Shown piece after piece: positions 1 through 64,000 of a stretch of 64,000 bases of DNA. The DNA lies in contig NC_049986.1 in assembly GCF_000003815.2 (NCBI RefSeq), positions 18,347,049 to 18,411,048 on the forward strand. Reading direction: 5' to 3'. This DNA comes from Branchiostoma floridae. Taxonomy: Eukaryota; Chordata; Leptocardii; Amphioxiformes; Branchiostomatidae. Below the pieces are notes generated by a model. It had not been told where the DNA came from, made no database searches, and saw nothing but the letters and a program-made list of their open reading frames with translations. Made by a program: the position numbers and the translations under genes. Every line of letters starts with the position of its first letter. The first letter of the stretch is position 1.

Positions 1-1254
1 CTGGTTATGAATTTGGAAACAGTCAGATGTTTCAATTAACATCGTATCCTTTATCTTTTGTCAGTGACACTGAAGAGATGTGGTTGTAGAGTATGTTTTA
101 TATCCTAATAGTATGAATTGATATGCAAAAAAGCTGATGACAATTTTGTTAGTAGTTTGGTGAGACAAGACAAAGTAAATGCTAATGAGTGCATTAGCTC
201 CTTTTTTTTTTAGTTTCAGGAGCTAATATTTTGTCACATTAAGGGGGATTGAGCGCTCCCCCCTGATCTCTTCGGTACAAAAGATAACAGATGTTATCTT
301 AAACATCTGACAGTTTCCAAAATCATATCCAGTTGCTATTAGTAATTGCTATTTGGCATAACTACCTGAATGTCTAACCTCCATCAACTTATTCACAGGA
401 TTCATCTTCATCAACGTCTTATAACTTACATTCATCAGAGTTGTGTATTGGTAAGGCCACAGTCGGCATCATCAGCATCTATAATACATCAAAGGTAGTA
501 TGTCCCCAAGGTTTGATGTTGAAGTGTAGTAATAGATGCAGTGAGATAGCCTGCAGCGTGTTGTGTAGGTGTGATGGATATCACAGGCAGTGATGAAATA
601 GTGCAACAAGATTACTGCCAGGTCTTATCATGTGTATGGATTTTTTTTGTATCTGAATTCAGCATTAATCAAAGCTCAGGAAAGAATGGCAAGCTCCTAA
701 GTTTGTGAAAACGTAATGCAATATCAGATTTCACTCGCTTACTCACTATCCATTATTTGATTATTATAAAACTGACAAGTATATATTTGTCACTGACAAG
801 TCTTGCTACCGGTACCTTTACAGCCTTACAGCTTACATGTTTCATGTATTCAACATTTACAGTCAAGACATCGTAATCTTAGAATTTGTGGTATAGGCTT
901 ATATTAACCCATTTGTGTTGTAGAAAGGTGGTACATGTAACTGCATTTTTTCCGTGGTTTTAAAATTGCCTTTACATTGTAAATTGTATAATGTCAAATA
1001 AGTGTAATTTCTTGCCTTTTGAATTATTTTTCACTCTTTGAGAAAGGTTTTAGACATTGTAGATTAGTGATAATTCAGATCACCAAGTTTGCCAAGTGCT
1101 ATTAAAAATACACCAAAAAGCAGTCACTCAAGCAACTGGATATGATTTTGGAATATCCAGTTGCTTGAGTAACTGCTTTTTGGCGTATCATATTACCTGG
1201 ATGTCTAACCTTCATCGACGTATGCTAATAAAGTTCTTTGACTGATTTTTACAG
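1..1254. other. Probable intron, with a foldback element and fragments
   Basis: No coding segment is recognised upstream of the acceptor at 1254. The stretch holds fragments (about 1-80 and 285-400) that share words such as GGAAACAGTCAGATGTTT with a foldback element near 31.8 kb, plus the complete hairpin at 1112-1183. Confidence 0.5.
1112..1183. repeat. Short foldback (MITE-like) hairpin
   Basis: Two arms of about 31 bases, beginning ACCAAAAAGCAGTCACTCAA and ending TTGAGTAACTGCTTTTTGG, pair almost perfectly around a short loop. A related pair of arms lies at 31816-31930, so this is a dispersed family rather than a chance palindrome. Confidence 0.6.
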
Positions 1255-1722
1255 ATAGCAGAAGCAGTCTTCCCATACAGAGAGAACACATTATCCGCAG
1301 AAGAGCAGATTGTACAGGAAGTCCAGTACTACATCAGACAGATCCTTCAGCGTAGGGTCCACAGTGAAGAGGAAGAAGATGATGATGATGATGTAGCAGC
1401 TTCCGAGGAAGTCTCCATTCCTCTGGACATTTTGATGAAGTTCCAGGGTTTGAAGAGAGTTTGTCCTGATGTACAGAGTCTCCAGGCTGCTCTGGTGGGG
1501 TCCGATGTGAGACTTAGCCTGGATAAAACTGCTGTGGTCTGCTCCATGGACCGGGATGATGATGATGATGATGATGATGGTTGTTACAGTGTGACCTCAG
1601 AGGGTTCTGGTGGAAAGTTTGATGATGCAGAAGATGACGACACACTGCATAACTTTGACTACTGCAGAACAGACACTGGACGTTCTGCATTACCTCTGAT
1701 ATGTGAAGAGGACTGGGTATGA
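1255..1722 (+). CDS. Last exon of an unidentified acidic protein with a possible La-like winged-helix segment
   Basis: An AG acceptor (TTTTTACAG) precedes an open frame that runs to a TGA at 1720-1722, so this is a C-terminal exon of about 155 residues; the earlier exons lie outside the window or were not recognised. It has two aspartate/glutamate runs, near residues 40-49 and 100-107. Between them a segment containing IPLDILMKFQGLKRV and, further on, LSLDKTAVV resembles the second half of a La motif (pattern PLxIxxKFxxLxxL...D...L..AL..S). The aromatic YYFS-type core of a true La motif is not clear; the exon has YYIRQIL instead. I do not recognise the protein. An AATAAA at 1974-1979 fits its polyadenylation signal, and the gene converges on the kinase gene on the other strand. 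The exon is fairly sure; the La resemblance is a weak inference. Confidence 0.6.
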   Translation: MAEAVFPYRENTLSAEEQIVQEVQYYIRQILQRRVHSEEEEDDDDDVAASEEVSIPLDILMKFQGLKRVCPDVQSLQAALVGSDVRLSLDKTAVVCSMDRDDDDDDDDGCYSVTSEGSGGKFDDAEDDDTLHNFDYCRTDTGRSALPLICEEDWV

Positions 1723-1973
1723 TTTCATTGATGCGTGCCCTTAGTGTCTACATTCCTACCCTGGTAACCATACCATAGTGAGCTCTTCGCTATCGATCTC
1801 TGCATAACCATAACTTTGTGAGCTCACTGCAATCTCTACGGAGCTAAGGGTGTTTCCCTCCTACATGCCAGGGAATACTTATGGGATTGGGTTCAATTAC
1901 TTTGCTCTACGGGCTGGTATTGATTAGACAGGCCAGCTGCAAAGACAGACTATTTCTTAGTAGGTCTCTGGCC

Positions 1974-1979
1974 AATAAA
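1974..1979 (+). promoter_or_regulatory. Candidate polyadenylation signal of the 1255-1722 gene
   Basis: Canonical AATAAA 252 bases past the stop codon. Confidence 0.4.
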
Positions 1980-2206
1980 ACATCCAGATGCTGATAATAT
2001 GCTATGTAACTAAGCTACCTCCAGTTGTTAAAGAAGCTCTCGGAATAAGTCCCGTTGATTGTAAGCTTGCATATTTATGCTGGTGGAAAAAATAACTGTT
2101 AGTATTTGCATAATCATAAATCTGTAATGGTATTTTTAGTTTGAATCTGCCCCTTTTTCTATTAATATGAATCACATCTTTTCACTGTTGAAGTTTGATA
2201 GTAACG

Positions 2207-2212
2207 TTTATT
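2207..2212 (-). promoter_or_regulatory. Candidate polyadenylation signal of the kinase gene
   Basis: AATAAA on the minus strand, about 360 bases past the kinase stop codon. Confidence 0.35.
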
Positions 2213-2295
2213 AGAAATGTGTACATACCGGTACTTTTGTTTCAATCCATCATATATATACTTCATTCATATATCTCAAAACAACATCAGTGAAG

Positions 2296-2297
<2 letters not shown>

Positions 2298-2331
<34 letters not shown>
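2298..2331. repeat. (CA)n microsatellite
   Basis: About 17 uninterrupted CA units in the 3' flank shared by the two convergent genes. Confidence 0.9.
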
Positions 2332-2333
<2 letters not shown>

Positions 2334-2571
2334 GTGAAGTCTTCACACAAACCAGCCATGTAGTCACAACGCTGCCTGTCAGTTCAAGCAAAAACTGCAG
2401 CTAAAACTATGGCTCCGACAGTTCTCCGAGGCAACATTTTTTCGTCGTCCCCTTTCCAAATTTCCTTGGTTTGTTGAGTTGAACATTGTATCTTGTGACA
2501 ACGCACGAAGAAATCGTTGTGAAAACAAGTTGACCTGCATCGAAATGTTTCACGTCGAAATATGTGTGGTC

Positions 2572-2836
2572 TCAGCGTCCAAAGAGTTCCGCCCAGTAGT
2601 CCCTGTAAAACGGAGGGCGGCGAAACGCGTGTCTCTTGGCGACAGCCCTGTCGCGTGTGTGAACATCCTTGTCAACTAGAACACCGTCTTGTCTTAGAAA
2701 GTCGTGGCTGAGTATTGCAGCACACGAAGGCCTATGCTCGGGTTGTTCCTCAAGGAGTCGCAGAAGGAGATCCCCGACTGTCACAGCGCTGAACTTCAGA
2801 ATCGTCTTCCGAAGTGTGGAGAGGCGGCGGACTTTT
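2572..2836 (-). CDS. Kinase exon 3 (C-lobe end and tail)
   Basis: Acceptor CATGTTGACAG is followed by 265 bases to TGA. It encodes the C-lobe signature EEQPEHRPSCAAILSHDFL, including the HRP arginine helix, then a basic tail ending WAELFGR. Confidence 0.75.
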
Positions 2837-4217
2837 CTGTCAACATGAAATAAGACATTTCAATTGATTGTATCAATGCACAGTGATATGCGCCAGTCAA
2901 AATGAGTCGTGTGCGTTTGTCTGTGTGTGTGTGTGTGTGTGTCCGCGTGCATGCGTGTGTGTGCCCTTGGCAATTGGGCAAGATACATAGAGACAAAGCC
3001 TACGGTGATGTTATTTGAGGATATCAAAGATAATGAGATTCCTCAATACTCAAATTAATTATAAATCATACCTTTGATGATTCCTGCTTTTGATATTTCT
3101 TTCCGGAAAGGCGACGAACCCAGCGTACATCCAGAACAGTACGCAGCCCAGGGCCCAGACATCCGCCGCTGTCGTGTACCTGGGCTCCAACAGCACCTAG
3201 GGAACAAGGCGGTCTTATGGTTAGGGCTGTTGACTTAGAATATAAAGGTTTTGGGTTCAAATCCCTAGCAAGCCCCCGTGTCATGTCCTTGAGATAGGCA
3301 ATTTACACCTGGTGTGATACGCTGATCGAGCGAAGGGCGGTGATATTACCGGCTATATAAATTTAGATACAGATACAGATACGCCTATTTTCCCCACTTG
3401 ACGTAAGGCTGGAGGTCCCATGCGTATCTAATGAGAGCCACACCTAGTGCACGTTCATAAAAGAACCCTCCACACTTATCAAAAAGAGTAGGGGGCTAAT
3501 GGCGGTGTGATTTGAATGCAAACCTTACAGTCTATGGTCTTACGCAGTTTGCAGTTTTCTGCACAAAGCTGGCATGTCGCGTCTAAAGACGGTTTTACCT
3601 GTTTATGTGAAATAAGCAAACTGACAAACCTCGGGCGACACGTATCCAGGGCTGCCCCACACGGACGCCCAGACCGCCCCCTGACCAGGCTTGATGATAG
3701 CCAGCCCGAAATCCGTGATTTTTACATCCAGACTCTTCGTCAGCAAAATATTCTGAGGTTTCAAGTCACGGTGGATGATACACCGCTCGTGGAGATACTC
3801 ACAGCCCTCTACCAACTGTCGGAAGATGCGACGGATCTGCTGACTGTCCATGTACCTCTTTTCTTCTTTGAGCTGCGCCGCGTAGGAAGACAAAGCGCCC
3901 TTCTCACAGTACTCCAAGCAGATGTAAAACTGCCCGGCGGGAGTCTCTACCCAGTCCAGCATCCTCACGATTCTGTCGTGTTGTAACGAGCCGTGGATCA
4001 GGATTTCCATCTCCAGTCTTTCGAGTTGTCGGTGGTCTTGCGGCTCAGCGACTTTCACCGCGTACAGAGTGTTGTTACTCCCACCCCCTGGGACTGAGTA
4101 GACTTTGCCGAAACCGCCCTCTCCTAGGAGTTTACTAGCACCTGATTTGCTGTCACCGCTAGCTTCAACTTCTTGCTTTTTCCTTGTACATGTAATACAC
4201 TTGAGGCAGTTGAACAT
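2572..4217 (-). CDS. Ser/Thr protein kinase, complete three-exon gene (325 aa)
   Basis: Joining 4217-3630, 3196-3072 and 2836-2572 gives 978 bases, one open frame from ATG to TGA. A full protein kinase domain is visible: glycine loop GEGGFGKV (residues 32-39), catalytic Lys55 in YAVKV, a likely helix-C Glu71, HRDLKPQN at 149-156 (Asp151, Asn156; the Lys after HRDL marks Ser/Thr specificity), DFG at 169-171, SPE at 194-196 and DVWALG in the second exon. All catalytic residues are present, so activity is expected. The N-terminus, MFNCLKCITC, has three cysteines in ten residues and could be palmitoylated (inference). The C-terminal tail after the kinase fold is short and basic, with no recognised extra domain. 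An acceptor-like CAGCACAG lies 4 bases before the ATG, so an upstream non-coding exon is likely. The family is not assigned; the domain has general PLK/NEK/RIPK-like features. Confidence 0.8.
3072..3196 (-). CDS. Kinase exon 2 (residues 197-238)
   Basis: Acceptor TTGTTCCCTAG and donor GTATGA bound 125 bases encoding VLLEPRYTTAADVWALGC and onward, the helix-F region with its conserved DVW. A tRNA-derived SINE sits immediately upstream of the acceptor in the intron. Confidence 0.75.
3206..3390 (+). mobile_element. tRNA-derived SINE
   Basis: A pol III B-box-like GGGTTCAAATCCC lies at 3253-3265, preceded by a tRNA-like head (TGGTTAGGGCTGTTGACTTA) and followed by a body containing CAATTTACACCTGG and a TACAGA-rich tail. 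It lies inside the kinase intron, in the opposite orientation to the gene. Confidence 0.65.
3630..4217 (-). CDS. Kinase exon 1 (residues 1-196)
   Basis: Carries the N-lobe and catalytic loop through the SPE motif. It ends in phase 0 at GAG followed by donor GTTTGT. The frame stays open beyond the donor for only a few codons, and the next exon continues the kinase fold exactly. Confidence 0.8.
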
Positions 4218-4235
4218 CTTCCTGTGCTGACAGTT

Positions 4236-4570
4236 GTGTAATGTAATGTAGTGTGGTGTTGTGTTGTGTTGTACATAGAAACTACTTGGTAAGCTGTGTT
4301 CCAGAACACGTTTTGATGTGCTGAATGTAGTGTTGTGTTGTATTGTGTTGTGTTGTGTTGTATTGTATTGTGTTGTGTTGTATTGTATTGTGTCGTGTTA
4401 TGTTGTGTTGTGCTGTGCTGTGTTGTGTTGTGTTGTGTCGTGTTATGTTGTGTTGTGCTGTGCTGTGCTGTGTTGTGTTGTGTTGTGCTGTGCTGTGTTG
4501 TGTTGTATAGTGTTGTGTCGTGCTGTGCTGTGTTGTGTTCGTGTTGTACTTTGTTGTGTTGTACATCGAA
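4236..4570. repeat. TGTTG-type pentanucleotide repeat array
   Basis: About 300 bases of drifting TTGTG/TGTTG pentamers with TGCTG and TATTG variants, flanked on both sides by a diverged copy of the same segment (TTGTACAT..GAAACT.....GTGTTCCAGAACA). The long frames in it on either strand are low-complexity artefacts. It lies directly upstream of the kinase start. Confidence 0.85.
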
Positions 4571-4739
4571 ACTGGGCGTTTTAAGTTGTGTTCCAGAACA
4601 AATTATCACACTTCAGAAATCAGAACGCTCATAGGTGACTCGAAAGGGCTAGCCTCCATAGCAGGCCATTTTACAATTTTACAAGATAGACTTTAAATAG
4701 ATAAAATAACGTTGTCCGTCCTCTAATTGTCTTAACACT

Positions 4740-5918
4740 AGGAAAGGTACGCTTCCATGAATCAGTTTCTTTTAGCATAGTTTGCGCTACAGCATATCGA
4801 CAACCGCCCTCCGTTCTAAAGTCCACAAAATCTGGTAGATTTTAGATAGACAAAAACTATAGCGTTTGTCCTGTCATTGTATTAGCTCTAATCTATATCC
4901 TTGTCTTCTGCATTAGTTTTTCTTGTCAACCATCGTCAGCCGTACAGTATATCGGCGACGTTCTCCATTTTACAGTTCATAAGAATCTTGTGGAGTTGAA
5001 ATATATAAAAACATCATCGCCCTCTCACTGTCTGACATGATGTAACTCCACAAAAGATATCTGTCTTTGCTCATTTGCATCAGTTTTTCTTTTCAAAATG
5101 TCATCGTTTACCCTACAGTATATCGGCGACGTCCTCCATTTTATACTTGTGAAGTTTAAATAGATGAACAACACTGTCCTCTCACTATACTACATGTAAC
5201 TCTACAAACTTTTGGATCCCTCTTTTCCGCTCATCTGCATCAGTTTTTCTGTACCCTACAGTATATCGGCGACGTCCTCCAATCTACAGTCCACGAAAAT
5301 CTGATACAGTTTTAATAGATAAAGACAACTTTGTCTTATCATTGTCTTATAATTCTATATATATATCAATCCTTCTATTCTGCATCAGTTGTTTTAATCG
5401 CTGTTTTCCCTACAGTATATCAGCCATCTTACAGTTCACAAGAATTCCATTTTACAGTTCACAAGAATCTTGTGGAGTTATAATAGATAAACAAAGCGCT
5501 GTCCTCTCGTTGTCTTACATGTACACGTAACTCTACAAAAGACATCCCTCTTTTCTGCTTTCCTGCATCTGTTTTCATCTGTTTCTCGTTGACCCTACAG
5601 TATATCGGCGACGTTCTCCATTGTATAGTCCATTTTAAATTTTACACGAAAATCTGGTATACAGTTTTAATACTTAGAACAACGTTGCTGTCCTCTCATT
5701 GTCTTCACCGTATGTCATTCTCTTGTGCATCCACGTTTTTTTTTTTACACTCGACGTTTTCCCTACAGTATATCGGCGACGTCCTCCATTCTACAGTCCA
5801 GGAGAATCTGGTAGAGTTTGAATAGATGAAAACATCACTGTCCTCTCATTGTCTTAACTCTAACAATATAGCGCTCTCTTCCGCATCAGTTGTCTTTTTT
5901 TTTCAATCGCTGTTTTCG
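4740..5918 (-). repeat. Seven decayed copies of the adaptor's terminal exon end, in tandem
   Basis: The last codons, stop and 3' flank of the death-domain exon recur at spacings of about 143-185 bases. The marker TACAGTATATCGGCGACG (stop codon and final codons, read on plus) or a variant of it starts at about 4789, 4943, 5113, 5256, 5410, 5595 and 5763, besides the genuine one at 5919. The copy at 5763 still encodes LYQILLDCRMEDVADIL plus stop. The copy at 4789 is the most degenerate. The copies also share a T-rich flank with the word CATCAGTTTTTCT. Confidence 0.85.
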
Positions 5919-6115
5919 CTACAGTATATCGGCGACGTCCTCCATCTTACAATCCAGGAGAATCTGATAGAGTTTAGCGACCGTGGCGTCCGGCCGTTTG
6001 TGCCAGTCGGCCAGCATCTTCTCAGCGGGGTTACTCCTGGCCTTGTTGTGCTCCCAGAGCTGGGCAGTCTGCGGCAGGACCCCGATCCGTTCTGCTACCA
6101 GCTTCCAGTCTTTAC
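5919..6115 (-). CDS. Adaptor exon 6: death-domain helices 2-6 and stop
   Basis: Acceptor CTTCCCTCCGCAG leads into GKDWKLVAERIGVLPQTAQL and finishes KMEDVADIL with TAG at 5921-5919. The 3' end of this exon seeded the tandem array at 4740-5918. Confidence 0.8.
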
Positions 6116-9100
6116 CTGCGGAGGGAAGAACCGTGAAGAAGATTGATAGCAAAAAATTCAAAACACTGATAGATCCTTCTTTTTTTCTAAAATTACGACT
6201 GATATCTGGGACAGGGGACGATTTTGACTTCCAAGTTTTGACCCATTGCTGACGTCACACACTGATTGGGTTTACTAGCACGTTGTTCAGGCGAAAATTC
6301 AATCTTTAGTGTTGAAGAGGCATTTAACCTTTTCATGAAGTAATTTACCAAAGAACTTCCATGCTAAACCTTCGATGAAATGTGCTAGGCCCACTTTACA
6401 CTTGTTCTTTAATTTTAACTGTAGTACTATCGTCGCCAACTTATCTCGTAGTCTACTAGAGAAGTAGACAGCGGTGTATAAATTTCAAAATAAGTGTAAA
6501 GTTGTCCCAGGGTGATATGTATTTGTTCTGTAGACTGACCTGCTGATCTGGAGATGTTGAGCTCCGTAGTTAGCCGTAACCGCACGTCCCGAGGCAGGTC
6601 TTTGATCGGCAGCGTGTCCGCTAACTTCGGACCTGGTGGATGTGGAGAAATGGAGAATTCAAAGGAAAAACCCGGGAAAGTTTCAAAACTCTGTGTGGCC
6701 TAGCCTCCATAGCAGTCTTTCTGGGACTTTTTTGGGGCTCATAATACACCTTTGTTGGCCATTACTTTTTGTACTGGGTCGCTAGACTGTCGGCCCGTAC
6801 AAGCGACCCAGTACAAAAGGAAATAGGTGTATTATTGACTTCTAACCTTCCATGATAGGCGTATGATGAGCCAAAAAAGATGAAAAAGGCTTAAATAGAG
6901 AGCCTGCTATGGAGGCCTCGGAAATATCCATCTGAATTACAGACATATATTTCCTAATCTTCCTGGAGTTCTCTTCTAAAACAATACATTCATAGATGTA
7001 ATATGGATTGAAATAGGGTAACTTACAAACACAACATTTGGGGCGAAAACAGGGACGCTAACTTATCATATGTATGGCATCCATATCCCCCCAAGTTTGC
7101 AACCATACTGTAAATCACACAAAGAAGCTGACACATGAACAAATAAATGTCATAGTTGCAAAAAAACTATCAGAAAACAGACACTAGTGCGTCAGATCTA
7201 GAGTTCAAACGTCAATTTCACAGTCAAAGGAGATGTAAAGGATCAATGATAAAAAGGTGACATGTTTTGTGTTCTAGTCAATTGTTGAACTTTCGTGACC
7301 ACCTAAATTTGATTTAATAAAGAACTTTTTTTTCGACCAAATTTTTTTCCTCGCACGCTCGCAACATTTTCGGGGTGCCCAGAGGATGCAATCTACATAG
7401 TTTACTCCATATGGCCTGATATTTAAAAGATCAAACAGACCCGTGGTTCCTTTAGGCAGGTTGGCCCTGAGCGTGTCGGCCACGTCCCCCCTCTCCACCT
7501 CTCGGGCCGCCCGCGCCACTCTCCTGATGGGAACGTTCTGACAGGACGCCAGCAGCCGTAATACCGGGTACGAACCGTTCTGCTGCTCTCAACGAGGTCA
7601 AAAAGAAAGAAACAAGAAATGCTTTTTAAAAAGCTGGCTACGCAAGCTAACATAACAGTGCTGATTTAACAGCGGCGACTCTCCTGATGTCTGGCACACC
7701 GCCAGCAGCCGCAGCACCTGGTTCGGACCGTTCTGCTGCTCACAACGAGGTCAAAAAAGAAGGAAAAATTCTCACATTTGATGCCATTCAGTCTTTCCCT
7801 CTGTATGTAGGTAAGCCCCCTTTCCACTAGACTGCGATCTGCTTATTTGGTAAGTGTTTTTACAATATCAAATCTTATGTAAAAGAATACTGGATCATGG
7901 AAGAAAAGGGTGGTGGGCCACGCGAAAGTGTCACTGGTCTAAAGTTGGCCTAGGGAAACAAAATACAGCCACACCAACCTGTTCCTTCCAAAATTACACT
8001 GCCATATAATGTACTCGTAATGTCTTATGAGCAATATTGCCGTCGCTATGTTAGGTAAATTGATTTTGGAGTTTCTAAGTCTCTGGATCCACATCTATAA
8101 TTGGGTCGTTAGTGTTCAATCAACATTACGACATAAAACTTACCGTTTCCAGGCTCTTCCTCTCCTCCCCCTCGAACGGGAGTTTCTCCACTAGTCTGAA
8201 CCACTGTGACGGCGTGAAGTCGGGGAGGGAGGACAGTTTATGGCGCAGCTGCTGGGACAGGAACGTCGCCTTTTCTGGAGGAAGGACGGCATGTTTTTAT
8301 TTCACCGCGAAACCCTAGTCTCTACCAGACTCCCGCCTGGTCGAATAGTAATAGGGGACTTTGGCCAAGTTAAAAACCTAGAAGGAGTTATATTAATTAA
8401 TTGGCCTAGGAGTGAACTGTCCGGCCGGCGGATAGCTGGATAGACTGCAAAAGACTGACTGAAATGCCATGGCAACTTATTTGGCCAACTTCTTATCTTT
8501 TTACATCCAGCTGACACGTCTCCTTGGACACTAAGAACACCCTCCGGTTTAATTTGGGAATCCCGGTTTAATTTGGGACAACCTCCCATATTTCAGCAAC
8601 CTTTAACCCCAAAGGCTTAATATCGCATATGTTAGGTAACAATGAGGTTAAGAATACGTAGCAGCCATTGATGACCCCCTGGGGATTAGCCCAATTCTGC
8701 AGAATTCTGCAGAATTCTGGGAACTGGAGCCAGAATTCTGCAGAATTCTGGGAGCCTGAGCCAGAATTCTGCAGAATTCTGGGAAGCCTGAGCCAGAATT
8801 CTGCAGAATTCTGGGAAGCCTGAGCCAGAATTCTGCAGAATTCTGGGAAGCTAAGCCAGAATTCTGCAGAATTACGAGAACTGAAACCTGGTTCAGGTGT
8901 TCTCACAGTTCGCTGAAGTGAGGTTTATTGTTGACGTAGTGTATCTTGGGTGATGGTGGAATCTTTAGACATAGTCCATAGGGAACTCTTTTCTGATTAT
9001 TGGCCAGATAGACGAGGAAATTGCTCACAGTAAAATGTCAGTAGCTATCAGGAAACTATCAGTGCTAAGAAGAGGATCTGCATGGAGGGTCCGATTACGC

Positions 9101-12100
9101 TTGGTTCACGGATTCGCTCGCTCCTATTTTTTGGAAAAAAAAATAAAAACAAAAATGACCACTCAGCAAATTTTCACCATTAATGAAACCATTCATCAAC
9201 TTCCTGGTGTAGCGAATTGGCCTTTATATTATAAGCTCCTTAAAGTGTGGGTACAGGTGCTGTTACTGTACAATAATAGTGTTTTTGTACTTTTTTCAAG
9301 CTGAAAACTTTTTTTCTGTATGTTTTGGATTAGCCGTTACCTTTACCCCAACCATTTTACAATTTTTATTTTTATTTTTATTTCGCCCTTTCGCTCCATA
9401 TTTTTTATGAAAAAATCCGTGAACCAAGAAATTAAATTGGTGTGGCCTTAGGATCGTATGCGGGCAGATGTGAGTGGGATCTGTTATGTATCTGAAATTT
9501 CAGAGTCATTGTCCTTAAAATTTTCAAATACAATTTAGAGTGTCACTTGAATGGTGAAGCAATTCAATGTGCAAGTAGATCTAACCATACCTCAAACAGG
9601 CGTTTTAAAGCTTGACTACATGTCACTTGTAACTTAAAATTAAATACCAGAATCCTACATGTGTATTATGTGTTTTACTATCTTTCATTTAGCCATTTCA
9701 CCTTTCTATGTACAGCGTAATTTTTTAATGTTTAGAAAACAGCATGCGACTACTCTTTGGGCAAAATGGGTACGGATGGGTACGGATGAGGTACGGATCC
9801 TGGCAGATACCGTGGTATCCGTCAAATGCAGATGCAGAGGATTCCGCACAAATATGAACCAATCCCAGATTCTTAAAGGATAAGCCAAAATACCGAACAG
9901 ATGCGACACTGTATCAATAAAAAACACGCAAAGAATACGACGTCGTATATACAAAAAATGTACATAGATCCCTGGCTGTCAACGAACATGAAAATGCTCT
10001 TTTTGGGTCAGGAGAGCAAATTAATAGTTTTCGACAAACAAGGTGCATGTCTGATGTCGAGGAACCGTTCATCATGCAATAGAGTTGGTTCTGAGAAAAT
10101 CGGCCATTGTTTTACGAAACGTGTATTTTTTGTGAAAAATGCTGTTTTTGGCTCAGGAGATCAAATGACCATTTTTCGACAAACAATGTGTATGTCTGAT
10201 GTCGAGGAACCGTTCCGCATGCAATAAAGTTGGTTCGGAGAAAATCGGACATTGTTTCGCGAAACCTGTATTTTTTTGTGAAAAATGCTCTTTTTGGCTC
10301 AGGAGATCAAATGACCATTTTTCGACAAACAATGTGTATGTCTGATGTCGAGGAACCGTTCCACATGCAATAAAGTTGGTTCCGAGAAAATCGGCCATTG
10401 TTTTACGAAACGTGTATTTTTTGTGAAAAATGCTGTTTTTGGCTCAGGAGATCAAATGACCATTTTTCGACAAACAATGTGTATGTCTGATGTCGAGGAA
10501 CCGTTCCGCATGCAATAAAGTTGGTTCGGAGAAAATCGGACATTGTTTCGCGAAACCTGTATTTTTTTGTAAAAAATGCTCTTTTTGGCTCAGGAGATCA
10601 AATGACCATTTTTCGACAACAATGTGTATGTCTGATGTCGAGGAACCGTTCCACATGCAATAAAGTTGGTTCCGAGAAAATCGGCCATTGTTTTACGAAA
10701 CGTGTATTTTTTGTGAAAAATGCTGTTTTTGGCTCAGGAGATCAAATGACCATTTTTCGACAAACAATGTGTATGTCTGATGTCGAGGAACCGTTCCGCA
10801 TGCAATAAAGTTGGTTCGGAGAAAATCGGACATTGTTTCGCGAAACCTGTATTTTTTTGTAAAAAATGCTCTTTTTGGCTCAGGAGATCAAATGACCATT
10901 TTTCGACAAACAATGTGTATGTCTGATGTCGAGGAACCGTTCCACATGCAATAAAGTTGGTTCCGAGAAAATCGGCCATTGTTTTACGAAACGTGTATTT
11001 TTTGTGAAAAATGCTGTTTTTGGCTCAGGAGATCAAATGACCATTTTTCGACAAACAATGTGTATGTCTGATGTCGAGGAACCGTTCCACATGCAATAAA
11101 GTTGGTTCCGAGAAAATCGGACATTGTTTTACGAAACGTGTATTTTTTGTGAAAAATGCTGTTTTTGGCTCAGGAGATCAAATGACCATTTTTCGACAAA
11201 CAATGTGTATGTCTGATGTCGAGGAACCGTTCCACATGCAATAAAGTTGGTTCCGAGAAAATCGGACATTGTTTTACGAAACGTGTATTTTTTGTGAAAA
11301 ATGCTGTTTTTGGCTCAGGAGATCAAATGACCATTTTTCGACAAACAATGTGCATGTCTGATGTCGAGGAACCGTTCCGCATGCAATAAAGTTGGTTCCG
11401 AGAAAATCGGACATTGTTTCGCGAAACCTGTATTTTTTTGTGAAAAATGCTCTTTTTGGCTCAGGAGAGCAAATTACCATTTTTCGACAAACAATGTGTA
11501 TGTCTGATGTCGAGGAACTGTTCCGCATGCAATAAAGTTAGTTCCGAGAAAATCGGACATTGTTTCGCGAAACCTGTATTTTTTTGTGAAAAATGCTCTT
11601 TTTGGCTCAGGAGAGCAAATTACCATTTTTCGACAAACAATGTGTATGTCTGATGTCGAGGAACCGTTCCGCATGCAATAAAGTTGGTTCCGAGAAAATC
11701 GGACATTGTTTCGTGAAACCTGTATTTTTTGCAAAAAATGCTCTTTTTGGCTCAGGAGATCAAATGACCATTTTTCGACAAACAATGTGTATGTCTGATG
11801 TCGAGGAACCGTTCCGCATGCAATAAAGTTGGTTCCGAGAAAATCAGACATTCTCTTGCAAAACGTGTATTTTTTTTTATGAAAAATGCTCTTTTTGGCT
11901 CAGGAGAGCAAATTACCATTTTTCGACAAACAATGTGTACGTCTGATGTCGAGGAACCGTTCCGCATGCAATAAAGTTGGTTCCGAGAAAATCAGACATT
12001 CTCTTGCGAAACGTGTATTTTTTTAATGAAAAATGCTCTTTTTGGCTCAGGAGAGCAAATGACCATTTTTCGACAAACAATGTGTATGTCTTATGTCGAG

Positions 12101-14003
12101 GAACCGTTCCGCATGCAATGAAGTTGATTCCGAGGAAATCGGACATTGTTTTGGGAAACCTGTATTTTTTGCGAAAAAGGCTCTTTTTGGCTCAGGAGAG
12201 CAAATTAACATTTTTCAACAAACAATGCGTATGTCAGATGTTGAGGAACTGTTCCGCATGCAATGAAGTTGATTCCGAGGAAATCAAACGTCTTTTCATG
12301 ACACCTGTATTCTTTGTGAAAAATGCTCTTTTTGGCTCTGACAGGAGAGCAAAATACCATTTTTCGACAATGTGTATGCTTGAGGTTGAGGAACTGTTCC
12401 GCAAGATGCATGTCTAACGTTGCTTTTTGAGATTGGCACTGTTCCCGTTCGTGTGTATCCTGTATAGAAATGGCGAAGTAAACCATAGCCAGTATAACAC
12501 TCTCAGAATTCGTTCACTGCACATTTTACTACAAGTTTAGATTTGGTGGCTTATATCAAGCGTAGGATGAGAAATCTTTAACTTAAATCATTAACTTTCA
12601 TTTGATATTTAACTTTCATTAGACAATTTTCGCACTCTTCATTAGGTATCAAGTGGGGCAACGAATCCATAGAAAATACGGAAAAGGATTTGCAAGGACC
12701 CATTTGCCGTGAGGTGGGGCAACGTACATGTATACACGGTCAATTTTTTTAGGGCAATGCCTTCAACATATTGAGCGCTGAATTTGAAGACCCAAAGCAT
12801 TGCAAGGGAAGTTGGAGAATTCTTAATTCTAACCCTCTAAAATGGTATTTCCCACATTTTTATGGACAAATTTTCCTGCTTAAAGCTTAATGACTAGTGT
12901 TAAGCTGTCATTATCATTAAGCTTAATGACAATTCTGTTGGCAGGAAATGTTTTTAGGACGACGCAGTTGATCTCCTTTGGATAATTGAGTCATCATTAC
13001 AGTCATTCACACAGTGTTTAGTTGCCTTGTTATGTACAATTTCTTACAAACTTGTACTACTTGATCAATAGTGATGAAACACTGCATTGCCATTGCTGTT
13101 TCAAGGCACCTCTATACTGTACTTAATACCAGTAGCCTCTAGTTTATCTAAGTAAGTAGGTGTGACAGATTGATTGTTAGGGAGTTTCCCATGTGACATC
13201 ACTAAAGCCACTTGCTACAGTACACATGCATCATGTCAGCCAATGTGACAGAATGTCTACTAGTAGTAGTATGTTCCCAGACCTTGGCATGAAATTGCAA
13301 TTCAAGTGTGTAATCACAGGCCTGGGATGCCCTGTCTGCTTAGTCTCTCCTTGTTTAGAAGATTGTGTGCACTTTTGTACCTCACAAAGCAATGAAACAA
13401 CCCTAATAGGCTAGCTGTCTGGGAAAGCACACATACCTTGGGCTCCAAGCAGATCCTATAGTAGCATAAGATAGTATCTAAAGCTGGCTGTGTGAGGAGT
13501 TTTGCTACCGGCGCAAATGGACACCTTTTGGATGACTACACTCCTTGGCCAGTTTGGTACTATCTTTTGCCATTGTAGTGTCTGATTCAAGATTAGATGA
13601 GTATAACATCTGTTGGTTGAAGGTCCCTTTCATGATCCTTCTTGTTTCCCCTAGGAGCTCCCCTATAGTTTCTGATGCCTGGGGCCACTTGCAGCCATGT
13701 ACATGACTGTATACATTGCATTGTGTAATGTCACCAGTGAACACACTGTGTGCTAGCCTGGTATCCAGCTGTAATAAAGCTCCCAGGCTATATTACGGCT
13801 GGATACCAGGCTATCAGTGTGCACCCTTCTGGGAGAGAAAGAAATTATCGAATGCCTATCTGGACCTCTGCTAAGATGATCAGTAACCACATCATTGGAT
13901 GTGCATAGAACTCTTAACTTGCAAACCAGCTAAAACGTAATCTCTTTTTTACCACTGCAATTTCATTTCTAGACTTGGGCTAAGAACAAACTTTATCAAT
14001 GGT

Positions 14004-14095
<92 letters not shown>

Positions 14096-14286
14096 TATAT
14101 ATGGCGCTCAGCCGGAGACAAAACTGCTGATTGACAGGCATAGTAATTGCTAATCTCCTCAACCCTGCCAGACCCTGCCACAGACCTGAGGTTGGCCAGT
14201 GAGTCCCCTCTGGCTTCCCCTTTGGGAAAGTGGAAATATAACTCTGTCTGGGGCCTTGATAGCATCCTGCCAGTAAGACAAGTACC

Positions 14287-14339
<53 letters not shown>

Positions 14340-17300
14340 ATGGGCTTGCCAGGAAAAGAAATTTGTTTCTTTATTGAATATCTATCTTCTATAACAGAAT
14401 CTGTACAACAAGAAGGTCGAGCATAAATCATTGCAAAGCCAAACTGACCAAGGAGGTTATAATTGCATCCTCGTTCTTTCATACTAGTATGTCATACTGA
14501 CATTATACCATCTTGATAATCACATAGCCTTTCTGACACCGTGGGTTGTTATCCACTGTGTCCGGGACAGAGCCCAATCCTCTCCTCCCACTAATCTCCA
14601 AGCAGATCCTACAATGGCATAAAATAGTACCAAACTGGCCAAGGAGTATAGTAAGCCAAGAGGTGTCCATTTGCCATGTAGAATCTGCCTCCAGTCGGCT
14701 AGAACAAAGGCTATTAACATCCAATTGTTTCCCAATCAAACTGTACTTGCAGTGTAGGTGCTAATTGTCCTCCTTCCTGTTTGGTGCTAACTTCCAACTG
14801 GGACATGTATTAGTCACTGGCAACAGGGAGGGGCAGCAACACCATTGTTGAATAGAAATGCTCCTCCCTGTTTCAGTGGAGGCAGATCCCCGGTAGCCGA
14901 ACACACTCCTAGGCCGGCTTCACTCTCTGCCAGCTTTTGATACTATCTTATGCTACCGTAGGATCTGCTTGGAGATTATCCTCCCACCACCTATTACCTC
15001 CCCAACCCCCATTTGTACAATTGGATGGAGTATTCATTAAGGGAAGCCCTGTAAACAGCTCAAATTGTCAAGGGATTTGAACCCAGGACCTCTATTTTCT
15101 AGGTCAATATACTCATAAACTTTGATAAAGCAATGTAGGAGTCCAGACAAAATTTGTCAGTAGGTAGCTTACTCTGTATAAGCAAGGCATGATTGTCCCA
15201 CAGGGGCATATATGAACAAACAGAATACTAACACAAGTAATTGCTTAGCTTACATATTTCAAACCAGTCATTATCATGTACTGGTAATGCCATATTACCT
15301 GAATAACAAGAAAATCTTACCGGTATAAAATCTACTTGGGGAGTATACTCCTTAAGTAAAACTTATGTTTTGTAACAAAGATAAAGGAAAAGTTTCCTCT
15401 GGTAACTTTTATTTTAATTTTTTTTTTCAAATTCTGTTTTCTTTAGCCAGGGTAGCCCAACTCAGTGTAACCACAAAGATAAAGGAAAAGTTTCCTCTGG
15501 TAACTTTTATTTTAATTTTTTTTTTCAAATTCTGTTTTCTTTAGCCAGGGTAGCCCAACTCAGTGTAACCACACTGCTTTACAGTGGGGCCCTGGATACT
15601 TTCAATACTTTCTTTCAACTTGTCCTAGGTGAATGGCAGGGTGGGGTGGGTGAAAGGATTTCCACTGAAAAACAGTGAGAGGCTGGAACATCTGACTCTG
15701 TCAGTCATTTCGAAGTCTGTACACAATATGTGCTGGCAGCCCACAAAACCACTGGGGGAAACCAGGGGGAAACTTCCAATCCTTGTCTGTTCCAAGGGTC
15801 AAGGGGTCAGGTAGTATCCTTCCATACAGGGAACATCCCTGTAGAGTCCTATAGATCTGATACAGTTTGTGCAATGTATATGATCCCCTTTTTTAAATGT
15901 TGACTCTTTGGAAACATTATCATGTCATTACAAAATTTCAAAGTGTAGAAATGTACATTTTGTATAGTTCATCCCACTTTAAGTTCCAGTTCTATCACTT
16001 GACTAGTTTTATTGTATGAATGAAAAGAAATCCAAGTTCAAGTTCGCTTAAGGCGGCAGAGTACAGTATTTATCCGCGACCCCCGGAGTCAATGACGTGG
16101 GGGTAAAAAAGTAGTGCGGCCAAAATCTGGAAGCGCCTGTAAACACTGTAATGTGAAATACAGCGGGGGATGAGCTTTGCTATATGGTAGTATAAAGAGT
16201 CGACTTTCAGGTGGTATGTGTAAGTTTATGATGTTTGTTCATTTGGTGTATAAATGCGCGTGACCTTTACAGCTGCCTGCCTCGGTGAGTCGGCTGCAGT
16301 TCCGGATGTCCCCGCATGACCCCATTTCAAAGATTGCGTGAAATTTTTAAAAAACGACAACTTTTTTTGCTTTTCAGTTATTTTGTAGGTTATATCGTCG
16401 ACTTCAACTTATTAGTTTGTCGCGCTTCAGAAGTGCACCCTGGTATGATTTCATCCGCGTCGATGTCAGTCACCTTGTAGTCCTTAACTATAGGAATCCC
16501 CATAGGCCGAAAACTGTACTCTGCTACCTTGACACTGTCTGTCCTCCTCTTGTAGGTGTGTGTTACACTCCAAGCCCTTTGTCACTCTCCAAGCAGATGT
16601 AAGGATCTAACTTAGACTTAACATTGCCTTTTAAGCCTCCTTCACATGGTGAATTTTTTTAAATGTGTGAAACTTTACTTAAGGGTGTTGCAAAGACGAT
16701 GTCCAAAACACTGAGACTGAGTGGGATCCTCACATCTACTTGAAGATGATAATCCATGTGCAGACTATTACTGTGAGGTTGCCCAGGCTAGTTGCAAGAG
16801 ACGTCCTTTTCCACACCATTTTCTCCCAACTCAAGTCAGTCAATTGCCCTCAACAGGATGCAGAAAGATTCAGGAGTACAGTCCCAACTGTCATATTGCC
16901 ACAAATTAATTTAGTTTCTGTGCTATGCCGTTTATCTTTGACTTATTAGGAGTTTGCAAGTCTGTTGCAATATTACAGTCAACTTGCACTGGGGGAGTGA
17001 AAACTGACCTGAAACATACGGGATATTGCTGTGTTGGATTAGTCCATCATTTTATAAGGAAGACTTGTGTGTCTAAATTTTGTACCTGAAATAGGAAATA
17101 TTTCCCCGCACTATATACATAAAACAGGGGTCCCGTGTTTGAGGAGGTGCCTCGAGCATGTAAAACATCCACATTGCTCAAACAAATTTGGGTACCTACT
17201 GGCTGCTAGTAGTAGTAATACACCAGAGTATTATTATCATACCTCAGTCTACTACATGTATAGGCACATCGTAGTTCAGTTCAGTTGAAGTAAAGAATAG

Positions 17301-20300
17301 TAAACCAATTGAGTTTTTTTTTTAAAATTCATAAACAGTGTAAGAATGTGACCACTTTGCATGCTCTAGAACAATGTAATTTGAGCATTTCTTCTCAGGA
17401 ATGCATTTTTTAAGTTGAAATTTCATGGTGGCTGGCCAAGGCTTCCTGGGTCATTCACCTGACCCCAGCATCCCTATGGATAAAACAGGACTCAACCCTC
17501 TGTTTTCTTGGAGGAGTGGTGGTGGGAGGAACATCTGTTGTGAAAGTCTGGGGCATCACAGACTAGACAGCATAAACATATTTGATATTATTCCTTCAAA
17601 AAGAGGATAACTTCCGTTAGGTTATCTGTTCGACCAAGAGATACTGAAACTGAGTTCAGATTNNNNNNNNNNNNNNNNNNNNNNNNNNNNNNNNNNNNNN
17701 NNNNNNNNNNNNNNNNNNNNNNNNNNNNNNNNNNNNNNNNNNNNNNNNNNNNNNNNNNNNNNAAAGCACTGTGTTCTGTGACTCAAATTTTACCAAGACC
17801 TTTTCTCACACAAGTGCTCCCAACCTAAAGAATCTAAGGTAGTAAAAATATAGAAACTCATCTATATCAGAAGGAAGTGGCCCAGGTTATTCACCTGTAG
17901 CTGCATGTCAAACCTGTCTTCTGTTGTCACCTTGGGACAACAAAAACCTGCCGGACAGTTTGAGGGTTCCATAAGGTTATGTTTCCAGGTATACCTGTCC
18001 TTTATTTAATAGGGCCAATGCATATGGGCACATGTTCAGGACATGACACAGTGTCTGCTGTCCTTGGCAGTGAGCGCACTTGGATTTCCCCCATCGAATT
18101 TCTTTGGTCATGTGTTGGGAGCCTTCCGCGAATTCAAAAACACTTTAACTTTAGGTAGATGTTGACAAGTTAAGCAAGTTTCCCTATACTTGGAGTCAGA
18201 TCTACCGTACATTTTTCTAGTTTCATGTCCTCTTCCTTTCGCAGGCGGAATCTTACCTTTTGGCACACTTTTTCTTTTAAATTTGTATACTGGGTATTTG
18301 CTTGCCTCATTGCCCATGACTATGGTCAAGGCTGTATACCTGTGGTTTTGCGCCTTAGCATTGCTTGAAGACTCTGCATGGCTACTGGGCATTCTTAACT
18401 CTGTAGGTAAATCTGTTCCATCGAGGTGAGGCCTAGGCAATTACCATTACTTAGCACTTAGTTCATCCTATGCCTTGGCAACTGGCTATGGTATAATATT
18501 CCAGGGTTAGCTGACTCTCACATTGCCCAATTTGTCTGGTACTAGGTGATGCTGTAGTTTAAATCAGTGAGGTATGTACATAAAATGTGAAGTACTATCA
18601 AGATGTATAAAATCATTAAAAAAATGTATATTGAAAAGCACATTTATATTCACCAGGGATTGAGGACGCTTCTATGTTTATGATTATGTAACAGTGAGGT
18701 TCAGGTGCCACCAACTGACTTAAACTGGTCCGGTCTTTTTTGCCTAGCAGGAGACTGCACTACTTGCCTATTGCCGTTTCAATTATTCCATATTTTTTCT
18801 CTTCCCAACCAAAAAGCTTTGATAATCAAAAAGCTACATGTGGGCGAATGAATCTGTAACTATTGTATTTCAAAACCAGTGGAAGATGAAAATATAATAC
18901 ATCTTATTTCTAACTTCCTTTCTAACGACCAGGAAAAAAGAGCTATTGAAGAGGCCTGCAAAACCCACAAAAATTTCCAAACGTTTACTTTCGAAACAAA
19001 CCTATAACCCTGTTAATGTGTCATACACACTGTAACCCACTCATTATAGAAAATGTGGAACACTTTGTCTTCCAGGGGACACTTCGTCTTCCAATGCTCT
19101 CAGAAAGGAAGTCAAACCCAAAGTGACACAGCTGGTAGGCACATCATGTAGGGTAGCCTGACTCCCTAGTCTCCTGGGAGGAGTTCCAAGTGAGCTTGTG
19201 TTATGCTAAGGTCACACCTACTTGGTCACACATTTCCAAACCAGGCCCAGTTGGGATGTTTGCGGAAATGAAAGTGTTTATCAAGAAATAAACACAAGTA
19301 CTGATGACTATTTTGGACACTTTAAAAATAATGTGTTGTCTTTCATAGTATATTATTAACATACATTCGCATAATTCCACCAGGTGCCATTATACCGCCA
19401 CCTCAAAAAGCGTTGTTATAGAGGCCATCTCAAGATTGTCTTCAACACCTAAATATCTGAATTGTATTACATTTGAGATATTTAACATTCGGTGTTCAAG
19501 ACAATCTTGGGAAGACCTCTATGCTAACGTTTTTTAAAGTGGCGGTATTATGGCACCTCGTGGAATTATGATAGTTGTCATCATGTTATATATTTTCATT
19601 CCCAAAAACTGTCTGACCCGCCCAATTTGGTAATGTGACTGTACCAAACACAAGGGCAGGGATCTGGAGATTGTTAGCCAGGCATCATAGTTAGCCTGCT
19701 TTGTCAAATTTGCTGGGAACACATGTGTGACTAATGAAGATTTTCTAGGAGTATGCATGGGGCCCAGGTTCCCTGTATGGGCCATCCCAAGAAGATTCTA
19801 ACTATGAAGCCTCCAGGGGCCTGAGGTCTATCATGTGGGTGGGATTCAGTAGCTGTCTTAAGTGTATGTTTACCAAGGATTAGTCACGGTGTGCCAAGGG
19901 AACCTACCACAGAGACAATTCCCTGGTAGCCCAAGCAACTAGTACTGGGTAGGTAGATCATATTGGAATTAATTGTTACTTCAAGACATGCAAAGTGACA
20001 TGCAAAGCTCAGGAATATCAAAATCACTTGCCACAGGCTCTCTAGATCTGGCATACACAATGTTTCATATTTTATTAAGTCAGAGAACCATTATTATTAT
20101 AATAGGTAAACTAGATAAACCAGACTATTTACCTACACTTACTACCAAAGCAATTATAGTTATCTCCAAACCTTAAAGTACATGTAGACCTTCACAAAGA
20201 CTAAATCTGAACTTCTGAATGCATAAGCATCAGTTTAAGCCCCCCTCACACGAGAGCACGAATGAGCCGGAATACTGTCGGAATGAAAATTCTTTTTTTA

Positions 20301-23300
20301 TTCGTAGCAATTCCTGGCAATTTGTAGTGTGTTCCAAAATTTCTAACTGCTTTCCAGCTATTTGTGCCCGTTCTTAAATTTGGCTAGACAGAAAGTTTTT
20401 GACATGTTAAGAACTGTTGAGGTGCATTCGAAGTGGAGAAATATCGAATGGCATTCATAGTGGATTCTAAGTGTATTTTAACTGGTCTAACTGCAGTTTG
20501 ACTGCATTCTACTGCATTCCAACATTATTCGAAATATCTTATTTCATTCGATGGAGAACTGAAACGATACTGAGCCATCTCAAATCCTGCCAGAATGTGG
20601 CCGAAAGAATATCTGGAATGCTCAGTGAGAATGTCTAGAATACACTACGAATTCACAGTAATAGAAAAGAATTTTCATTCTGACGGCATTCTGGCTCATC
20701 CTTCTCATGTGAAGGGGATATAAGGTTCATTTGGAATTCCCTACCGAATGGCCCTGAATGCAGTGGCACAAATTTTGTAAATACTTCATTCCGGCTGGTT
20801 TTGCTTGATTCCTGCTGATTTGGTTTCAGTGTGAAGGCCCTACAAGCATCAGTCAAACCTGACAAATAAAAACAACCACAAGTTCCCCATCACAACCACT
20901 TACCCTAGACACCTACTTTTCCCCTTCAAGTGCTTATATCACCAACAACACTAAAATACTACAGATTAAAAGCAACCATCATGTATTTTATGATGGTTGC
21001 TTATAAGTATTATTCAATGAACATAGCACACAAAACATTATCCCTTCTGATTTCCCAATGGTGATAGTGATCATTGAATTTTTCAGAAAATCAAGTTAAT
21101 TTCTGCCCGTGGCATCATAATAACACGGTTTAAGCCCCCCTTGCAATAAATTCAATGCAGTAATTATTGAATTGTTATGGGTAACTAAATTCTAGACCTA
21201 CCAAACCTAGGTTAGCCGGCACGCCATGACCTGTATCGAACAGTTTTTGAACAGGTTTTCTATGCAGTTCGAATCGATCACTCTGCGGTCCTTAGCAACG
21301 CATTGCTAAGGAAACGTTTGTCACACGTCAGGTGGATGAAGTTTCATCCGAGTTAATTACAGCTGCTTTAGACCTGAATTGTCGGCCTTTCTACCAAGAT
21401 TGTGTTATATGTGTCATATATAGAGGAATGTCATGTAATTTTGATATGATCCATTTTTGTGGGTTTTTACAACTACCGGTAGGTGTAGTTTCCTGATCAT
21501 ATTCGTTACACAATGAAAGTGGCAAAATGGTGGTGCCATATTGAGCTAAATTTTTTATCACGACTGTCTGAAATGCTATTCCCTACATTTTCCGGCAAAT
21601 TTTGCCGACAGAATAATGAAATTCTCGTCAAAATTATACATGGTTGTAGCTTTGACGTCCAGCCTCCGACATATTTTCAGCATTAAGGTATAATAGAGCT
21701 GATCTGCCAGGTCAAAAACCATTTTGATTGTTTTTAAGCCAGTGGTTGTACGTGTGGTATAATCCTTAGGAAAAGAATTTTGTTGTAAATTGTGGCTGCT
21801 GTATCTAATACTGTAGACTGATTCCTCTGTACATGTTGTTAGTTGTACATATACATAGCCAAGGTTTCCAGAACCAAGATGTCAGCTCTATCAAGAGGGA
21901 ATTAAATATTCTTTCACGATTAAACTTCAAGGAGTGGGTCACTCAAAGCATCGGCCTGCCAGACTTCAAAATGTAATTGAAAGGTGCTAGCGCTTGTCTG
22001 AACATTGATTTCCAGACAATTCAATGTTTCCGGTGGAAAGGGGTGCCTTGCCACTGACCGTCATTTTTAGTAAAAACCGTCATTAGAAACAATTTCATTA
22101 AAATGCTGTTAAGGGCAATTTCTTTCAAGGCTGATGTACGGAAAAGACGACTTTTCCTACTAGTAGGATAATGGCCTTCTCGGCAAGAAAGGTCATCAAT
22201 TTGTCGTGTAATATAGAAAATTGAAAATAAATTGTTAGGATACATTTTCTGAAATCATCGATGGCACGAAACCACCCCAAACCCGTATAGATCATACGAT
22301 TTGGGTAATCAGGAGTCAAGGCCAATACACATTATATGTCTATTGCCAACTTTCTTGATCATTCATAGTTATTTGATTGACATTTCAAATGCCTTTTTAT
22401 AGACATTTCTCCTTCAAGTATATCACCACAGTACAGGGACAAACAACATGTGTAACTGGTCTTCACTGTGAACTACTTTATCAATGTTGAGCATGATGCA
22501 AATGCTTTTAAAACAAAACAAAACAAAGCCAACAAAACACTTGCTTTATGTAGCTTGATATCTAGATGGAAAAACATCTGGCAGTAGGACAAAAGCAGCA
22601 CAATATCCATATCAAAGTCATGTCCATATCAAAGATTTTTAAAACAGTACTGGTTCGATTACAATAGCACTGGTGCACTGTGAGGCTCAATGGGTGAATT
22701 TAAGCATTAAGCTACACTTGCCCTGTTATCGTTCTTAGGGGCCCCAACCTTCTGACACTTCTTTGTTAGCCCAAGACCTATGTATCTAACACTCCAATGA
22801 TTTGGTGTCCGTAGCATCATCAGATCAAAAGATATATAAAACATAAAACTTCATTAATTATGAAAATTAGGAATCACTTAACACAATTGCTGTCTAATTA
22901 TATTCATCTTCAATTAAACTACCTTTGGCTAAGCTTTAAAGTATGGCCTAGGTTCCCGGAATTCTGCAGAATTCTGGCTAAGCTTCCCAGAATTCTGCAG
23001 AATTCTGGCTTAGGCTTCCCAGAATTCTGCAGAATTCTGGCTCAGGCTCCCAGAATTCTGCAGAATTCTGGCTCCAGTTCCCAGAATTCTGCAGAATTCT
23101 GGCTCCAGTTCCCAGAATTCTGCAGAATTCTGCAGAATTGGGCTAAACCCCAGGGGGTCATCAATGGCTGCTACGTATTCTTAACCTCATTTTTACCTAA
23201 CATATGCGATATTAAGCCTTTGGGGTTAAAGATTGCTGAAATACGGGAGGTTGTCCCAAATTAAACCGGAATTCCCAAATTAAACCGGAGGGTGTTTAAG

Positions 23301-26226
23301 GGAACCCTGGACACGAAGAGTACCTAACTTCGGTTTGGGAGGTAAAAAGGCGGTGGAAGGAGAAGATGCTTTGTCTTCCAATACCTTGTCCTACACACAA
23401 TGGATAACAACTCACTGTGCCCCTACGGCCTCATAAGGCAATGGCGGGTAACCTTTATATGATTGCGTATACCCCTACTTTCGTGGTACCACAAAACCGA
23501 TAACATTCTCCTACAAACAGTCGAACCCCGTCGTAGACCAAGCCATGTTCAAGGACGAGGGTTCGTCTCTGTGTCGGAGAATGAAAAATAAGGATTGCTC
23601 TACAAACGTTACTTACAGTGTAGATATCTACATTTAGGGAACTGATAAAAAGATTTATTACTTACCACCGTTCTTGGAGGATGCAGACTCCCTCAGCCCC
23701 TCCTCCCTCAGCGGACGGGCGAGCTCGGGCTGTTTCTTCTCCAAGACTTTGACGAAGGCTTCAAACGCCTCCGCTCCCTTCTGTGGCAGGATCTTCAGGA
23801 ACCTGGTGGCGCGGTCTGTGGGAGTCTGGCCGGCCAGAACCTCCGCCTCCTCGCTCTGGTCAAATACCTGGGAGTCAGCGCAAAATATTGTGTTAACTCC
23901 ATGAATTGGCTTATTTGTGTGTTTGCTTACGTGTTTGATTGTTTCTTCTGTATGGACTATGATGATATTTGATGGATGGATAAGTCTTGGGAAGGTCAAT
24001 TTTGTGCTCTCAGATCTCTCTGAGATCAGGTCTGTGGGAGTCTGGCCGGCCAGAACCTCCGCCTCTTCGCTCTGGTCAAACACCTGGGAGGCAGCACATA
24101 AAATCAGTCTCTACCAGTCTCCCGCCTGGCCGAATAGTAGTATATTAGTAGGGGACTTTGGCCACGTCAGGAATTAAAGTCTGGATAGTCTTCAAAAGAC
24201 TGACTAAGATCCCATGGCAACTTATTTGTCCCTATATTTGGTGGCCTATTTCTTCTCTTTTGTCATCCAGCTGACACGTCTGCTTGGAGACTAGCATAAA
24301 GTATGCCGTCATATTTTGTTACCTCCATGAAAAATGGAGGTATTGTTTTTTGGTTTGTCTGTGTGTTTGCTTATTTCCTCTGTATGGATTGTGATGATAT
24401 CTGATATAAGGATAGGTCTTGGTAAGGCAAAAGTCAATTTAGGGATTTCTTGTGGCTCTACCAGACTCCACAGGTTGCTGGAAAAATAATAGAAATTGGA
24501 CGCAGACAGACGCAGACAGATAACATGTCAGACGAGTCGGTCGCAAACCATACTCCACAGCCAGCTAATTCCTCTGTCATGTTATGCATCTAACATTTGT
24601 TCAATTTTTACTTTTTTTCCCGCCACCTGTTGAGCCTGGTAGAGGCTGAGACTTCCATACGAACCACATACGACGGACCTGAATATATACGCACACGTGT
24701 GTGAACCCCTCTTTCGGGTCTTACAAGGGAAAATACCTGCCTGTCATTCCTTAATGTTTGGAGTCGGCTGGATTAAGACGACTGGTGGTTAAGTAAACAG
24801 TTCTACTCGGGTGTAAAGTACAGCCCTTAAACATCGTCAACACCTCATCGGGCGAATGAATGAGACAATAACAACGTCCACAATAAAAGCATTAAGGAAA
24901 GATAACACAACATTGTTCCCCTAGCAATAGGGGTTACTCTAACATGGTGCCACGTATGCACGCCACAGTTGACACAAAGGGGGAGATTTCAAAGTCTCAC
25001 CACAATCAAAACATTTACAGTACATTTTTATGCCTCCAACACATTAAGATTTTCACGTCTGAAAGAATGCAAGACAATTGGACTGAATTGTGGCTGACTC
25101 CGTGTACTGTAGTGGTGACAACATCATCATATTCAATCTCCAATCATATGTAGGATTCGGCTCAGTCTTTCAAGTGTATGTTTTTGGGATATTATGGGTC
25201 TTTTTAGGATCCGCAAATAAAGGAAGACTTTCTAAATGCCACTCGAACTCAAAATCAAACACTAAACATTGAGACTTAGGAAGTTATAAATCTACTCCAT
25301 GGTTTGGTTTAGGGCCAAAGTTGAACCAATTCAGGGGCGGTGGCAGTGCGTTTATCGTAACGTTATCCACACGTGCAAACAAGGCAAGTTCTTTGCTTTC
25401 TCAGCAACAAAAGCACTTTGATAGTATTCAGCAAGACTTCACGGAACAATTTGTACCTCAGTGTGTGAACACTGCAATATTTACATCCGGCACCCATGGC
25501 TTTTCGGCAACAATTTCTCCGTGGCTATGTACATTCTCTGGTTAACGCAACTTAACGTACAGCGTGTTTGTCGTGAGCAATCACCGAATGTTACATCAAA
25601 CATGACATGCGTCTTTTTACAGCAAATATATCCAAGAGTGCCTAGACCTTAGAACCAATATTGTAAATGATACTCAAGCAAGACTTAACATGCTGATATT
25701 TTGATACTTATCCGTAGTCACTCATATAGGTAATTCATCATGTATGCACCTGTTTGTCCACATAGATGTTTGTAGCAGTCCTTACAACAGTCTCTGTACT
25801 TTTGTTGTGTCAATAGACATATCATAACGCCTTAGAAAGGCCTGGTGGAGGCTAGTATCAGTCAGTAGTACATGTAAGTCGGATTGAACAAGTTTAAAGC
25901 AAGATTTGACGAACACATGAAAGGACATCCTGTCGTCTATGACTACAGGGCACTGGATCATCCCCTAAGACCGACAATGTCAGTATCCTGAATTGAAGAG
26001 CAGCCCAAACTGTAGTGGTCACTCCTACCGGGCTGGAACAACTCTACTCTACTCTACTCTACTCTACTCTACTCTACTCTACTCTACTCTACTCTACTCT
26101 ACTCTACTCTTGAAACCACCTTACCGCCAACATCTGTACGAGCACCCTGGTGGTCTGCATGTCCCGTACCAGCTGGCGGTGGTACCTGCGCAGCAGCAAC
26201 TTGTGGAGATCCTTCATCTCAGTCAT
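5919..26226 (-). CDS. CARD + death-fold + MyD88-like death-domain adaptor (six exons, 287 aa)
   Basis: Joining 26226-26125, 23867-23666, 8274-8144, 7579-7441, 6632-6540 and 6115-5919 gives 864 bases with every splice phase consistent. Residues 1 to about 95 form a CARD (LVRDMQTTRVLVQML, then TDRATRFLKILPQKG and AFEAFVKVLE). Residues about 103-190 look like a second death fold (WFRLVEKLPFEGEE; VLRLLASCQNVPIRRVARA; EVERGDVADTL). Residues about 195-287 are a death domain close to the MyD88 pattern (DLPRDVRLRLTTELN; KDWKLVAERIG; LADWHKRPDATVAKL; DVADIL). No TIR, kinase or caspase domain is present, so it is an adaptor. CRADD/RAIDD has the CARD-DD order in about 200 residues; here about 100 extra residues lie between. 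Known CARD and DD proteins assemble caspase- or kinase-activating complexes; the partner here is unknown. The 15-kb gap between exons 2 and 3 could hide a further phase-neutral exon. Confidence 0.75.
6540..6632 (-). CDS. Adaptor exon 5: linker and death-domain helix 1
   Basis: Acceptor CATCCACCAG and donor GTCAGT bound 93 bases reading KLADTLPIKDLPRDVRLRLT then TELNISRSAG. The LPRDVRLRLTxxLN run is the N-terminal signature that MyD88 death domains carry. Confidence 0.7.
6701..6917. mobile_element. MITE with TAGCCTCCATAGCAG ends
   Basis: Terminal inverted repeats TAGCCTCCATAGCAG and CTGCTATGGAGGC enclose about 190 bases that are themselves largely palindromic (GTACTGGGTCGCT / AGCGACCCAGTAC). 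A second copy is at 60528-60645, and a single end survives at about 4651. Confidence 0.75.
7441..7579 (-). CDS. Adaptor exon 4: end of the middle death-fold region
   Basis: Acceptor GAGAGCAGCAG and donor GTCTGT bound 139 bases reading NGSYPVLRLLASCQNVPIRR and AAREVERGDVADTLRANLP. The frame continues past the donor, but the phase into exon 5 supports splicing here. Its 5' part is duplicated at about 7660-7760. Confidence 0.7.
7660..7760 (-). repeat. Partial tandem copy of adaptor exon 4 with its acceptor
   Basis: On the minus strand the copy shows the same lead-in (GACCTCGTTGTGAGCAGCAG) and then reads NGPNQVLRLLAVCQ, after which it diverges. It has no matching donor, so it is a pseudo-exon. 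Confidence 0.75.
8144..8274 (-). CDS. Adaptor exon 3: start of the middle death-fold region
   Basis: Acceptor CCTTCCTCCAG and donor GTAAGT bound 131 bases. The frame set by exon 2 reads KATFLSQQLRHKLSSLPDF and QWFRLVEKLPFEGEE. No long ATG-led frame covers it, so it was recovered from phase and splice sites. Confidence 0.7.
8315..8535. mobile_element. MITE copy (AGTCTCTACCAG family)
   Basis: Starts AGTCTCTACCAGACTCCCGC and ends near CTGACACGTCTCCTTGGA. A better preserved copy lies at 24105-24297 and ends CTTGGAGACTAG, giving short inverted ends. The interior shares CCATGGCAACTTATTTG. Confidence 0.6.
8538..8895 (-). mobile_element. Repeat element with a palindromic 31-bp minisatellite, copy 1
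   Basis: A shared body (CCGGTTTAATTTGGG twice, then TTAATATCGCATATGTTAGG) leads into about six 31-bp units built on the palindrome CAGAATTCTGCAGAATTCTG. The same structure occurs in the opposite orientation at 22940-23294. Confidence 0.7.
8896..9984. other. Intronic sequence, no gene seen
   Basis: Part of the adaptor's large intron. A piece at about 9360-9450 (AAAAAATCCGTGAACCAAG; TTGGTGTGGCC) matches a repeat at 38665-38745. Nothing coding is supported. Confidence 0.4.
9985..12420 (+). repeat. 17-copy satellite, about 145-bp unit
   Basis: The word GGCTCAGGAG (first copy GGGTCAGGAG) recurs at about 10005, 10150, 10296, 10441, 10587, 10731, 10877, 11022, 11167, 11312, 11458, 11604, 11749, 11897, 12044, 12189 and 12334, a spacing of 144-148 bases. 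Internal units are nearly identical and the outer ones diverged. Between about 10150 and 11000 two unit types alternate: CGAAACCTGTA with AATGCTCTTT, and CGAAACGTGTA with AATGCTGTTT. That is a dimer of about 291 bases. The frames of up to 125 codons inside it repeat with the unit and are not genes. Confidence 0.95.
12421..13750. other. Intronic sequence, no gene seen
   Basis: Contains only fragments of dispersed repeats, such as CTCCAAGCAGATCCTA near 13444 and CCTTGGCCAGTTTGGTACTA near 13545. The latter reappears inverted near 14620. Confidence 0.4.
13754..13813. repeat. Small foldback, TAGCCTGGTATCCAGC arms
   Basis: TAGCCTGGTATCCAGC and GCTGGATACCAGGCTA pair perfectly across 28 bases, and the pairing extends inward with GTAATA/TATTAC. 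Confidence 0.75.
14006..14093. repeat. (AT)n microsatellite
   Basis: About 88 bases of uninterrupted TA dinucleotide. Confidence 0.95.
14290..14335. repeat. (GT)n microsatellite
   Basis: About 23 uninterrupted GT units, about 200 bases from the (AT)n run. Confidence 0.95.
14336..15372. other. Intronic repeat mosaic, no gene seen
   Basis: Segments near 14590-14690 and 14880-14980 are diverged, partly inverted copies of the 13440-13590 repeat. They share CAGATCCTAC, TAGTACCAAACTGGCCAAGG and TAGGATCTGCTTGGAGA. Nothing coding. Confidence 0.4.
15376..15571. repeat. Direct tandem duplication, 98-bp unit, two copies
   Basis: CAAAGATAAAGGAAAAGTTT starts at 15376 and again at 15474. The two 98-bp units are virtually identical, which suggests a recent event or an assembly artefact. 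Confidence 0.9.
16050..16530. mobile_element. Foldback element with AAGGCGGCAGAGTACAGT ends
   Basis: The left end AAGGCGGCAGAGTACAGT and right end ACTGTACTCTGCTACCTT are inverted repeats about 480 bases apart. No open frame for a transposase is present, so it is non-autonomous. Confidence 0.6.
16531..17662. other. Intronic sequence, no gene seen
   Basis: Contains a CTCCAAGCAGATG repeat fragment near 16578. Frames of 61-73 codons are not supported by any splice or family evidence. Confidence 0.35.
17663..17762. other. Assembly gap (100 N)
   Basis: Exactly 100 N, the usual placeholder for a gap of unknown size. It lies inside the adaptor's large intron, so an exon could be missing here. Confidence 0.99.
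17940..18440 (-). pseudogene. Possible decayed retroelement C-terminal fragment
   Basis: On the minus strand near 18100-18020 the translation KSKCAHCQGQQTLCHVLNMC resembles the CxxC...T..HVLnxC tail found after the reverse transcriptase of some retroelements. Upstream of it on the same strand, 18440-18108 is a 110-codon frame of unknown kinship, rich in Lys and Arg. The frame is broken shortly after the motif. I cannot name the family. Confidence 0.35.
18441..19369. other. Intronic sequence, no gene seen
   Basis: No coding or repeat structure could be supported in this stretch by eye. Confidence 0.3.
19370..19571. mobile_element. Long foldback MITE, CATAATTCCAC ends
   Basis: CATAATTCCAC followed by AGGTGCCAT...ATACCGCCAC is mirrored by GTGGCGGTAT...ATGGCACCT followed by GTGGAATTATG. 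Interior arms (GAGGCCATCTCAAGATTGTC / GACAATCTTGGGAAGACCTC) also pair, so nearly all of its 200 bases fold back. Confidence 0.8.
20245..20718. mobile_element. Foldback element, about 470 bp
   Basis: CACACGAGAGCACGAATGAG...TCGGAATGAAAATTCTTTT on the left is mirrored by AAGAATTTTCATTCTGACGG...CTCATCCTTCTCATGTGA on the right. The interior is repetitive (GCATTC / GAATGC words) with no open frame. Confidence 0.7.
20900..22935. other. Intronic sequence, no gene seen
   Basis: No splice-supported coding segment is visible. Scattered short frames have no supporting context. Confidence 0.3.
22940..23294 (+). mobile_element. Repeat element with a palindromic minisatellite, copy 2 (inverted)
   Basis: Reverse-orientation counterpart of 8538-8895: about six units on CAGAATTCTGCAGAATTCTG, then the shared body ending AAATTAAACCGGAGGGTG. 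The two copies face each other across 14 kb of one intron. Confidence 0.7.
23666..23867 (-). CDS. Adaptor exon 2: CARD helices 2-6
   Basis: Acceptor GACTCCCAG and donor GTAAGT bound 202 bases encoding EVLAGQTPTDRATRFLKILP and on to the end of the CARD. It ends in phase 1, which matches exon 3. The 5' part of this exon is duplicated at 24028-24094. Confidence 0.8.
24028..24094 (-). repeat. Partial copy of adaptor exon 2 with its acceptor
   Basis: On the minus strand an acceptor (GCCTCCCAG) is followed by codons for FDQSEEAEVLAGQTPTD, identical in protein to the real exon. It then diverges and lacks the donor side, so it lies as a pseudo-exon just upstream of exon 2. Confidence 0.8.
24105..24297. 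mobile_element. MITE copy (AGTCTCTACCAG family)
   Basis: Starts AGTCTCTACCAGTCTCCCGC and ends CTGCTTGGAGACTAG; same family and orientation as 8315-8535. Confidence 0.6.
24300..26040. other. Adaptor intron 1, no gene seen
   Basis: Contains a segment near 25830-25990 (AAAGGCCTGGTGGAGG...) that recurs at about 27345. No other structure is supported. Confidence 0.35.
26041..26110. repeat. (ACTCT)n pentanucleotide microsatellite
   Basis: About 14 uninterrupted ACTCT units ending 15 bases from the exon 1 donor of the adaptor gene. Confidence 0.95.
26125..26226 (-). CDS. Adaptor exon 1: start and first CARD helix
   Basis: ATG at 26226-26224 opens 34 codons ending in phase 0 before donor GTAAGG. 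An in-frame TGA lies a few codons upstream, so this ATG, or the one three codons later, is the start. Helix 1 of the CARD is encoded by LLLRRYHRQLVRDMQTTRVL. A short upstream reading frame overlaps the start. Confidence 0.7.
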
Positions 26227-26270
26227 CGTCCCGCGCACACGTCAATCATAATTACGTCATGGTCAATCAT
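26223..26270 (-). promoter_or_regulatory. Upstream ORF overlapping the adaptor start codon
   Basis: A 15-codon frame starting with ATG at 26270-26268 ends with TGA whose first two bases are the last two of the adaptor ATG (an ATGA overlap at 26226-26223). A second ATG lies in the same short frame. If transcription starts upstream, it would reduce or re-initiate translation of the adaptor. The transcript start is not known. Confidence 0.5.
26252..26259 (-). promoter_or_regulatory. ATF/CRE-type site near the adaptor start
   Basis: TGACGTAA on the minus strand, 26 bases upstream of the ATG. The same octamer occurs in the Roquin promoter region. Confidence 0.35.
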
Positions 26271-26429
26271 ATCTGGGCAGGCCGTCCAACGCTGGACGTA
26301 GGCACACTTGACCAAACTTCGTCCGCGGTTTGACCCACCGAGTCCACGGTGCGTTCCCATCCACTGCGTCACCTTTCACCCTTTGCGTTTGGGGCCAATT
26401 TAGTTAGACTTGTCCACCTCTGGGCTACT

Positions 26430-28290
26430 ATATAGGGGTGCACTGTGTGATACTGTTTGGTCCAATTTTTCTGTATGAAATCCGAACGCTCTGTTTTTAC
26501 CTGCTCAAAGTTGTGATAAGAGTTAATCGATCAAATGAAGCTTAGATGACCCAGAGAAATTCAGAAGTGACTTCATATTACATCGCAACCCCCGAAACTT
26601 GTGTGAAAACGTCCACGTCATGACAAATTTAGATAGGCGTGCCTCTGTGTGCGTGTGTGTGTATGCAATGGAGGACAGTCTTCCCCGCCTTTCGTAAAGT
26701 ATTCATCTAGTGTATACCAACTGCTAAGTACGTAATGTCAGCTCAGACAAGGACCAGAGCAAGCAAGTAGTGAGTTCAAACCTCTTCTTCCGAACATGAA
26801 AAGCCACCAAAAAATCAAAACCATTACATATCCAGGCAAAAAAAGATACAGAAACGGTAACTTCTGGTGCAAAGACGCACACAAAAGACCTACCAGCATA
26901 ACAAACATCGTCGTAATCCATTCATACTGACAAATATTCGGAAACATATACTGCCTAGCAGACAAACACACAGACACATTGAAAACAATAACTCTATTTT
27001 TCATAGAGGAATAAGACACAAGAAATAGCCATGCTTTAAAGTACCGGAGTCATCAACCTCGGCTGGATGTGTTTTAAAATTCGTACTTCCTACAGCAACC
27101 ACAGAGTGGGATTCGTTGCCATCAAGCACTATGCATATCCTCACACCTGCAATCAGATGTGCTAAGGCTATGTGTGACAGGTCGTTCAATTAAATGTACT
27201 ACGCTGCTTATAGATTATTATAGGGAGAATAATTGGCCAGAGGAGTAGCTACCAGAGAAGTCGGGGAAACATTAACCTTAACGTGGACTGACTCCCCTGG
27301 CCAATTTCCCTATTCTTTAGCCGACGATGACCGCGCCCCAGTAGGAAGGCCTGGTGGAGGTTAATATAACCAGCTGCTGCCGCGCCGCGCGCCTGCGAAG
27401 CTGGTGTATTGCGTGAAGGGCGGTTATACCGGTTATACAGATACAGTGTAGGGCTTGGGATAACCCTCTGTACGGTGTAGCAGGTAGTCAGTTTACTCAG
27501 TGTGCGCAGACGGGTTTCTTTCACCCGTCCGTTTACCCAGTCTCTGAACCGCACAAAGCTGCGTTATCGGTCATCCGCGCCTCGCGTCACCGTAGCCATG
27601 GCAACCAGGTGTTCTAGCAACGTTTATAATTATATCTTAGATGGGGACGAAATGCGGAGCTTTGGCAGAGAACAAAGGGCGTCCTGTAGAGAGGTTTCAC
27701 ACCGTGTTTGCACCAGGAAAATAAAGTTGTTTGCGACAATTCATTGGAGGCTTAATGAGGTCAAAGGTGTTGTAAACAGAACACTTTACTAATTTATCTT
27801 GCAATCAACACGGCAATGTCCGACAGATTGACCTCTAAACGTGAACAAGGTCACGCACCAGGGGGGCCCATATCAAACCAAGACTAACACCTACACACAA
27901 ACCAAATTAGCCTGAGTACCATCCTCCATAGTGACCGCTGGCTCAATCCTTTCGCTTGCTAATCCGTGGTTAGCAAACCAAATATCATCACAATCCATCC
28001 AGAGGTTCGTGAGTTACTGCTGACAACAGATGTGCACAAAACAGACACTACACCCAAAACAGTACCTAATTTTCTTATTGAGATAACAAGACTGGCTTTT
28101 TGCAAGAAAGCTAATGTGTTGATAAACGAAACTATTAGTTTGTCGTAAGAGTGGCAGTTACATTTAGTTTTACACAATTCAGTCAACATGCTTCAAACTA
28201 CTAGTTGATTCTCAATAAAATTGAATTGAATTACTAGTGTAGTTGGCTCTTGAAAATGATATTTAACGAGAACAAACACCCAAACACACA
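26430..28290. other. Intergenic region between the adaptor 5' end and the Roquin 3' end
   Basis: No coding gene is supported. It includes a GC-richer patch at about 27490-27620 with an X-box-like site, and a repeat tail at about 27340-27450 (GGCCTGGTGGAGG...GGGCGGTTATACCGG). A 96-codon frame at 27502-27792 has no recognisable similarity. Confidence 0.4.
27592..27605 (+). promoter_or_regulatory. RFX X-box-like motif
   Basis: GTAGCCATGGCAAC matches the palindromic RFX consensus GTNRCC-N2-RGYAAC, and GCGTCACC precedes it. It could belong to a promoter of a non-coding first exon. A CCATGGCAAC half also occurs in two MITEs, so chance or repeat origin is possible. Confidence 0.35.
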
Positions 28291-28313
28291 AGTGTCTTGT
28301 ACAAAAATCACCC

Positions 28314-28319
28314 TTTATT
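28314..28319 (-). promoter_or_regulatory. Candidate Roquin polyadenylation signal
   Basis: AATAAA on the minus strand, followed by a GT-rich stretch (TTGTACAAGACACTTGTGTG), the usual arrangement for cleavage and polyadenylation. Confidence 0.5.
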
Positions 28320-28920
28320 GTATACTACCTTCACCTGACAACACCTTACACTAGTGTGCCATGCACATAGAATTAAAATGATGCTTACATGAGAGTTCCC
28401 CTGAAACATGAAGTGTGCATTTTAAGTCCTGTACAGTTTCTAGTCTGTACAGTCAGTCTCTAAGGCCACAATGATTCAATTACCTGGTTACTGGCTTTTA
28501 AAGAAAAAACTGCTGACTCAAGTTTTCTTGTTTAATCTAAATCTTTAGCTTGAAATGTCAGCAAACCAAGGATATCATGGTGTGGCCTAACGAGTACCTT
28601 TTTTTAATGTTCTGGTGGTCGTCAAATGAATGTTGACGGCACCAAAATGTGTCTACGAAAAAAATTAGCACATTTTTTTCAGGCTCATGTGAGCATCTCT
28701 GACATGAATGCAGTACAATGGTAAATACTTCCCAAAAGAAAGCCGACAATAAGTGCCACTATATACAGGGCACTTTTAAGCAGTAACTTTGTAAAAGCTC
28801 TTATTGTTTTGTACATTTGATTAGTTTGATCATTTGTACCATGCAGTTTTCGTTCAATGCTGCTTAGACATGACGTATCCAGGAGCTAACTACAAAGCAG
28901 CTTGGTCACATTCATACAGT

Positions 28921-29232
28921 AGGGCTCGAAATACTTTTTTCTGCACTGGTGCAGGTACCATTGAAAATTACCTGCACCAGACAAACGAATTGAGGAAATA
29001 TGGATTATACTAAAAATTGCTATTTTTTTAAAATACCTTATACTATTAGGTGGTAACAGTCAATGCAGCAAATAACAATCCACATTCACCTACATGTACA
29101 TCATAGGGCATCATGTATAAAACCCAGTATATGGACCAGTGCAGGTTAGGTGCAGGTAGACACCAGAAATACCTGCACAGCTGCAGTTTTACCTGCAATT
29201 AACTGCATATGCAGGCGGTATTTAGAGCCCTG
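28921..29232. mobile_element. Foldback element with GGGCTCGAAATA / TATTTAGAGCCC ends
   Basis: The ends are inverted repeats, and the interior has several CACTGGTGCAGGT / ACCTGCACCAG words in both orientations. No coding capacity. It lies in the Roquin 3'UTR as drawn. Confidence 0.6.
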
Positions 29233-30372
29233 TAAAAATACAAGTACTGTTTGCAAGATTTTTCTCCTAATTATATAACCATTGATAGCGCAATGTCAAT
29301 ACATTTCTGATAAGGTAACTCCCCAACATAACAACATACATGTTGTATCATCAACAGCCAACTTGGTTAGTGTACACCTTCAAAGATATGTTGTTTTGAA
29401 AAAAAGCGATTATGCTGCGGTTACTTCTTAGCAGTTGCATTTGTTACAAGTAGAATACTACAAAAATGCCAAAGCGAAATAGGTATTTTTGACAAAAATC
29501 TATCATCCAAGAATAGGCAAAAATCCTGCTTGGTCTAGCTTTCAAGTTTTAAAGGGAAGCAAGGTAAAACAAAGTGACATATAATATCTGAAGATCCAAC
29601 ACACCACAGACTTTGTACGTCACCTTCATATACAAGGTTGAGTCAGAAAGTAATGCAAGTGGATTTATCTCATTTTTTCATTAAATGAGTTTCAATTTAG
29701 CACAAAGGATAAGGCGCATATCTTCTTATTAATAAGACTGAAATATCTCAATTTGTCGTTTACATTTTTCTCGTTATAAATAAACTTGCATAACTTTCTG
29801 ATTCCCCATAACACCACAGCACTGAGAATCATTGTTAGCTTGAAATGGGTTATAACAAAAAAATGTGAATTAAACAAATGTTCACTTTACAGACAGAGCA
29901 AAGTGGATTCCCACTACTTCACAGCATGGATACAAAGCGATCTACTTTTTCAATTCAATCACACATTTTCAGAAGAATTCGTCTTACACCTTCAATGGCA
30001 ATACCAATGCAGCGCTCTTCCTTTGGAAACATAACTCGCAGTAGATTTTTCAAGTCCTGAAGCATCTTAACTTCCTACATTCAATGACTGTTTAACAGCT
30101 TTAGAAATGTTCCATTGTTTTCTTTAAGAATATTCTGGCAAGGCTATTATAGTATAGCGCCATTAAGAATGGAGCAGGTTGTCATATGTCTACAAGTTTC
30201 CGCAAATCTAGTCATGATATTCTAGTGTTTGGAGATACACTTACATCCACCAACCAAACAGATCTTAAATGTAAGTGCTTGATATGTACATGTGCAAGCT
30301 ATCCTTGTAATATAAATATCACATACCTTTTTTTACACACAGCAAGTTTTAAATAAACGTCACCAAAGATCA

Positions 30373-30484
30373 TTTTCACACAACCACAGATTTTACCCGA
30401 TATTTGGCTAGATTCATTTGTGCCAGGTAGCTTCTATTTTATTATTATTGGCTAGTAAATGATCTCTGTGGTTGTGTGGGAAAA
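30373..30484. repeat. Hairpin close behind the Roquin stop codon
   Basis: TTTTCACACAACCACAGA and its near-perfect complement TCTGTGGTTGTGTGGGAAAA lie about 75 bases apart. In the transcript this would form a stem of roughly 18 pairs beginning about 70 bases past the stop. It may be a small foldback transposon. Confidence 0.6.
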
Positions 30485-30554
30485 GTTTCCACTCTCTCAT
30501 GACCCACACACCTGTCAAGCGATTCAAAGACTACGTGAACCTAAAGTAACTCAT

Positions 30555-30776
30555 CTAGTGCACACCCACACTGCTGTCTTCCACCACGTTGCTTGGTAGC
30601 GTGCAGGGCTTGGCTCTCGCCACGGAGGAAGTGACAACGGTGTCCTGACCCGTGGAAATCCTGGGTGCCAGTTGCAGGTCCCGTACGGCGCCGTGCACAC
30701 CGTTTACCCGCACCCTTCTGTCCGCTACAGCGCTGGCGTATGAGGGTCTGTCTGAGGTCTGGTGCTGGTACCCTAC
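30555..30776 (-). CDS. RC3H1: Roquin last coding exon
   Basis: Acceptor ACCTCCCACAG opens 73 codons and TAG in the frame set by exon 18. It reads [20 protein letters not shown] and ends DSSVGVH. The longest ATG-led frame here is a different one; I chose this frame by phase. Confidence 0.7.
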   Translation of the reverse strand, partial: VGYQHQTSDRPSYASAVADRRVRVNGVHGAVRDLQLAPRISTGQDTVVTSSVARAKPCTLPSNVVEDSSVGVH

Positions 30777-33700
30777 CTGTGGGAGGTGTCATTGATGAAG
30801 GTTAGATATCCAGGTAATAAATAGGCAAGGTAAGGACCGGTTCACACTTACATACTTGAGTATATTCACATCTGTGTGAGTTTTGTATTGGTATCATTTT
30901 GGCTAGATAATCAGGCTGCACAACAGTGGTCAACAGAAAAAAAAAGTTTTCTCCATAAACTTTACCTAAGCCAAAAGATGTCAATACATAACCTGCAGTT
31001 ACTTATTACAAGCTACTGGATAGAAGTTGGAAATAGACTGTTCAAACAGCATCCCGTGCCTCAATATGATATACAGTAAAAGACACCAAACTACACAAGA
31101 CGTTAAGTGAATAGTCGTGGGCATTATATGTGTATATTTCTATGTATATATTTCTATTTTTCGTTTCCAGAAACAGCCTGGCCAGGTCCTGGTTTAGAAA
31201 TGTGATGATAGCCCCTCACTGTGCCCATCTTACTATAAATATATGACTTTTGACAATTTTACCGATCCTTACCGAACTTAAGGCTAATTTTCGTACCTTT
31301 TAATGGCCATAACTCACTAACGGTACGCACGATTTAGTTAAAATAAAACCATTCGGTTTCTTTCATCAAGACCAATGACATCAAGTTCAAAACGATATAA
31401 AGGGTTTGAATTTTTTGTGTTATATACATTTCTATTTTTAGTTTCCACAAACAGCCTGACTGTACCCACCTCACTGTACGCCAGGTGCTCGGCCAGGCGG
31501 CGATCCCGTTCTTCCTGGTCCAGTCTCTCCCGCTCCTGGGCCAGGCGCTGCTTGCGCTCGGCCTCGCGTCGGAGCTGGTACTCGATCTCCGACAGTTCCT
31601 CCGCCTTCTGCGCCTCCAGGGCCACACGGTAGTCGTTCGCTTCCTGAAAAGTCAGACAGAAATTCACTTTCTTTGTATTGCATAGACAGTACTAGTACTA
31701 GGGGTGGGCAGTTTTCCATGTTGACCAGCCTCCAGGGCCACACCGTAGTCGTTCGCTTCCTGCAATGTCCGGCAGAAATTCAGTTTCGGCAATGAAGATT
31801 AGACATCCAGATAAGATATGCCAAAAAGCAGATACTCAAGCAACAGTGTCACTGACAAAAACAACAGATCTTGTTTGAAATGTCTGACTGTTTCCAAAAT
31901 CATATCCAGTGACTCGAGTAACTGTTTTTTGTTGAGAAATCCAGTTTGTTTGTATTGCATACCCAGTAATAGGGGTGGGCATTTTTTCTGGTTGGACCAG
32001 TCTGAAAATGGACCTGAAAAAAATCAGTTGACCGGATCTTGGACCGATTAGTAATTAACAGATAATATCAGCAGGCGTTAACATGTTTTGGTGCTTACCG
32101 GTTTAAGAAAATAACAAGAGCGAAGTAGAGTAGGGTTCATATTCATGTCTACGAAGTTTCTATGGTCAAATTTTGCGTTTAAGCTGCATATCTGGGCAGA
32201 TTTATTTGATCTATTCACCCTGGGATGATTCCTACTAAGTGTGGGTCCTGGTTATATTTCCTGGCACATTTTCAAATCTCTCAAAAACAATTTCTTTCCA
32301 AAACACTCCAGTGGATAGAAATAGATCAGTAAAGAACAAGAAAAGGAAAAAAATGGCATAAGTTGAACTGACCAGGTCGTCTTGAACAGCATGTCTGTTC
32401 CTGTCGGTAGAATCGGAGCCCGGCTTGGACCGGTGACCGTTCTCAAACTCCTGAAGCTGGCGAGCGATCTCGAAGTCGCTGGCGGTGTCGTCCTGACTTC
32501 TGGGCAGGGTCTTCCACTGGGAGAGATAGGACAACAAATATCCATGAAAACATGTAGTTTCATCAGGTTGGTATGTCACTGAATTTAGAGACTTTTTTTA
32601 CACAACCACTGCTTTATTCTCACCGACAATTCGGTGACTGTCTGTCACCTCCTTCAGGGCAATTCTGACTGGTTCACATTGTACTGCAGGACAGGTGTTG
32701 CTGCTCACAGTTCAGATGCGGTCACAAAACATATTTACATATGTACAGACAGCCTTTGTGACCACATTTGAACATTACATTAAATCTGTGTTTGAAATTT
32801 GCACTGTCTATGTCCAAATCTCCATTCCTCTCTAAGTGGGGAAGTGTACATGGCAGAGAACTAAGAACAAAGGACAACTATACACAGTTCAGATGCAGAA
32901 CGTCAACAAATATTCAGACTTCGTGACTAAAGATACTGTAAATGCAGAAATGTTTGAGGTTTTTCGCGGTGGCTACATTTTCCATGATACATGTAGCTTT
33001 TCTATTACAGTCTATGGTGCTACTGCGAAGTTAAAACCGCCACAAAAACTCAATTTTCCCGCTAACGCTAAATTGAATCCCCGTGAATTTAAATGCATTT
33101 ACAGTACTTTATACTTCCTTCAATAGGAAAAATTAAGAGACCAACAACACTGGCCAGGTGATAGTAGAGCTGGTCACTAGTAGAAGATTGGCTAACAACG
33201 AACAAATTTTCAGCAAAGCATTCAAGTGACTACTGTGGATTTGTTCATGACGTATAATTTGCAAAAAAAATTAATGCTGTAAGTTAGTAAATGTTGTAGT
33301 ATGGATAACATCAGCAATTTCTGGGATACTGAGACTTTGGTAAGTAAATTAGTGACAACAATTCAGACTAATATGTTATCCACCTGTTTGTCTTCTCAGT
33401 ACCAAACTTTCAGGGTCTCTGAAAATCTAACTTGTTCTAGGAACTAAATGTTTAAGGTAGCAGCAGGTGCATGTAAAAAAAGTCTGTGATTTATTTGTTA
33501 TCAGTAATGGTAAGTTAACATTATGGTCGTTACCGTGAAAACCCTGAATATAAAGGGACATTGAAAAAATCAGGAATTACAGTATATGTTATCCACCTGT
33601 TTGTCTTTCATTCCCACCCTCTGCAGCTCTCTCTCCTTCTCGCGAATGCCAAGTTCGATCCGCTGGAGCTCGTACGCCAGCCGCTGGTCGTCGTTCAGCT

Positions 33701-36700
33701 GTTTGTCGGACACGCTGCTCTTCAGCCAGGCCAGCGCGTCCTGCTCACGTTTCAGCAGCATGGCGTTCTTAGCCTCCTGTAACAGGCACAAGATTTAAGT
33801 TAGGGATGTGTCCATGTCTCTTTTGGACCTGCTGTTCTAAAAACAATAAGAAACTGGATGCCCTAAAGATGCCCATACCCTGGGGAGCACATCCTCTGAC
33901 AAGCATAAAGTTCTGATTGACCAGGAATGCTACTAGTCTTCAACTGTCTTAAGAAAGGTTGCACCATCCACATTTCAGGTTGCCCCATTTCCAAGTTACT
34001 ACTTATCCATTATCTTTTCTTCCAGTTACAAGTATGTTTTATCTCATCAAGTAATGAACACAAAAGCTTATGCACATAGTGGGGGAAAAGCAGTGTTCCA
34101 ACTGCAAAATTTCAGGTTGCGCACTGTACTATCTGGGTTTAAAATTAAGTTGCACCAAGCAAAATGTGGTTAAGTTTGCAACTGAGTATTTCAAGCATTT
34201 GAAAAATCAGGAACAGAGGATGGGCTAACAACTCCTCCCTATAAAAATCTGTTACTGAAACAGCATGGAAACTTGTTGCCCTATGTGCCACTAGGTACTA
34301 CAAGTCTAACAACAACAATGACAACAACAACAACACAAAACCCCTGACCTGGATCTGCTGTTGCTGCTGGTGGGAGTTGATCTGGTTGTTGATCTGTCGG
34401 AGCTCCAGCTTCAGCTGCTCTCGCTCTACCGTGGACGTGCCCGAGGCACGCGACGTCACCACCGGAGCGCTTGGGAGATTATTTATTCTGCAGGGTAAAG
34501 AATTATGCCTCATTCTCCGATGAAAACCAATTCTGCATTTGCTTAAGTTGCTTACATAGGTATAGTTACATGACATGCGCCAGCTCAGGATAGTTTTTCC
34601 ACTGATGGAAAAGTTGCCACACACACAAACACCCGTAAGTAAACAATAAAAACTACGTAACCATACATACACAATAATCCAACAAAGTCACGAATTTGTG
34701 TCATCCTCATGTATGCAGCTATGATATAAGAAAATATGTTTTACAATCTGCTGTCTTGAAATGTTATTCAGGGCTCGAAGATCATTTTTGGGATTAGGTG
34801 CACTGGTGCACCCAGGTTAAAAAAATGGGTGCACCAAAAAATTTTTGGGTGCACCACTTAAATTTACGTAATGATATAATAATAAAACTTAGTTACAAGC
34901 CATCAAATTCTTAAACAAGTACCATAACAGACATTTTTATTATCTTTCTAACACTCAGATGTCAAGAATATGATGTATACTAGTATTTTGATATTTTTAC
35001 ATATATAAACATAAGAAAATATTTGGGTGTACCCTGTGCACCCACAGAAAATAATTGGGTGCACAGCTCCAATTTTGGGTGCACCTGGGTGGACAGACCC
35101 CAGTATTTCGAGCCCTGTTATTCAAACAGTAGCAATCTGTGTGCCAAACATGATTATATAGCTCTGTTCAAATAACTCGTCTTAAAGCAAATTAGTACAT
35201 ACGAATTGTGTCTGCTACATGTATGTCCTGCCCAGGGCTGTCTCCAGCTTTAAATTTTTTTTCCGTCCCACTCATTGTTTGAGAGCCCATGTTGTTGATT
35301 TTCTTGGTTAAATATGTCTGTTTAAGCTTATGAAAGTACATTTCCAACAGCTTTGTTTGGAATAGATGGGGTAAAATTATTTTCTGTTCCAATTCAACAA
35401 GCAAATTTCTGTCCCAGGACGGAAGGACGGATGGGTCCTGAAGACAGCCCTGGTCCCTTCCCCGATTCAGACTGAGCTGGGACACCTTCACCCAACAAGC
35501 ACCAGTTCTCTGAGTTTCCCTTTCTTCAAACCAGGTAAGGATGGTGACCAGGCAAGCTTGCAATCATCTTGAAAACTCCAATTCAATACATCTGTACTCC
35601 ACTTAAGCATTGTACAACATGGTCAGGTAAAAAACATAAAAGTCAAAATAAAAGCTAGCATTGCGTTGCTGGCTGTTAGTAGCAACAACACTGAGGTCAG
35701 CTGCCTACAAATGTGGCAACGAGATTTGACAACATTCACTTCACGTCAGAGCAATCAAGCAAAATAATGTTAATGCCAGCCAATCAAAGCAACTTAAAAC
35801 TAAGCCACAGAATAGCGCTTAACCAGTTTCTCTATCCGTGTGTTCAGCATTTGATTTAATGCATCTGAGAAAAAACAAAACACAATAGGGAATTTTTCAA
35901 TTAGGCTATGTCAATCAACTACGAAGGGATTCTTACTACCAGTAAGAAAGCGTTTGACGTTTTGTCAACGTTCAAAACCTGTCCATTTCTGCAGAGGACC
36001 TGGGACAGCCTTGGCAAGGGTTTTACCTGGACTACCATCCCTTCCTGGGGCCATGCAAGAGGGAGGAGGGAGAAGTGAACTAACCTAGTGTTTTGGGACG
36101 GATCCTCTCTGAAACATACACAAGGCCGAGACAGGTCAACAGGTTGATTGATTCACACACAGCAAGTGTCAAATCAAAAGGCAAACCAGGACTGGTGACG
36201 AAACAAACCGGCAAAGACACGAGGAAGGAAAGCTCGACTTCGCAAGACTGGCCTTACCTGTCGGTGATGTTCCACACGCCGCGGTACATGCTAACCGCCG
36301 GCTTCTTGGCGTATCTGCTATCCTGATCCTCCGGGTCGGTGGGGCTGTGGACTCGCTCGTGCGTGGACTGGATCAGGTTCTCCGTGGACTTGACGGACAC
36401 AGTGCTGGTGTTCCCCGCGATGGCGTTGGATTGGTATGGTCCGGTGTTCCGTATCATGGCCCTAATTCAAATACACATTTTGTTGTATATTAAATAAGTA
36501 CACAGTTGATTTATTTCATTTTACTTGACGTATGTCCATCACTGATTTTCAGTTCACCCTATGTTTGCTTTTTTTTTAGTTCAAAGTTTGTTTGTTTGTG
36601 CCTTTATTTATACTCGAAAATACTTCATTCGGCCATCTGGGCCGCTTTTTGTGGAGGTTGAGCTTGAAGAAGTATCAGGGGTCAAATAATAATGTTAATA

Positions 36701-39700
36701 CAAAAATTCTATCGATAATACAGAGAATAGAGGCATGCTAAATAAATAATAATAATGAAAACAAATAATATTCATTAGCTCGTTAATTCCACACTCGTTC
36801 GTCTATCGCTTCGGTGTTGCTAGTTTTTTGAAAGTTGAGGTTGCAGCTCTAGCGTCCGGTACGAGTTATGATTTGTTGTATATTTCTGTTGTTATATTTC
36901 TATATATTTTAATATGGACTCAAGGAAGACTAGTGATTTATTACTAGCAAAGTTGGACAAGTCCACTAGCCCTATTGTCCAGGGCAAGAGAAAGTGCTGA
37001 TCGGGCAAGTGCATGACCTACCCCACTTGCCGATTGAGCAAGTAACATTTTTCCATTGAGTGAGATTTTGACATACTTGTTTCTATTAACAGTCATGACA
37101 TCAAGCAATGGTCAACAGAGAAACATAGAGGCAATGATGATAATTCCATTGCTGAAAGTGAAAATGCATATGGAAGTGACATTTGAATTTGGGGCAAGTG
37201 AAAAATTGGTTTGGGTAAGTAAATTTTTTATGTATTTGCCCAATTGAGTGAATTTTAGAAAACTTGTCCAACCCTGACTAATAGAGATCTCAATAAACCA
37301 AACCCACCTGGCTGTGCGTGAGATGGGGCCGTACTTGGACACCATGGGGGTGCTGGAGAGGGGGATGAGTCCACTCTACTATATACTCCAATCCAAACCA
37401 AACCAAACCAAACCAACCTGGCAGTGCGGGAGATGGGGCCGTACTTGGACACCATGGGGGTGCTGGAGTAGGGGATGAGTCCACTCTACTATATACTCCA
37501 ATCCAAACCAAACCAAACCAAACCAACCTGGCAGTGCGGGAGATGGGGCCGTACTTGGACACCATGGGGGTGCTGGAGAAGGGGATGAGTCCACTCTACT
37601 ATATACTCCAATCCAAACCAAACCAACCTGGCAGTGCGGGAGATGGGGCCGTACTTGGACACCATGGGGGTGCTGGAGAAGGGGATGAGTCCACTCTACT
37701 ATATACTCCAATACAAACCAAACCAAACCAAACCAACCTGGCTGTGCGTGAGATGGGGCCGTACTTGGACACCATGGGGGTGCTGGAGAAGGGGATGAGG
37801 TCGTCCTCCAGCTCCTTGGCGCGCTCGAGCGTGCGGCGCTGCACCTCCTGACGGATGAGGTACCCCGGCTGGTCCTGCCCACGCAGGTAGTTCAGGTCCT
37901 CCCGTACCAGGACCTAAACATTTCAAAATAAATAGATAGCTAAATAAATATCTGCCATTAAGCCATTAAGTACCCAATTTTTGTTTGAGTACCTCCTCGA
38001 ACACAGATCCCCCGTTTTGCGTCCCTTCTGAAAGGCGAATTCTTGGTCAGGCTACAGCATCTTCGTGAATTCTCGGTCGGGCTACAGCACCCACTCTTCC
38101 TTGGTGGTCCCCATCCAAGTACTTGCCAGACTGCACGTTGCCTAACTTCCGAGATTGAGGGGATTGGGTGTAGTAAGAAGTAATATGAAGTATATAAAAT
38201 AGTAATCACATGATATAATGATATACATGAGTTAAAATGATATATAATCTGACATTTACATGCTGCTGTTAAGTGTTAACAGCTGGTCCTACCCACCCAG
38301 GTAGTTCAGGTCCTCCCATACCAGGACCTAAACATTTTTAAAATCAAGTTTAAAATCAACTGCACAACGATTGGAAGTCAGGTACAATGTATGGCAAATA
38401 ACGTATATGACTAACAACTATTAACTATCTACACTAGTGTACTAATAAAAACATTGAATACAGAATATGGTGGCACAATGCATTTTACATTGCTATGACA
38501 TGATTTCTCTTCTGTACAGCATTATATATGTTCACCTAGGTGGACAGATATGGATTCAAGACACGATAGAAGGATATTGAATATTTCTCTACTTGTTTTA
38601 GGTAATGTTGTTCTGTTGTTACATATGATCAATAACCTCTGACTTCCTTGATTCATTATAAAATTTTTTTTTTTTTCGCCTTGCCCGTCCCATTTTTTTC
38701 TGAAAAAATCCGAGGAGCAACAAATAAATTTGGTGTGGTCTAAACAAACAAAAAATAAGGACCTGTGCCAGCGCCTCGTCCGAGAGGCGGCGGATCTCCG
38801 TCACGAGCGAGCTCTCTGTCGGGTAGTTCCTGCTGAAAGACGACTGCGAGCTGGACACCACGGTCGTCGAGGAGGAGGAGGGAGTGGCCGTGTGCGGCAT
38901 GACGTCCTTCGTCTGGATCAGGGTCCCGCTCGACCACGGGCTGTACTCCTTCGCCTGCTCTGTGCTGTCCGACTGCACCTGTCAAGAATTGCCAATAACA
39001 AAGAGTAAGAACATGAGACACGAACTCTCCTTTGTTCCTAGAGCAATCAAATACTGTAAATGCATTTAAGTTTGCGGGGATTTAATTTCGCGGTAGCGGG
39101 AAAAGGACTTTTCGTGGTGGTTTTAAGTTAGCGGTAGCACCATGCATTGTAGTCTCTTACTGCCATAAAAAAATATTCGTGGTGATTTTGAATTTGCGGT
39201 AAAGCAGCTCTGTCACGCTGACGATATCTGTGGCTATAGTATTCTGTTGTCACTAGTATTGCGCATGTGCAGAAAAATACATGCAGTTAATTTTTTTCTT
39301 GTAAATTCTATGTGCATTATTGCTTACCGACATAAGTTATATCCATTTTGTCTCTCCGTCATTGCTATATTTAAATCAGTGTTTAGCCTTTAAACAAAAT
39401 GTGATTATGCATGTTTGTAAATTTCGTAATAACTTTTACTTAGGATTTTATGGAATGTAATCTATTGGCACATTTCATGTGGCATTTACAATGTTATTAT
39501 TGTTGGTCACTGCATGCGGAAAAGAAGTCAAACCCATCAAATAGCTTAAGTAGAAATAGATTTAGATCAGTCATTATTTCCTTTTGATTTATCTATGAGT
39601 ATCAATTTCCTTCTTTGTCAAGCATGATTATGTATACCACTACTGCTTTACTTTGTATGCAATTAGCCCTCGGGCATGAATTTGCAATATAAAGATTATC

Positions 39701-42700
39701 ATTATTACCTCGCCATCCTTTTCCGTCTCGTCAGCGTAGTCTGGCTTCCGCGGGAAAAAGGGAGTGGCTTTGGAGTTGAGGGTGGAGGGGGGCGTGTGTG
39801 CAGGGGAGCTGTAAGGGGAGGGGGAGGGGGAGCGCGCCACGGGCATGCAGTGTGCAGGGTGGTTCAGCTGGGCCAGGAGTTCGTCCCTTCTACGCTGTAG
39901 GTCCTTCAGACTTTGGCTTTGTAGGCTCTGTGGTGCAAACAGGGAAACAGAGTCAATTCTGCAACAAATTAGCATTTTGTATGTTGTGATAAATAAAGCC
40001 TCTCACTCAAAGCATGTAGCAGTTAATTATAATAGGTCCTCCAGGCTTTTGTTTTGTAGGTTCTGTGGGGGCAAAACAGGGAAACAGAGTCAATCCTCCA
40101 ACAAGTTAACATTTTGTATGATGTGATAAATAAAGCCTCTCAAAGCCTCTCTCTTAAAACATGTAGCAGTTAGTTATAGTAGGTCCTTCAGACTTTGGCT
40201 TTGTAGGCTCTGTGGGGCAGACAGGGAAAAACAGAGTTAATCCTCCAACAAGTTAGCATTTTGTATAATGTGCATGTAGCAGTTAGTTATAGTAGGTCCT
40301 CCAGGCTTTTGTTTTGTAGGTTCTGCGGGGTTAACAGGGAAAACAGAGTCAATCTTGCAACAATCCCCTGCTCTTTAACTCAAAAGTTAATCTATGTTGG
40401 TAGAAGTAATTTTTAAGTTGGCAGAACTGTTGTTTTTTTCCAATTTTTTTTAGTTCGCTCTCGTTCCAGAAGTTAGCATTTCGTATGGTGTAGCAGTTAG
40501 TTAAAGTTTAAGTCCTTTCTGCTCCAAATGGTGCATCGGGCAGTGCCCATCTCAGGAGCAGGAGCAGGAGCAGGAGCCTAGTCTACTGGTAGTGTTGTGT
40601 ATTCTTTTCTAACTGCTGAGTGCTTAGGCCTAGGAAAAAAAATGTTGTGTTTCCTGTTTCAGTCGTGAAAAAATTAGGGTCGGTAGGTAGGGATTATCTT
40701 TTTTTTCTTGTATTTTTTTTAGGCTGGCCAAAATTCTAGTGATACATATTTACAATACAGTTGAACAAAGTAAACTGAAATGTATGATGACACTTGTCTT
40801 TCAATGTCAAACTTTAATTTTGTGCATGATAGATACATTTATCCTTCATTAGATAGAACAAGCAGTGTTTTACTTTAATAGGAAGCAGGCTAAACAAAAA
40901 TTCTAACTGGAAGCTATACTTAGTGACTCCACTGCCCACCCAAAAAAAAAGTCTAGGGTCGGCAGGTTTTTTTAGGGTAGGTAGGGAAACAGGAAACACA
41001 ACATTTTTTTTCCTAGGCCCTACCAGAGAAAACACCGTGACAGTACTGTTTTTAAAGCCTTTCATATGACTTAGCCGGGGATGGAACTCATAACATACAA
41101 AGGCGAACAATCTACTTACTTGGCCATTGCTTGACTTGATATATATGTAGCAATAGCCTGGATAAATCAAGATTGTAACAGCTGTCCTACATTTTTTTCT
41201 TGTTGAAAAAATCTAAAACTGATGAAATTTTAATCTTACCATTGGCTGTGACATGCTCCCCTGGTAAGGCCCTTGGTACTGGTGCACCATGCCGTCGTAG
41301 TCAGCATATCCGCTTCTGGTGGAGACTCTGACAGGCATGTCGTCCCGAAGGGAGTACCGCGGCCAGGCCCCCCTATCCATGGGCGGGGCGTACTGCTGTG
41401 GCGGGTACTGGTTGGCTGGCGGCGGCGGCGGGTAGATACCGTTTCCGTAGCTGTCCTGTACGTACGGTCGATGGGGGAACGGCGGCGGCGGCGCGGGGTC
41501 CTGGGGACGATACGACGCTGGCGGGGGATACTGCGCTGGATACGGAGGGGTCATGGGAGGTGGCGGTGGTTGTTGCGGCATGTACTGCGGGTGTTGTGGA
41601 GGGTAGTAACCGCCTGAAATAGACAAAGGGAGAAAACGAGAGCGCAGTTAGTACCTCTGTTGTTCACTTTCACGGCAATCCATTTGCTTTCTTTGGATGT
41701 GAGAGCACCCGATCCAAAGAGGATTCTTGGTCTCATTTCACTTCAAACACTTTCCTATGGAAAGAAGTGTCACATGTCACGTCACAACCATACTTACCAA
41801 AAATATATATACGGCTAGTAAATAAACTACCCTCTCATCACTCAACTTTCACACAGCTGGAAAAGGAAGATATTTTTAAGTAGTACCATACCACAAAACA
41901 CGGCGGTGTTACGCAAGGATTAAGTGTAACAAAAACATGGTACCTACCTGATTACCTAATAAAGCTTACGTCTCACATGCTGTACATGGTCTCATCATCA
42001 CCATCTGGTGCTACACCTTAAAATTGATTGGTACAAGAAGAAGTGGTACGGTATGGTACGAGTAGGTAAGCAGCGCACGGTAACTTACTGACAACCCTTG
42101 GATAACCTGCCTCCACGGGCACCATCTGCACTTGCACTGTTTCCACCATGTAAGTCGGACCTTCTGCAAAACAACCCCATAGTCAACATGCTGGAACCAC
42201 GACACATACACAGCGGGTACGTCCCCTTTCCTGTCCTGAGTGCCTCACTTCTCTATACATACAATCAGGGCTCTAGCCAGCGTCCGTTTTTCCGTCAATT
42301 GACGGAAATTTGCTGCGTGTGACAGAAAAATTTTTAAACCAATCCTTGACGGACAAAATTCCTTGGTGGAAGGTACAGGCGGCTTGGGGACGCCGTCCAC
42401 GGCCGTAAAAGCCACACACTGTTTGTTTTGCTATTGTGTCGGTGCCCTTTCGCATACGATAATCTCATTAAAACCCGTTTTTCAAGGTCTCAGTTCAGTC
42501 TCCCTAACTCATGGAATAGTGTTTACGCGACAATGGGAATTGGCTGACGGAAAAAAATTTCGAGCTGGCTAGAGCCCTGCATACAATAATGTACTACGCT
42601 GTTTTTCCTGACAACTTGGTTCATTGGTTGATCTCATCCAAGTAGCTGTCTTACATGTGTATCTGCAGGGCTTTGGGACCAAATCTAGCTTATACATACA

Positions 42701-45700
42701 AATGTACTTTACTGTCTGTGCTGACAACTTGGTTCATCGGTTCCAAGTAGCTCTCTTATCTGTAGCATTTCAGGGCCAAACAAGTCTTGTAGAAGGGCAT
42801 TTTGACAGTCACAAAACTGGTCTATATACACCGTACAACATTTAAGACTATACATACAAAATTAATGTACTATGCTGTCTTTCTTGACAAATTGGCTCAT
42901 TGGTTCATCTCATCAAAGTAGCTCTCTTATCTGCAGTGTTTCGGGACCAAACAAGTCTTTTAGAAGCACCTTTTGACAGTCACAAAACCGGTCTACATAC
43001 ACTGTACAACATTTACAAATGTCATATATCTGATTGTGTCCTTTAAAATACAAAGACACACACTTTTTTTCGGCGGAAACTTTCCCATCAGTTCTTTTCA
43101 TGCGAAGAAACTTCTATAAATGAGTTTTCTCACACTATGATCTGAAAGACGAATGAATTAATGGTTGTAACTTAGGATAAAGACAAGGTAAGACATCTAG
43201 CACTTCCCTTGGTAGCGGTCATTCATTATGAGCGTATCATTTTCTTCAACAAATTTGTACTTCAGGGGTTCCAAAAATGCAATATTTCAACATCTCTGAC
43301 TAGTACTGAAGATCATACTGATACCACCAAGCCAAAAATTGGTTCCAAAACCAGTAAAGCTTAATGCAAGATATGCAATGAAGACACTACCAGTTTTTCT
43401 AAAAGGCTTGTCACAATCATGCTTCCATTCTACTTCCCATTCTTTCCTTTTGTGTTTCCCACTCAATCTGTGGTTCAGTGGCAAACACATTAGTCTCCAA
43501 TCTTACAGCTGCAGAATCATTCACGCAGCCATAGTGGTAACATCTGAATCACACAATCCATCTCCCTCCAACCTCCTTCTCTCTCTCTCAAACAGACAAG
43601 GGGTTGAAATTGCCATTGCAGGAGCTACAAAGTGTCCATGTAACAAAGTGTCATTCCCAGCTCAGCTGGTTCAATTCACAGCCAGTTTTGGATGTAGCCA
43701 CCAGCCTTTATTACAAGTTAGAAGACCAAGAAAATGTGCTCACAGTACCAATTTCGTCATGAGAGTTAACAAAACACACCCAGCAATTCCCCTATATTTT
43801 GTTTCTGTGGATATGGAACAAACTCAAAGGTAAGTTGGAAGTTACTAGACCTCTCATATTATCTTGGAATATGTTTATGAACTTTTTAAGCACGGATGTA
43901 CAATGCATGCTTCTTTGATGCTATTCTCCAAGCAGATGTTACAGTCAGGAGGCAGATGAAAGAAATCACACGCACAACTAGTCCCAAGACTGTAATCTCT
44001 ACTTGGAGAATACCTTGGCACAACATCGACACAACATATTATTGTCAGAGGAAGTGCTGGTATCATCTTACATATCATACTAAGTACCCAGTGGCTTGAA
44101 ACAAAAAAAAATAAATTTTGTAATGACAACAAGGATGTTCACAGGACATGTAGAATGAAATCTAAGGAAATGGCAATTTCAACCCCTGTATGCTCAAATC
44201 ACCTTTTCAGACCTTCAATCAGATCATCACACGGATCACATTATCGCAGATTCACTCCACACACTGAACACATCAGGTAAATACGCAGCACACTGGATCA
44301 CTCTTGCTCATTACCAGACATTCGCCTGTGACATGCCAGCAAAAGTTACCAACCGATTCACTCTTGACTGTTCAGGGCTCGAAATGCTGTGAGCAAATGC
44401 ACCTTTGAGCACCCAAAATTGGAGTTGTGTACCTAACTTTTGACAGTGGATGCACTGTTGAATAGGGTCACGTATGTGACAATACTATTGCAAAAATACA
44501 GCATATTTTGGTTTCAAAAAAAGTTACAAAACCTGTGTTGTATGATTGTGTTACATAATATACTTATTTGAATTCAAAGTTAGTAATAGAAGTTTGACTC
44601 AAGTTCTTAACACAGGGAGTAACTGTGTTCGATGTGCTACATAATACACTTATTTGAATTTGAAGTTACTTATAGAATTTTTGACTCAAGTTCACACAGG
44701 CAGTGAGGTTTTAGGTTATACTGATGTTCTACTTTACAATGTTCACCGAACTTTTTCTTCTGTGCACCTCAGTTTTAAGGTTAGGGGCTCAAGTGCACTT
44801 ATTTCCAAAAATGGATTTCTTGCCCTGACATTAGAGGTTGGTAACTTGCTAGGAACCCCAGCCAGTGCTAACACCCAGGGCCTAGAAAAGAAAAAAAATG
44901 TTGTGTTTCCTGTTTCCCGACCTACCCTAGAAAAACCTGCCGACCCTAGACTCTTTTGGGGATTACAGTCACATAGTTTCTAGTTAGAATTCTTATTCAG
45001 CCTGCTTCCTATTCAAGTAAAAAGTACTGCTGGTCCTATCTAATCAAGGATAAATGTATCCACAGATATTAACCATTATGCAGGAAATTGAAGTTTGACT
45101 TTGAAAATTTAAGTGTTCTCATGAAATTCAGTTTTTCTTTGTTAAACTGTATTGTGTGTATCACTAGAGTTTTGGTCAAATTAAAAACAAATCCATACTA
45201 ATCGACTCTAATCTTTTTCAGGACTGAAACAGGAAACACAACATTTTTTCCCTAGGCCCTACAGAAGAACCTGCTTGCAGCTTGCAGGCATGACACAAAC
45301 TGCAGGCCTGTTGAGTGAGATGTCAGCGCAGACTGTCACCATGTCTTTCCTTTCTTATGGAAATCCAAGAAAGGACTGCTATTTGAAATATTGTGAACTT
45401 TCTTTCCTACAATCATTTGAACATCAACCCAGTGCCATGTGGCAAGTTCTCTTTGAAAAACAACACATTCTGAATGCAACATTAATGCAGAGATATGTAG
45501 AAAGTCATGGAATTAATTTACTCAATCATTTAAGACTTCTGCGTATGAAATATGCACATCTCAACATTGAAAATGACCATATGTTCATATTTATCTTCAA
45601 GCTGTTTTTCTTTTTTTTTGTACAAAAATGCAAAGGAAACGAAAGAAAAGATAAGATAAGAGTGCAACACTTACGTTCAGGTGGCATTTCTGAGGGTAGA

Positions 45701-48700
45701 GGCTGTCTCATGGCGCCCCCTTGTGGCTGGTGATGGTACTGCTCCATGGATGCGACCCTGGGTGGGTACACTGCCTGTCTGCTGTACGAAGACGGTGGAG
45801 ACTGAGACGGTGGCATGTCAGGCGGCTCCCTCAGACCGACCCCACTGGTAAGGAGTGTGGGTAAAACAAACGATTAATATCTGTGTACGGGAATGGACAA
45901 CTGTAAAGGGAGAAATATTTCTGGTAATCTACCTTCACGGCAGGAAGAAAAGGGAATTTTGCATTATTTTAAGACTAAGTTTGCAGGAGCAAATACCGAG
46001 AAGAGGAAACGTTCTCAGTGGTTTTACTTTCAAGTTCCCAAGGTAGAGCCCACAGCCAAAAATGCGACCAACAAATGAAGATTTTCACTTTTACAGTACC
46101 CATTTTCAACCTGCACTTTGTATTAGAAAACGTATGCTTTGTGTACCACTACCAGACAGAAAGGTCTCACACTGCAGTGACTTACTTAGAACTGTGTTCT
46201 GAGACAGTCGACCTTGAGACCAGGCCTGGAGGTGGTGGAGAAGGGGGAGAGGACGTTCCCTTGGCGACCAGGGGGCTGCCTTTCTTCACTTCCCCCTTAA
46301 AGGAGGGAATCTCCTTTGTGGTCCCTTTCTCCACAGCTTTTCTGTTCCTAGCACGGTACCTGTACGGAACAGAATGAAAAAAAACAACTTTTGCGATGAA
46401 CAATTTTCAACACTTTTACCTTCACTTCAACACCGGGACTCTGCATTCATTTTTTGGGAATATACCAGCCACTTTAAAACTTGCACTGAACAACAGAACC
46501 TTCACATACCTAACCCAACGCAAATATCAGTGTATCCACAGGGAAATATCAGGTGCAAAACTCTAATAATTCTAGGTGCACAAAATTCCATAAGCATTTT
46601 TAGTCCCGAAAACGTAATCTTTTTTCATGGTTTTTGCATCAATTCATTGTAAAAGCAAAAATCATTTCATCACAGTTCCATGCAAACAGATGATAGCAGA
46701 GTTGATCCATGTTGCTCCCCTACCTGTACATCTCCTCATCGGAGTGTGCAAATGTGCAGTTGATGCCACGAGGGCAGCCGGTTCCGTTTCGGTTCAGGTC
46801 CCGGCACATGCTGGTCTTATATTTCCCACTTGTCACCTGGGGAAAACAAACAGTAGAGAAAAATTCAAACACTGGTAGCTGCCACAACATTCTAGTCTCT
46901 GATTCCTGGGGCTTTGAGGAGTTATTGGGGTTCTCACCAGGATTATTTCATGGGACATTAGCACGCTGAAGCCGCATAGCAAGCGGCGTAGGTGTGAGCA
47001 TTGAAGGGGAGCCTTTAACCCTAAGAAAGACTAACTCTTGCATCTTGAGGGACAATTCTAACGGAATGATAAGGAAAACATTTTAAACCTTTTTAGGGCA
47101 AGAGAAGATCAGAAACGCCTCCTATGCTGGTTAAAACACAGCATAAGGGCTCAAACCACAGCATAGGAGATACAAATCCCAGCGTAGGGGCCTCAACTAT
47201 GCAGCTAAAACCCTGCTGAAGACCCACTATCACCCTAAAACAATATTTCATACTCTTGGGGTGATTTGAAACAGATCATGCCCAGTTAATAGGAATTCTT
47301 CTTCTAACAGTGATGTACTTTTAAAAGTAAATCGGACAGATAGCCATTGAAAATTTTGAGGTACTTGTGTTTACCTTTAAAAGTATGTCACTGTTAGAAG
47401 AAAAATTCATATTAACTGTGCTCATACGTGACAAATGAATCTCTTCAATGAGATCACGCCCAGTCCTCACCTGTGCAGAGTCGCCCTTCCTGTTGCCGCT
47501 GTAGTTCTGGATGAAGTCCACCACGCCCTGCACCACCAGCTTGACCGCCTGCATGCCCTTCCGGGTGTTGTCCCACAGCGGCGTCTCGCTGTCCGGGCTC
47601 GGGTCGATCTTGGCCAGCTCGTCGAAGTACGGGCGCAGGCGCGACAGGTTGGCGGGGTCGCCGGAGCGCTGCAGGGCGATGACCAGCTCGTTCACGCTCT
47701 GGGCGAAGGACGCTGGCGTCTGCAACTGTGGTGGGTGAACATGACTTTGTAAGTGATCTAGTCTGTGTAACACAAGCTCTGCTGTGCAGGGATGTAACTG
47801 GCCCCTACCCGCAGAGGAGGCCGGCGGATGTTTGGCAGGCTGCTATAAGTGAGATTTAATCAGGCTATGTGTGGTCTATACTTACGATGGATTACATGCC
47901 ATGATTTGAGTCCTGTCACATTTCTATCATCTAACATGTTTGCTACTACTACTACTAATAATTAGTTACTAATTCACATTTCCGTTCTTGTGTTCACCAG
48001 AATTTTGGAAACTTCATGTGACACAGAAAACAATAGTTCCATTGTACACAATGGATTTTCACGACTGCACATCTTCTCACATGATTATACAAGCAAACTA
48101 TACCTTCAGATATTGAATGATTTGTGACAACAAGGACGTTTGCCCGTTTCTAGTCTCTCCTAGCCAGTTTTGTCACATGTCAAAGCATATCTGCATCACG
48201 AGAGGAGAGTGGTTACCTTGTCGATGATAGACTGCATGTGAGACTTGTGAGCCGTGTCCCCGTACAGAAGAGAGGACCACTGCTCAGGAGATATCCTCAG
48301 TCCAGCCTCCATGGCTATCTGAACAATCTGAGCGTCGTGTTCTCTTCTCAGGCCGTCATATGTACGGAACTGTGGTAGAGAGACAGAAAAATCTGATGAA
48401 AACCAGTAACCAGCATTTGCTTTTAACAAATGAAGAATCTTTACCTTCCAATCTTACCAGAAATTGTCGTACTCACAAAAAAAGATACACGTACTAGAAA
48501 GGCCGACATTTGCTTAAGAGCAAATACAGCATATTTCAGCCATACCCCTTCCCACGCAACATTGGACTGTTCCAAATCACCCCTGCGCAAAAATGGAACA
48601 TCCTCCTAACAGTACATTATCCCCCAAAGTGGACTGTTATTGTGAATTGATTCCAGGTAAAAACAGAGCTTGCTTCTATTTTTCAGAAAATGACAATAAT

Positions 48701-51700
48701 CACACCTTCCATTCAGAAAATTTTCATCATGACTGAAAATTGTTGAATGACTTCATGTAATGTCATTAACAATTTTCAGTACAATAACTAGGTGTAAGTT
48801 TAAAAAAGTATAAGCTCCTTGTAATGTGGGTACATTTATTATTGCAGTGAACTTTTTTTATTCAAGTAGGGCATACGATTTAATAATTATCAAGCAGGTG
48901 CAGGTACTGTAGGAGCGTTTGTTTTCTTCAAGCTGTAAAACTGTTAAACTGTTTTACTTTGTATGCAATCAGCCATCGAGCCTATTCTTATTTTAGTTTA
49001 ACAACTTCCTGCCAGACCCGGAAGATACGATTGAACCTTGTTCGAGGATTTATTTTCGTCTGTCTGGTCAGTCTGTTCATACCCTGGCGCTGAGAGTGTT
49101 TTATTGGGCTGAAACTCTGGCAGTTTAAAGTTACTTACAATTTAAATGTTCAAAGTTTATGTCAAACAACAACAGCACTAGGAACACATACATTTGCTCT
49201 GGAGAAAATACAGCAGTTTTCGCAAGTTCGAATTCCAGTCCAGTCATAGAAATGTGGCCACTACAGACAGGTGGTCACTATAGAGAAAATGCTGATCTAT
49301 TGACTATGAGCCATACGTTACACATGATTTCAGTACACTGATCATTAGTTATATAAACATTGCACAGGTAAGCTAAATTGTTTAGATGTACAATTAAGTT
49401 CAAATAATTCTGAAGAGAAATATTGATGAGAAAATAATCATTCTCGCCACTGTCTAACTTATAATTACGTATCAAAACTAAACGCAGATTTTCTAACTAA
49501 CGCACCTTTCGCCGACTTCATCAAAGGATCGCCGGCTATCAATCAAACACGGCTGTTGATTAGACTTAGAGTTTCAAACAGTCATGTGCTGTGTGCCAGT
49601 TGACAGCGAACTTCATGCTACGTGATGTTTTACATTGCTTGGACCTTCTTTCCTACAGCGGTGCTTCTACAAAATATTTAGACTGTAACACTGAGTCCCA
49701 CATGTTTTATAGAATAGAATTTGACGCAGAACAGCGTTTTTTGCTGGGTATTTTTCTTGAAACATGTCCGTGGGAATATCAGCGAGGCGGCGACGTAGGG
49801 AAATCAGACCGTCAACAAAAGTCGCACGGCGGCTAACGGCGCAGCGAAGATACTAGCGCTATAAATAAGCGCTTCAACTAAGGATGGCAACCCGTACCAG
49901 GGTTCTAGCTAGTGCATTTTAGCATAGTGGGCCACTACGCTAAAATTTTTGACCACTACGCTAAAATAAGGGCCACTACGCTAATTTTTAACTAGTGTAG
50001 TGGTGCTTTGCTATCATTTGCTTGTTCAACAATGTCTAATCAATGTCTGAACAATGAAAACTGATGATATGCCACTCAAAACTGACCCCAAAATCCTTCA
50101 AATTACATGTGATGTTAACAGAGTGCCAACTTTTAACTCCACACCAATCTCCTGATTGATCGCTTCACTACCATGCCATTCCCACTACGCTAAAATAAAA
50201 TCCTGGCTAGAACCCTGCGTACAATATTTTTGTATACTGTTGAGCTAAGTAAAGTTTGTTGTTTATGAGGTTTTAGTTGTCTTTGAAGCTTTGACCCGAA
50301 ATATTTTAAAGTCAAACTGCTGAAGAGAAGTAAGTGACTGCTACGATTATCGTAGATATGGCCCTAAAAAAACTGATAAAAGAAGCCTTCTCAATAGTCT
50401 AAAATGCAAGAGCTTCCGGGGGGGGCTTCGCCCACCTGGGTCCCCCCCCACAGTGGCCCTGCCCCTGGACCCCGCCAGGGACATTCGGCGGCCCCCGGCC
50501 CCCTGTCCGACGCTTTGAAAAAATCCTGGAGAGAAGTCTGTACGGCCTGAGTCTTCAAGTTAACGTATTGTGTGGTCCCGCTTATGAATATTAATTAGCC
50601 TTCGCTTTCCTCTTCGCTGATTGGCTGAACCATTAATTGAATTAACTCTTCCTGCCGGCTAGACGCAGGTGCAGATGTCGGCTCTGTGGGGTGAACGTCC
50701 GAAAGGTCATGGCATGGAGAACGAAAGAAAACCAATTTCCCCTCAAAAAAGTGCTGTAATTAAGCCTTTTACAGTACTTTATGCCAAAAATTTTACTTGG
50801 ATCATTTTACCAACTATCTTATGCCTATCTATACCAAATGTTACTCATACCAGGGTACAGGGGTGCAAAACATACCGTTATAAGACCGTCAACAACAGTC
50901 GCACGGAGCTAACAGCGCAGCGAAAATACCATCGCTAGCGTTTCAACTTCGGATAACAAGTTATAAGTACTGTTGAACTCAGTAACTTTAAAGTTTGTTT
51001 TTAGTTGCCTTTGACAGTTTGACCTGAAATAGTGTTACGCTAAACTCCTGAAGAGAAGTTAAGTGACTGCTGCGATTATCATAGATATGCCCCTAAGAAC
51101 TGATACAATATAAAGCCTTCTGAATAGTCTAAAATGCGAGAGCCTTAGGCGGGCTTCGCTCCCCCTGGCGGGAACACTGCTATATACGGGATTATGAATA
51201 TTAATTAGCCTTTGGCCTCCTCTTCGCTGATTGGCTAGGTCTTTCATTCAATTAACTCTCCGGCTGACGCGCACAGGTGTGGCTCTGTGCGGGGTCACGG
51301 AAGGTCACGTCAGGAGGCCAAAAGAAAACAAATTTCCCCTCAGAAAAGTGCCAAAATTAATCATTTTAAAGTTGTTTATGTCAAAAATTTGACTTGAATC
51401 TTGTTACCAAGTATCTAATGCCTATCTATACCAAATTTCAGGTCATTTAATTGTAATACCAGGGTACAGGAGCCAAAAGTGTCCTTTTTTGGTCAAAAAT
51501 TGGCCAAAAATCGCAAAAATAAGCATTTTGCTGCACTGTACACCAAAAGTGTTATTGAATTTATATGAAGGTATTATCAAGGCACATCTGTGTCAAATTT
51601 CAGCTCATTCGGTTGCAATACCAAGGTACAGGAGCCAAAAGTGTCCTTTTTTGGTCAAAAATTGGTCAAAAAATCGCAAAAATAAGCATTTTGTTGTACT

Positions 51701-54700
51701 GTACACCAAAAGTGTTATTGAATTTATATGAGGGCATTATCAAAGCACATCTCTGTCAAATTTCAGCTCATTTGGTTGTAATACCAGGGTACAGGGGCCA
51801 AAAGTGTCCTTTTTTGGTCAAAAATTGGTCAAAAAATCGCAAAAATAAGCATTTTGTTGTACTGTACACCAAAAGTGTTATCAAATTTATATGGGGGCAT
51901 TATCAAGGCACATCTCTGTCAAATTTCAGCTCATTTGGTTGTAATACCAGGGTACAGGGGCCAAAATATACAGTTTTGGTCTAAAATTGACCAAAAAATC
52001 TCAATAAAATCATTTTAGAGGCAGATATGAAAAAAATGGGAAAAAAGCATCAAGGTATTGGCCCACTCTACCCCTGTGCCGAATTTCAGGTCATTCGGTC
52101 CAGGAACGGCGGAGATGAATCACTTTGAAGATTTGTCAGGAGAAAGAAAGAAAGTAAGAAAGAAACACTAGAAAGGCCGACATTTGCTTAAGAGCAAATA
52201 CAGCATATTTCAGCCATACCCCTTCCCACGCAACATTGGACTGTTCCAAATCACCCCTGCGCAAAAATGGAACATCCTCTTAACAGTACATTATCCCCCA
52301 AAGTGGACTGGTATTGTGAATTGATTCCAGGTAAAAACAGAGCTTGCTTCTATTTTTCAGAAAATGACAATAATCACACCTTCCATTCAGAAAATTTTCA
52401 TCATGACTGAAAATTTTTGAATGACTTCATGTAATGTCATTAACAATTTTCAGTACGATAACTAGGTGTAAGTTTAAAAAAGTATAAGCTCCTTGTGATG
52501 TGGGTACATTCATTATTGCAGTGAACTTTTTTTTATTCAAGTAGGGCATACGATTTAATAATTATCAAGCAGGTGCAGGTACTGTAGGAGCGTTTGTTTT
52601 CTTCAAGCTGTAAAACTGTTAAACTGTTTTACTTTGTATGCAATCAGCCATCGAGCCTATTATTATTTTAGTTTAACAACTTCCTGCCAGACCCGGAAGA
52701 TACGATTGAACCTTGTTCGAGGATTTATTTTCGTCTGTCTGGTCAGTCTGTTCATACCCTCGAGGCTGGCGCTGAGAGTGTTTTATTGGGCTGAAACTCT
52801 GGCAGTTTAAAGTTACTTACAATTTAAATGTTCAAAGTTTATGTCAAACAACAACAGCACTAGGAAATGTGGCCACTATAGACAGGTGGTCACTATAGAG
52901 AAAATGCTGATCTATTGACTAGGAGCCATACGTTACACATGATCATTAATCATATAAACATTGCACAGGTAAGCCAATTGTTTAGATGTACAATTAAGTT
53001 CAAATAATTCTGAAGAGAAATATTGATGAGAAAATAATCATTCTCGCCACTGTCTAACTTATAATTACGTATCAAAACTAAATGCAGATTTTCTAACTAA
53101 CGCACCTTTCGCCGACTTCATCAAAGGACCGCCGGCTATCAATCAAGTTAGAGTTTCAAACAGCCATGTGCTGTGTGCCAGTTGACAGCGAACTTCATGC
53201 TACGTGATGTTTTACATTGCTTGGACCTTCTTTCCTACAGCGGTGCTTCTACAAAATATTTAGACTGTAACACTGAGTCCCACATGTTTTATAGAATAGA
53301 ATTTGACGCAGAACAGCGTTTTTTGCTGGGTATTTTTCTTGAAACATGTTCGTGGGAATATCAGCGAGGCGGCGACGTAGTGATATCAGACCGTCAACAA
53401 AAGTCGCACGGCGGCTAACGGCGCATCGAAGATACTAGCGCTATAAATAAGCGCTTCAACTAAGGATGGCAACCCGTACAATATTTTTGTATACTGTTGA
53501 GCTAAGTAAAGTTTGTTGTTTATGAGATTTTAGTTGTCTTTGAAGCTTTGACCCGAAATATTTTAAAGTCAAACTGCTGAAGAGAAGTAAGTGACTGCTA
53601 CGATTATCGTAGATATGGCCCTAAAAAAACTGATAAAAGAAGCCTTCTCAATAGTCTAAAATGCAAGAGCTTCCGGGGGGGCTTCGCCCACCTGGGTCCC
53701 CCCCCCCCACCCCACAGTGGCCCGGCCCCTGGACCCCGCCAGGGACATTCGGCGGCCCCCGGACCCCTGTCCGACGCTTTGAAAAAATCCTGGCGAGAAG
53801 TCTGTACGGCCTGAGTCTTCAAGTTAACGTATTGTGTGGTCCCGCTTATGAATATTAATTAGCCTTTGCTTTCCTCTTCGCTGATTGGCTGAACCATTAA
53901 TTGAATTAACTCTTCCTGCCGGCTAGACGCAGGTGCAGATGTCGGCTCTGTGGGGTGAACGTCCGAAAGATCATGGCATGGAGAACGAAAGAAAACCAAT
54001 TTCCCCTAAAAAAAGTGCTGTAATTAAGCCTTTTACAGTACTTTAAGCCAAAAATTTTACTTGGATCATTTTACCAACTATCTTATGCCTATCTATACCA
54101 AATGTTACTCATACCAGGGTACAGGGGTGCAAAATATACCGGTATAAGACCGTCAACAACAGTCGCACGGAGCTAACAGCGCAGCGAAAATACCATCGCT
54201 AGCGTTTCAACTTCGGATAACAAGTTATAAGTACTGTTGAACTCAGTAACGTTAAAGTTTGTTTTTAGTTGCCTTTGACGGTTTGACCTGAAATAGTGTT
54301 ACGCTAAACTCCTGAAGAGAAGTTAAGTGACTGCTGCGATTATCATAGATATGCCCCTAAGAACTGATACAATATAAAGCCTTCTGAATAGTGTAAAATG
54401 CGAGAGCCTTAGGCGGGCTTCGCTCCCCCTGGCGGGAACACTGCTATATACGGGATCATGAGGCCCCGCTTATGAATATTAATTAGCCTTTGGCCTCCTC
54501 TTCGCTGATTGGCTAGGTCTTTGATTCAATCAACTCTCCGGCTGACGCGCACAGGTGTGGCTCTGTGCGGGGTCACGGAAGGTCACGTCAGGAGGCCAAA
54601 AGAAAACAAATTTCCCCTCAGAAAAGTGCCAAAATTAATCATTTTAAAGTTGTTTATGTCAAAAATTTGACTTGAATCTTGTTACCAAGTATCTAATGCC

Positions 54701-57700
54701 TATCTATACCAAATTTCAGGTCATTTAATTGTAATACCAGGGTACAGGAGCCAAAAGTGTCCTTTTTTGGTCAAAAATTGGCCAAAAATCGCAAAAAATA
54801 AGCCTTTTGTTGCACTGTACACCAAAAGTGTTATTGAATTTATATGAAGGTATTATCAAGGCACATCTGTGTCAAATTTCAGCTCATTCGGTTGCAATAC
54901 CAAGGTACAGGAGCCAAAAGTGTCCTTTTTTGGTCAAAAATTGGTAAAAAAAATCGCAAAAATAAGCATTTTGTTGTACTGTACACCAAAAGTGTTATTG
55001 AATTTATATGGGGGCATTATCAAGGCACATCTCTGTCAAATTTCAGCTCATTTGGTTGTAATACCAGGGTACAGGGGCCAAAAGTGTCCTTTTTTGGTCA
55101 AAAATTGGTAAAAAAAATCGCAAAAATAAGCATTTTGTTGTACTGTACACCAAAAGTGTTATCGAATTTATATGGGGGCATTATCAAGGCACATCTCTGT
55201 CAAATTTCAGCTCATTTGGTTGTAATACCAGGGTACAGGGGCCAAAAGTGTCCTTTTTTGGTCAAAAATTGGTCAAAAAATCGCAAAAATAAGCATTTTG
55301 TTGTACTGTACACCAAAAGTGTTATTGAATTTATATGGGGGCATTATCAAGGCACATCTCTGTCAAATTTCAGCTCATTTGGTTGTAATATTAGGGTACA
55401 GGGGCCAAAATATACAGTTTTGGTCTAAAATTGACCAAAAAAATCTCAATAAAATCATTTTAGAGGCAGATATGAAAAAACTGAGAAAAAAGCATCAAGG
55501 TATTGGCCCATTCTATCCCTGTGCCAAATTTCAGGTCATTCGGTCCAGGAACGGCGGAGATGAATCACTTTGAAGATTTGACAGGAGAAAGAAGAAAGAA
55601 AGAAAGAAACATTACGAATACAATATATTTCACCATACTATGTATGGCTGAAATATAATTACGAATACAATATATTTCACCATACTATGTATGGCTGAAA
55701 TATAACTAACACTTCTATCCTTAATTCTTTTGGGCTAGAGAAAAATAGTGTATTTCCATTTACCTGAGTGATCCTATTAAAAAAAACTACCATCTTCTGT
55801 TTGGTTGTCTACTAGTGCTGGCAAGGAACATGAAAATTTTCAACATGACTTTTTAGTGACGAAAACTTGGTAGAATCCTTTTATAACATGCTTTCTTTAT
55901 TTTTACTGCAATAAAAATGTGTTTGTACAATTTATATCCGTACAATTAGAACAGGGTATTGAAAATGCCTTATTTCCATTTTCTGCAATTTTATACCTAA
56001 TTCACATCACAGAGCCTGTATTAGTCAAATTCCTGACTGAAAACAATCCAAAAAGTCTTTGGTATCCCACCTCTTCCTTGAGTTCCATGAGTGAGGAGTC
56101 TCCATCTCTCTTGTACACCTTGAAGCAGGAGGCCCTGTACAAGAGCTGCACCACGTGGCCAATGCTGGTCTTGGAGGCTTGGGAGAACTGCTTCTCCAGT
56201 CTCTGCACCACAAACATGACCAGAACCTTTCTGGACAGGGCAGAACCGTCCTCAAGAGCCAACAGGATCAGCTTCAGGGTTTCTTCCTGCATGGCTGAAA
56301 AGGGAGGCAATTCAACAGTTGTAAATCACAAACTTGTAAAGGCAGAGGGGAGATTTAACACTTTCAAACACATTATTCGTCAAACATGAGCTAGAAGCAA
56401 GTATCTTGTATCAGCTACCTTAATAAAATCTTCAAACCAGAGAGATCTACGGCTAGAAAGTCATTAAGACTTGCATGTTTTCTGTACTCGGTTTTTGGAT
56501 GTTGTCTCGAGTCTGGACCAGGCCAAGCGAACCAGTATCCACCTTTATCCATGTAGTACTAGCAGGCACATGAGATCACGTGGCGCAATCGGCAGCATGT
56601 TGGACTCAGGCCCAAGAGGTCCTGAGTTCAAATCCCGCTAAACGACTGATCTTGTGCCCTTGGGAAAGACACTTTACACGACTTTTTCCACTTCACTCAG
56701 GTGAAAATGAGTACCTAGCTTAGGCTAGAAACGTCCCTTGGATAGGACGTTAAATAACGACTGCGTTATAATGATCAACATAATGATCGTTGGCACTAAG
56801 GGAAGAAAGAGAAAGAAAGGCACGTACCTGGCCCCAGGAACTGGCACCCCCTGGCCCTGACTGCCGCCCACAGGTTCTGTGACAGTTGCTGTGGGTTCTG
56901 GTGCTGCAGAATCAGCTCCGTCACCGTCCGCTCTCCGAGAGATCGTGCCGCTCTCATGGCACGAGCTCTGCCCTCATCCTCCACCAGCTGGCAGTTGACC
57001 AGCGTGACCAGTTTACGCTGCATGGGTCGACTTAGAGTGCTGTTGTTTCCTGCTCCTCCTGGAAAAAAGAGAAAATTAACTGGTTTTGAATGTGATATTG
57101 AATGGATATATTAAGAAATATACTGAAGCCAAGTACACACAAAATTGTGCTCGAGATGTAACAATGCAATTAAACTCTATTATTTGACCATGAATAATCC
57201 CTTTCCTCAAATCACTGTTATGTAGAAATATGACCAGTTGCTATTTTGGATATAACATGACTTGTGCCATCAATTTCGCCAACACTTTGCTTTATAAGTT
57301 GTGACATCAAATGCAAACAAAATTTGTAAAACTAGACTTTAATGGAAAGGCAATATTTTTGAGAAAATGCACCATATTTCCCTCCTTTTCATAAAATAAG
57401 TATGAAATGGTCATAAATTATGCATATCAGGTGCTAAGTGCTACTCATATCCCCAATATGAAAATGTAAAAGCAGATGAAACAGTGCAACATACCACCAC
57501 TGAATGGCTTCAGGTACAAGGCCAGCTCCTCTATACACTCCATGGCATCCTCGTAATACTCCGTAAACTCGGTGACTCCCGCAACGCCGTTCTCCGACTT
57601 CTGCGCATCGCCGCTGACCAACTGCAGGATGGCGAAGTTGACGGGCAGGACGTCCGTGTCCACGGAGATGGTGGTCTGGTCGAAGGGACACTGCTTGCTG

Positions 57701-57837
57701 TGGAACTGTCCCAGGCATGTCTGGCACACGGTGTGCCCGCATCCCAGGCTGATCGGCTTCCGCTGGTTCTCGTTAAACTCGTTGTAACAGATCGGACAGG
57801 ACAGGAAGTCCGTCCACTGTGGCGCTTGGATCGGCAT
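30555..57837 (-). CDS. RC3H1: Roquin (RC3H): RING, ROQ and CCCH mRNA-decay regulator, 19 coding exons (1244 aa)
   Basis: Nineteen exons join in consistent phase to 3735 bases. The N-terminus [20 protein letters not shown] and the RING ligands C14, C17, C33, H35, C38, C50 with Asp53 in the final position follow vertebrate Roquin. Exons 2-5 encode the ROQ and flanking helices, nearly colinear with the vertebrate protein ([52 protein letters not shown]). Exon 6 holds one CCCH finger (C-x9-C-x5-C-x3-H; vertebrates have x8). The rest is a Pro/Gln/Tyr-rich middle and a C-terminal coiled-coil part. Vertebrate Roquins (about 1130-1190 aa) bind stem-loops in 3'UTRs through ROQ and recruit deadenylases. 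Invertebrates usually have one Roquin, so RC3H1 versus RC3H2 should not be read into the symbol. Identity is certain for the first 440 residues; the later exons are well supported by phase. Confidence 0.95.
31470..31643 (-). CDS. RC3H1: Roquin coding exon 18: coiled coil
   Basis: Acceptor GACTTTTCAG and donor GTGGGT, 58 codons in phase 0. Encodes a continuous Glu/Arg/Gln-rich helix ([20 protein letters not shown] then [20 protein letters not shown]). Its 5' end is duplicated upstream. Confidence 0.8.
31727..31790 (-). repeat. Partial copy of the Roquin exon 18 acceptor and 5' end
   Basis: On the minus strand an acceptor-like ACATTGCAG is followed by codons [11 protein letters not shown], one change from the real exon, then the match ends. 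The downstream intron flank (GGCAGAAATTCA) is copied too. Confidence 0.75.
31816..31930. mobile_element. Foldback element related to 1112-1183
   Basis: Ends GCCAAAAAGCAGATACTCAA and GACTCGAGTAACTGTTTTTT pair imperfectly, and the interior has CAGTGTCACTGACAAAA and GACTGTTTCCAAAATCATAT, words also seen in 1-400. Confidence 0.55.
32373..32516 (-). CDS. RC3H1: Roquin coding exon 17
   Basis: Acceptor TATCTCTCCCAG and donor GTCAGT, 48 codons in phase 0. Encodes [20 protein letters not shown] and a charged end, HAVQDDL. Confidence 0.78.
32934..33106. mobile_element. MITE with TACTGTAAATGCA ends
   Basis: TACTGTAAATGCA at the left and TGCATTTACAGTA at the right are perfect inverted repeats. The interior is a diverged palindrome (TTTTCGCGGTGGC / GCCACAAAAAC). 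A related segment begins at 39051 in a later-numbered intron. Confidence 0.75.
33597..33776 (-). CDS. RC3H1: Roquin coding exon 16: charged helix
   Basis: Acceptor CCTGTTACAG and donor GTGGAT, 60 codons in phase 0. Encodes [20 protein letters not shown] and [20 protein letters not shown], comparable to the LSLELHQVEREIGKRTREL helix of vertebrates. Confidence 0.85.
34349..34487 (-). CDS. RC3H1: Roquin coding exon 15: coiled-coil start
   Basis: Acceptor TTTACCCTGCAG and donor GTCAGG. Encodes [20 protein letters not shown], close to the EREQLRLELQQLNHQIS segment of vertebrate Roquin-1; polyglutamine follows. Confidence 0.88.
34769..35117. mobile_element. CAGGGCTCGAA-ended non-autonomous element
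   Basis: CAGGGCTCGAA and TTCGAGCCCTG bracket about 350 bases with internal GTGCACC words in both orientations. The flanks repeat TTATT directly next to the ends, a possible 5-bp target duplication. CAGGG ends are typical of hAT-group elements. Confidence 0.65.
36085..36108 (-). CDS. RC3H1: Candidate 24-nt Roquin microexon
   Basis: Acceptor GTATGTTTCAG and donor GTTAGT enclose 24 bases that add eight codons reading EDPSQNTR after the split Arg. It is phase-neutral, so it may be skipped or unused. Only its fit to phase and splice sites supports it. Confidence 0.45.
   Translation of the reverse strand, partial: RGSVPKH
36258..36461 (-). CDS. RC3H1: Roquin coding exon 13
   Basis: Acceptor TTGAATTAG and donor GTAAGG; begins in phase 2 to complete the Arg codon split by exon 12. 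Encodes [20 protein letters not shown] and [12 protein letters not shown]; no named domain. Confidence 0.78.
36948..37276. mobile_element. CAGGGTTGGACAAGT-ended element
   Basis: The left end CAAAGTTGGACAAGT and right end ACTTGTCCAACCCTG are inverted repeats. The flanking octamers ATTACTAG and ACTAATAG agree at 6 of 8 positions. It ends 32 bases from the last exon 12 cassette. Confidence 0.55.
37285..37737 (-). repeat. Tandem copies 2-5 of the Roquin exon 12 donor cassette
   Basis: Four further units of 100-110 bases each contain a polypyrimidine tract and AG (CATCCCCTTCTCCAG or close), the same 45 coding bases (residues [15 protein letters not shown] and R), and a GT donor. The 45-base cores lie at 37672-37628, 37572-37528, 37462-37418 and 37352-37308. 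The first three end in GTTGGT and the last in GTGGGT. Between units is a (CAAAC)n-like spacer. Every core begins and ends in the phase of the real junction. Confidence 0.9.
37738..37913 (-). CDS. RC3H1: Roquin coding exon 12, with a repeated 3' end
   Basis: Acceptor AAATGTTTAG and donor GTTGGT. Encodes [20 protein letters not shown], then [20 protein letters not shown] and ISRTAR, the equivalent of the DDLIPF...VSRFGAISRT motif of vertebrate Roquin. Four more copies of its 3' end follow downstream, so the donor actually used is uncertain. Confidence 0.8.
38281..38345 (-). repeat. Partial copy of the Roquin exon 12 acceptor and 5' end
   Basis: On the minus strand AAAATGTTTAG is followed by [12 protein letters not shown] and a stop, against [12 protein letters not shown] in the real exon. 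It is a decayed pseudo-exon in the intron before exon 12. Confidence 0.8.
38763..38978 (-). CDS. RC3H1: Roquin coding exon 11
   Basis: Acceptor TTCTTGACAG and a weak donor GTCCTT, phase 0. Encodes [20 protein letters not shown] (compare YSQYSPWSCDTIGSYI in vertebrates) and a Ser-rich stretch ending [10 protein letters not shown]. Confidence 0.82.
39051..39190. mobile_element. TACTGTAAATGCA-family repeat
   Basis: Starts TACTGTAAATGCATTTAAGT and continues with GCGGGGATTTAATTTCGCGG, mirrored in the element at 32934-33106. The far end is not clear. Confidence 0.5.
39709..39927 (-). CDS. RC3H1: Roquin coding exon 10
   Basis: Acceptor GCACCACAG and donor GTAATA, phase 0. Encodes [20 protein letters not shown], comparable to the LDELHRRRKEIMAQL segment of vertebrate Roquin. 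Decayed copies of its 5' end lie upstream at 40017-40360. Confidence 0.85.
40017..40360 (-). repeat. Three decayed copies of the Roquin exon 10 acceptor
   Basis: Units of about 110-145 bases upstream of exon 10 each keep a polypyrimidine-AG acceptor and about ten codons. The order going away from the exon is [10 protein letters not shown] (near 40065), [10 protein letters not shown] (near 40210) and [10 protein letters not shown] (near 40325), so two types alternate, and the genuine exon is the [10 protein letters not shown] type. Each is cut off by a stop and none has a matched donor. A further fragment is near 40470. Confidence 0.85.
40626..41021. mobile_element. Element with about 36-bp inverted ends (AGGCCTAGGAAAAAAAATG)
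   Basis: AGGCCTAGGAAAAAAAATGT...TTTCCTGTTTC at the left is mirrored by GAAACAGGAAACACAAC...TTCCTAGGCCC at the right. A second copy, in another intron of the same gene, is at 44876-45260. Confidence 0.7.
41240..41613 (-). CDS. RC3H1: Roquin coding exon 9: Pro/Tyr/Gln-rich region
   Basis: Acceptor GTCTATTTCAG and donor GTAAGA enclose 374 bases. Low-complexity runs such as [20 protein letters not shown] resemble the disordered middle of vertebrate Roquin, which carries effector-binding segments. Confidence 0.85.
42266..42579. mobile_element. hAT-like MITE with an exact 8-bp target duplication
   Basis: CAGGGCTCTAGCCAG and CTGGCTAGAGCCCTG are perfect inverted ends, and the octamer CATACAAT flanks both sides exactly (42258-42265 and 42580-42587). 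The 314-bp interior has no transposase frame. CAGGG ends plus an 8-bp duplication are the hAT hallmark. Confidence 0.8.
42585..43022. repeat. Three diverged tandem copies of a 115-170-bp unit
   Basis: Each copy has TACATACAA, GTACT..GCTGT, TTGGTTCAT and AAGTAGCTCTCTTATCTG-like words, and the last two share ACATACACTGTACAACATTT-like ends. It lies in a Roquin intron. Confidence 0.7.
43920..44016. repeat. Small foldback, CTCCAAGCAGATG arms
   Basis: ATTCTCCAAGCAGATGTTACAG pairs in part with CTGTAATCTCTACTTGGAGAAT about 50 bases away. The CTCCAAGCAGAT word recurs in at least five other places (for example near 13444, 14590, 16578 and 62459), so it is a dispersed family. Confidence 0.6.
44876..45260. 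mobile_element. Second copy of the AGGCCTAGG-ended element
   Basis: CAGGGCCTAG...ATGTTGTGTTTCCTGTTTC and GAAACAGGAAACACAACATT...CTAGGCCCT are inverted ends. Same family as 40626-41021. Confidence 0.7.
45675..45844 (-). CDS. RC3H1: Roquin coding exon 8: proline-rich region
   Basis: Acceptor CTCCTTACCAG and donor GTAAGT. Encodes [20 protein letters not shown] and a Gln/Pro-rich end before PSEMPPE. Confidence 0.82.
46186..46359 (-). CDS. RC3H1: Roquin coding exon 7
   Basis: Acceptor TTCCGTACAG and donor GTAAGT. Encodes the basic [17 protein letters not shown] and a Pro/Ser-rich stretch ending STVSEHSS; no named domain. Confidence 0.85.
46724..46836 (-). CDS. RC3H1: Roquin coding exon 6: CCCH zinc finger
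   Basis: Acceptor TTTTCCCCAG and donor GTAGGG enclose only 113 bases. Encodes [20 protein letters not shown] and [14 protein letters not shown]. The four ligands C, C, C, H are all present, with one extra residue in the first loop. Confidence 0.9.
47283..47420. mobile_element. Foldback in the intron next to Roquin exon 5
   Basis: CAGTTAATA.GAATT.TTCTTCTAACAGTGA.GTACTTTTAAA is mirrored by TTTAAAAGTATGTCACTGTTAGAAGAA...TTAACTG. It ends about 50 bases from the donor of exon 5, so it could affect RNA folding there. Confidence 0.7.
47471..47725 (-). CDS. RC3H1: Roquin coding exon 5: helical region after ROQ
   Basis: Acceptor ACCCACCACAG and donor GTGAGG. Encodes [20 protein letters not shown], the [17 protein letters not shown] run and VVDFIQNYS. 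Confidence 0.93.
47755..47870. repeat. Dispersed repeat shared with 62513-62630
   Basis: CTAGTCTGTGTAACACAAGC...TGTAACTGGCCCCT...GGCCGGCGGATGTT..AGGCTGCTA..AGTGAGATTTAATC matches the other copy closely in the same orientation. Confidence 0.7.
48217..48369 (-). CDS. RC3H1: Roquin coding exon 4: ROQ domain
   Basis: Acceptor CTCTACCACAG and donor GTAACC, phase 0 on both sides. Encodes [20 protein letters not shown] to SHMQSIIDK. The intron before it is 7.7 kb, mostly a duplicated repeat. Confidence 0.93.
48493..52166 (+). mobile_element. 3.4-kb repeat, tandem copy A (with an insertion)
   Basis: Starts ACTAGAAAGGCCGACATTTG and ends in a run of GAAA tetramers. It contains an 81-codon frame (about 49591-49836), two diverged internal copies of a segment of about 1 kb (with ACCGTCAACAA.AGTCGCACGG and ATGAATATTAATTAGCC), a C/G-homopolymer patch near 50420-50520, and about three copies of a 163-bp subrepeat at 51440-51970. 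The GAAA tail after TTTGAAGATTTGTCAGGAG suggests a retroelement-type 3' end, but no reverse transcriptase is present. Confidence 0.85.
49898..50217. mobile_element. CAGGGTTCTAGC-ended insertion inside copy A
   Basis: CAGGGTTCTAGC and GCTAGAACCCTG bracket 320 bases with many GGCCACTACGCTAA-type words. The flanks repeat CGTAC. Copy B shows the undisturbed site CCCGTACAAT at 53473-53482, which fixes the borders and a 5-bp duplication directly. Confidence 0.85.
52167..55609 (+). mobile_element. 3.4-kb repeat, tandem copy B
   Basis: Head-to-tail duplicate of copy A with a high level of identity. It lacks the 320-bp insertion at 49898-50217 and about 66 bases near 49186-49250 of copy A, and has one more 163-bp subrepeat (marker GTGTCC at about 54757, 54920, 55084 and 55248). 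The 81-codon frame is kept (53173-53418). Confidence 0.85.
55611..55704. repeat. 47-bp direct tandem repeat, two copies
   Basis: ATTACGAATACAATATATTT begins at 55611 and at 55658. Each unit contains the palindrome-like CATACTATGTATGG. Confidence 0.9.
56071..56294 (-). CDS. RC3H1: Roquin coding exon 3: ROQ domain
   Basis: Acceptor CTTTTCAG and donor GTGGGA. Encodes [20 protein letters not shown], then [19 protein letters not shown] and the end ELKEE. Confidence 0.93.
56578..56765 (+). mobile_element. tRNA-derived SINE
   Basis: A-box TGGCGCAATCGG (56581) and B-box GAGTTCAAATCCCG (56624) in a tRNA-like head are followed by CCCTTGGGAAAGACACTTTA and GAAAATGAGTACCTAGCTTA. It lies in the Roquin intron between exons 2 and 3, antisense to the gene. 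Confidence 0.75.
56828..57058 (-). CDS. RC3H1: Roquin coding exon 2: start of ROQ region
   Basis: Acceptor TTTTTTCCAG and donor GTACGT. Encodes [20 protein letters not shown] and on to [13 protein letters not shown], matching vertebrate Roquin residue for residue over long stretches. Confidence 0.93.
57495..57837 (-). CDS. RC3H1: Roquin coding exon 1: RING finger
   Basis: Residues 1-114. The ATG lies about 90 bases downstream of a clear acceptor (TTTGTTTACAG) in the 5'UTR. Ends at KPFSG in phase 1 before donor GTATGT. Confidence 0.92.
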
Positions 57838-57927
57838 GTTGGATCTTTCCTTGTTTTTTTTTTTGCTTTTTAAAGTTTTTCCTATTTTCTTTAGGACTCA
57901 CAACACTGTTGCAATGCAATTCAGTCT

Positions 57928-59594
57928 GTAAACAAAAACATTTTAGAATTAGCATTGAATACTATAGTCACCATAATTAAAACCAGTCACTATACCATGG
58001 ACTCCAGTTTTTTGGTATGGACATAGACATCATCTTCTGCCACCATATTTATGATCCTGGCAACAGCAGAGAATGAAAATATATAACATATTATTTGCAT
58101 ACATAGTAGGGGTGGGTACCAGTACACTCCAGTACAAAACCGGTTTCTCTTGTTGGACTGGCCAGGTTGCCAAAAAACGAAACCCAAGTGATTTGGCTCC
58201 GGACTTGTAAAATATGTAGCTATAAGTTGAATAACATATCCTTTTTGTTCTGTATATTGTAAAATTTGCGCTGGAAAAAGATGACAATATCTACATGCAT
58301 CACTATCTATGGTGGCCATTGCTGTATTCCCGAAGTCTCGCAAGTTGTCGCAACTTAATTCGGCCAAGTTGCTCATGCCATGCCATTATATTATAACATT
58401 ATTCAAACATGCCATGGGCTCAGGTCCGGACCTACTTGAACCGAAACCTCTGGATTCGAATCCGGACATGAACCTAAACGTGGGTTTCGGTACGCATCGC
58501 TACATGCAGAAAGCTAGACAAGGCCTCCTGCCCTTGCCAGCCGATATGTACTTGCAGCTCAGCCCACACCAATCGCGCCACAACCAACCAAACTCGTACA
58601 AACCTTTAACAAGGATCGCTACAGACGCTCGTACTTTCCGCAAACAGTTCAATTGGAAGCTACAACCATACACGGTGACCACAATATCAGAACCTGCCAA
58701 GTTCATGGAGAAGGTCACTGAACACCTGAGTAGCCTAGCCAGCAATAACTGCATAGCACCGGTTCCTCTGTCCCAACAAGTGGGGCGTTGCCCAGTACTT
58801 ATCCAGATCCAAATCCCAGATCCAGAATATGGTTTTGATTATAGGTGGCTCAGTAAGTTATCTACTAATATTAAAAACTTATAATAAAAGTAATCCAATA
58901 AGTTTGACAACCACTACACTCTTCCAAAACAGTGGTTCTATAATTGAGAGCATAAATAGAAGTTCTATAAGTATAAGTACAAATAGCAAGTAATGCCATT
59001 CTTTAATTCAGACTCAAACACAAACTACAGATTTCAGACTAAAACATACTACAATTATTGACAGCTTTTATATTGCAACAAAACAGTTCTATTCTAATGA
59101 ATTTGTATCATAGAATAATATGAATATAAATAATAATGGTAGTTCACTTTATTTGGGCCAAATGACTGTGACGTCAACGTTATCCCATATGAAGATGATT
59201 TCCTTCCGCATAATTTGACAGTCTTTCTTGCCCTTTTGGCATTGACTTCTGATCTGATGTTTTTAAAGTTAAACAAGACCTAACTGGGCGTTACCACAAC
59301 AAAAGTTATCACGGTGATTTTGGGGTAGGAATGTATTAAAGGCTGTTTATGAGTGACACCCCTCGCTTTGACCTTTAGGATAAAAAGGCAAACATCAAAC
59401 TCGACAACGTACAAGTAAAGCACACAAATTGCGAAAGTTAACCTTCTACCACATGAAAGTGACTTCTTCTACACACTTAATGCAATAAAATCCCGGGTGA
59501 ACCCCCAAGAAAAGAAAGCAGAAGTGAAGATGTCAACAAACAAGAATCTAAAAGCGGACAGACACACTAAGCGGAAATAGGGGAGCAAACTTAC
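57928..59594 (-). other. First Roquin intron (5'UTR intron)
   Basis: Bounded by donor GTAAGT at 59594 and acceptor TTTGTTTACAG at about 57928. It contains repeat fragments near 58105-58160 (AGGGGTGGGTACC) and a 191-codon plus-strand frame (58309-58884) of no recognisable family. Confidence 0.55.
58309..58884 (+). other. Unrecognised 191-codon open frame
   Basis: An ATG-led frame in the Roquin 5'UTR intron, opposite to the gene. It has no motif, signal or membrane segment I recognise, and part of it covers repeat sequence. It may be a chance frame. Confidence 0.15.
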
Positions 59595-59800
59595 CCTCGA
59601 AAATCCACCAAACTCCCTTCATTCTCCAAAAAGGAGAGACCAAATAGTGGCTCATGTAGTAGACTCCGCATTGAACGCGAAGCCAGGCCTACATGTAATG
59701 CCTACGATGTCCCGAAAATCGGGGAAAATGGAAAAGTTGCACAAATACTGTGAGCTTATGGGACCAACATGGCGACTGATTCAGTCGGGGAAATTCTGCC
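59595..59800 (-). other. Roquin non-coding first exon (approximate)
   Basis: The 3' border is a strong donor, TCGAGG followed by GTAAGT, at 59595/59594. The 5' border is unknown and placed by the promoter elements upstream. No ATG-led frame continues into the coding exon. Confidence 0.5.
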
Positions 59801-59819
59801 CCCGCCCGGTTCGTTCCGG

Positions 59820-59880
59820 ATCGTATGCAAATGAGCCAATTCGGCTTGCTATTGGTCAGCACTGGGATTACGTCACCGCT
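59820..59880 (-). promoter_or_regulatory. Roquin promoter elements
   Basis: Clustered within 55 bases are TGACGTAA (59875-59868, ATF/CRE type), CCAAT on minus (59855-59851), CCAAT on plus (59836-59840) and the octamer ATGCAAAT (59825-59832). No TATA box is evident. This cluster just upstream of the non-coding exon is the most promoter-like stretch on this side of the gene. Confidence 0.55.
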
Positions 59881-60527
59881 AGAGGTCGTTGAACCGGGAA
59901 GTGGACTTGTACTAGTTGTAGCCTGTAGGACGAGGTGCTATGCATCAAGAAAGGGCATTATATAACGTCTAAAAACATGTGACGATCAAATGCAAAAAAA
60001 CAACAAAACAGCAACACTGCAATAAAATTGATAGCAAAGGAACATAGAAATAAAATTACTTGTGGTCTATAGAACAAGTAGAATGAATGATTTGTCGTTG
60101 TGATATGTCGGACGAGCTCTCTCAAATCTTCCTGACAGACAGTGACAATACGGCCTTGAAGCTAAACCGGTTTGATTCAGATTTAATCATAAATAAACCG
60201 ATGTGGTTTGGAGCAGACTTGACAAGATTTCGGACTAAAAACCTGAAAGGAATATAAGACGTCGTTTCTGGGGACCACTAAATTTAAGGCAGGGTCACCT
60301 TTACAGTTTAAAAATAGATTTGGGACATTTCTGGAACGATAGAAAAAAGAATCAGCATTATTTCAATATGCCAGCCCTTCAAGATTTTTAAATCGTTTCT
60401 GATTAAGAATAGAGCTGATATTGACAAAAGTATCAAAGTTCATCCTCAGTTAACTTCACTTTCACGATTAATGGTAATTATCTCCATGAAAAAATATTGA
60501 GATATTGGGTGTCAGTCTGTGTGTGTG

Positions 60528-60645
60528 TAGCCTCCATAGCCATTGGCCGGCTATCAGAGAGGCCAGCAATCAGCGACCCAGTACAAAAAGAAATGGCCAG
60601 CAAAAGTGCCAAAAAAGGCCATAGAGAGCCTGCTATGGAGGCTAG
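60528..60645. mobile_element. TAGCCTCCATAG MITE inserted in a GT microsatellite
   Basis: TAGCCTCCATAG...CTATGGAGGCTA is flanked on both sides by (GT)n, so it split a microsatellite. The TA at each end suggests a TA target, as in Tc1/mariner-type elements. The interior AGCGACCCAGTAC is shared with 6701-6917. Confidence 0.8.
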
Positions 60646-62454
60646 TGTGTGTGTGTGTGTGTGTGTGTGTTTGTGTTTCCGAATATTTATAGGCAGCATA
60701 ACTCAAGGCCGTCTTGATGGATTACCATGATATTTGGTATGTCAGAAGTGTTGGGAAGACGAAGGCCAATGTTGACGTTGGGCCCGTTAGGCCCCCTAGT
60801 GTGTGGCCTTAGTACTACAGCAGAACATCCGTTTTTTAAAAATCTTTTGACCTGGACATGCTTTGGCCTTGATTTGATGATGATAGCATGACCTAGAACT
60901 GCAGGGGAGTTTTTGTCAAAATCTATCAATGAAAATAACGGAACAAAGGAAATACGGATTTCCATGATATTTAGTATGCAGGTATCTTCGGCAGAAATAT
61001 AAAATACGTGATTAAGTGTAAATTATGCAAATTCGGGCCCAATTTGCATACTTAATGAGGAAAATCTATATTTATAGTGTTTTCAATTTATGTAGCTAAT
61101 ATTAAAATGTGGCAGGTGAAAGATTAGCAGATAGCCAGATACCAATTATGCAAAGGAATTCCTAATTTGCATAATTAATGAAAAAGGATATAATTCTTCA
61201 ATTAGTAGGGAACTTTGATGATTAGAGTGTCAACACTGAGATCTGCTAGTGTCAACACTACGACCTGTGTAAGATAGGTGTACGAAGCGTATATTGTGCA
61301 AATGTGAAAGTCATCTTTTTCTTCTTAGCGTTTAGGTGGCCACCATCATCTTGTTGATGTTTCTGCCACACTTAACAGAGGTGCTGGTACAGAAGTCATT
61401 TGCATTATCATAATAATATTTCATGGAGATATGAGGTCTTCGAACTCTTAATATGGCAGCCTTTTTTTCTGAGGAGGCTTAGACTTTCGGGAGGCTGTAG
61501 GTTTCTATATCGCGACCCAGAAGGCTTGCACAGGCATCTCCATCTCAAACGTCTGCTTGAAGTTCACTTTGACAGGCTACCACTTACCGGTAGTCCTGCT
61601 TTATAGTCCTGGAATTTTCCTTTTGGAGAAAGACTAACGTTACCAATTTCTCGCATAATGGCATCTTTTATATTAAATCTTAAAATCTGGCATCATTTGC
61701 AGTATTTGTAATGTGAAAGCTCACTACTCATTATTTAAAACTTTGCACCCCCAGAGGCAGAGTGGGACGGACGCACCCTTAAGGAACGGTTCATTGGGGT
61801 GGAAGGGGGGTTCTTGATTTTACATGATATTTTACTTGGAAACTTTTTAAGCTAGCAGGTGCTATTAAAATCACACTATTACTCTCAAAGACTATCACTG
61901 AATGTTTTTATGTTTGATTATATAGTCTAAGCAAACTATGAAAAACTTCATTTGTAACCCTGACCATGCAGTTTGGACCATTCGCTCACGCCAAAGACTA
62001 TATAACTAGGTCAAAGGCCAGGGACGTAACGACAGTAACGTGACTGCAGCACGGGACAGCTCCAACACGTGGCCCCGCCTTTAGTTGCATTGTCATCCCG
62101 CCATAAATTGCCTCAAGTTCACAAAGAGCTGTTGGTCAACTTCGTTGGAATAGGTAAGATTACCCAGAATGTGCATCCCAAACGATCTATAGTCTGTCGT
62201 CTCCCTGACAGCTGCGGTTAAAGTCCGTACAGATAATTTTTGACAAAGAGCTAGCATATACCTTAAAGATCTTATAAGGTTAGCTTGTCTAACGTTATCT
62301 GGAACAAAAGATATATAACAGTTACCTAGATTTTGCCTTAGACGTAGTTGTCTTAACAGAAATCTCTACTCTTTAAATGTTTATTAATATTTTAAAACTA
62401 AATCACCACTTTTTTGTCAGAGATAGTGGTACGTCCCAATTCACTGCTTTAGTT

Positions 62455-62630
62455 AATCTCCAAGCAGATGTATGGCGCCCCCAGGTTCTTTTGCAAGTCA
62501 AGTTTACAGTAGTTAGTCTGTGTAATGCAAACTCCGCTGTCCAGGGCTGTAACTGGCCCCTCCCCGCGGGGCCCGGGCCGGCGGATGTTGGGAGGGCTGC
62601 TACAAGCGAGATTTAATCAGGCTAAGTTAC
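62455..62630. repeat. Dispersed repeat shared with 47755-47870
   Basis: CTCCAAGCAGATGTATGGCG is followed by TTAGTCTGTGTAATGCAAAC and the same GC-rich core and GAGATTTAATCAGGCTAA end as the copy in the Roquin intron. Confidence 0.7.
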
Positions 62631-62976
62631 ATTCACTCTGCTGTACAATATGTATGTCTCTGGTGGTGCCCACAGTTCCCATTAGAACTTTTATTCAGCT
62701 CATACCAGTTTCTTCTTCATCTTCTTTCATACTGCCTAGCCTCTAATTCAAGAGATTATTGGCAGACTACGCATGAGTTAATTACAATACAAGTGACCGG
62801 TACAAATATAATAGACATGGGAAAAAGAAGGGATAATGCTAAGGAAATGAAAACAAACTGATTTGTGTGTGCAAAAGACAGGACAGGTGAATTAAGTGGG
62901 TTAATCTTCTTCTCTTGGCTTAATAGGGTGGGTTAATAGAACATATATATATATATACAAGACGTGTGGGGGTGGC

Positions 62977-64000
62977 TCAATGCAGCAGGGTCCTCCCCAG
63001 CTCAGTTTTGAACTGGGAGAGAGACCCCGCCTCTGCCACACCAGGCTTAAGTCCATTCCACTCTCTGATGGTCCGAGGGAAGAACGAGCCTGTAGTAGTT
63101 GTTCCTGCACGCGATGGCCTGCAACTTTTGTGAGTGATTGGTGCGGCGGGAGCATCGAGCCACCGGGACAAGTATGGTCGTGTGAGGTACATACATGATG
63201 TTGTTGATAATTTTGTACATGGTGACCTGGCGGGCAATCTTCCTTCTAAGTTCTAGGGACTGCCAACCAAGGTTGTGGAGCATGTTGGTAACTGAGCTTG
63301 TGCGTCTGTAATCATTAAATACATATCGGGCAGCTCTTCGTTGCACCATCTCTAGGCTACTCACCTGGGCCTTGGTGTGAGGGTCCCAAACACTACAGCC
63401 GTACTCGAGAGCTGGCCTAACCAGCGCCATGTAGGCTCTCTCTTTGGCCGCAGCGCTGAATATCCTCAGGCATCGTCGTAACATACCCAATGTCCTGTTA
63501 GCTTTTGATGTGGTTTTTTCAACGTGTTTGCCCCAGGTCAAGTTGGAAGACATATGAAGGCCAAGATATTTTGTGGAACTTACCTTGGTCAAGGGGTGTT
63601 GGTGGAGGGAGTAGGGAAATGTTATCAGGTTTCTGGAGGCTGGGACCGACATTACTTCACATTTGGACGGATTAAACATTTAAAGGCCACAAGCCAAGTC
63701 TTCTCCCATTAACAGATGCTATTTATGTCATGCTGAAGTTTTTCACAGTCATTCTTTGTCTTCACACTCATCAGCAAAATACAATCATCGGCGAATAGTC
63801 GCACTTTTGCATGTGCAGTATGTGATGGCAGGTCATTAATGTAAGCTAGAAACAGTATTGGCCCCAAAACTGTTCCCTGGGGGGCGCCAGAGGTTACAGA
63901 TACAGGATTAGAGCGCTCTCCATCTAGCACTACTGTCTGTGAACGGCCCTGAAGGAAGCTCTGGATCCAGGTTAAGGTTTTGCCTGTAATGCCATAAAAC
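62977..64000 (-). pseudogene. Decayed CR1/Jockey-like LINE, 3' end of the reverse transcriptase ORF
   Basis: Read from the window edge, the translation gives WIQSFLQGRSQTVVLDGERS, the RT core SGAPQGTVLGPILFLAYIND and LFADDCILL (the F/YADD catalytic box), then NPSKCEVMSV, STKYLGLHMSSNLTWGKHV and the C-terminal FFPRTIREWNGL block before a stop at about 62977. The frame is broken by a TAA at 63711-63709, a frameshift just after it (about 63690) and another at about 63080, so this copy is dead. Its 5' part lies outside the window. These blocks are those of CR1/L2/Jockey-group non-LTR retrotransposons. Confidence 0.85.

What the first reader, a model, noticed from the sequence alone, without database searches (positions are those of the whole stretch)
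37285..37913. Five phase-compatible 45-nt cassettes at Roquin exon 12
Each of five tandem units has its own polypyrimidine-AG, 45 coding bases and a GT donor, and all begin and end in the same phase. If spliced as microexons, the transcript could hold one to five copies of a 15-residue segment that covers the conserved [10 protein letters not shown] motif. The last unit has the better donor (GTGGGT versus GTTGGT).
Basis: partly seen in the sequence, partly recalled or inferred. Interest (0 to 1): 0.8.

Follow-up and report, generated by a model that had tools for sequence, protein, structure and literature searches.

The report
Lancelet exon-boundary minisatellite in Roquin
The end of one exon of a probable lancelet Roquin gene, with its splice site, has been copied four more times into the next intron; this is a known lancelet habit called a mirage, and the extra copies are most likely just spliced out.

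Summary
In detail: five near-identical 45-nt units on the minus strand, each between an AG and a GT, all phase-compatible. But they are not five cassettes. Unit 1 is the 3' end of a 176-nt exon (37738-37913); units 2-5 are tandem copies of its last 62 nt plus intron start, lying in the next intron. The shared phase is one property inherited by copying. This fits 'mirages', the published lancelet minisatellites that span exon/intron boundaries (passages of PMC3087553 and PMC3902484). The window's own 513-Mb genome carries structures matching the prototypes: arrays at both ends of an exon with the best ADH-III match, and two of nine globin loci with 157-bp and 150-bp repeats across an exon-match end, the published periods. 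The same exon's acceptor side has one dead copy, and 5 of 32 other predicted boundaries in the window have local copies; 0 of 30 sampled myosin loci do. Published cases report undisturbed splicing. Most likely unit 1 joins exon 13 and units 2-5 stay intronic. Microexon use is untested, and consensus splice-site scores do not exclude it. New member of a known kind.

The parts
37738..37913 (-).
   Evidence: open frame and splice sites; placed in Roquin by collinearity with the RING and ROQ exons
37628..37689 (-). unit 2: 62-nt copy of the exon end (45-nt part 37628-37672), donor GTTGGT
37528..37589 (-). unit 3: 62-nt copy (45-nt part 37528-37572), donor GTTGGT
37418..37479 (-). unit 4: 62-nt copy (45-nt part 37418-37462), donor GTTGGT, pyrimidine run broken by A
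37308..37369 (-). unit 5: 62-nt copy (45-nt part 37308-37352), stronger donor GTGGGT, followed by unique intron
37295..37799 (-). whole boundary minisatellite (period 110/100 bp): 62 exonic nt + (GGTTT)n + 19-nt filler GAGTATATAGTAGAGTGGA, the filler found four times, only here in the window
38282..38347 (-). dead copy, in the preceding intron, of the exon's acceptor and first ~46 nt (91% identical; a stop follows in its frame)
36258..36461 (-). predicted next exon (exon 13); its first base completes the codon left by exon 12
   Evidence: its acceptor scores poorly

Best explanation
The array is a 'mirage', a lancelet minisatellite made by tandem duplication of an exon/intron boundary. The last 62 nt of a Roquin exon, with the first bases of the intron and a short filler, were duplicated and then spread by unequal exchange to five copies. 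Unit 1 stays part of the exon; the spliceosome most likely uses unit 1's donor and joins it to exon 13, so units 2-5 leave with the intron and the protein holds the segment once. Shown: sequence, phases, repeat structure, like structures in the same genome. Inferred: splicing outcome, mechanism of spread, species.
For: Repeat spans the boundary and keeps AG|GT in all five copies. The same exon's acceptor side has its own single copy. The window's own genome holds TRF arrays of 59 bp x 6.9 and 33 bp x 9.8 at the two ends of the exon with the genome's best ADH-III match, and 26 bp x 9.5 before a further coding-like stretch. Two of nine globin loci have 157-bp and 150-bp repeats across a match end; PMC3087553 gives 157 bp for BflGb9 (3' boundary) and 150-160 bp for BflGb6 (intron 3' end + exon 5' part). 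Five of 32 other predicted boundaries in the window are spanned by near-tandem copies against 3.8% of positions, binomial P 0.007. Middle units 2-4 share two variants absent from units 1 and 5, like the homogenised centre and excluded edges described for BflGb6. [quoted passage not shown] PMC3902484 passages say the same of Adh and TnC.
Against: No transcript could be examined. Unit 1's donor (matrix score 2.07) is weaker than unit 5's (5.97), so the exon's own junction is not the best donor on offer. The in-window enrichment fails if the TE block and satellite are kept in the background: 7 of 34 against 12.3%, P 0.12, reached by 176 of 1276 circular shifts. 0 of 30 myosin loci had a copy across either match end. 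The GFP family search, meant as a species test, found nothing, and its control rang nowhere.
Confidence: 0.87

Rival explanations
1. Units 2-5, or some of them, are spliced in as 45-nt microexons, giving a Roquin with 1 to 5 copies of a 15-residue segment.
For: Any number of units keeps the frame. Acceptor-like scores of units 2 and 3 (2.48) match the exon's own acceptor (2.34) and exceed exon 13's predicted one (-3.04); all units have a GT donor. Variants within the 45 nt are two, both at third codon positions and silent. A duplication across an intron/exon boundary has given a new intron in a potato gene (abstract of PMC4974935), and PMC3087553 proposes exon recruitment from mirages as a model.
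Against: Introns would be 55-65 nt, against 572-1770 nt for five predicted neighbours. Pyrimidine runs are short; unit 4's scores 0.69. The two silent variants travel together in units 2-4, so they are few events. Among units 1-4 the exonic 62 nt differ at three sites, the 48-nt spacer at one plus a 10-nt deletion, so there is no extra conservation of the copies. For PGBD5 a gene model put an exon inside such repeats without EST or mRNA support and the authors dropped it (PMC3902484 passages).
Confidence: 0.07
2. The exon runs on to a later donor, such as unit 5's stronger GTGGGT, retaining repeats, as a poison or truncated form.
For: Unit 5's donor scores 5.97 against 2.07 for units 1-4.
Against: Reading on through the array meets two adjacent stops before unit 5; the exon would grow by 430 nt.
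Confidence: 0.04
3. The copy number is an assembly artefact of two haplotypes or of collapsed repeats.
For: PMC3902484 passages report different copy numbers of such repeats in two assemblies (2 versus 7; 3 versus 6); PMC3087553 reports 6 and 3 units on two haplotypes and an aberrantly assembled copy. The whole-genome search found the unit only at this one place, but scores only its best candidates.
Against: Units differ by ordered variants and by a 10-nt deletion; the same passages say resequencing confirmed the PGBD5 repeats.
Confidence: 0.02

Closest known systems
Amphioxus 'mirages' in Adh3, globins BflGb6 and BflGb9, TnC and PGBD5 (PMC3087553 and PMC3902484, passages)
   Same: Minisatellite-like tandem copies across an exon/intron boundary, on either side of exons, many copies keeping AG or GT, central units homogenised, in what appears to be the same genome
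   Different: Another gene; the repeat also carries an in-phase AG 45 nt before the donor, so each unit could in principle be a microexon
PGBD5 intron-4 donor repeats, 3 x 108 bp (PMC3902484, passages)
   Same: Near-identical period, first repeat abuts the 5' splice site, a gene model placed an exon inside the repeats
   Different: Described there as imperfect repeats; here five clean units at 93% matches
[quoted passage not shown]
   Same: Tandem duplication across an intron/exon boundary supplying new splice signals
   Different: There a new intron was detected in use; here no use is shown

Membership tests
Lancelet mirage minisatellite | Tandem repeats whose unit spans an exon/intron boundary | tested here: met
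   62 exonic nt + intron start, AG|GT in 5 of 5 copies
Lancelet mirage minisatellite | Occurs in a lancelet genome | tested here: inconclusive
Lancelet mirage minisatellite | Homogenised central units, edges excluded (as described for BflGb6) | tested here: met
   Units 2-4 share two variants; units 1 and 5 share the other state
Lancelet mirage minisatellite | Copy-number variation between haplotypes or in somatic cells | not testable with these tools
   One assembly, one place found
Lancelet mirage minisatellite | Regular splicing of the host mRNA despite the array | not testable with these tools
   No transcripts held
Microexon cassette array | Inclusion of the small exons in mRNA | not testable with these tools
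   No transcripts held
Microexon cassette array | Frame kept by each unit | tested here: met
Microexon cassette array | Copied exonic parts more conserved than spacers | tested here: not met
   Units 1-4: 3 variable sites of 62 exonic, 1 of 48 spacer plus one 10-nt indel
Roquin (RC3H) gene | RING and ROQ domains | tested here: met
   PF14634 1.1e-9; PF21206 7e-32 and, just under its cut-off, 9.9e-6; PDB Roquin-1 2.4e-36
Roquin (RC3H) gene | Exon 12 itself matches other Roquins | not tested
   No homologue covering this part was compared; assigned by collinearity and phase

The most novel reading that the evidence does not exclude
A mirage caught while turning into exons: because its unit happens to carry an in-phase acceptor-like AG, part of the Roquin transcripts include one or more 45-nt copies, so that minisatellite length differences between haplotypes would become protein length differences.
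Probability: 0.08. Interest if true: 0.6.

Novelty: new member of a known kind. Interest (0 to 1): 0.22.

Why it matters
It adds a clear donor-side case to the mirages and shows how such arrays can pass for cassette exons in gene prediction. Its unit, unlike the Adh-type donor array seen here, carries an in-phase AG upstream of the donor, so it is a handy place to test whether mirages ever leak into mRNA, the step the published intron-gain model needs.

Tried and rejected
Independent cassettes: rejected because unit 1 is the exon itself and the phase is inherited. Splice-site scoring with a simple human-like matrix typed from general knowledge did not decide: units 2-3 acceptors equal the exon's own, and exon 13's predicted acceptor scores worse than all of them. 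Species test by GFP family: 0 matches, control rang in 0 of 14 genomes, so no information. Paper search for B. floridae and '513' listed 12 of 76 papers and confirmed nothing from the listing. Literature search for amphioxus plus Roquin: 3 papers, none on this by title (listing only). The first-described Adh mirage paper (NAR 2002) is not held; what is said of it comes from passages of later papers. Prevalence sample: myosin 30 of 142 matches fetched, 0 of 30 with a copy across a match end; globins 9 of 9, two with a copy across a match end (in L020 a repeat starts 3 nt past the match end and was not counted); 30 of 129 kinase loci were fetched and not analysed, since most are open frames over the whole domain. 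The in-window count lists 34 predicted boundaries; one, at 5951, is really the stop-codon end of a terminal exon, and most rest on my own splice-site choice.

The weak donor of exon 11 (CAG|GTCCTT) and the AGGTCCT at both ends of intron 11 suggested intron gain by duplication; no outgroup was available, so it is only noted.

Full report
What is there. On the minus strand an open frame from 37913 reads [58 protein letters not shown] and ends at CAG|GTTGGT (37738). Downstream the last 62 nt of this exon recur four more times, followed each time by the intron start, a (GGTTT)n run and, between units, a 19-nt filler that occurs four times, all in the array. The 45-nt parts lie at 37782-37738, 37672-37628, 37572-37528, 37462-37418 and 37352-37308, with gaps of 65, 55, 65 and 65 nt. 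TRF gives 4.7 copies of 110 bp with 93% matches and self-BLAST E = 3e-140.

The gene. Upstream exons on the same strand carry a RING finger (PF14634, 1.1e-9) and the ROQ domain (PF21206, 7e-32), and the ROQ exon matches human-type Roquin-1 chains at 2.4e-36. Exon 12 is placed in this gene by strand, order and phase; it was not compared with another Roquin. The next predicted exon (36461-36258) begins with the base that completes the split codon.

Why the phase match is not evidence for cassettes. The 62 copied nt hold four AGs: the exon end, two out of phase, and one 45 nt from the end after CATCCCCTTCTC. In unit 1 this AG is inside coding sequence. Once a unit with such an AG is copied, all copies share spacing and phase.

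What class it belongs to. [quoted passage not shown] PMC3902484 (passages) adds PGBD5 (60 and 108 bp) and TnC, and tells how a gene model had put an exon inside the 108-bp repeats without transcript support.

Test in the window's own genome. G000 has 513,431,437 bases in 431 contigs. The best ADH-III match is an exon at C6:27454839-27455075, i.e. 6840-7076 of the stretch read; TRF finds 59 bp x 6.9 at 6464-6868 over its 5' end and 33 bp x 9.8 at 7054-7377 over its 3' end, plus 26 bp x 9.5 at 6028-6275. Of nine globin loci, L017 has a 157-bp repeat across the 3' match end and L021 a 150-bp array across the 5' match end. I infer, but could not look up, that these are the published loci and that the genome is Branchiostoma floridae.

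Within the window. Near-tandem copies (75% or more, 28 nt or more, within 1 kb) span 7 of 34 predicted boundaries, both of exon 12 among them; without exon 12, 5 of 32 against 3.8% of positions, P 0.007: acceptors at 39927 (three extra copies), 31643, 23867 and about 7590, and the donor at 33597. If the transposon block and the satellite are left in the background the excess is not significant (12.3%; P 0.12; 176 of 1276 circular shifts). In 30 myosin loci no copy crossed a match end, so mirages are far from universal.

How it most likely works. Unit 5 alone is followed by unique intron, so its GTGGGT may be the donor as it was before duplication (inference). Units 1-4 carry GTTGGT, scoring 2.07 against 5.97, yet similar to the predicted donors at 39709 (1.90) and 33597 (2.17). 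Units 2-4 share two silent variants against units 1 and 5, as expected if exchange homogenises the middle. The simplest outcome is unit 1 to exon 13, with the rest removed. Retention up to unit 5 meets stops. Microexon use would need introns of 55-65 nt, against 572-1770 nt for five predicted neighbours, but acceptor scores do not rule it out: 2.48, 2.48, 0.69 and 1.85 for units 2-5, 2.34 for the exon's own acceptor and -3.04 for exon 13's.

Verdict. A genuine and well-described feature of a known kind, with an ordinary most likely outcome and one open, cheaply testable alternative.

Noticed in passing
38282-38347 (-): Single dead copy of the same exon's acceptor and 5' part in the preceding intron, 91% identical.
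   Followed up: yes
39897-40363 (-): Acceptor-side array: three extra copies of the acceptor and first exon bases of another Roquin exon (start 39927).
   Followed up: yes
33371-33420, 31728-31787, 24039-24104, 7700-7766 (-): Single local copies of the donor at 33597 and of acceptors at 31643, 23867 (a CARD exon) and about 7590.
   Followed up: partly
4780-5951 (-): The tail of a death-domain exon, with its stop codon, recurs several times downstream with decay.
   Followed up: partly
38763 and 37913 (-): Intron 11 has AGGTCCT at both ends and a weak donor (CAG|GTCCTT), a pattern that intron gain by duplication would leave.
   Followed up: no
48477-55553: A roughly 3.6-kb block with a 163-bp satellite stands twice in tandem inside a Roquin intron (D4-D11 at 94-100% identity).
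   Followed up: no
15375-15573 (+): A perfect 98-bp tandem duplication holding TTTTCTTTAG, acceptor-like; gene not identified.
   Followed up: no
9991-12403: Satellite of about 145 bp, 16.6 copies.
   Followed up: no
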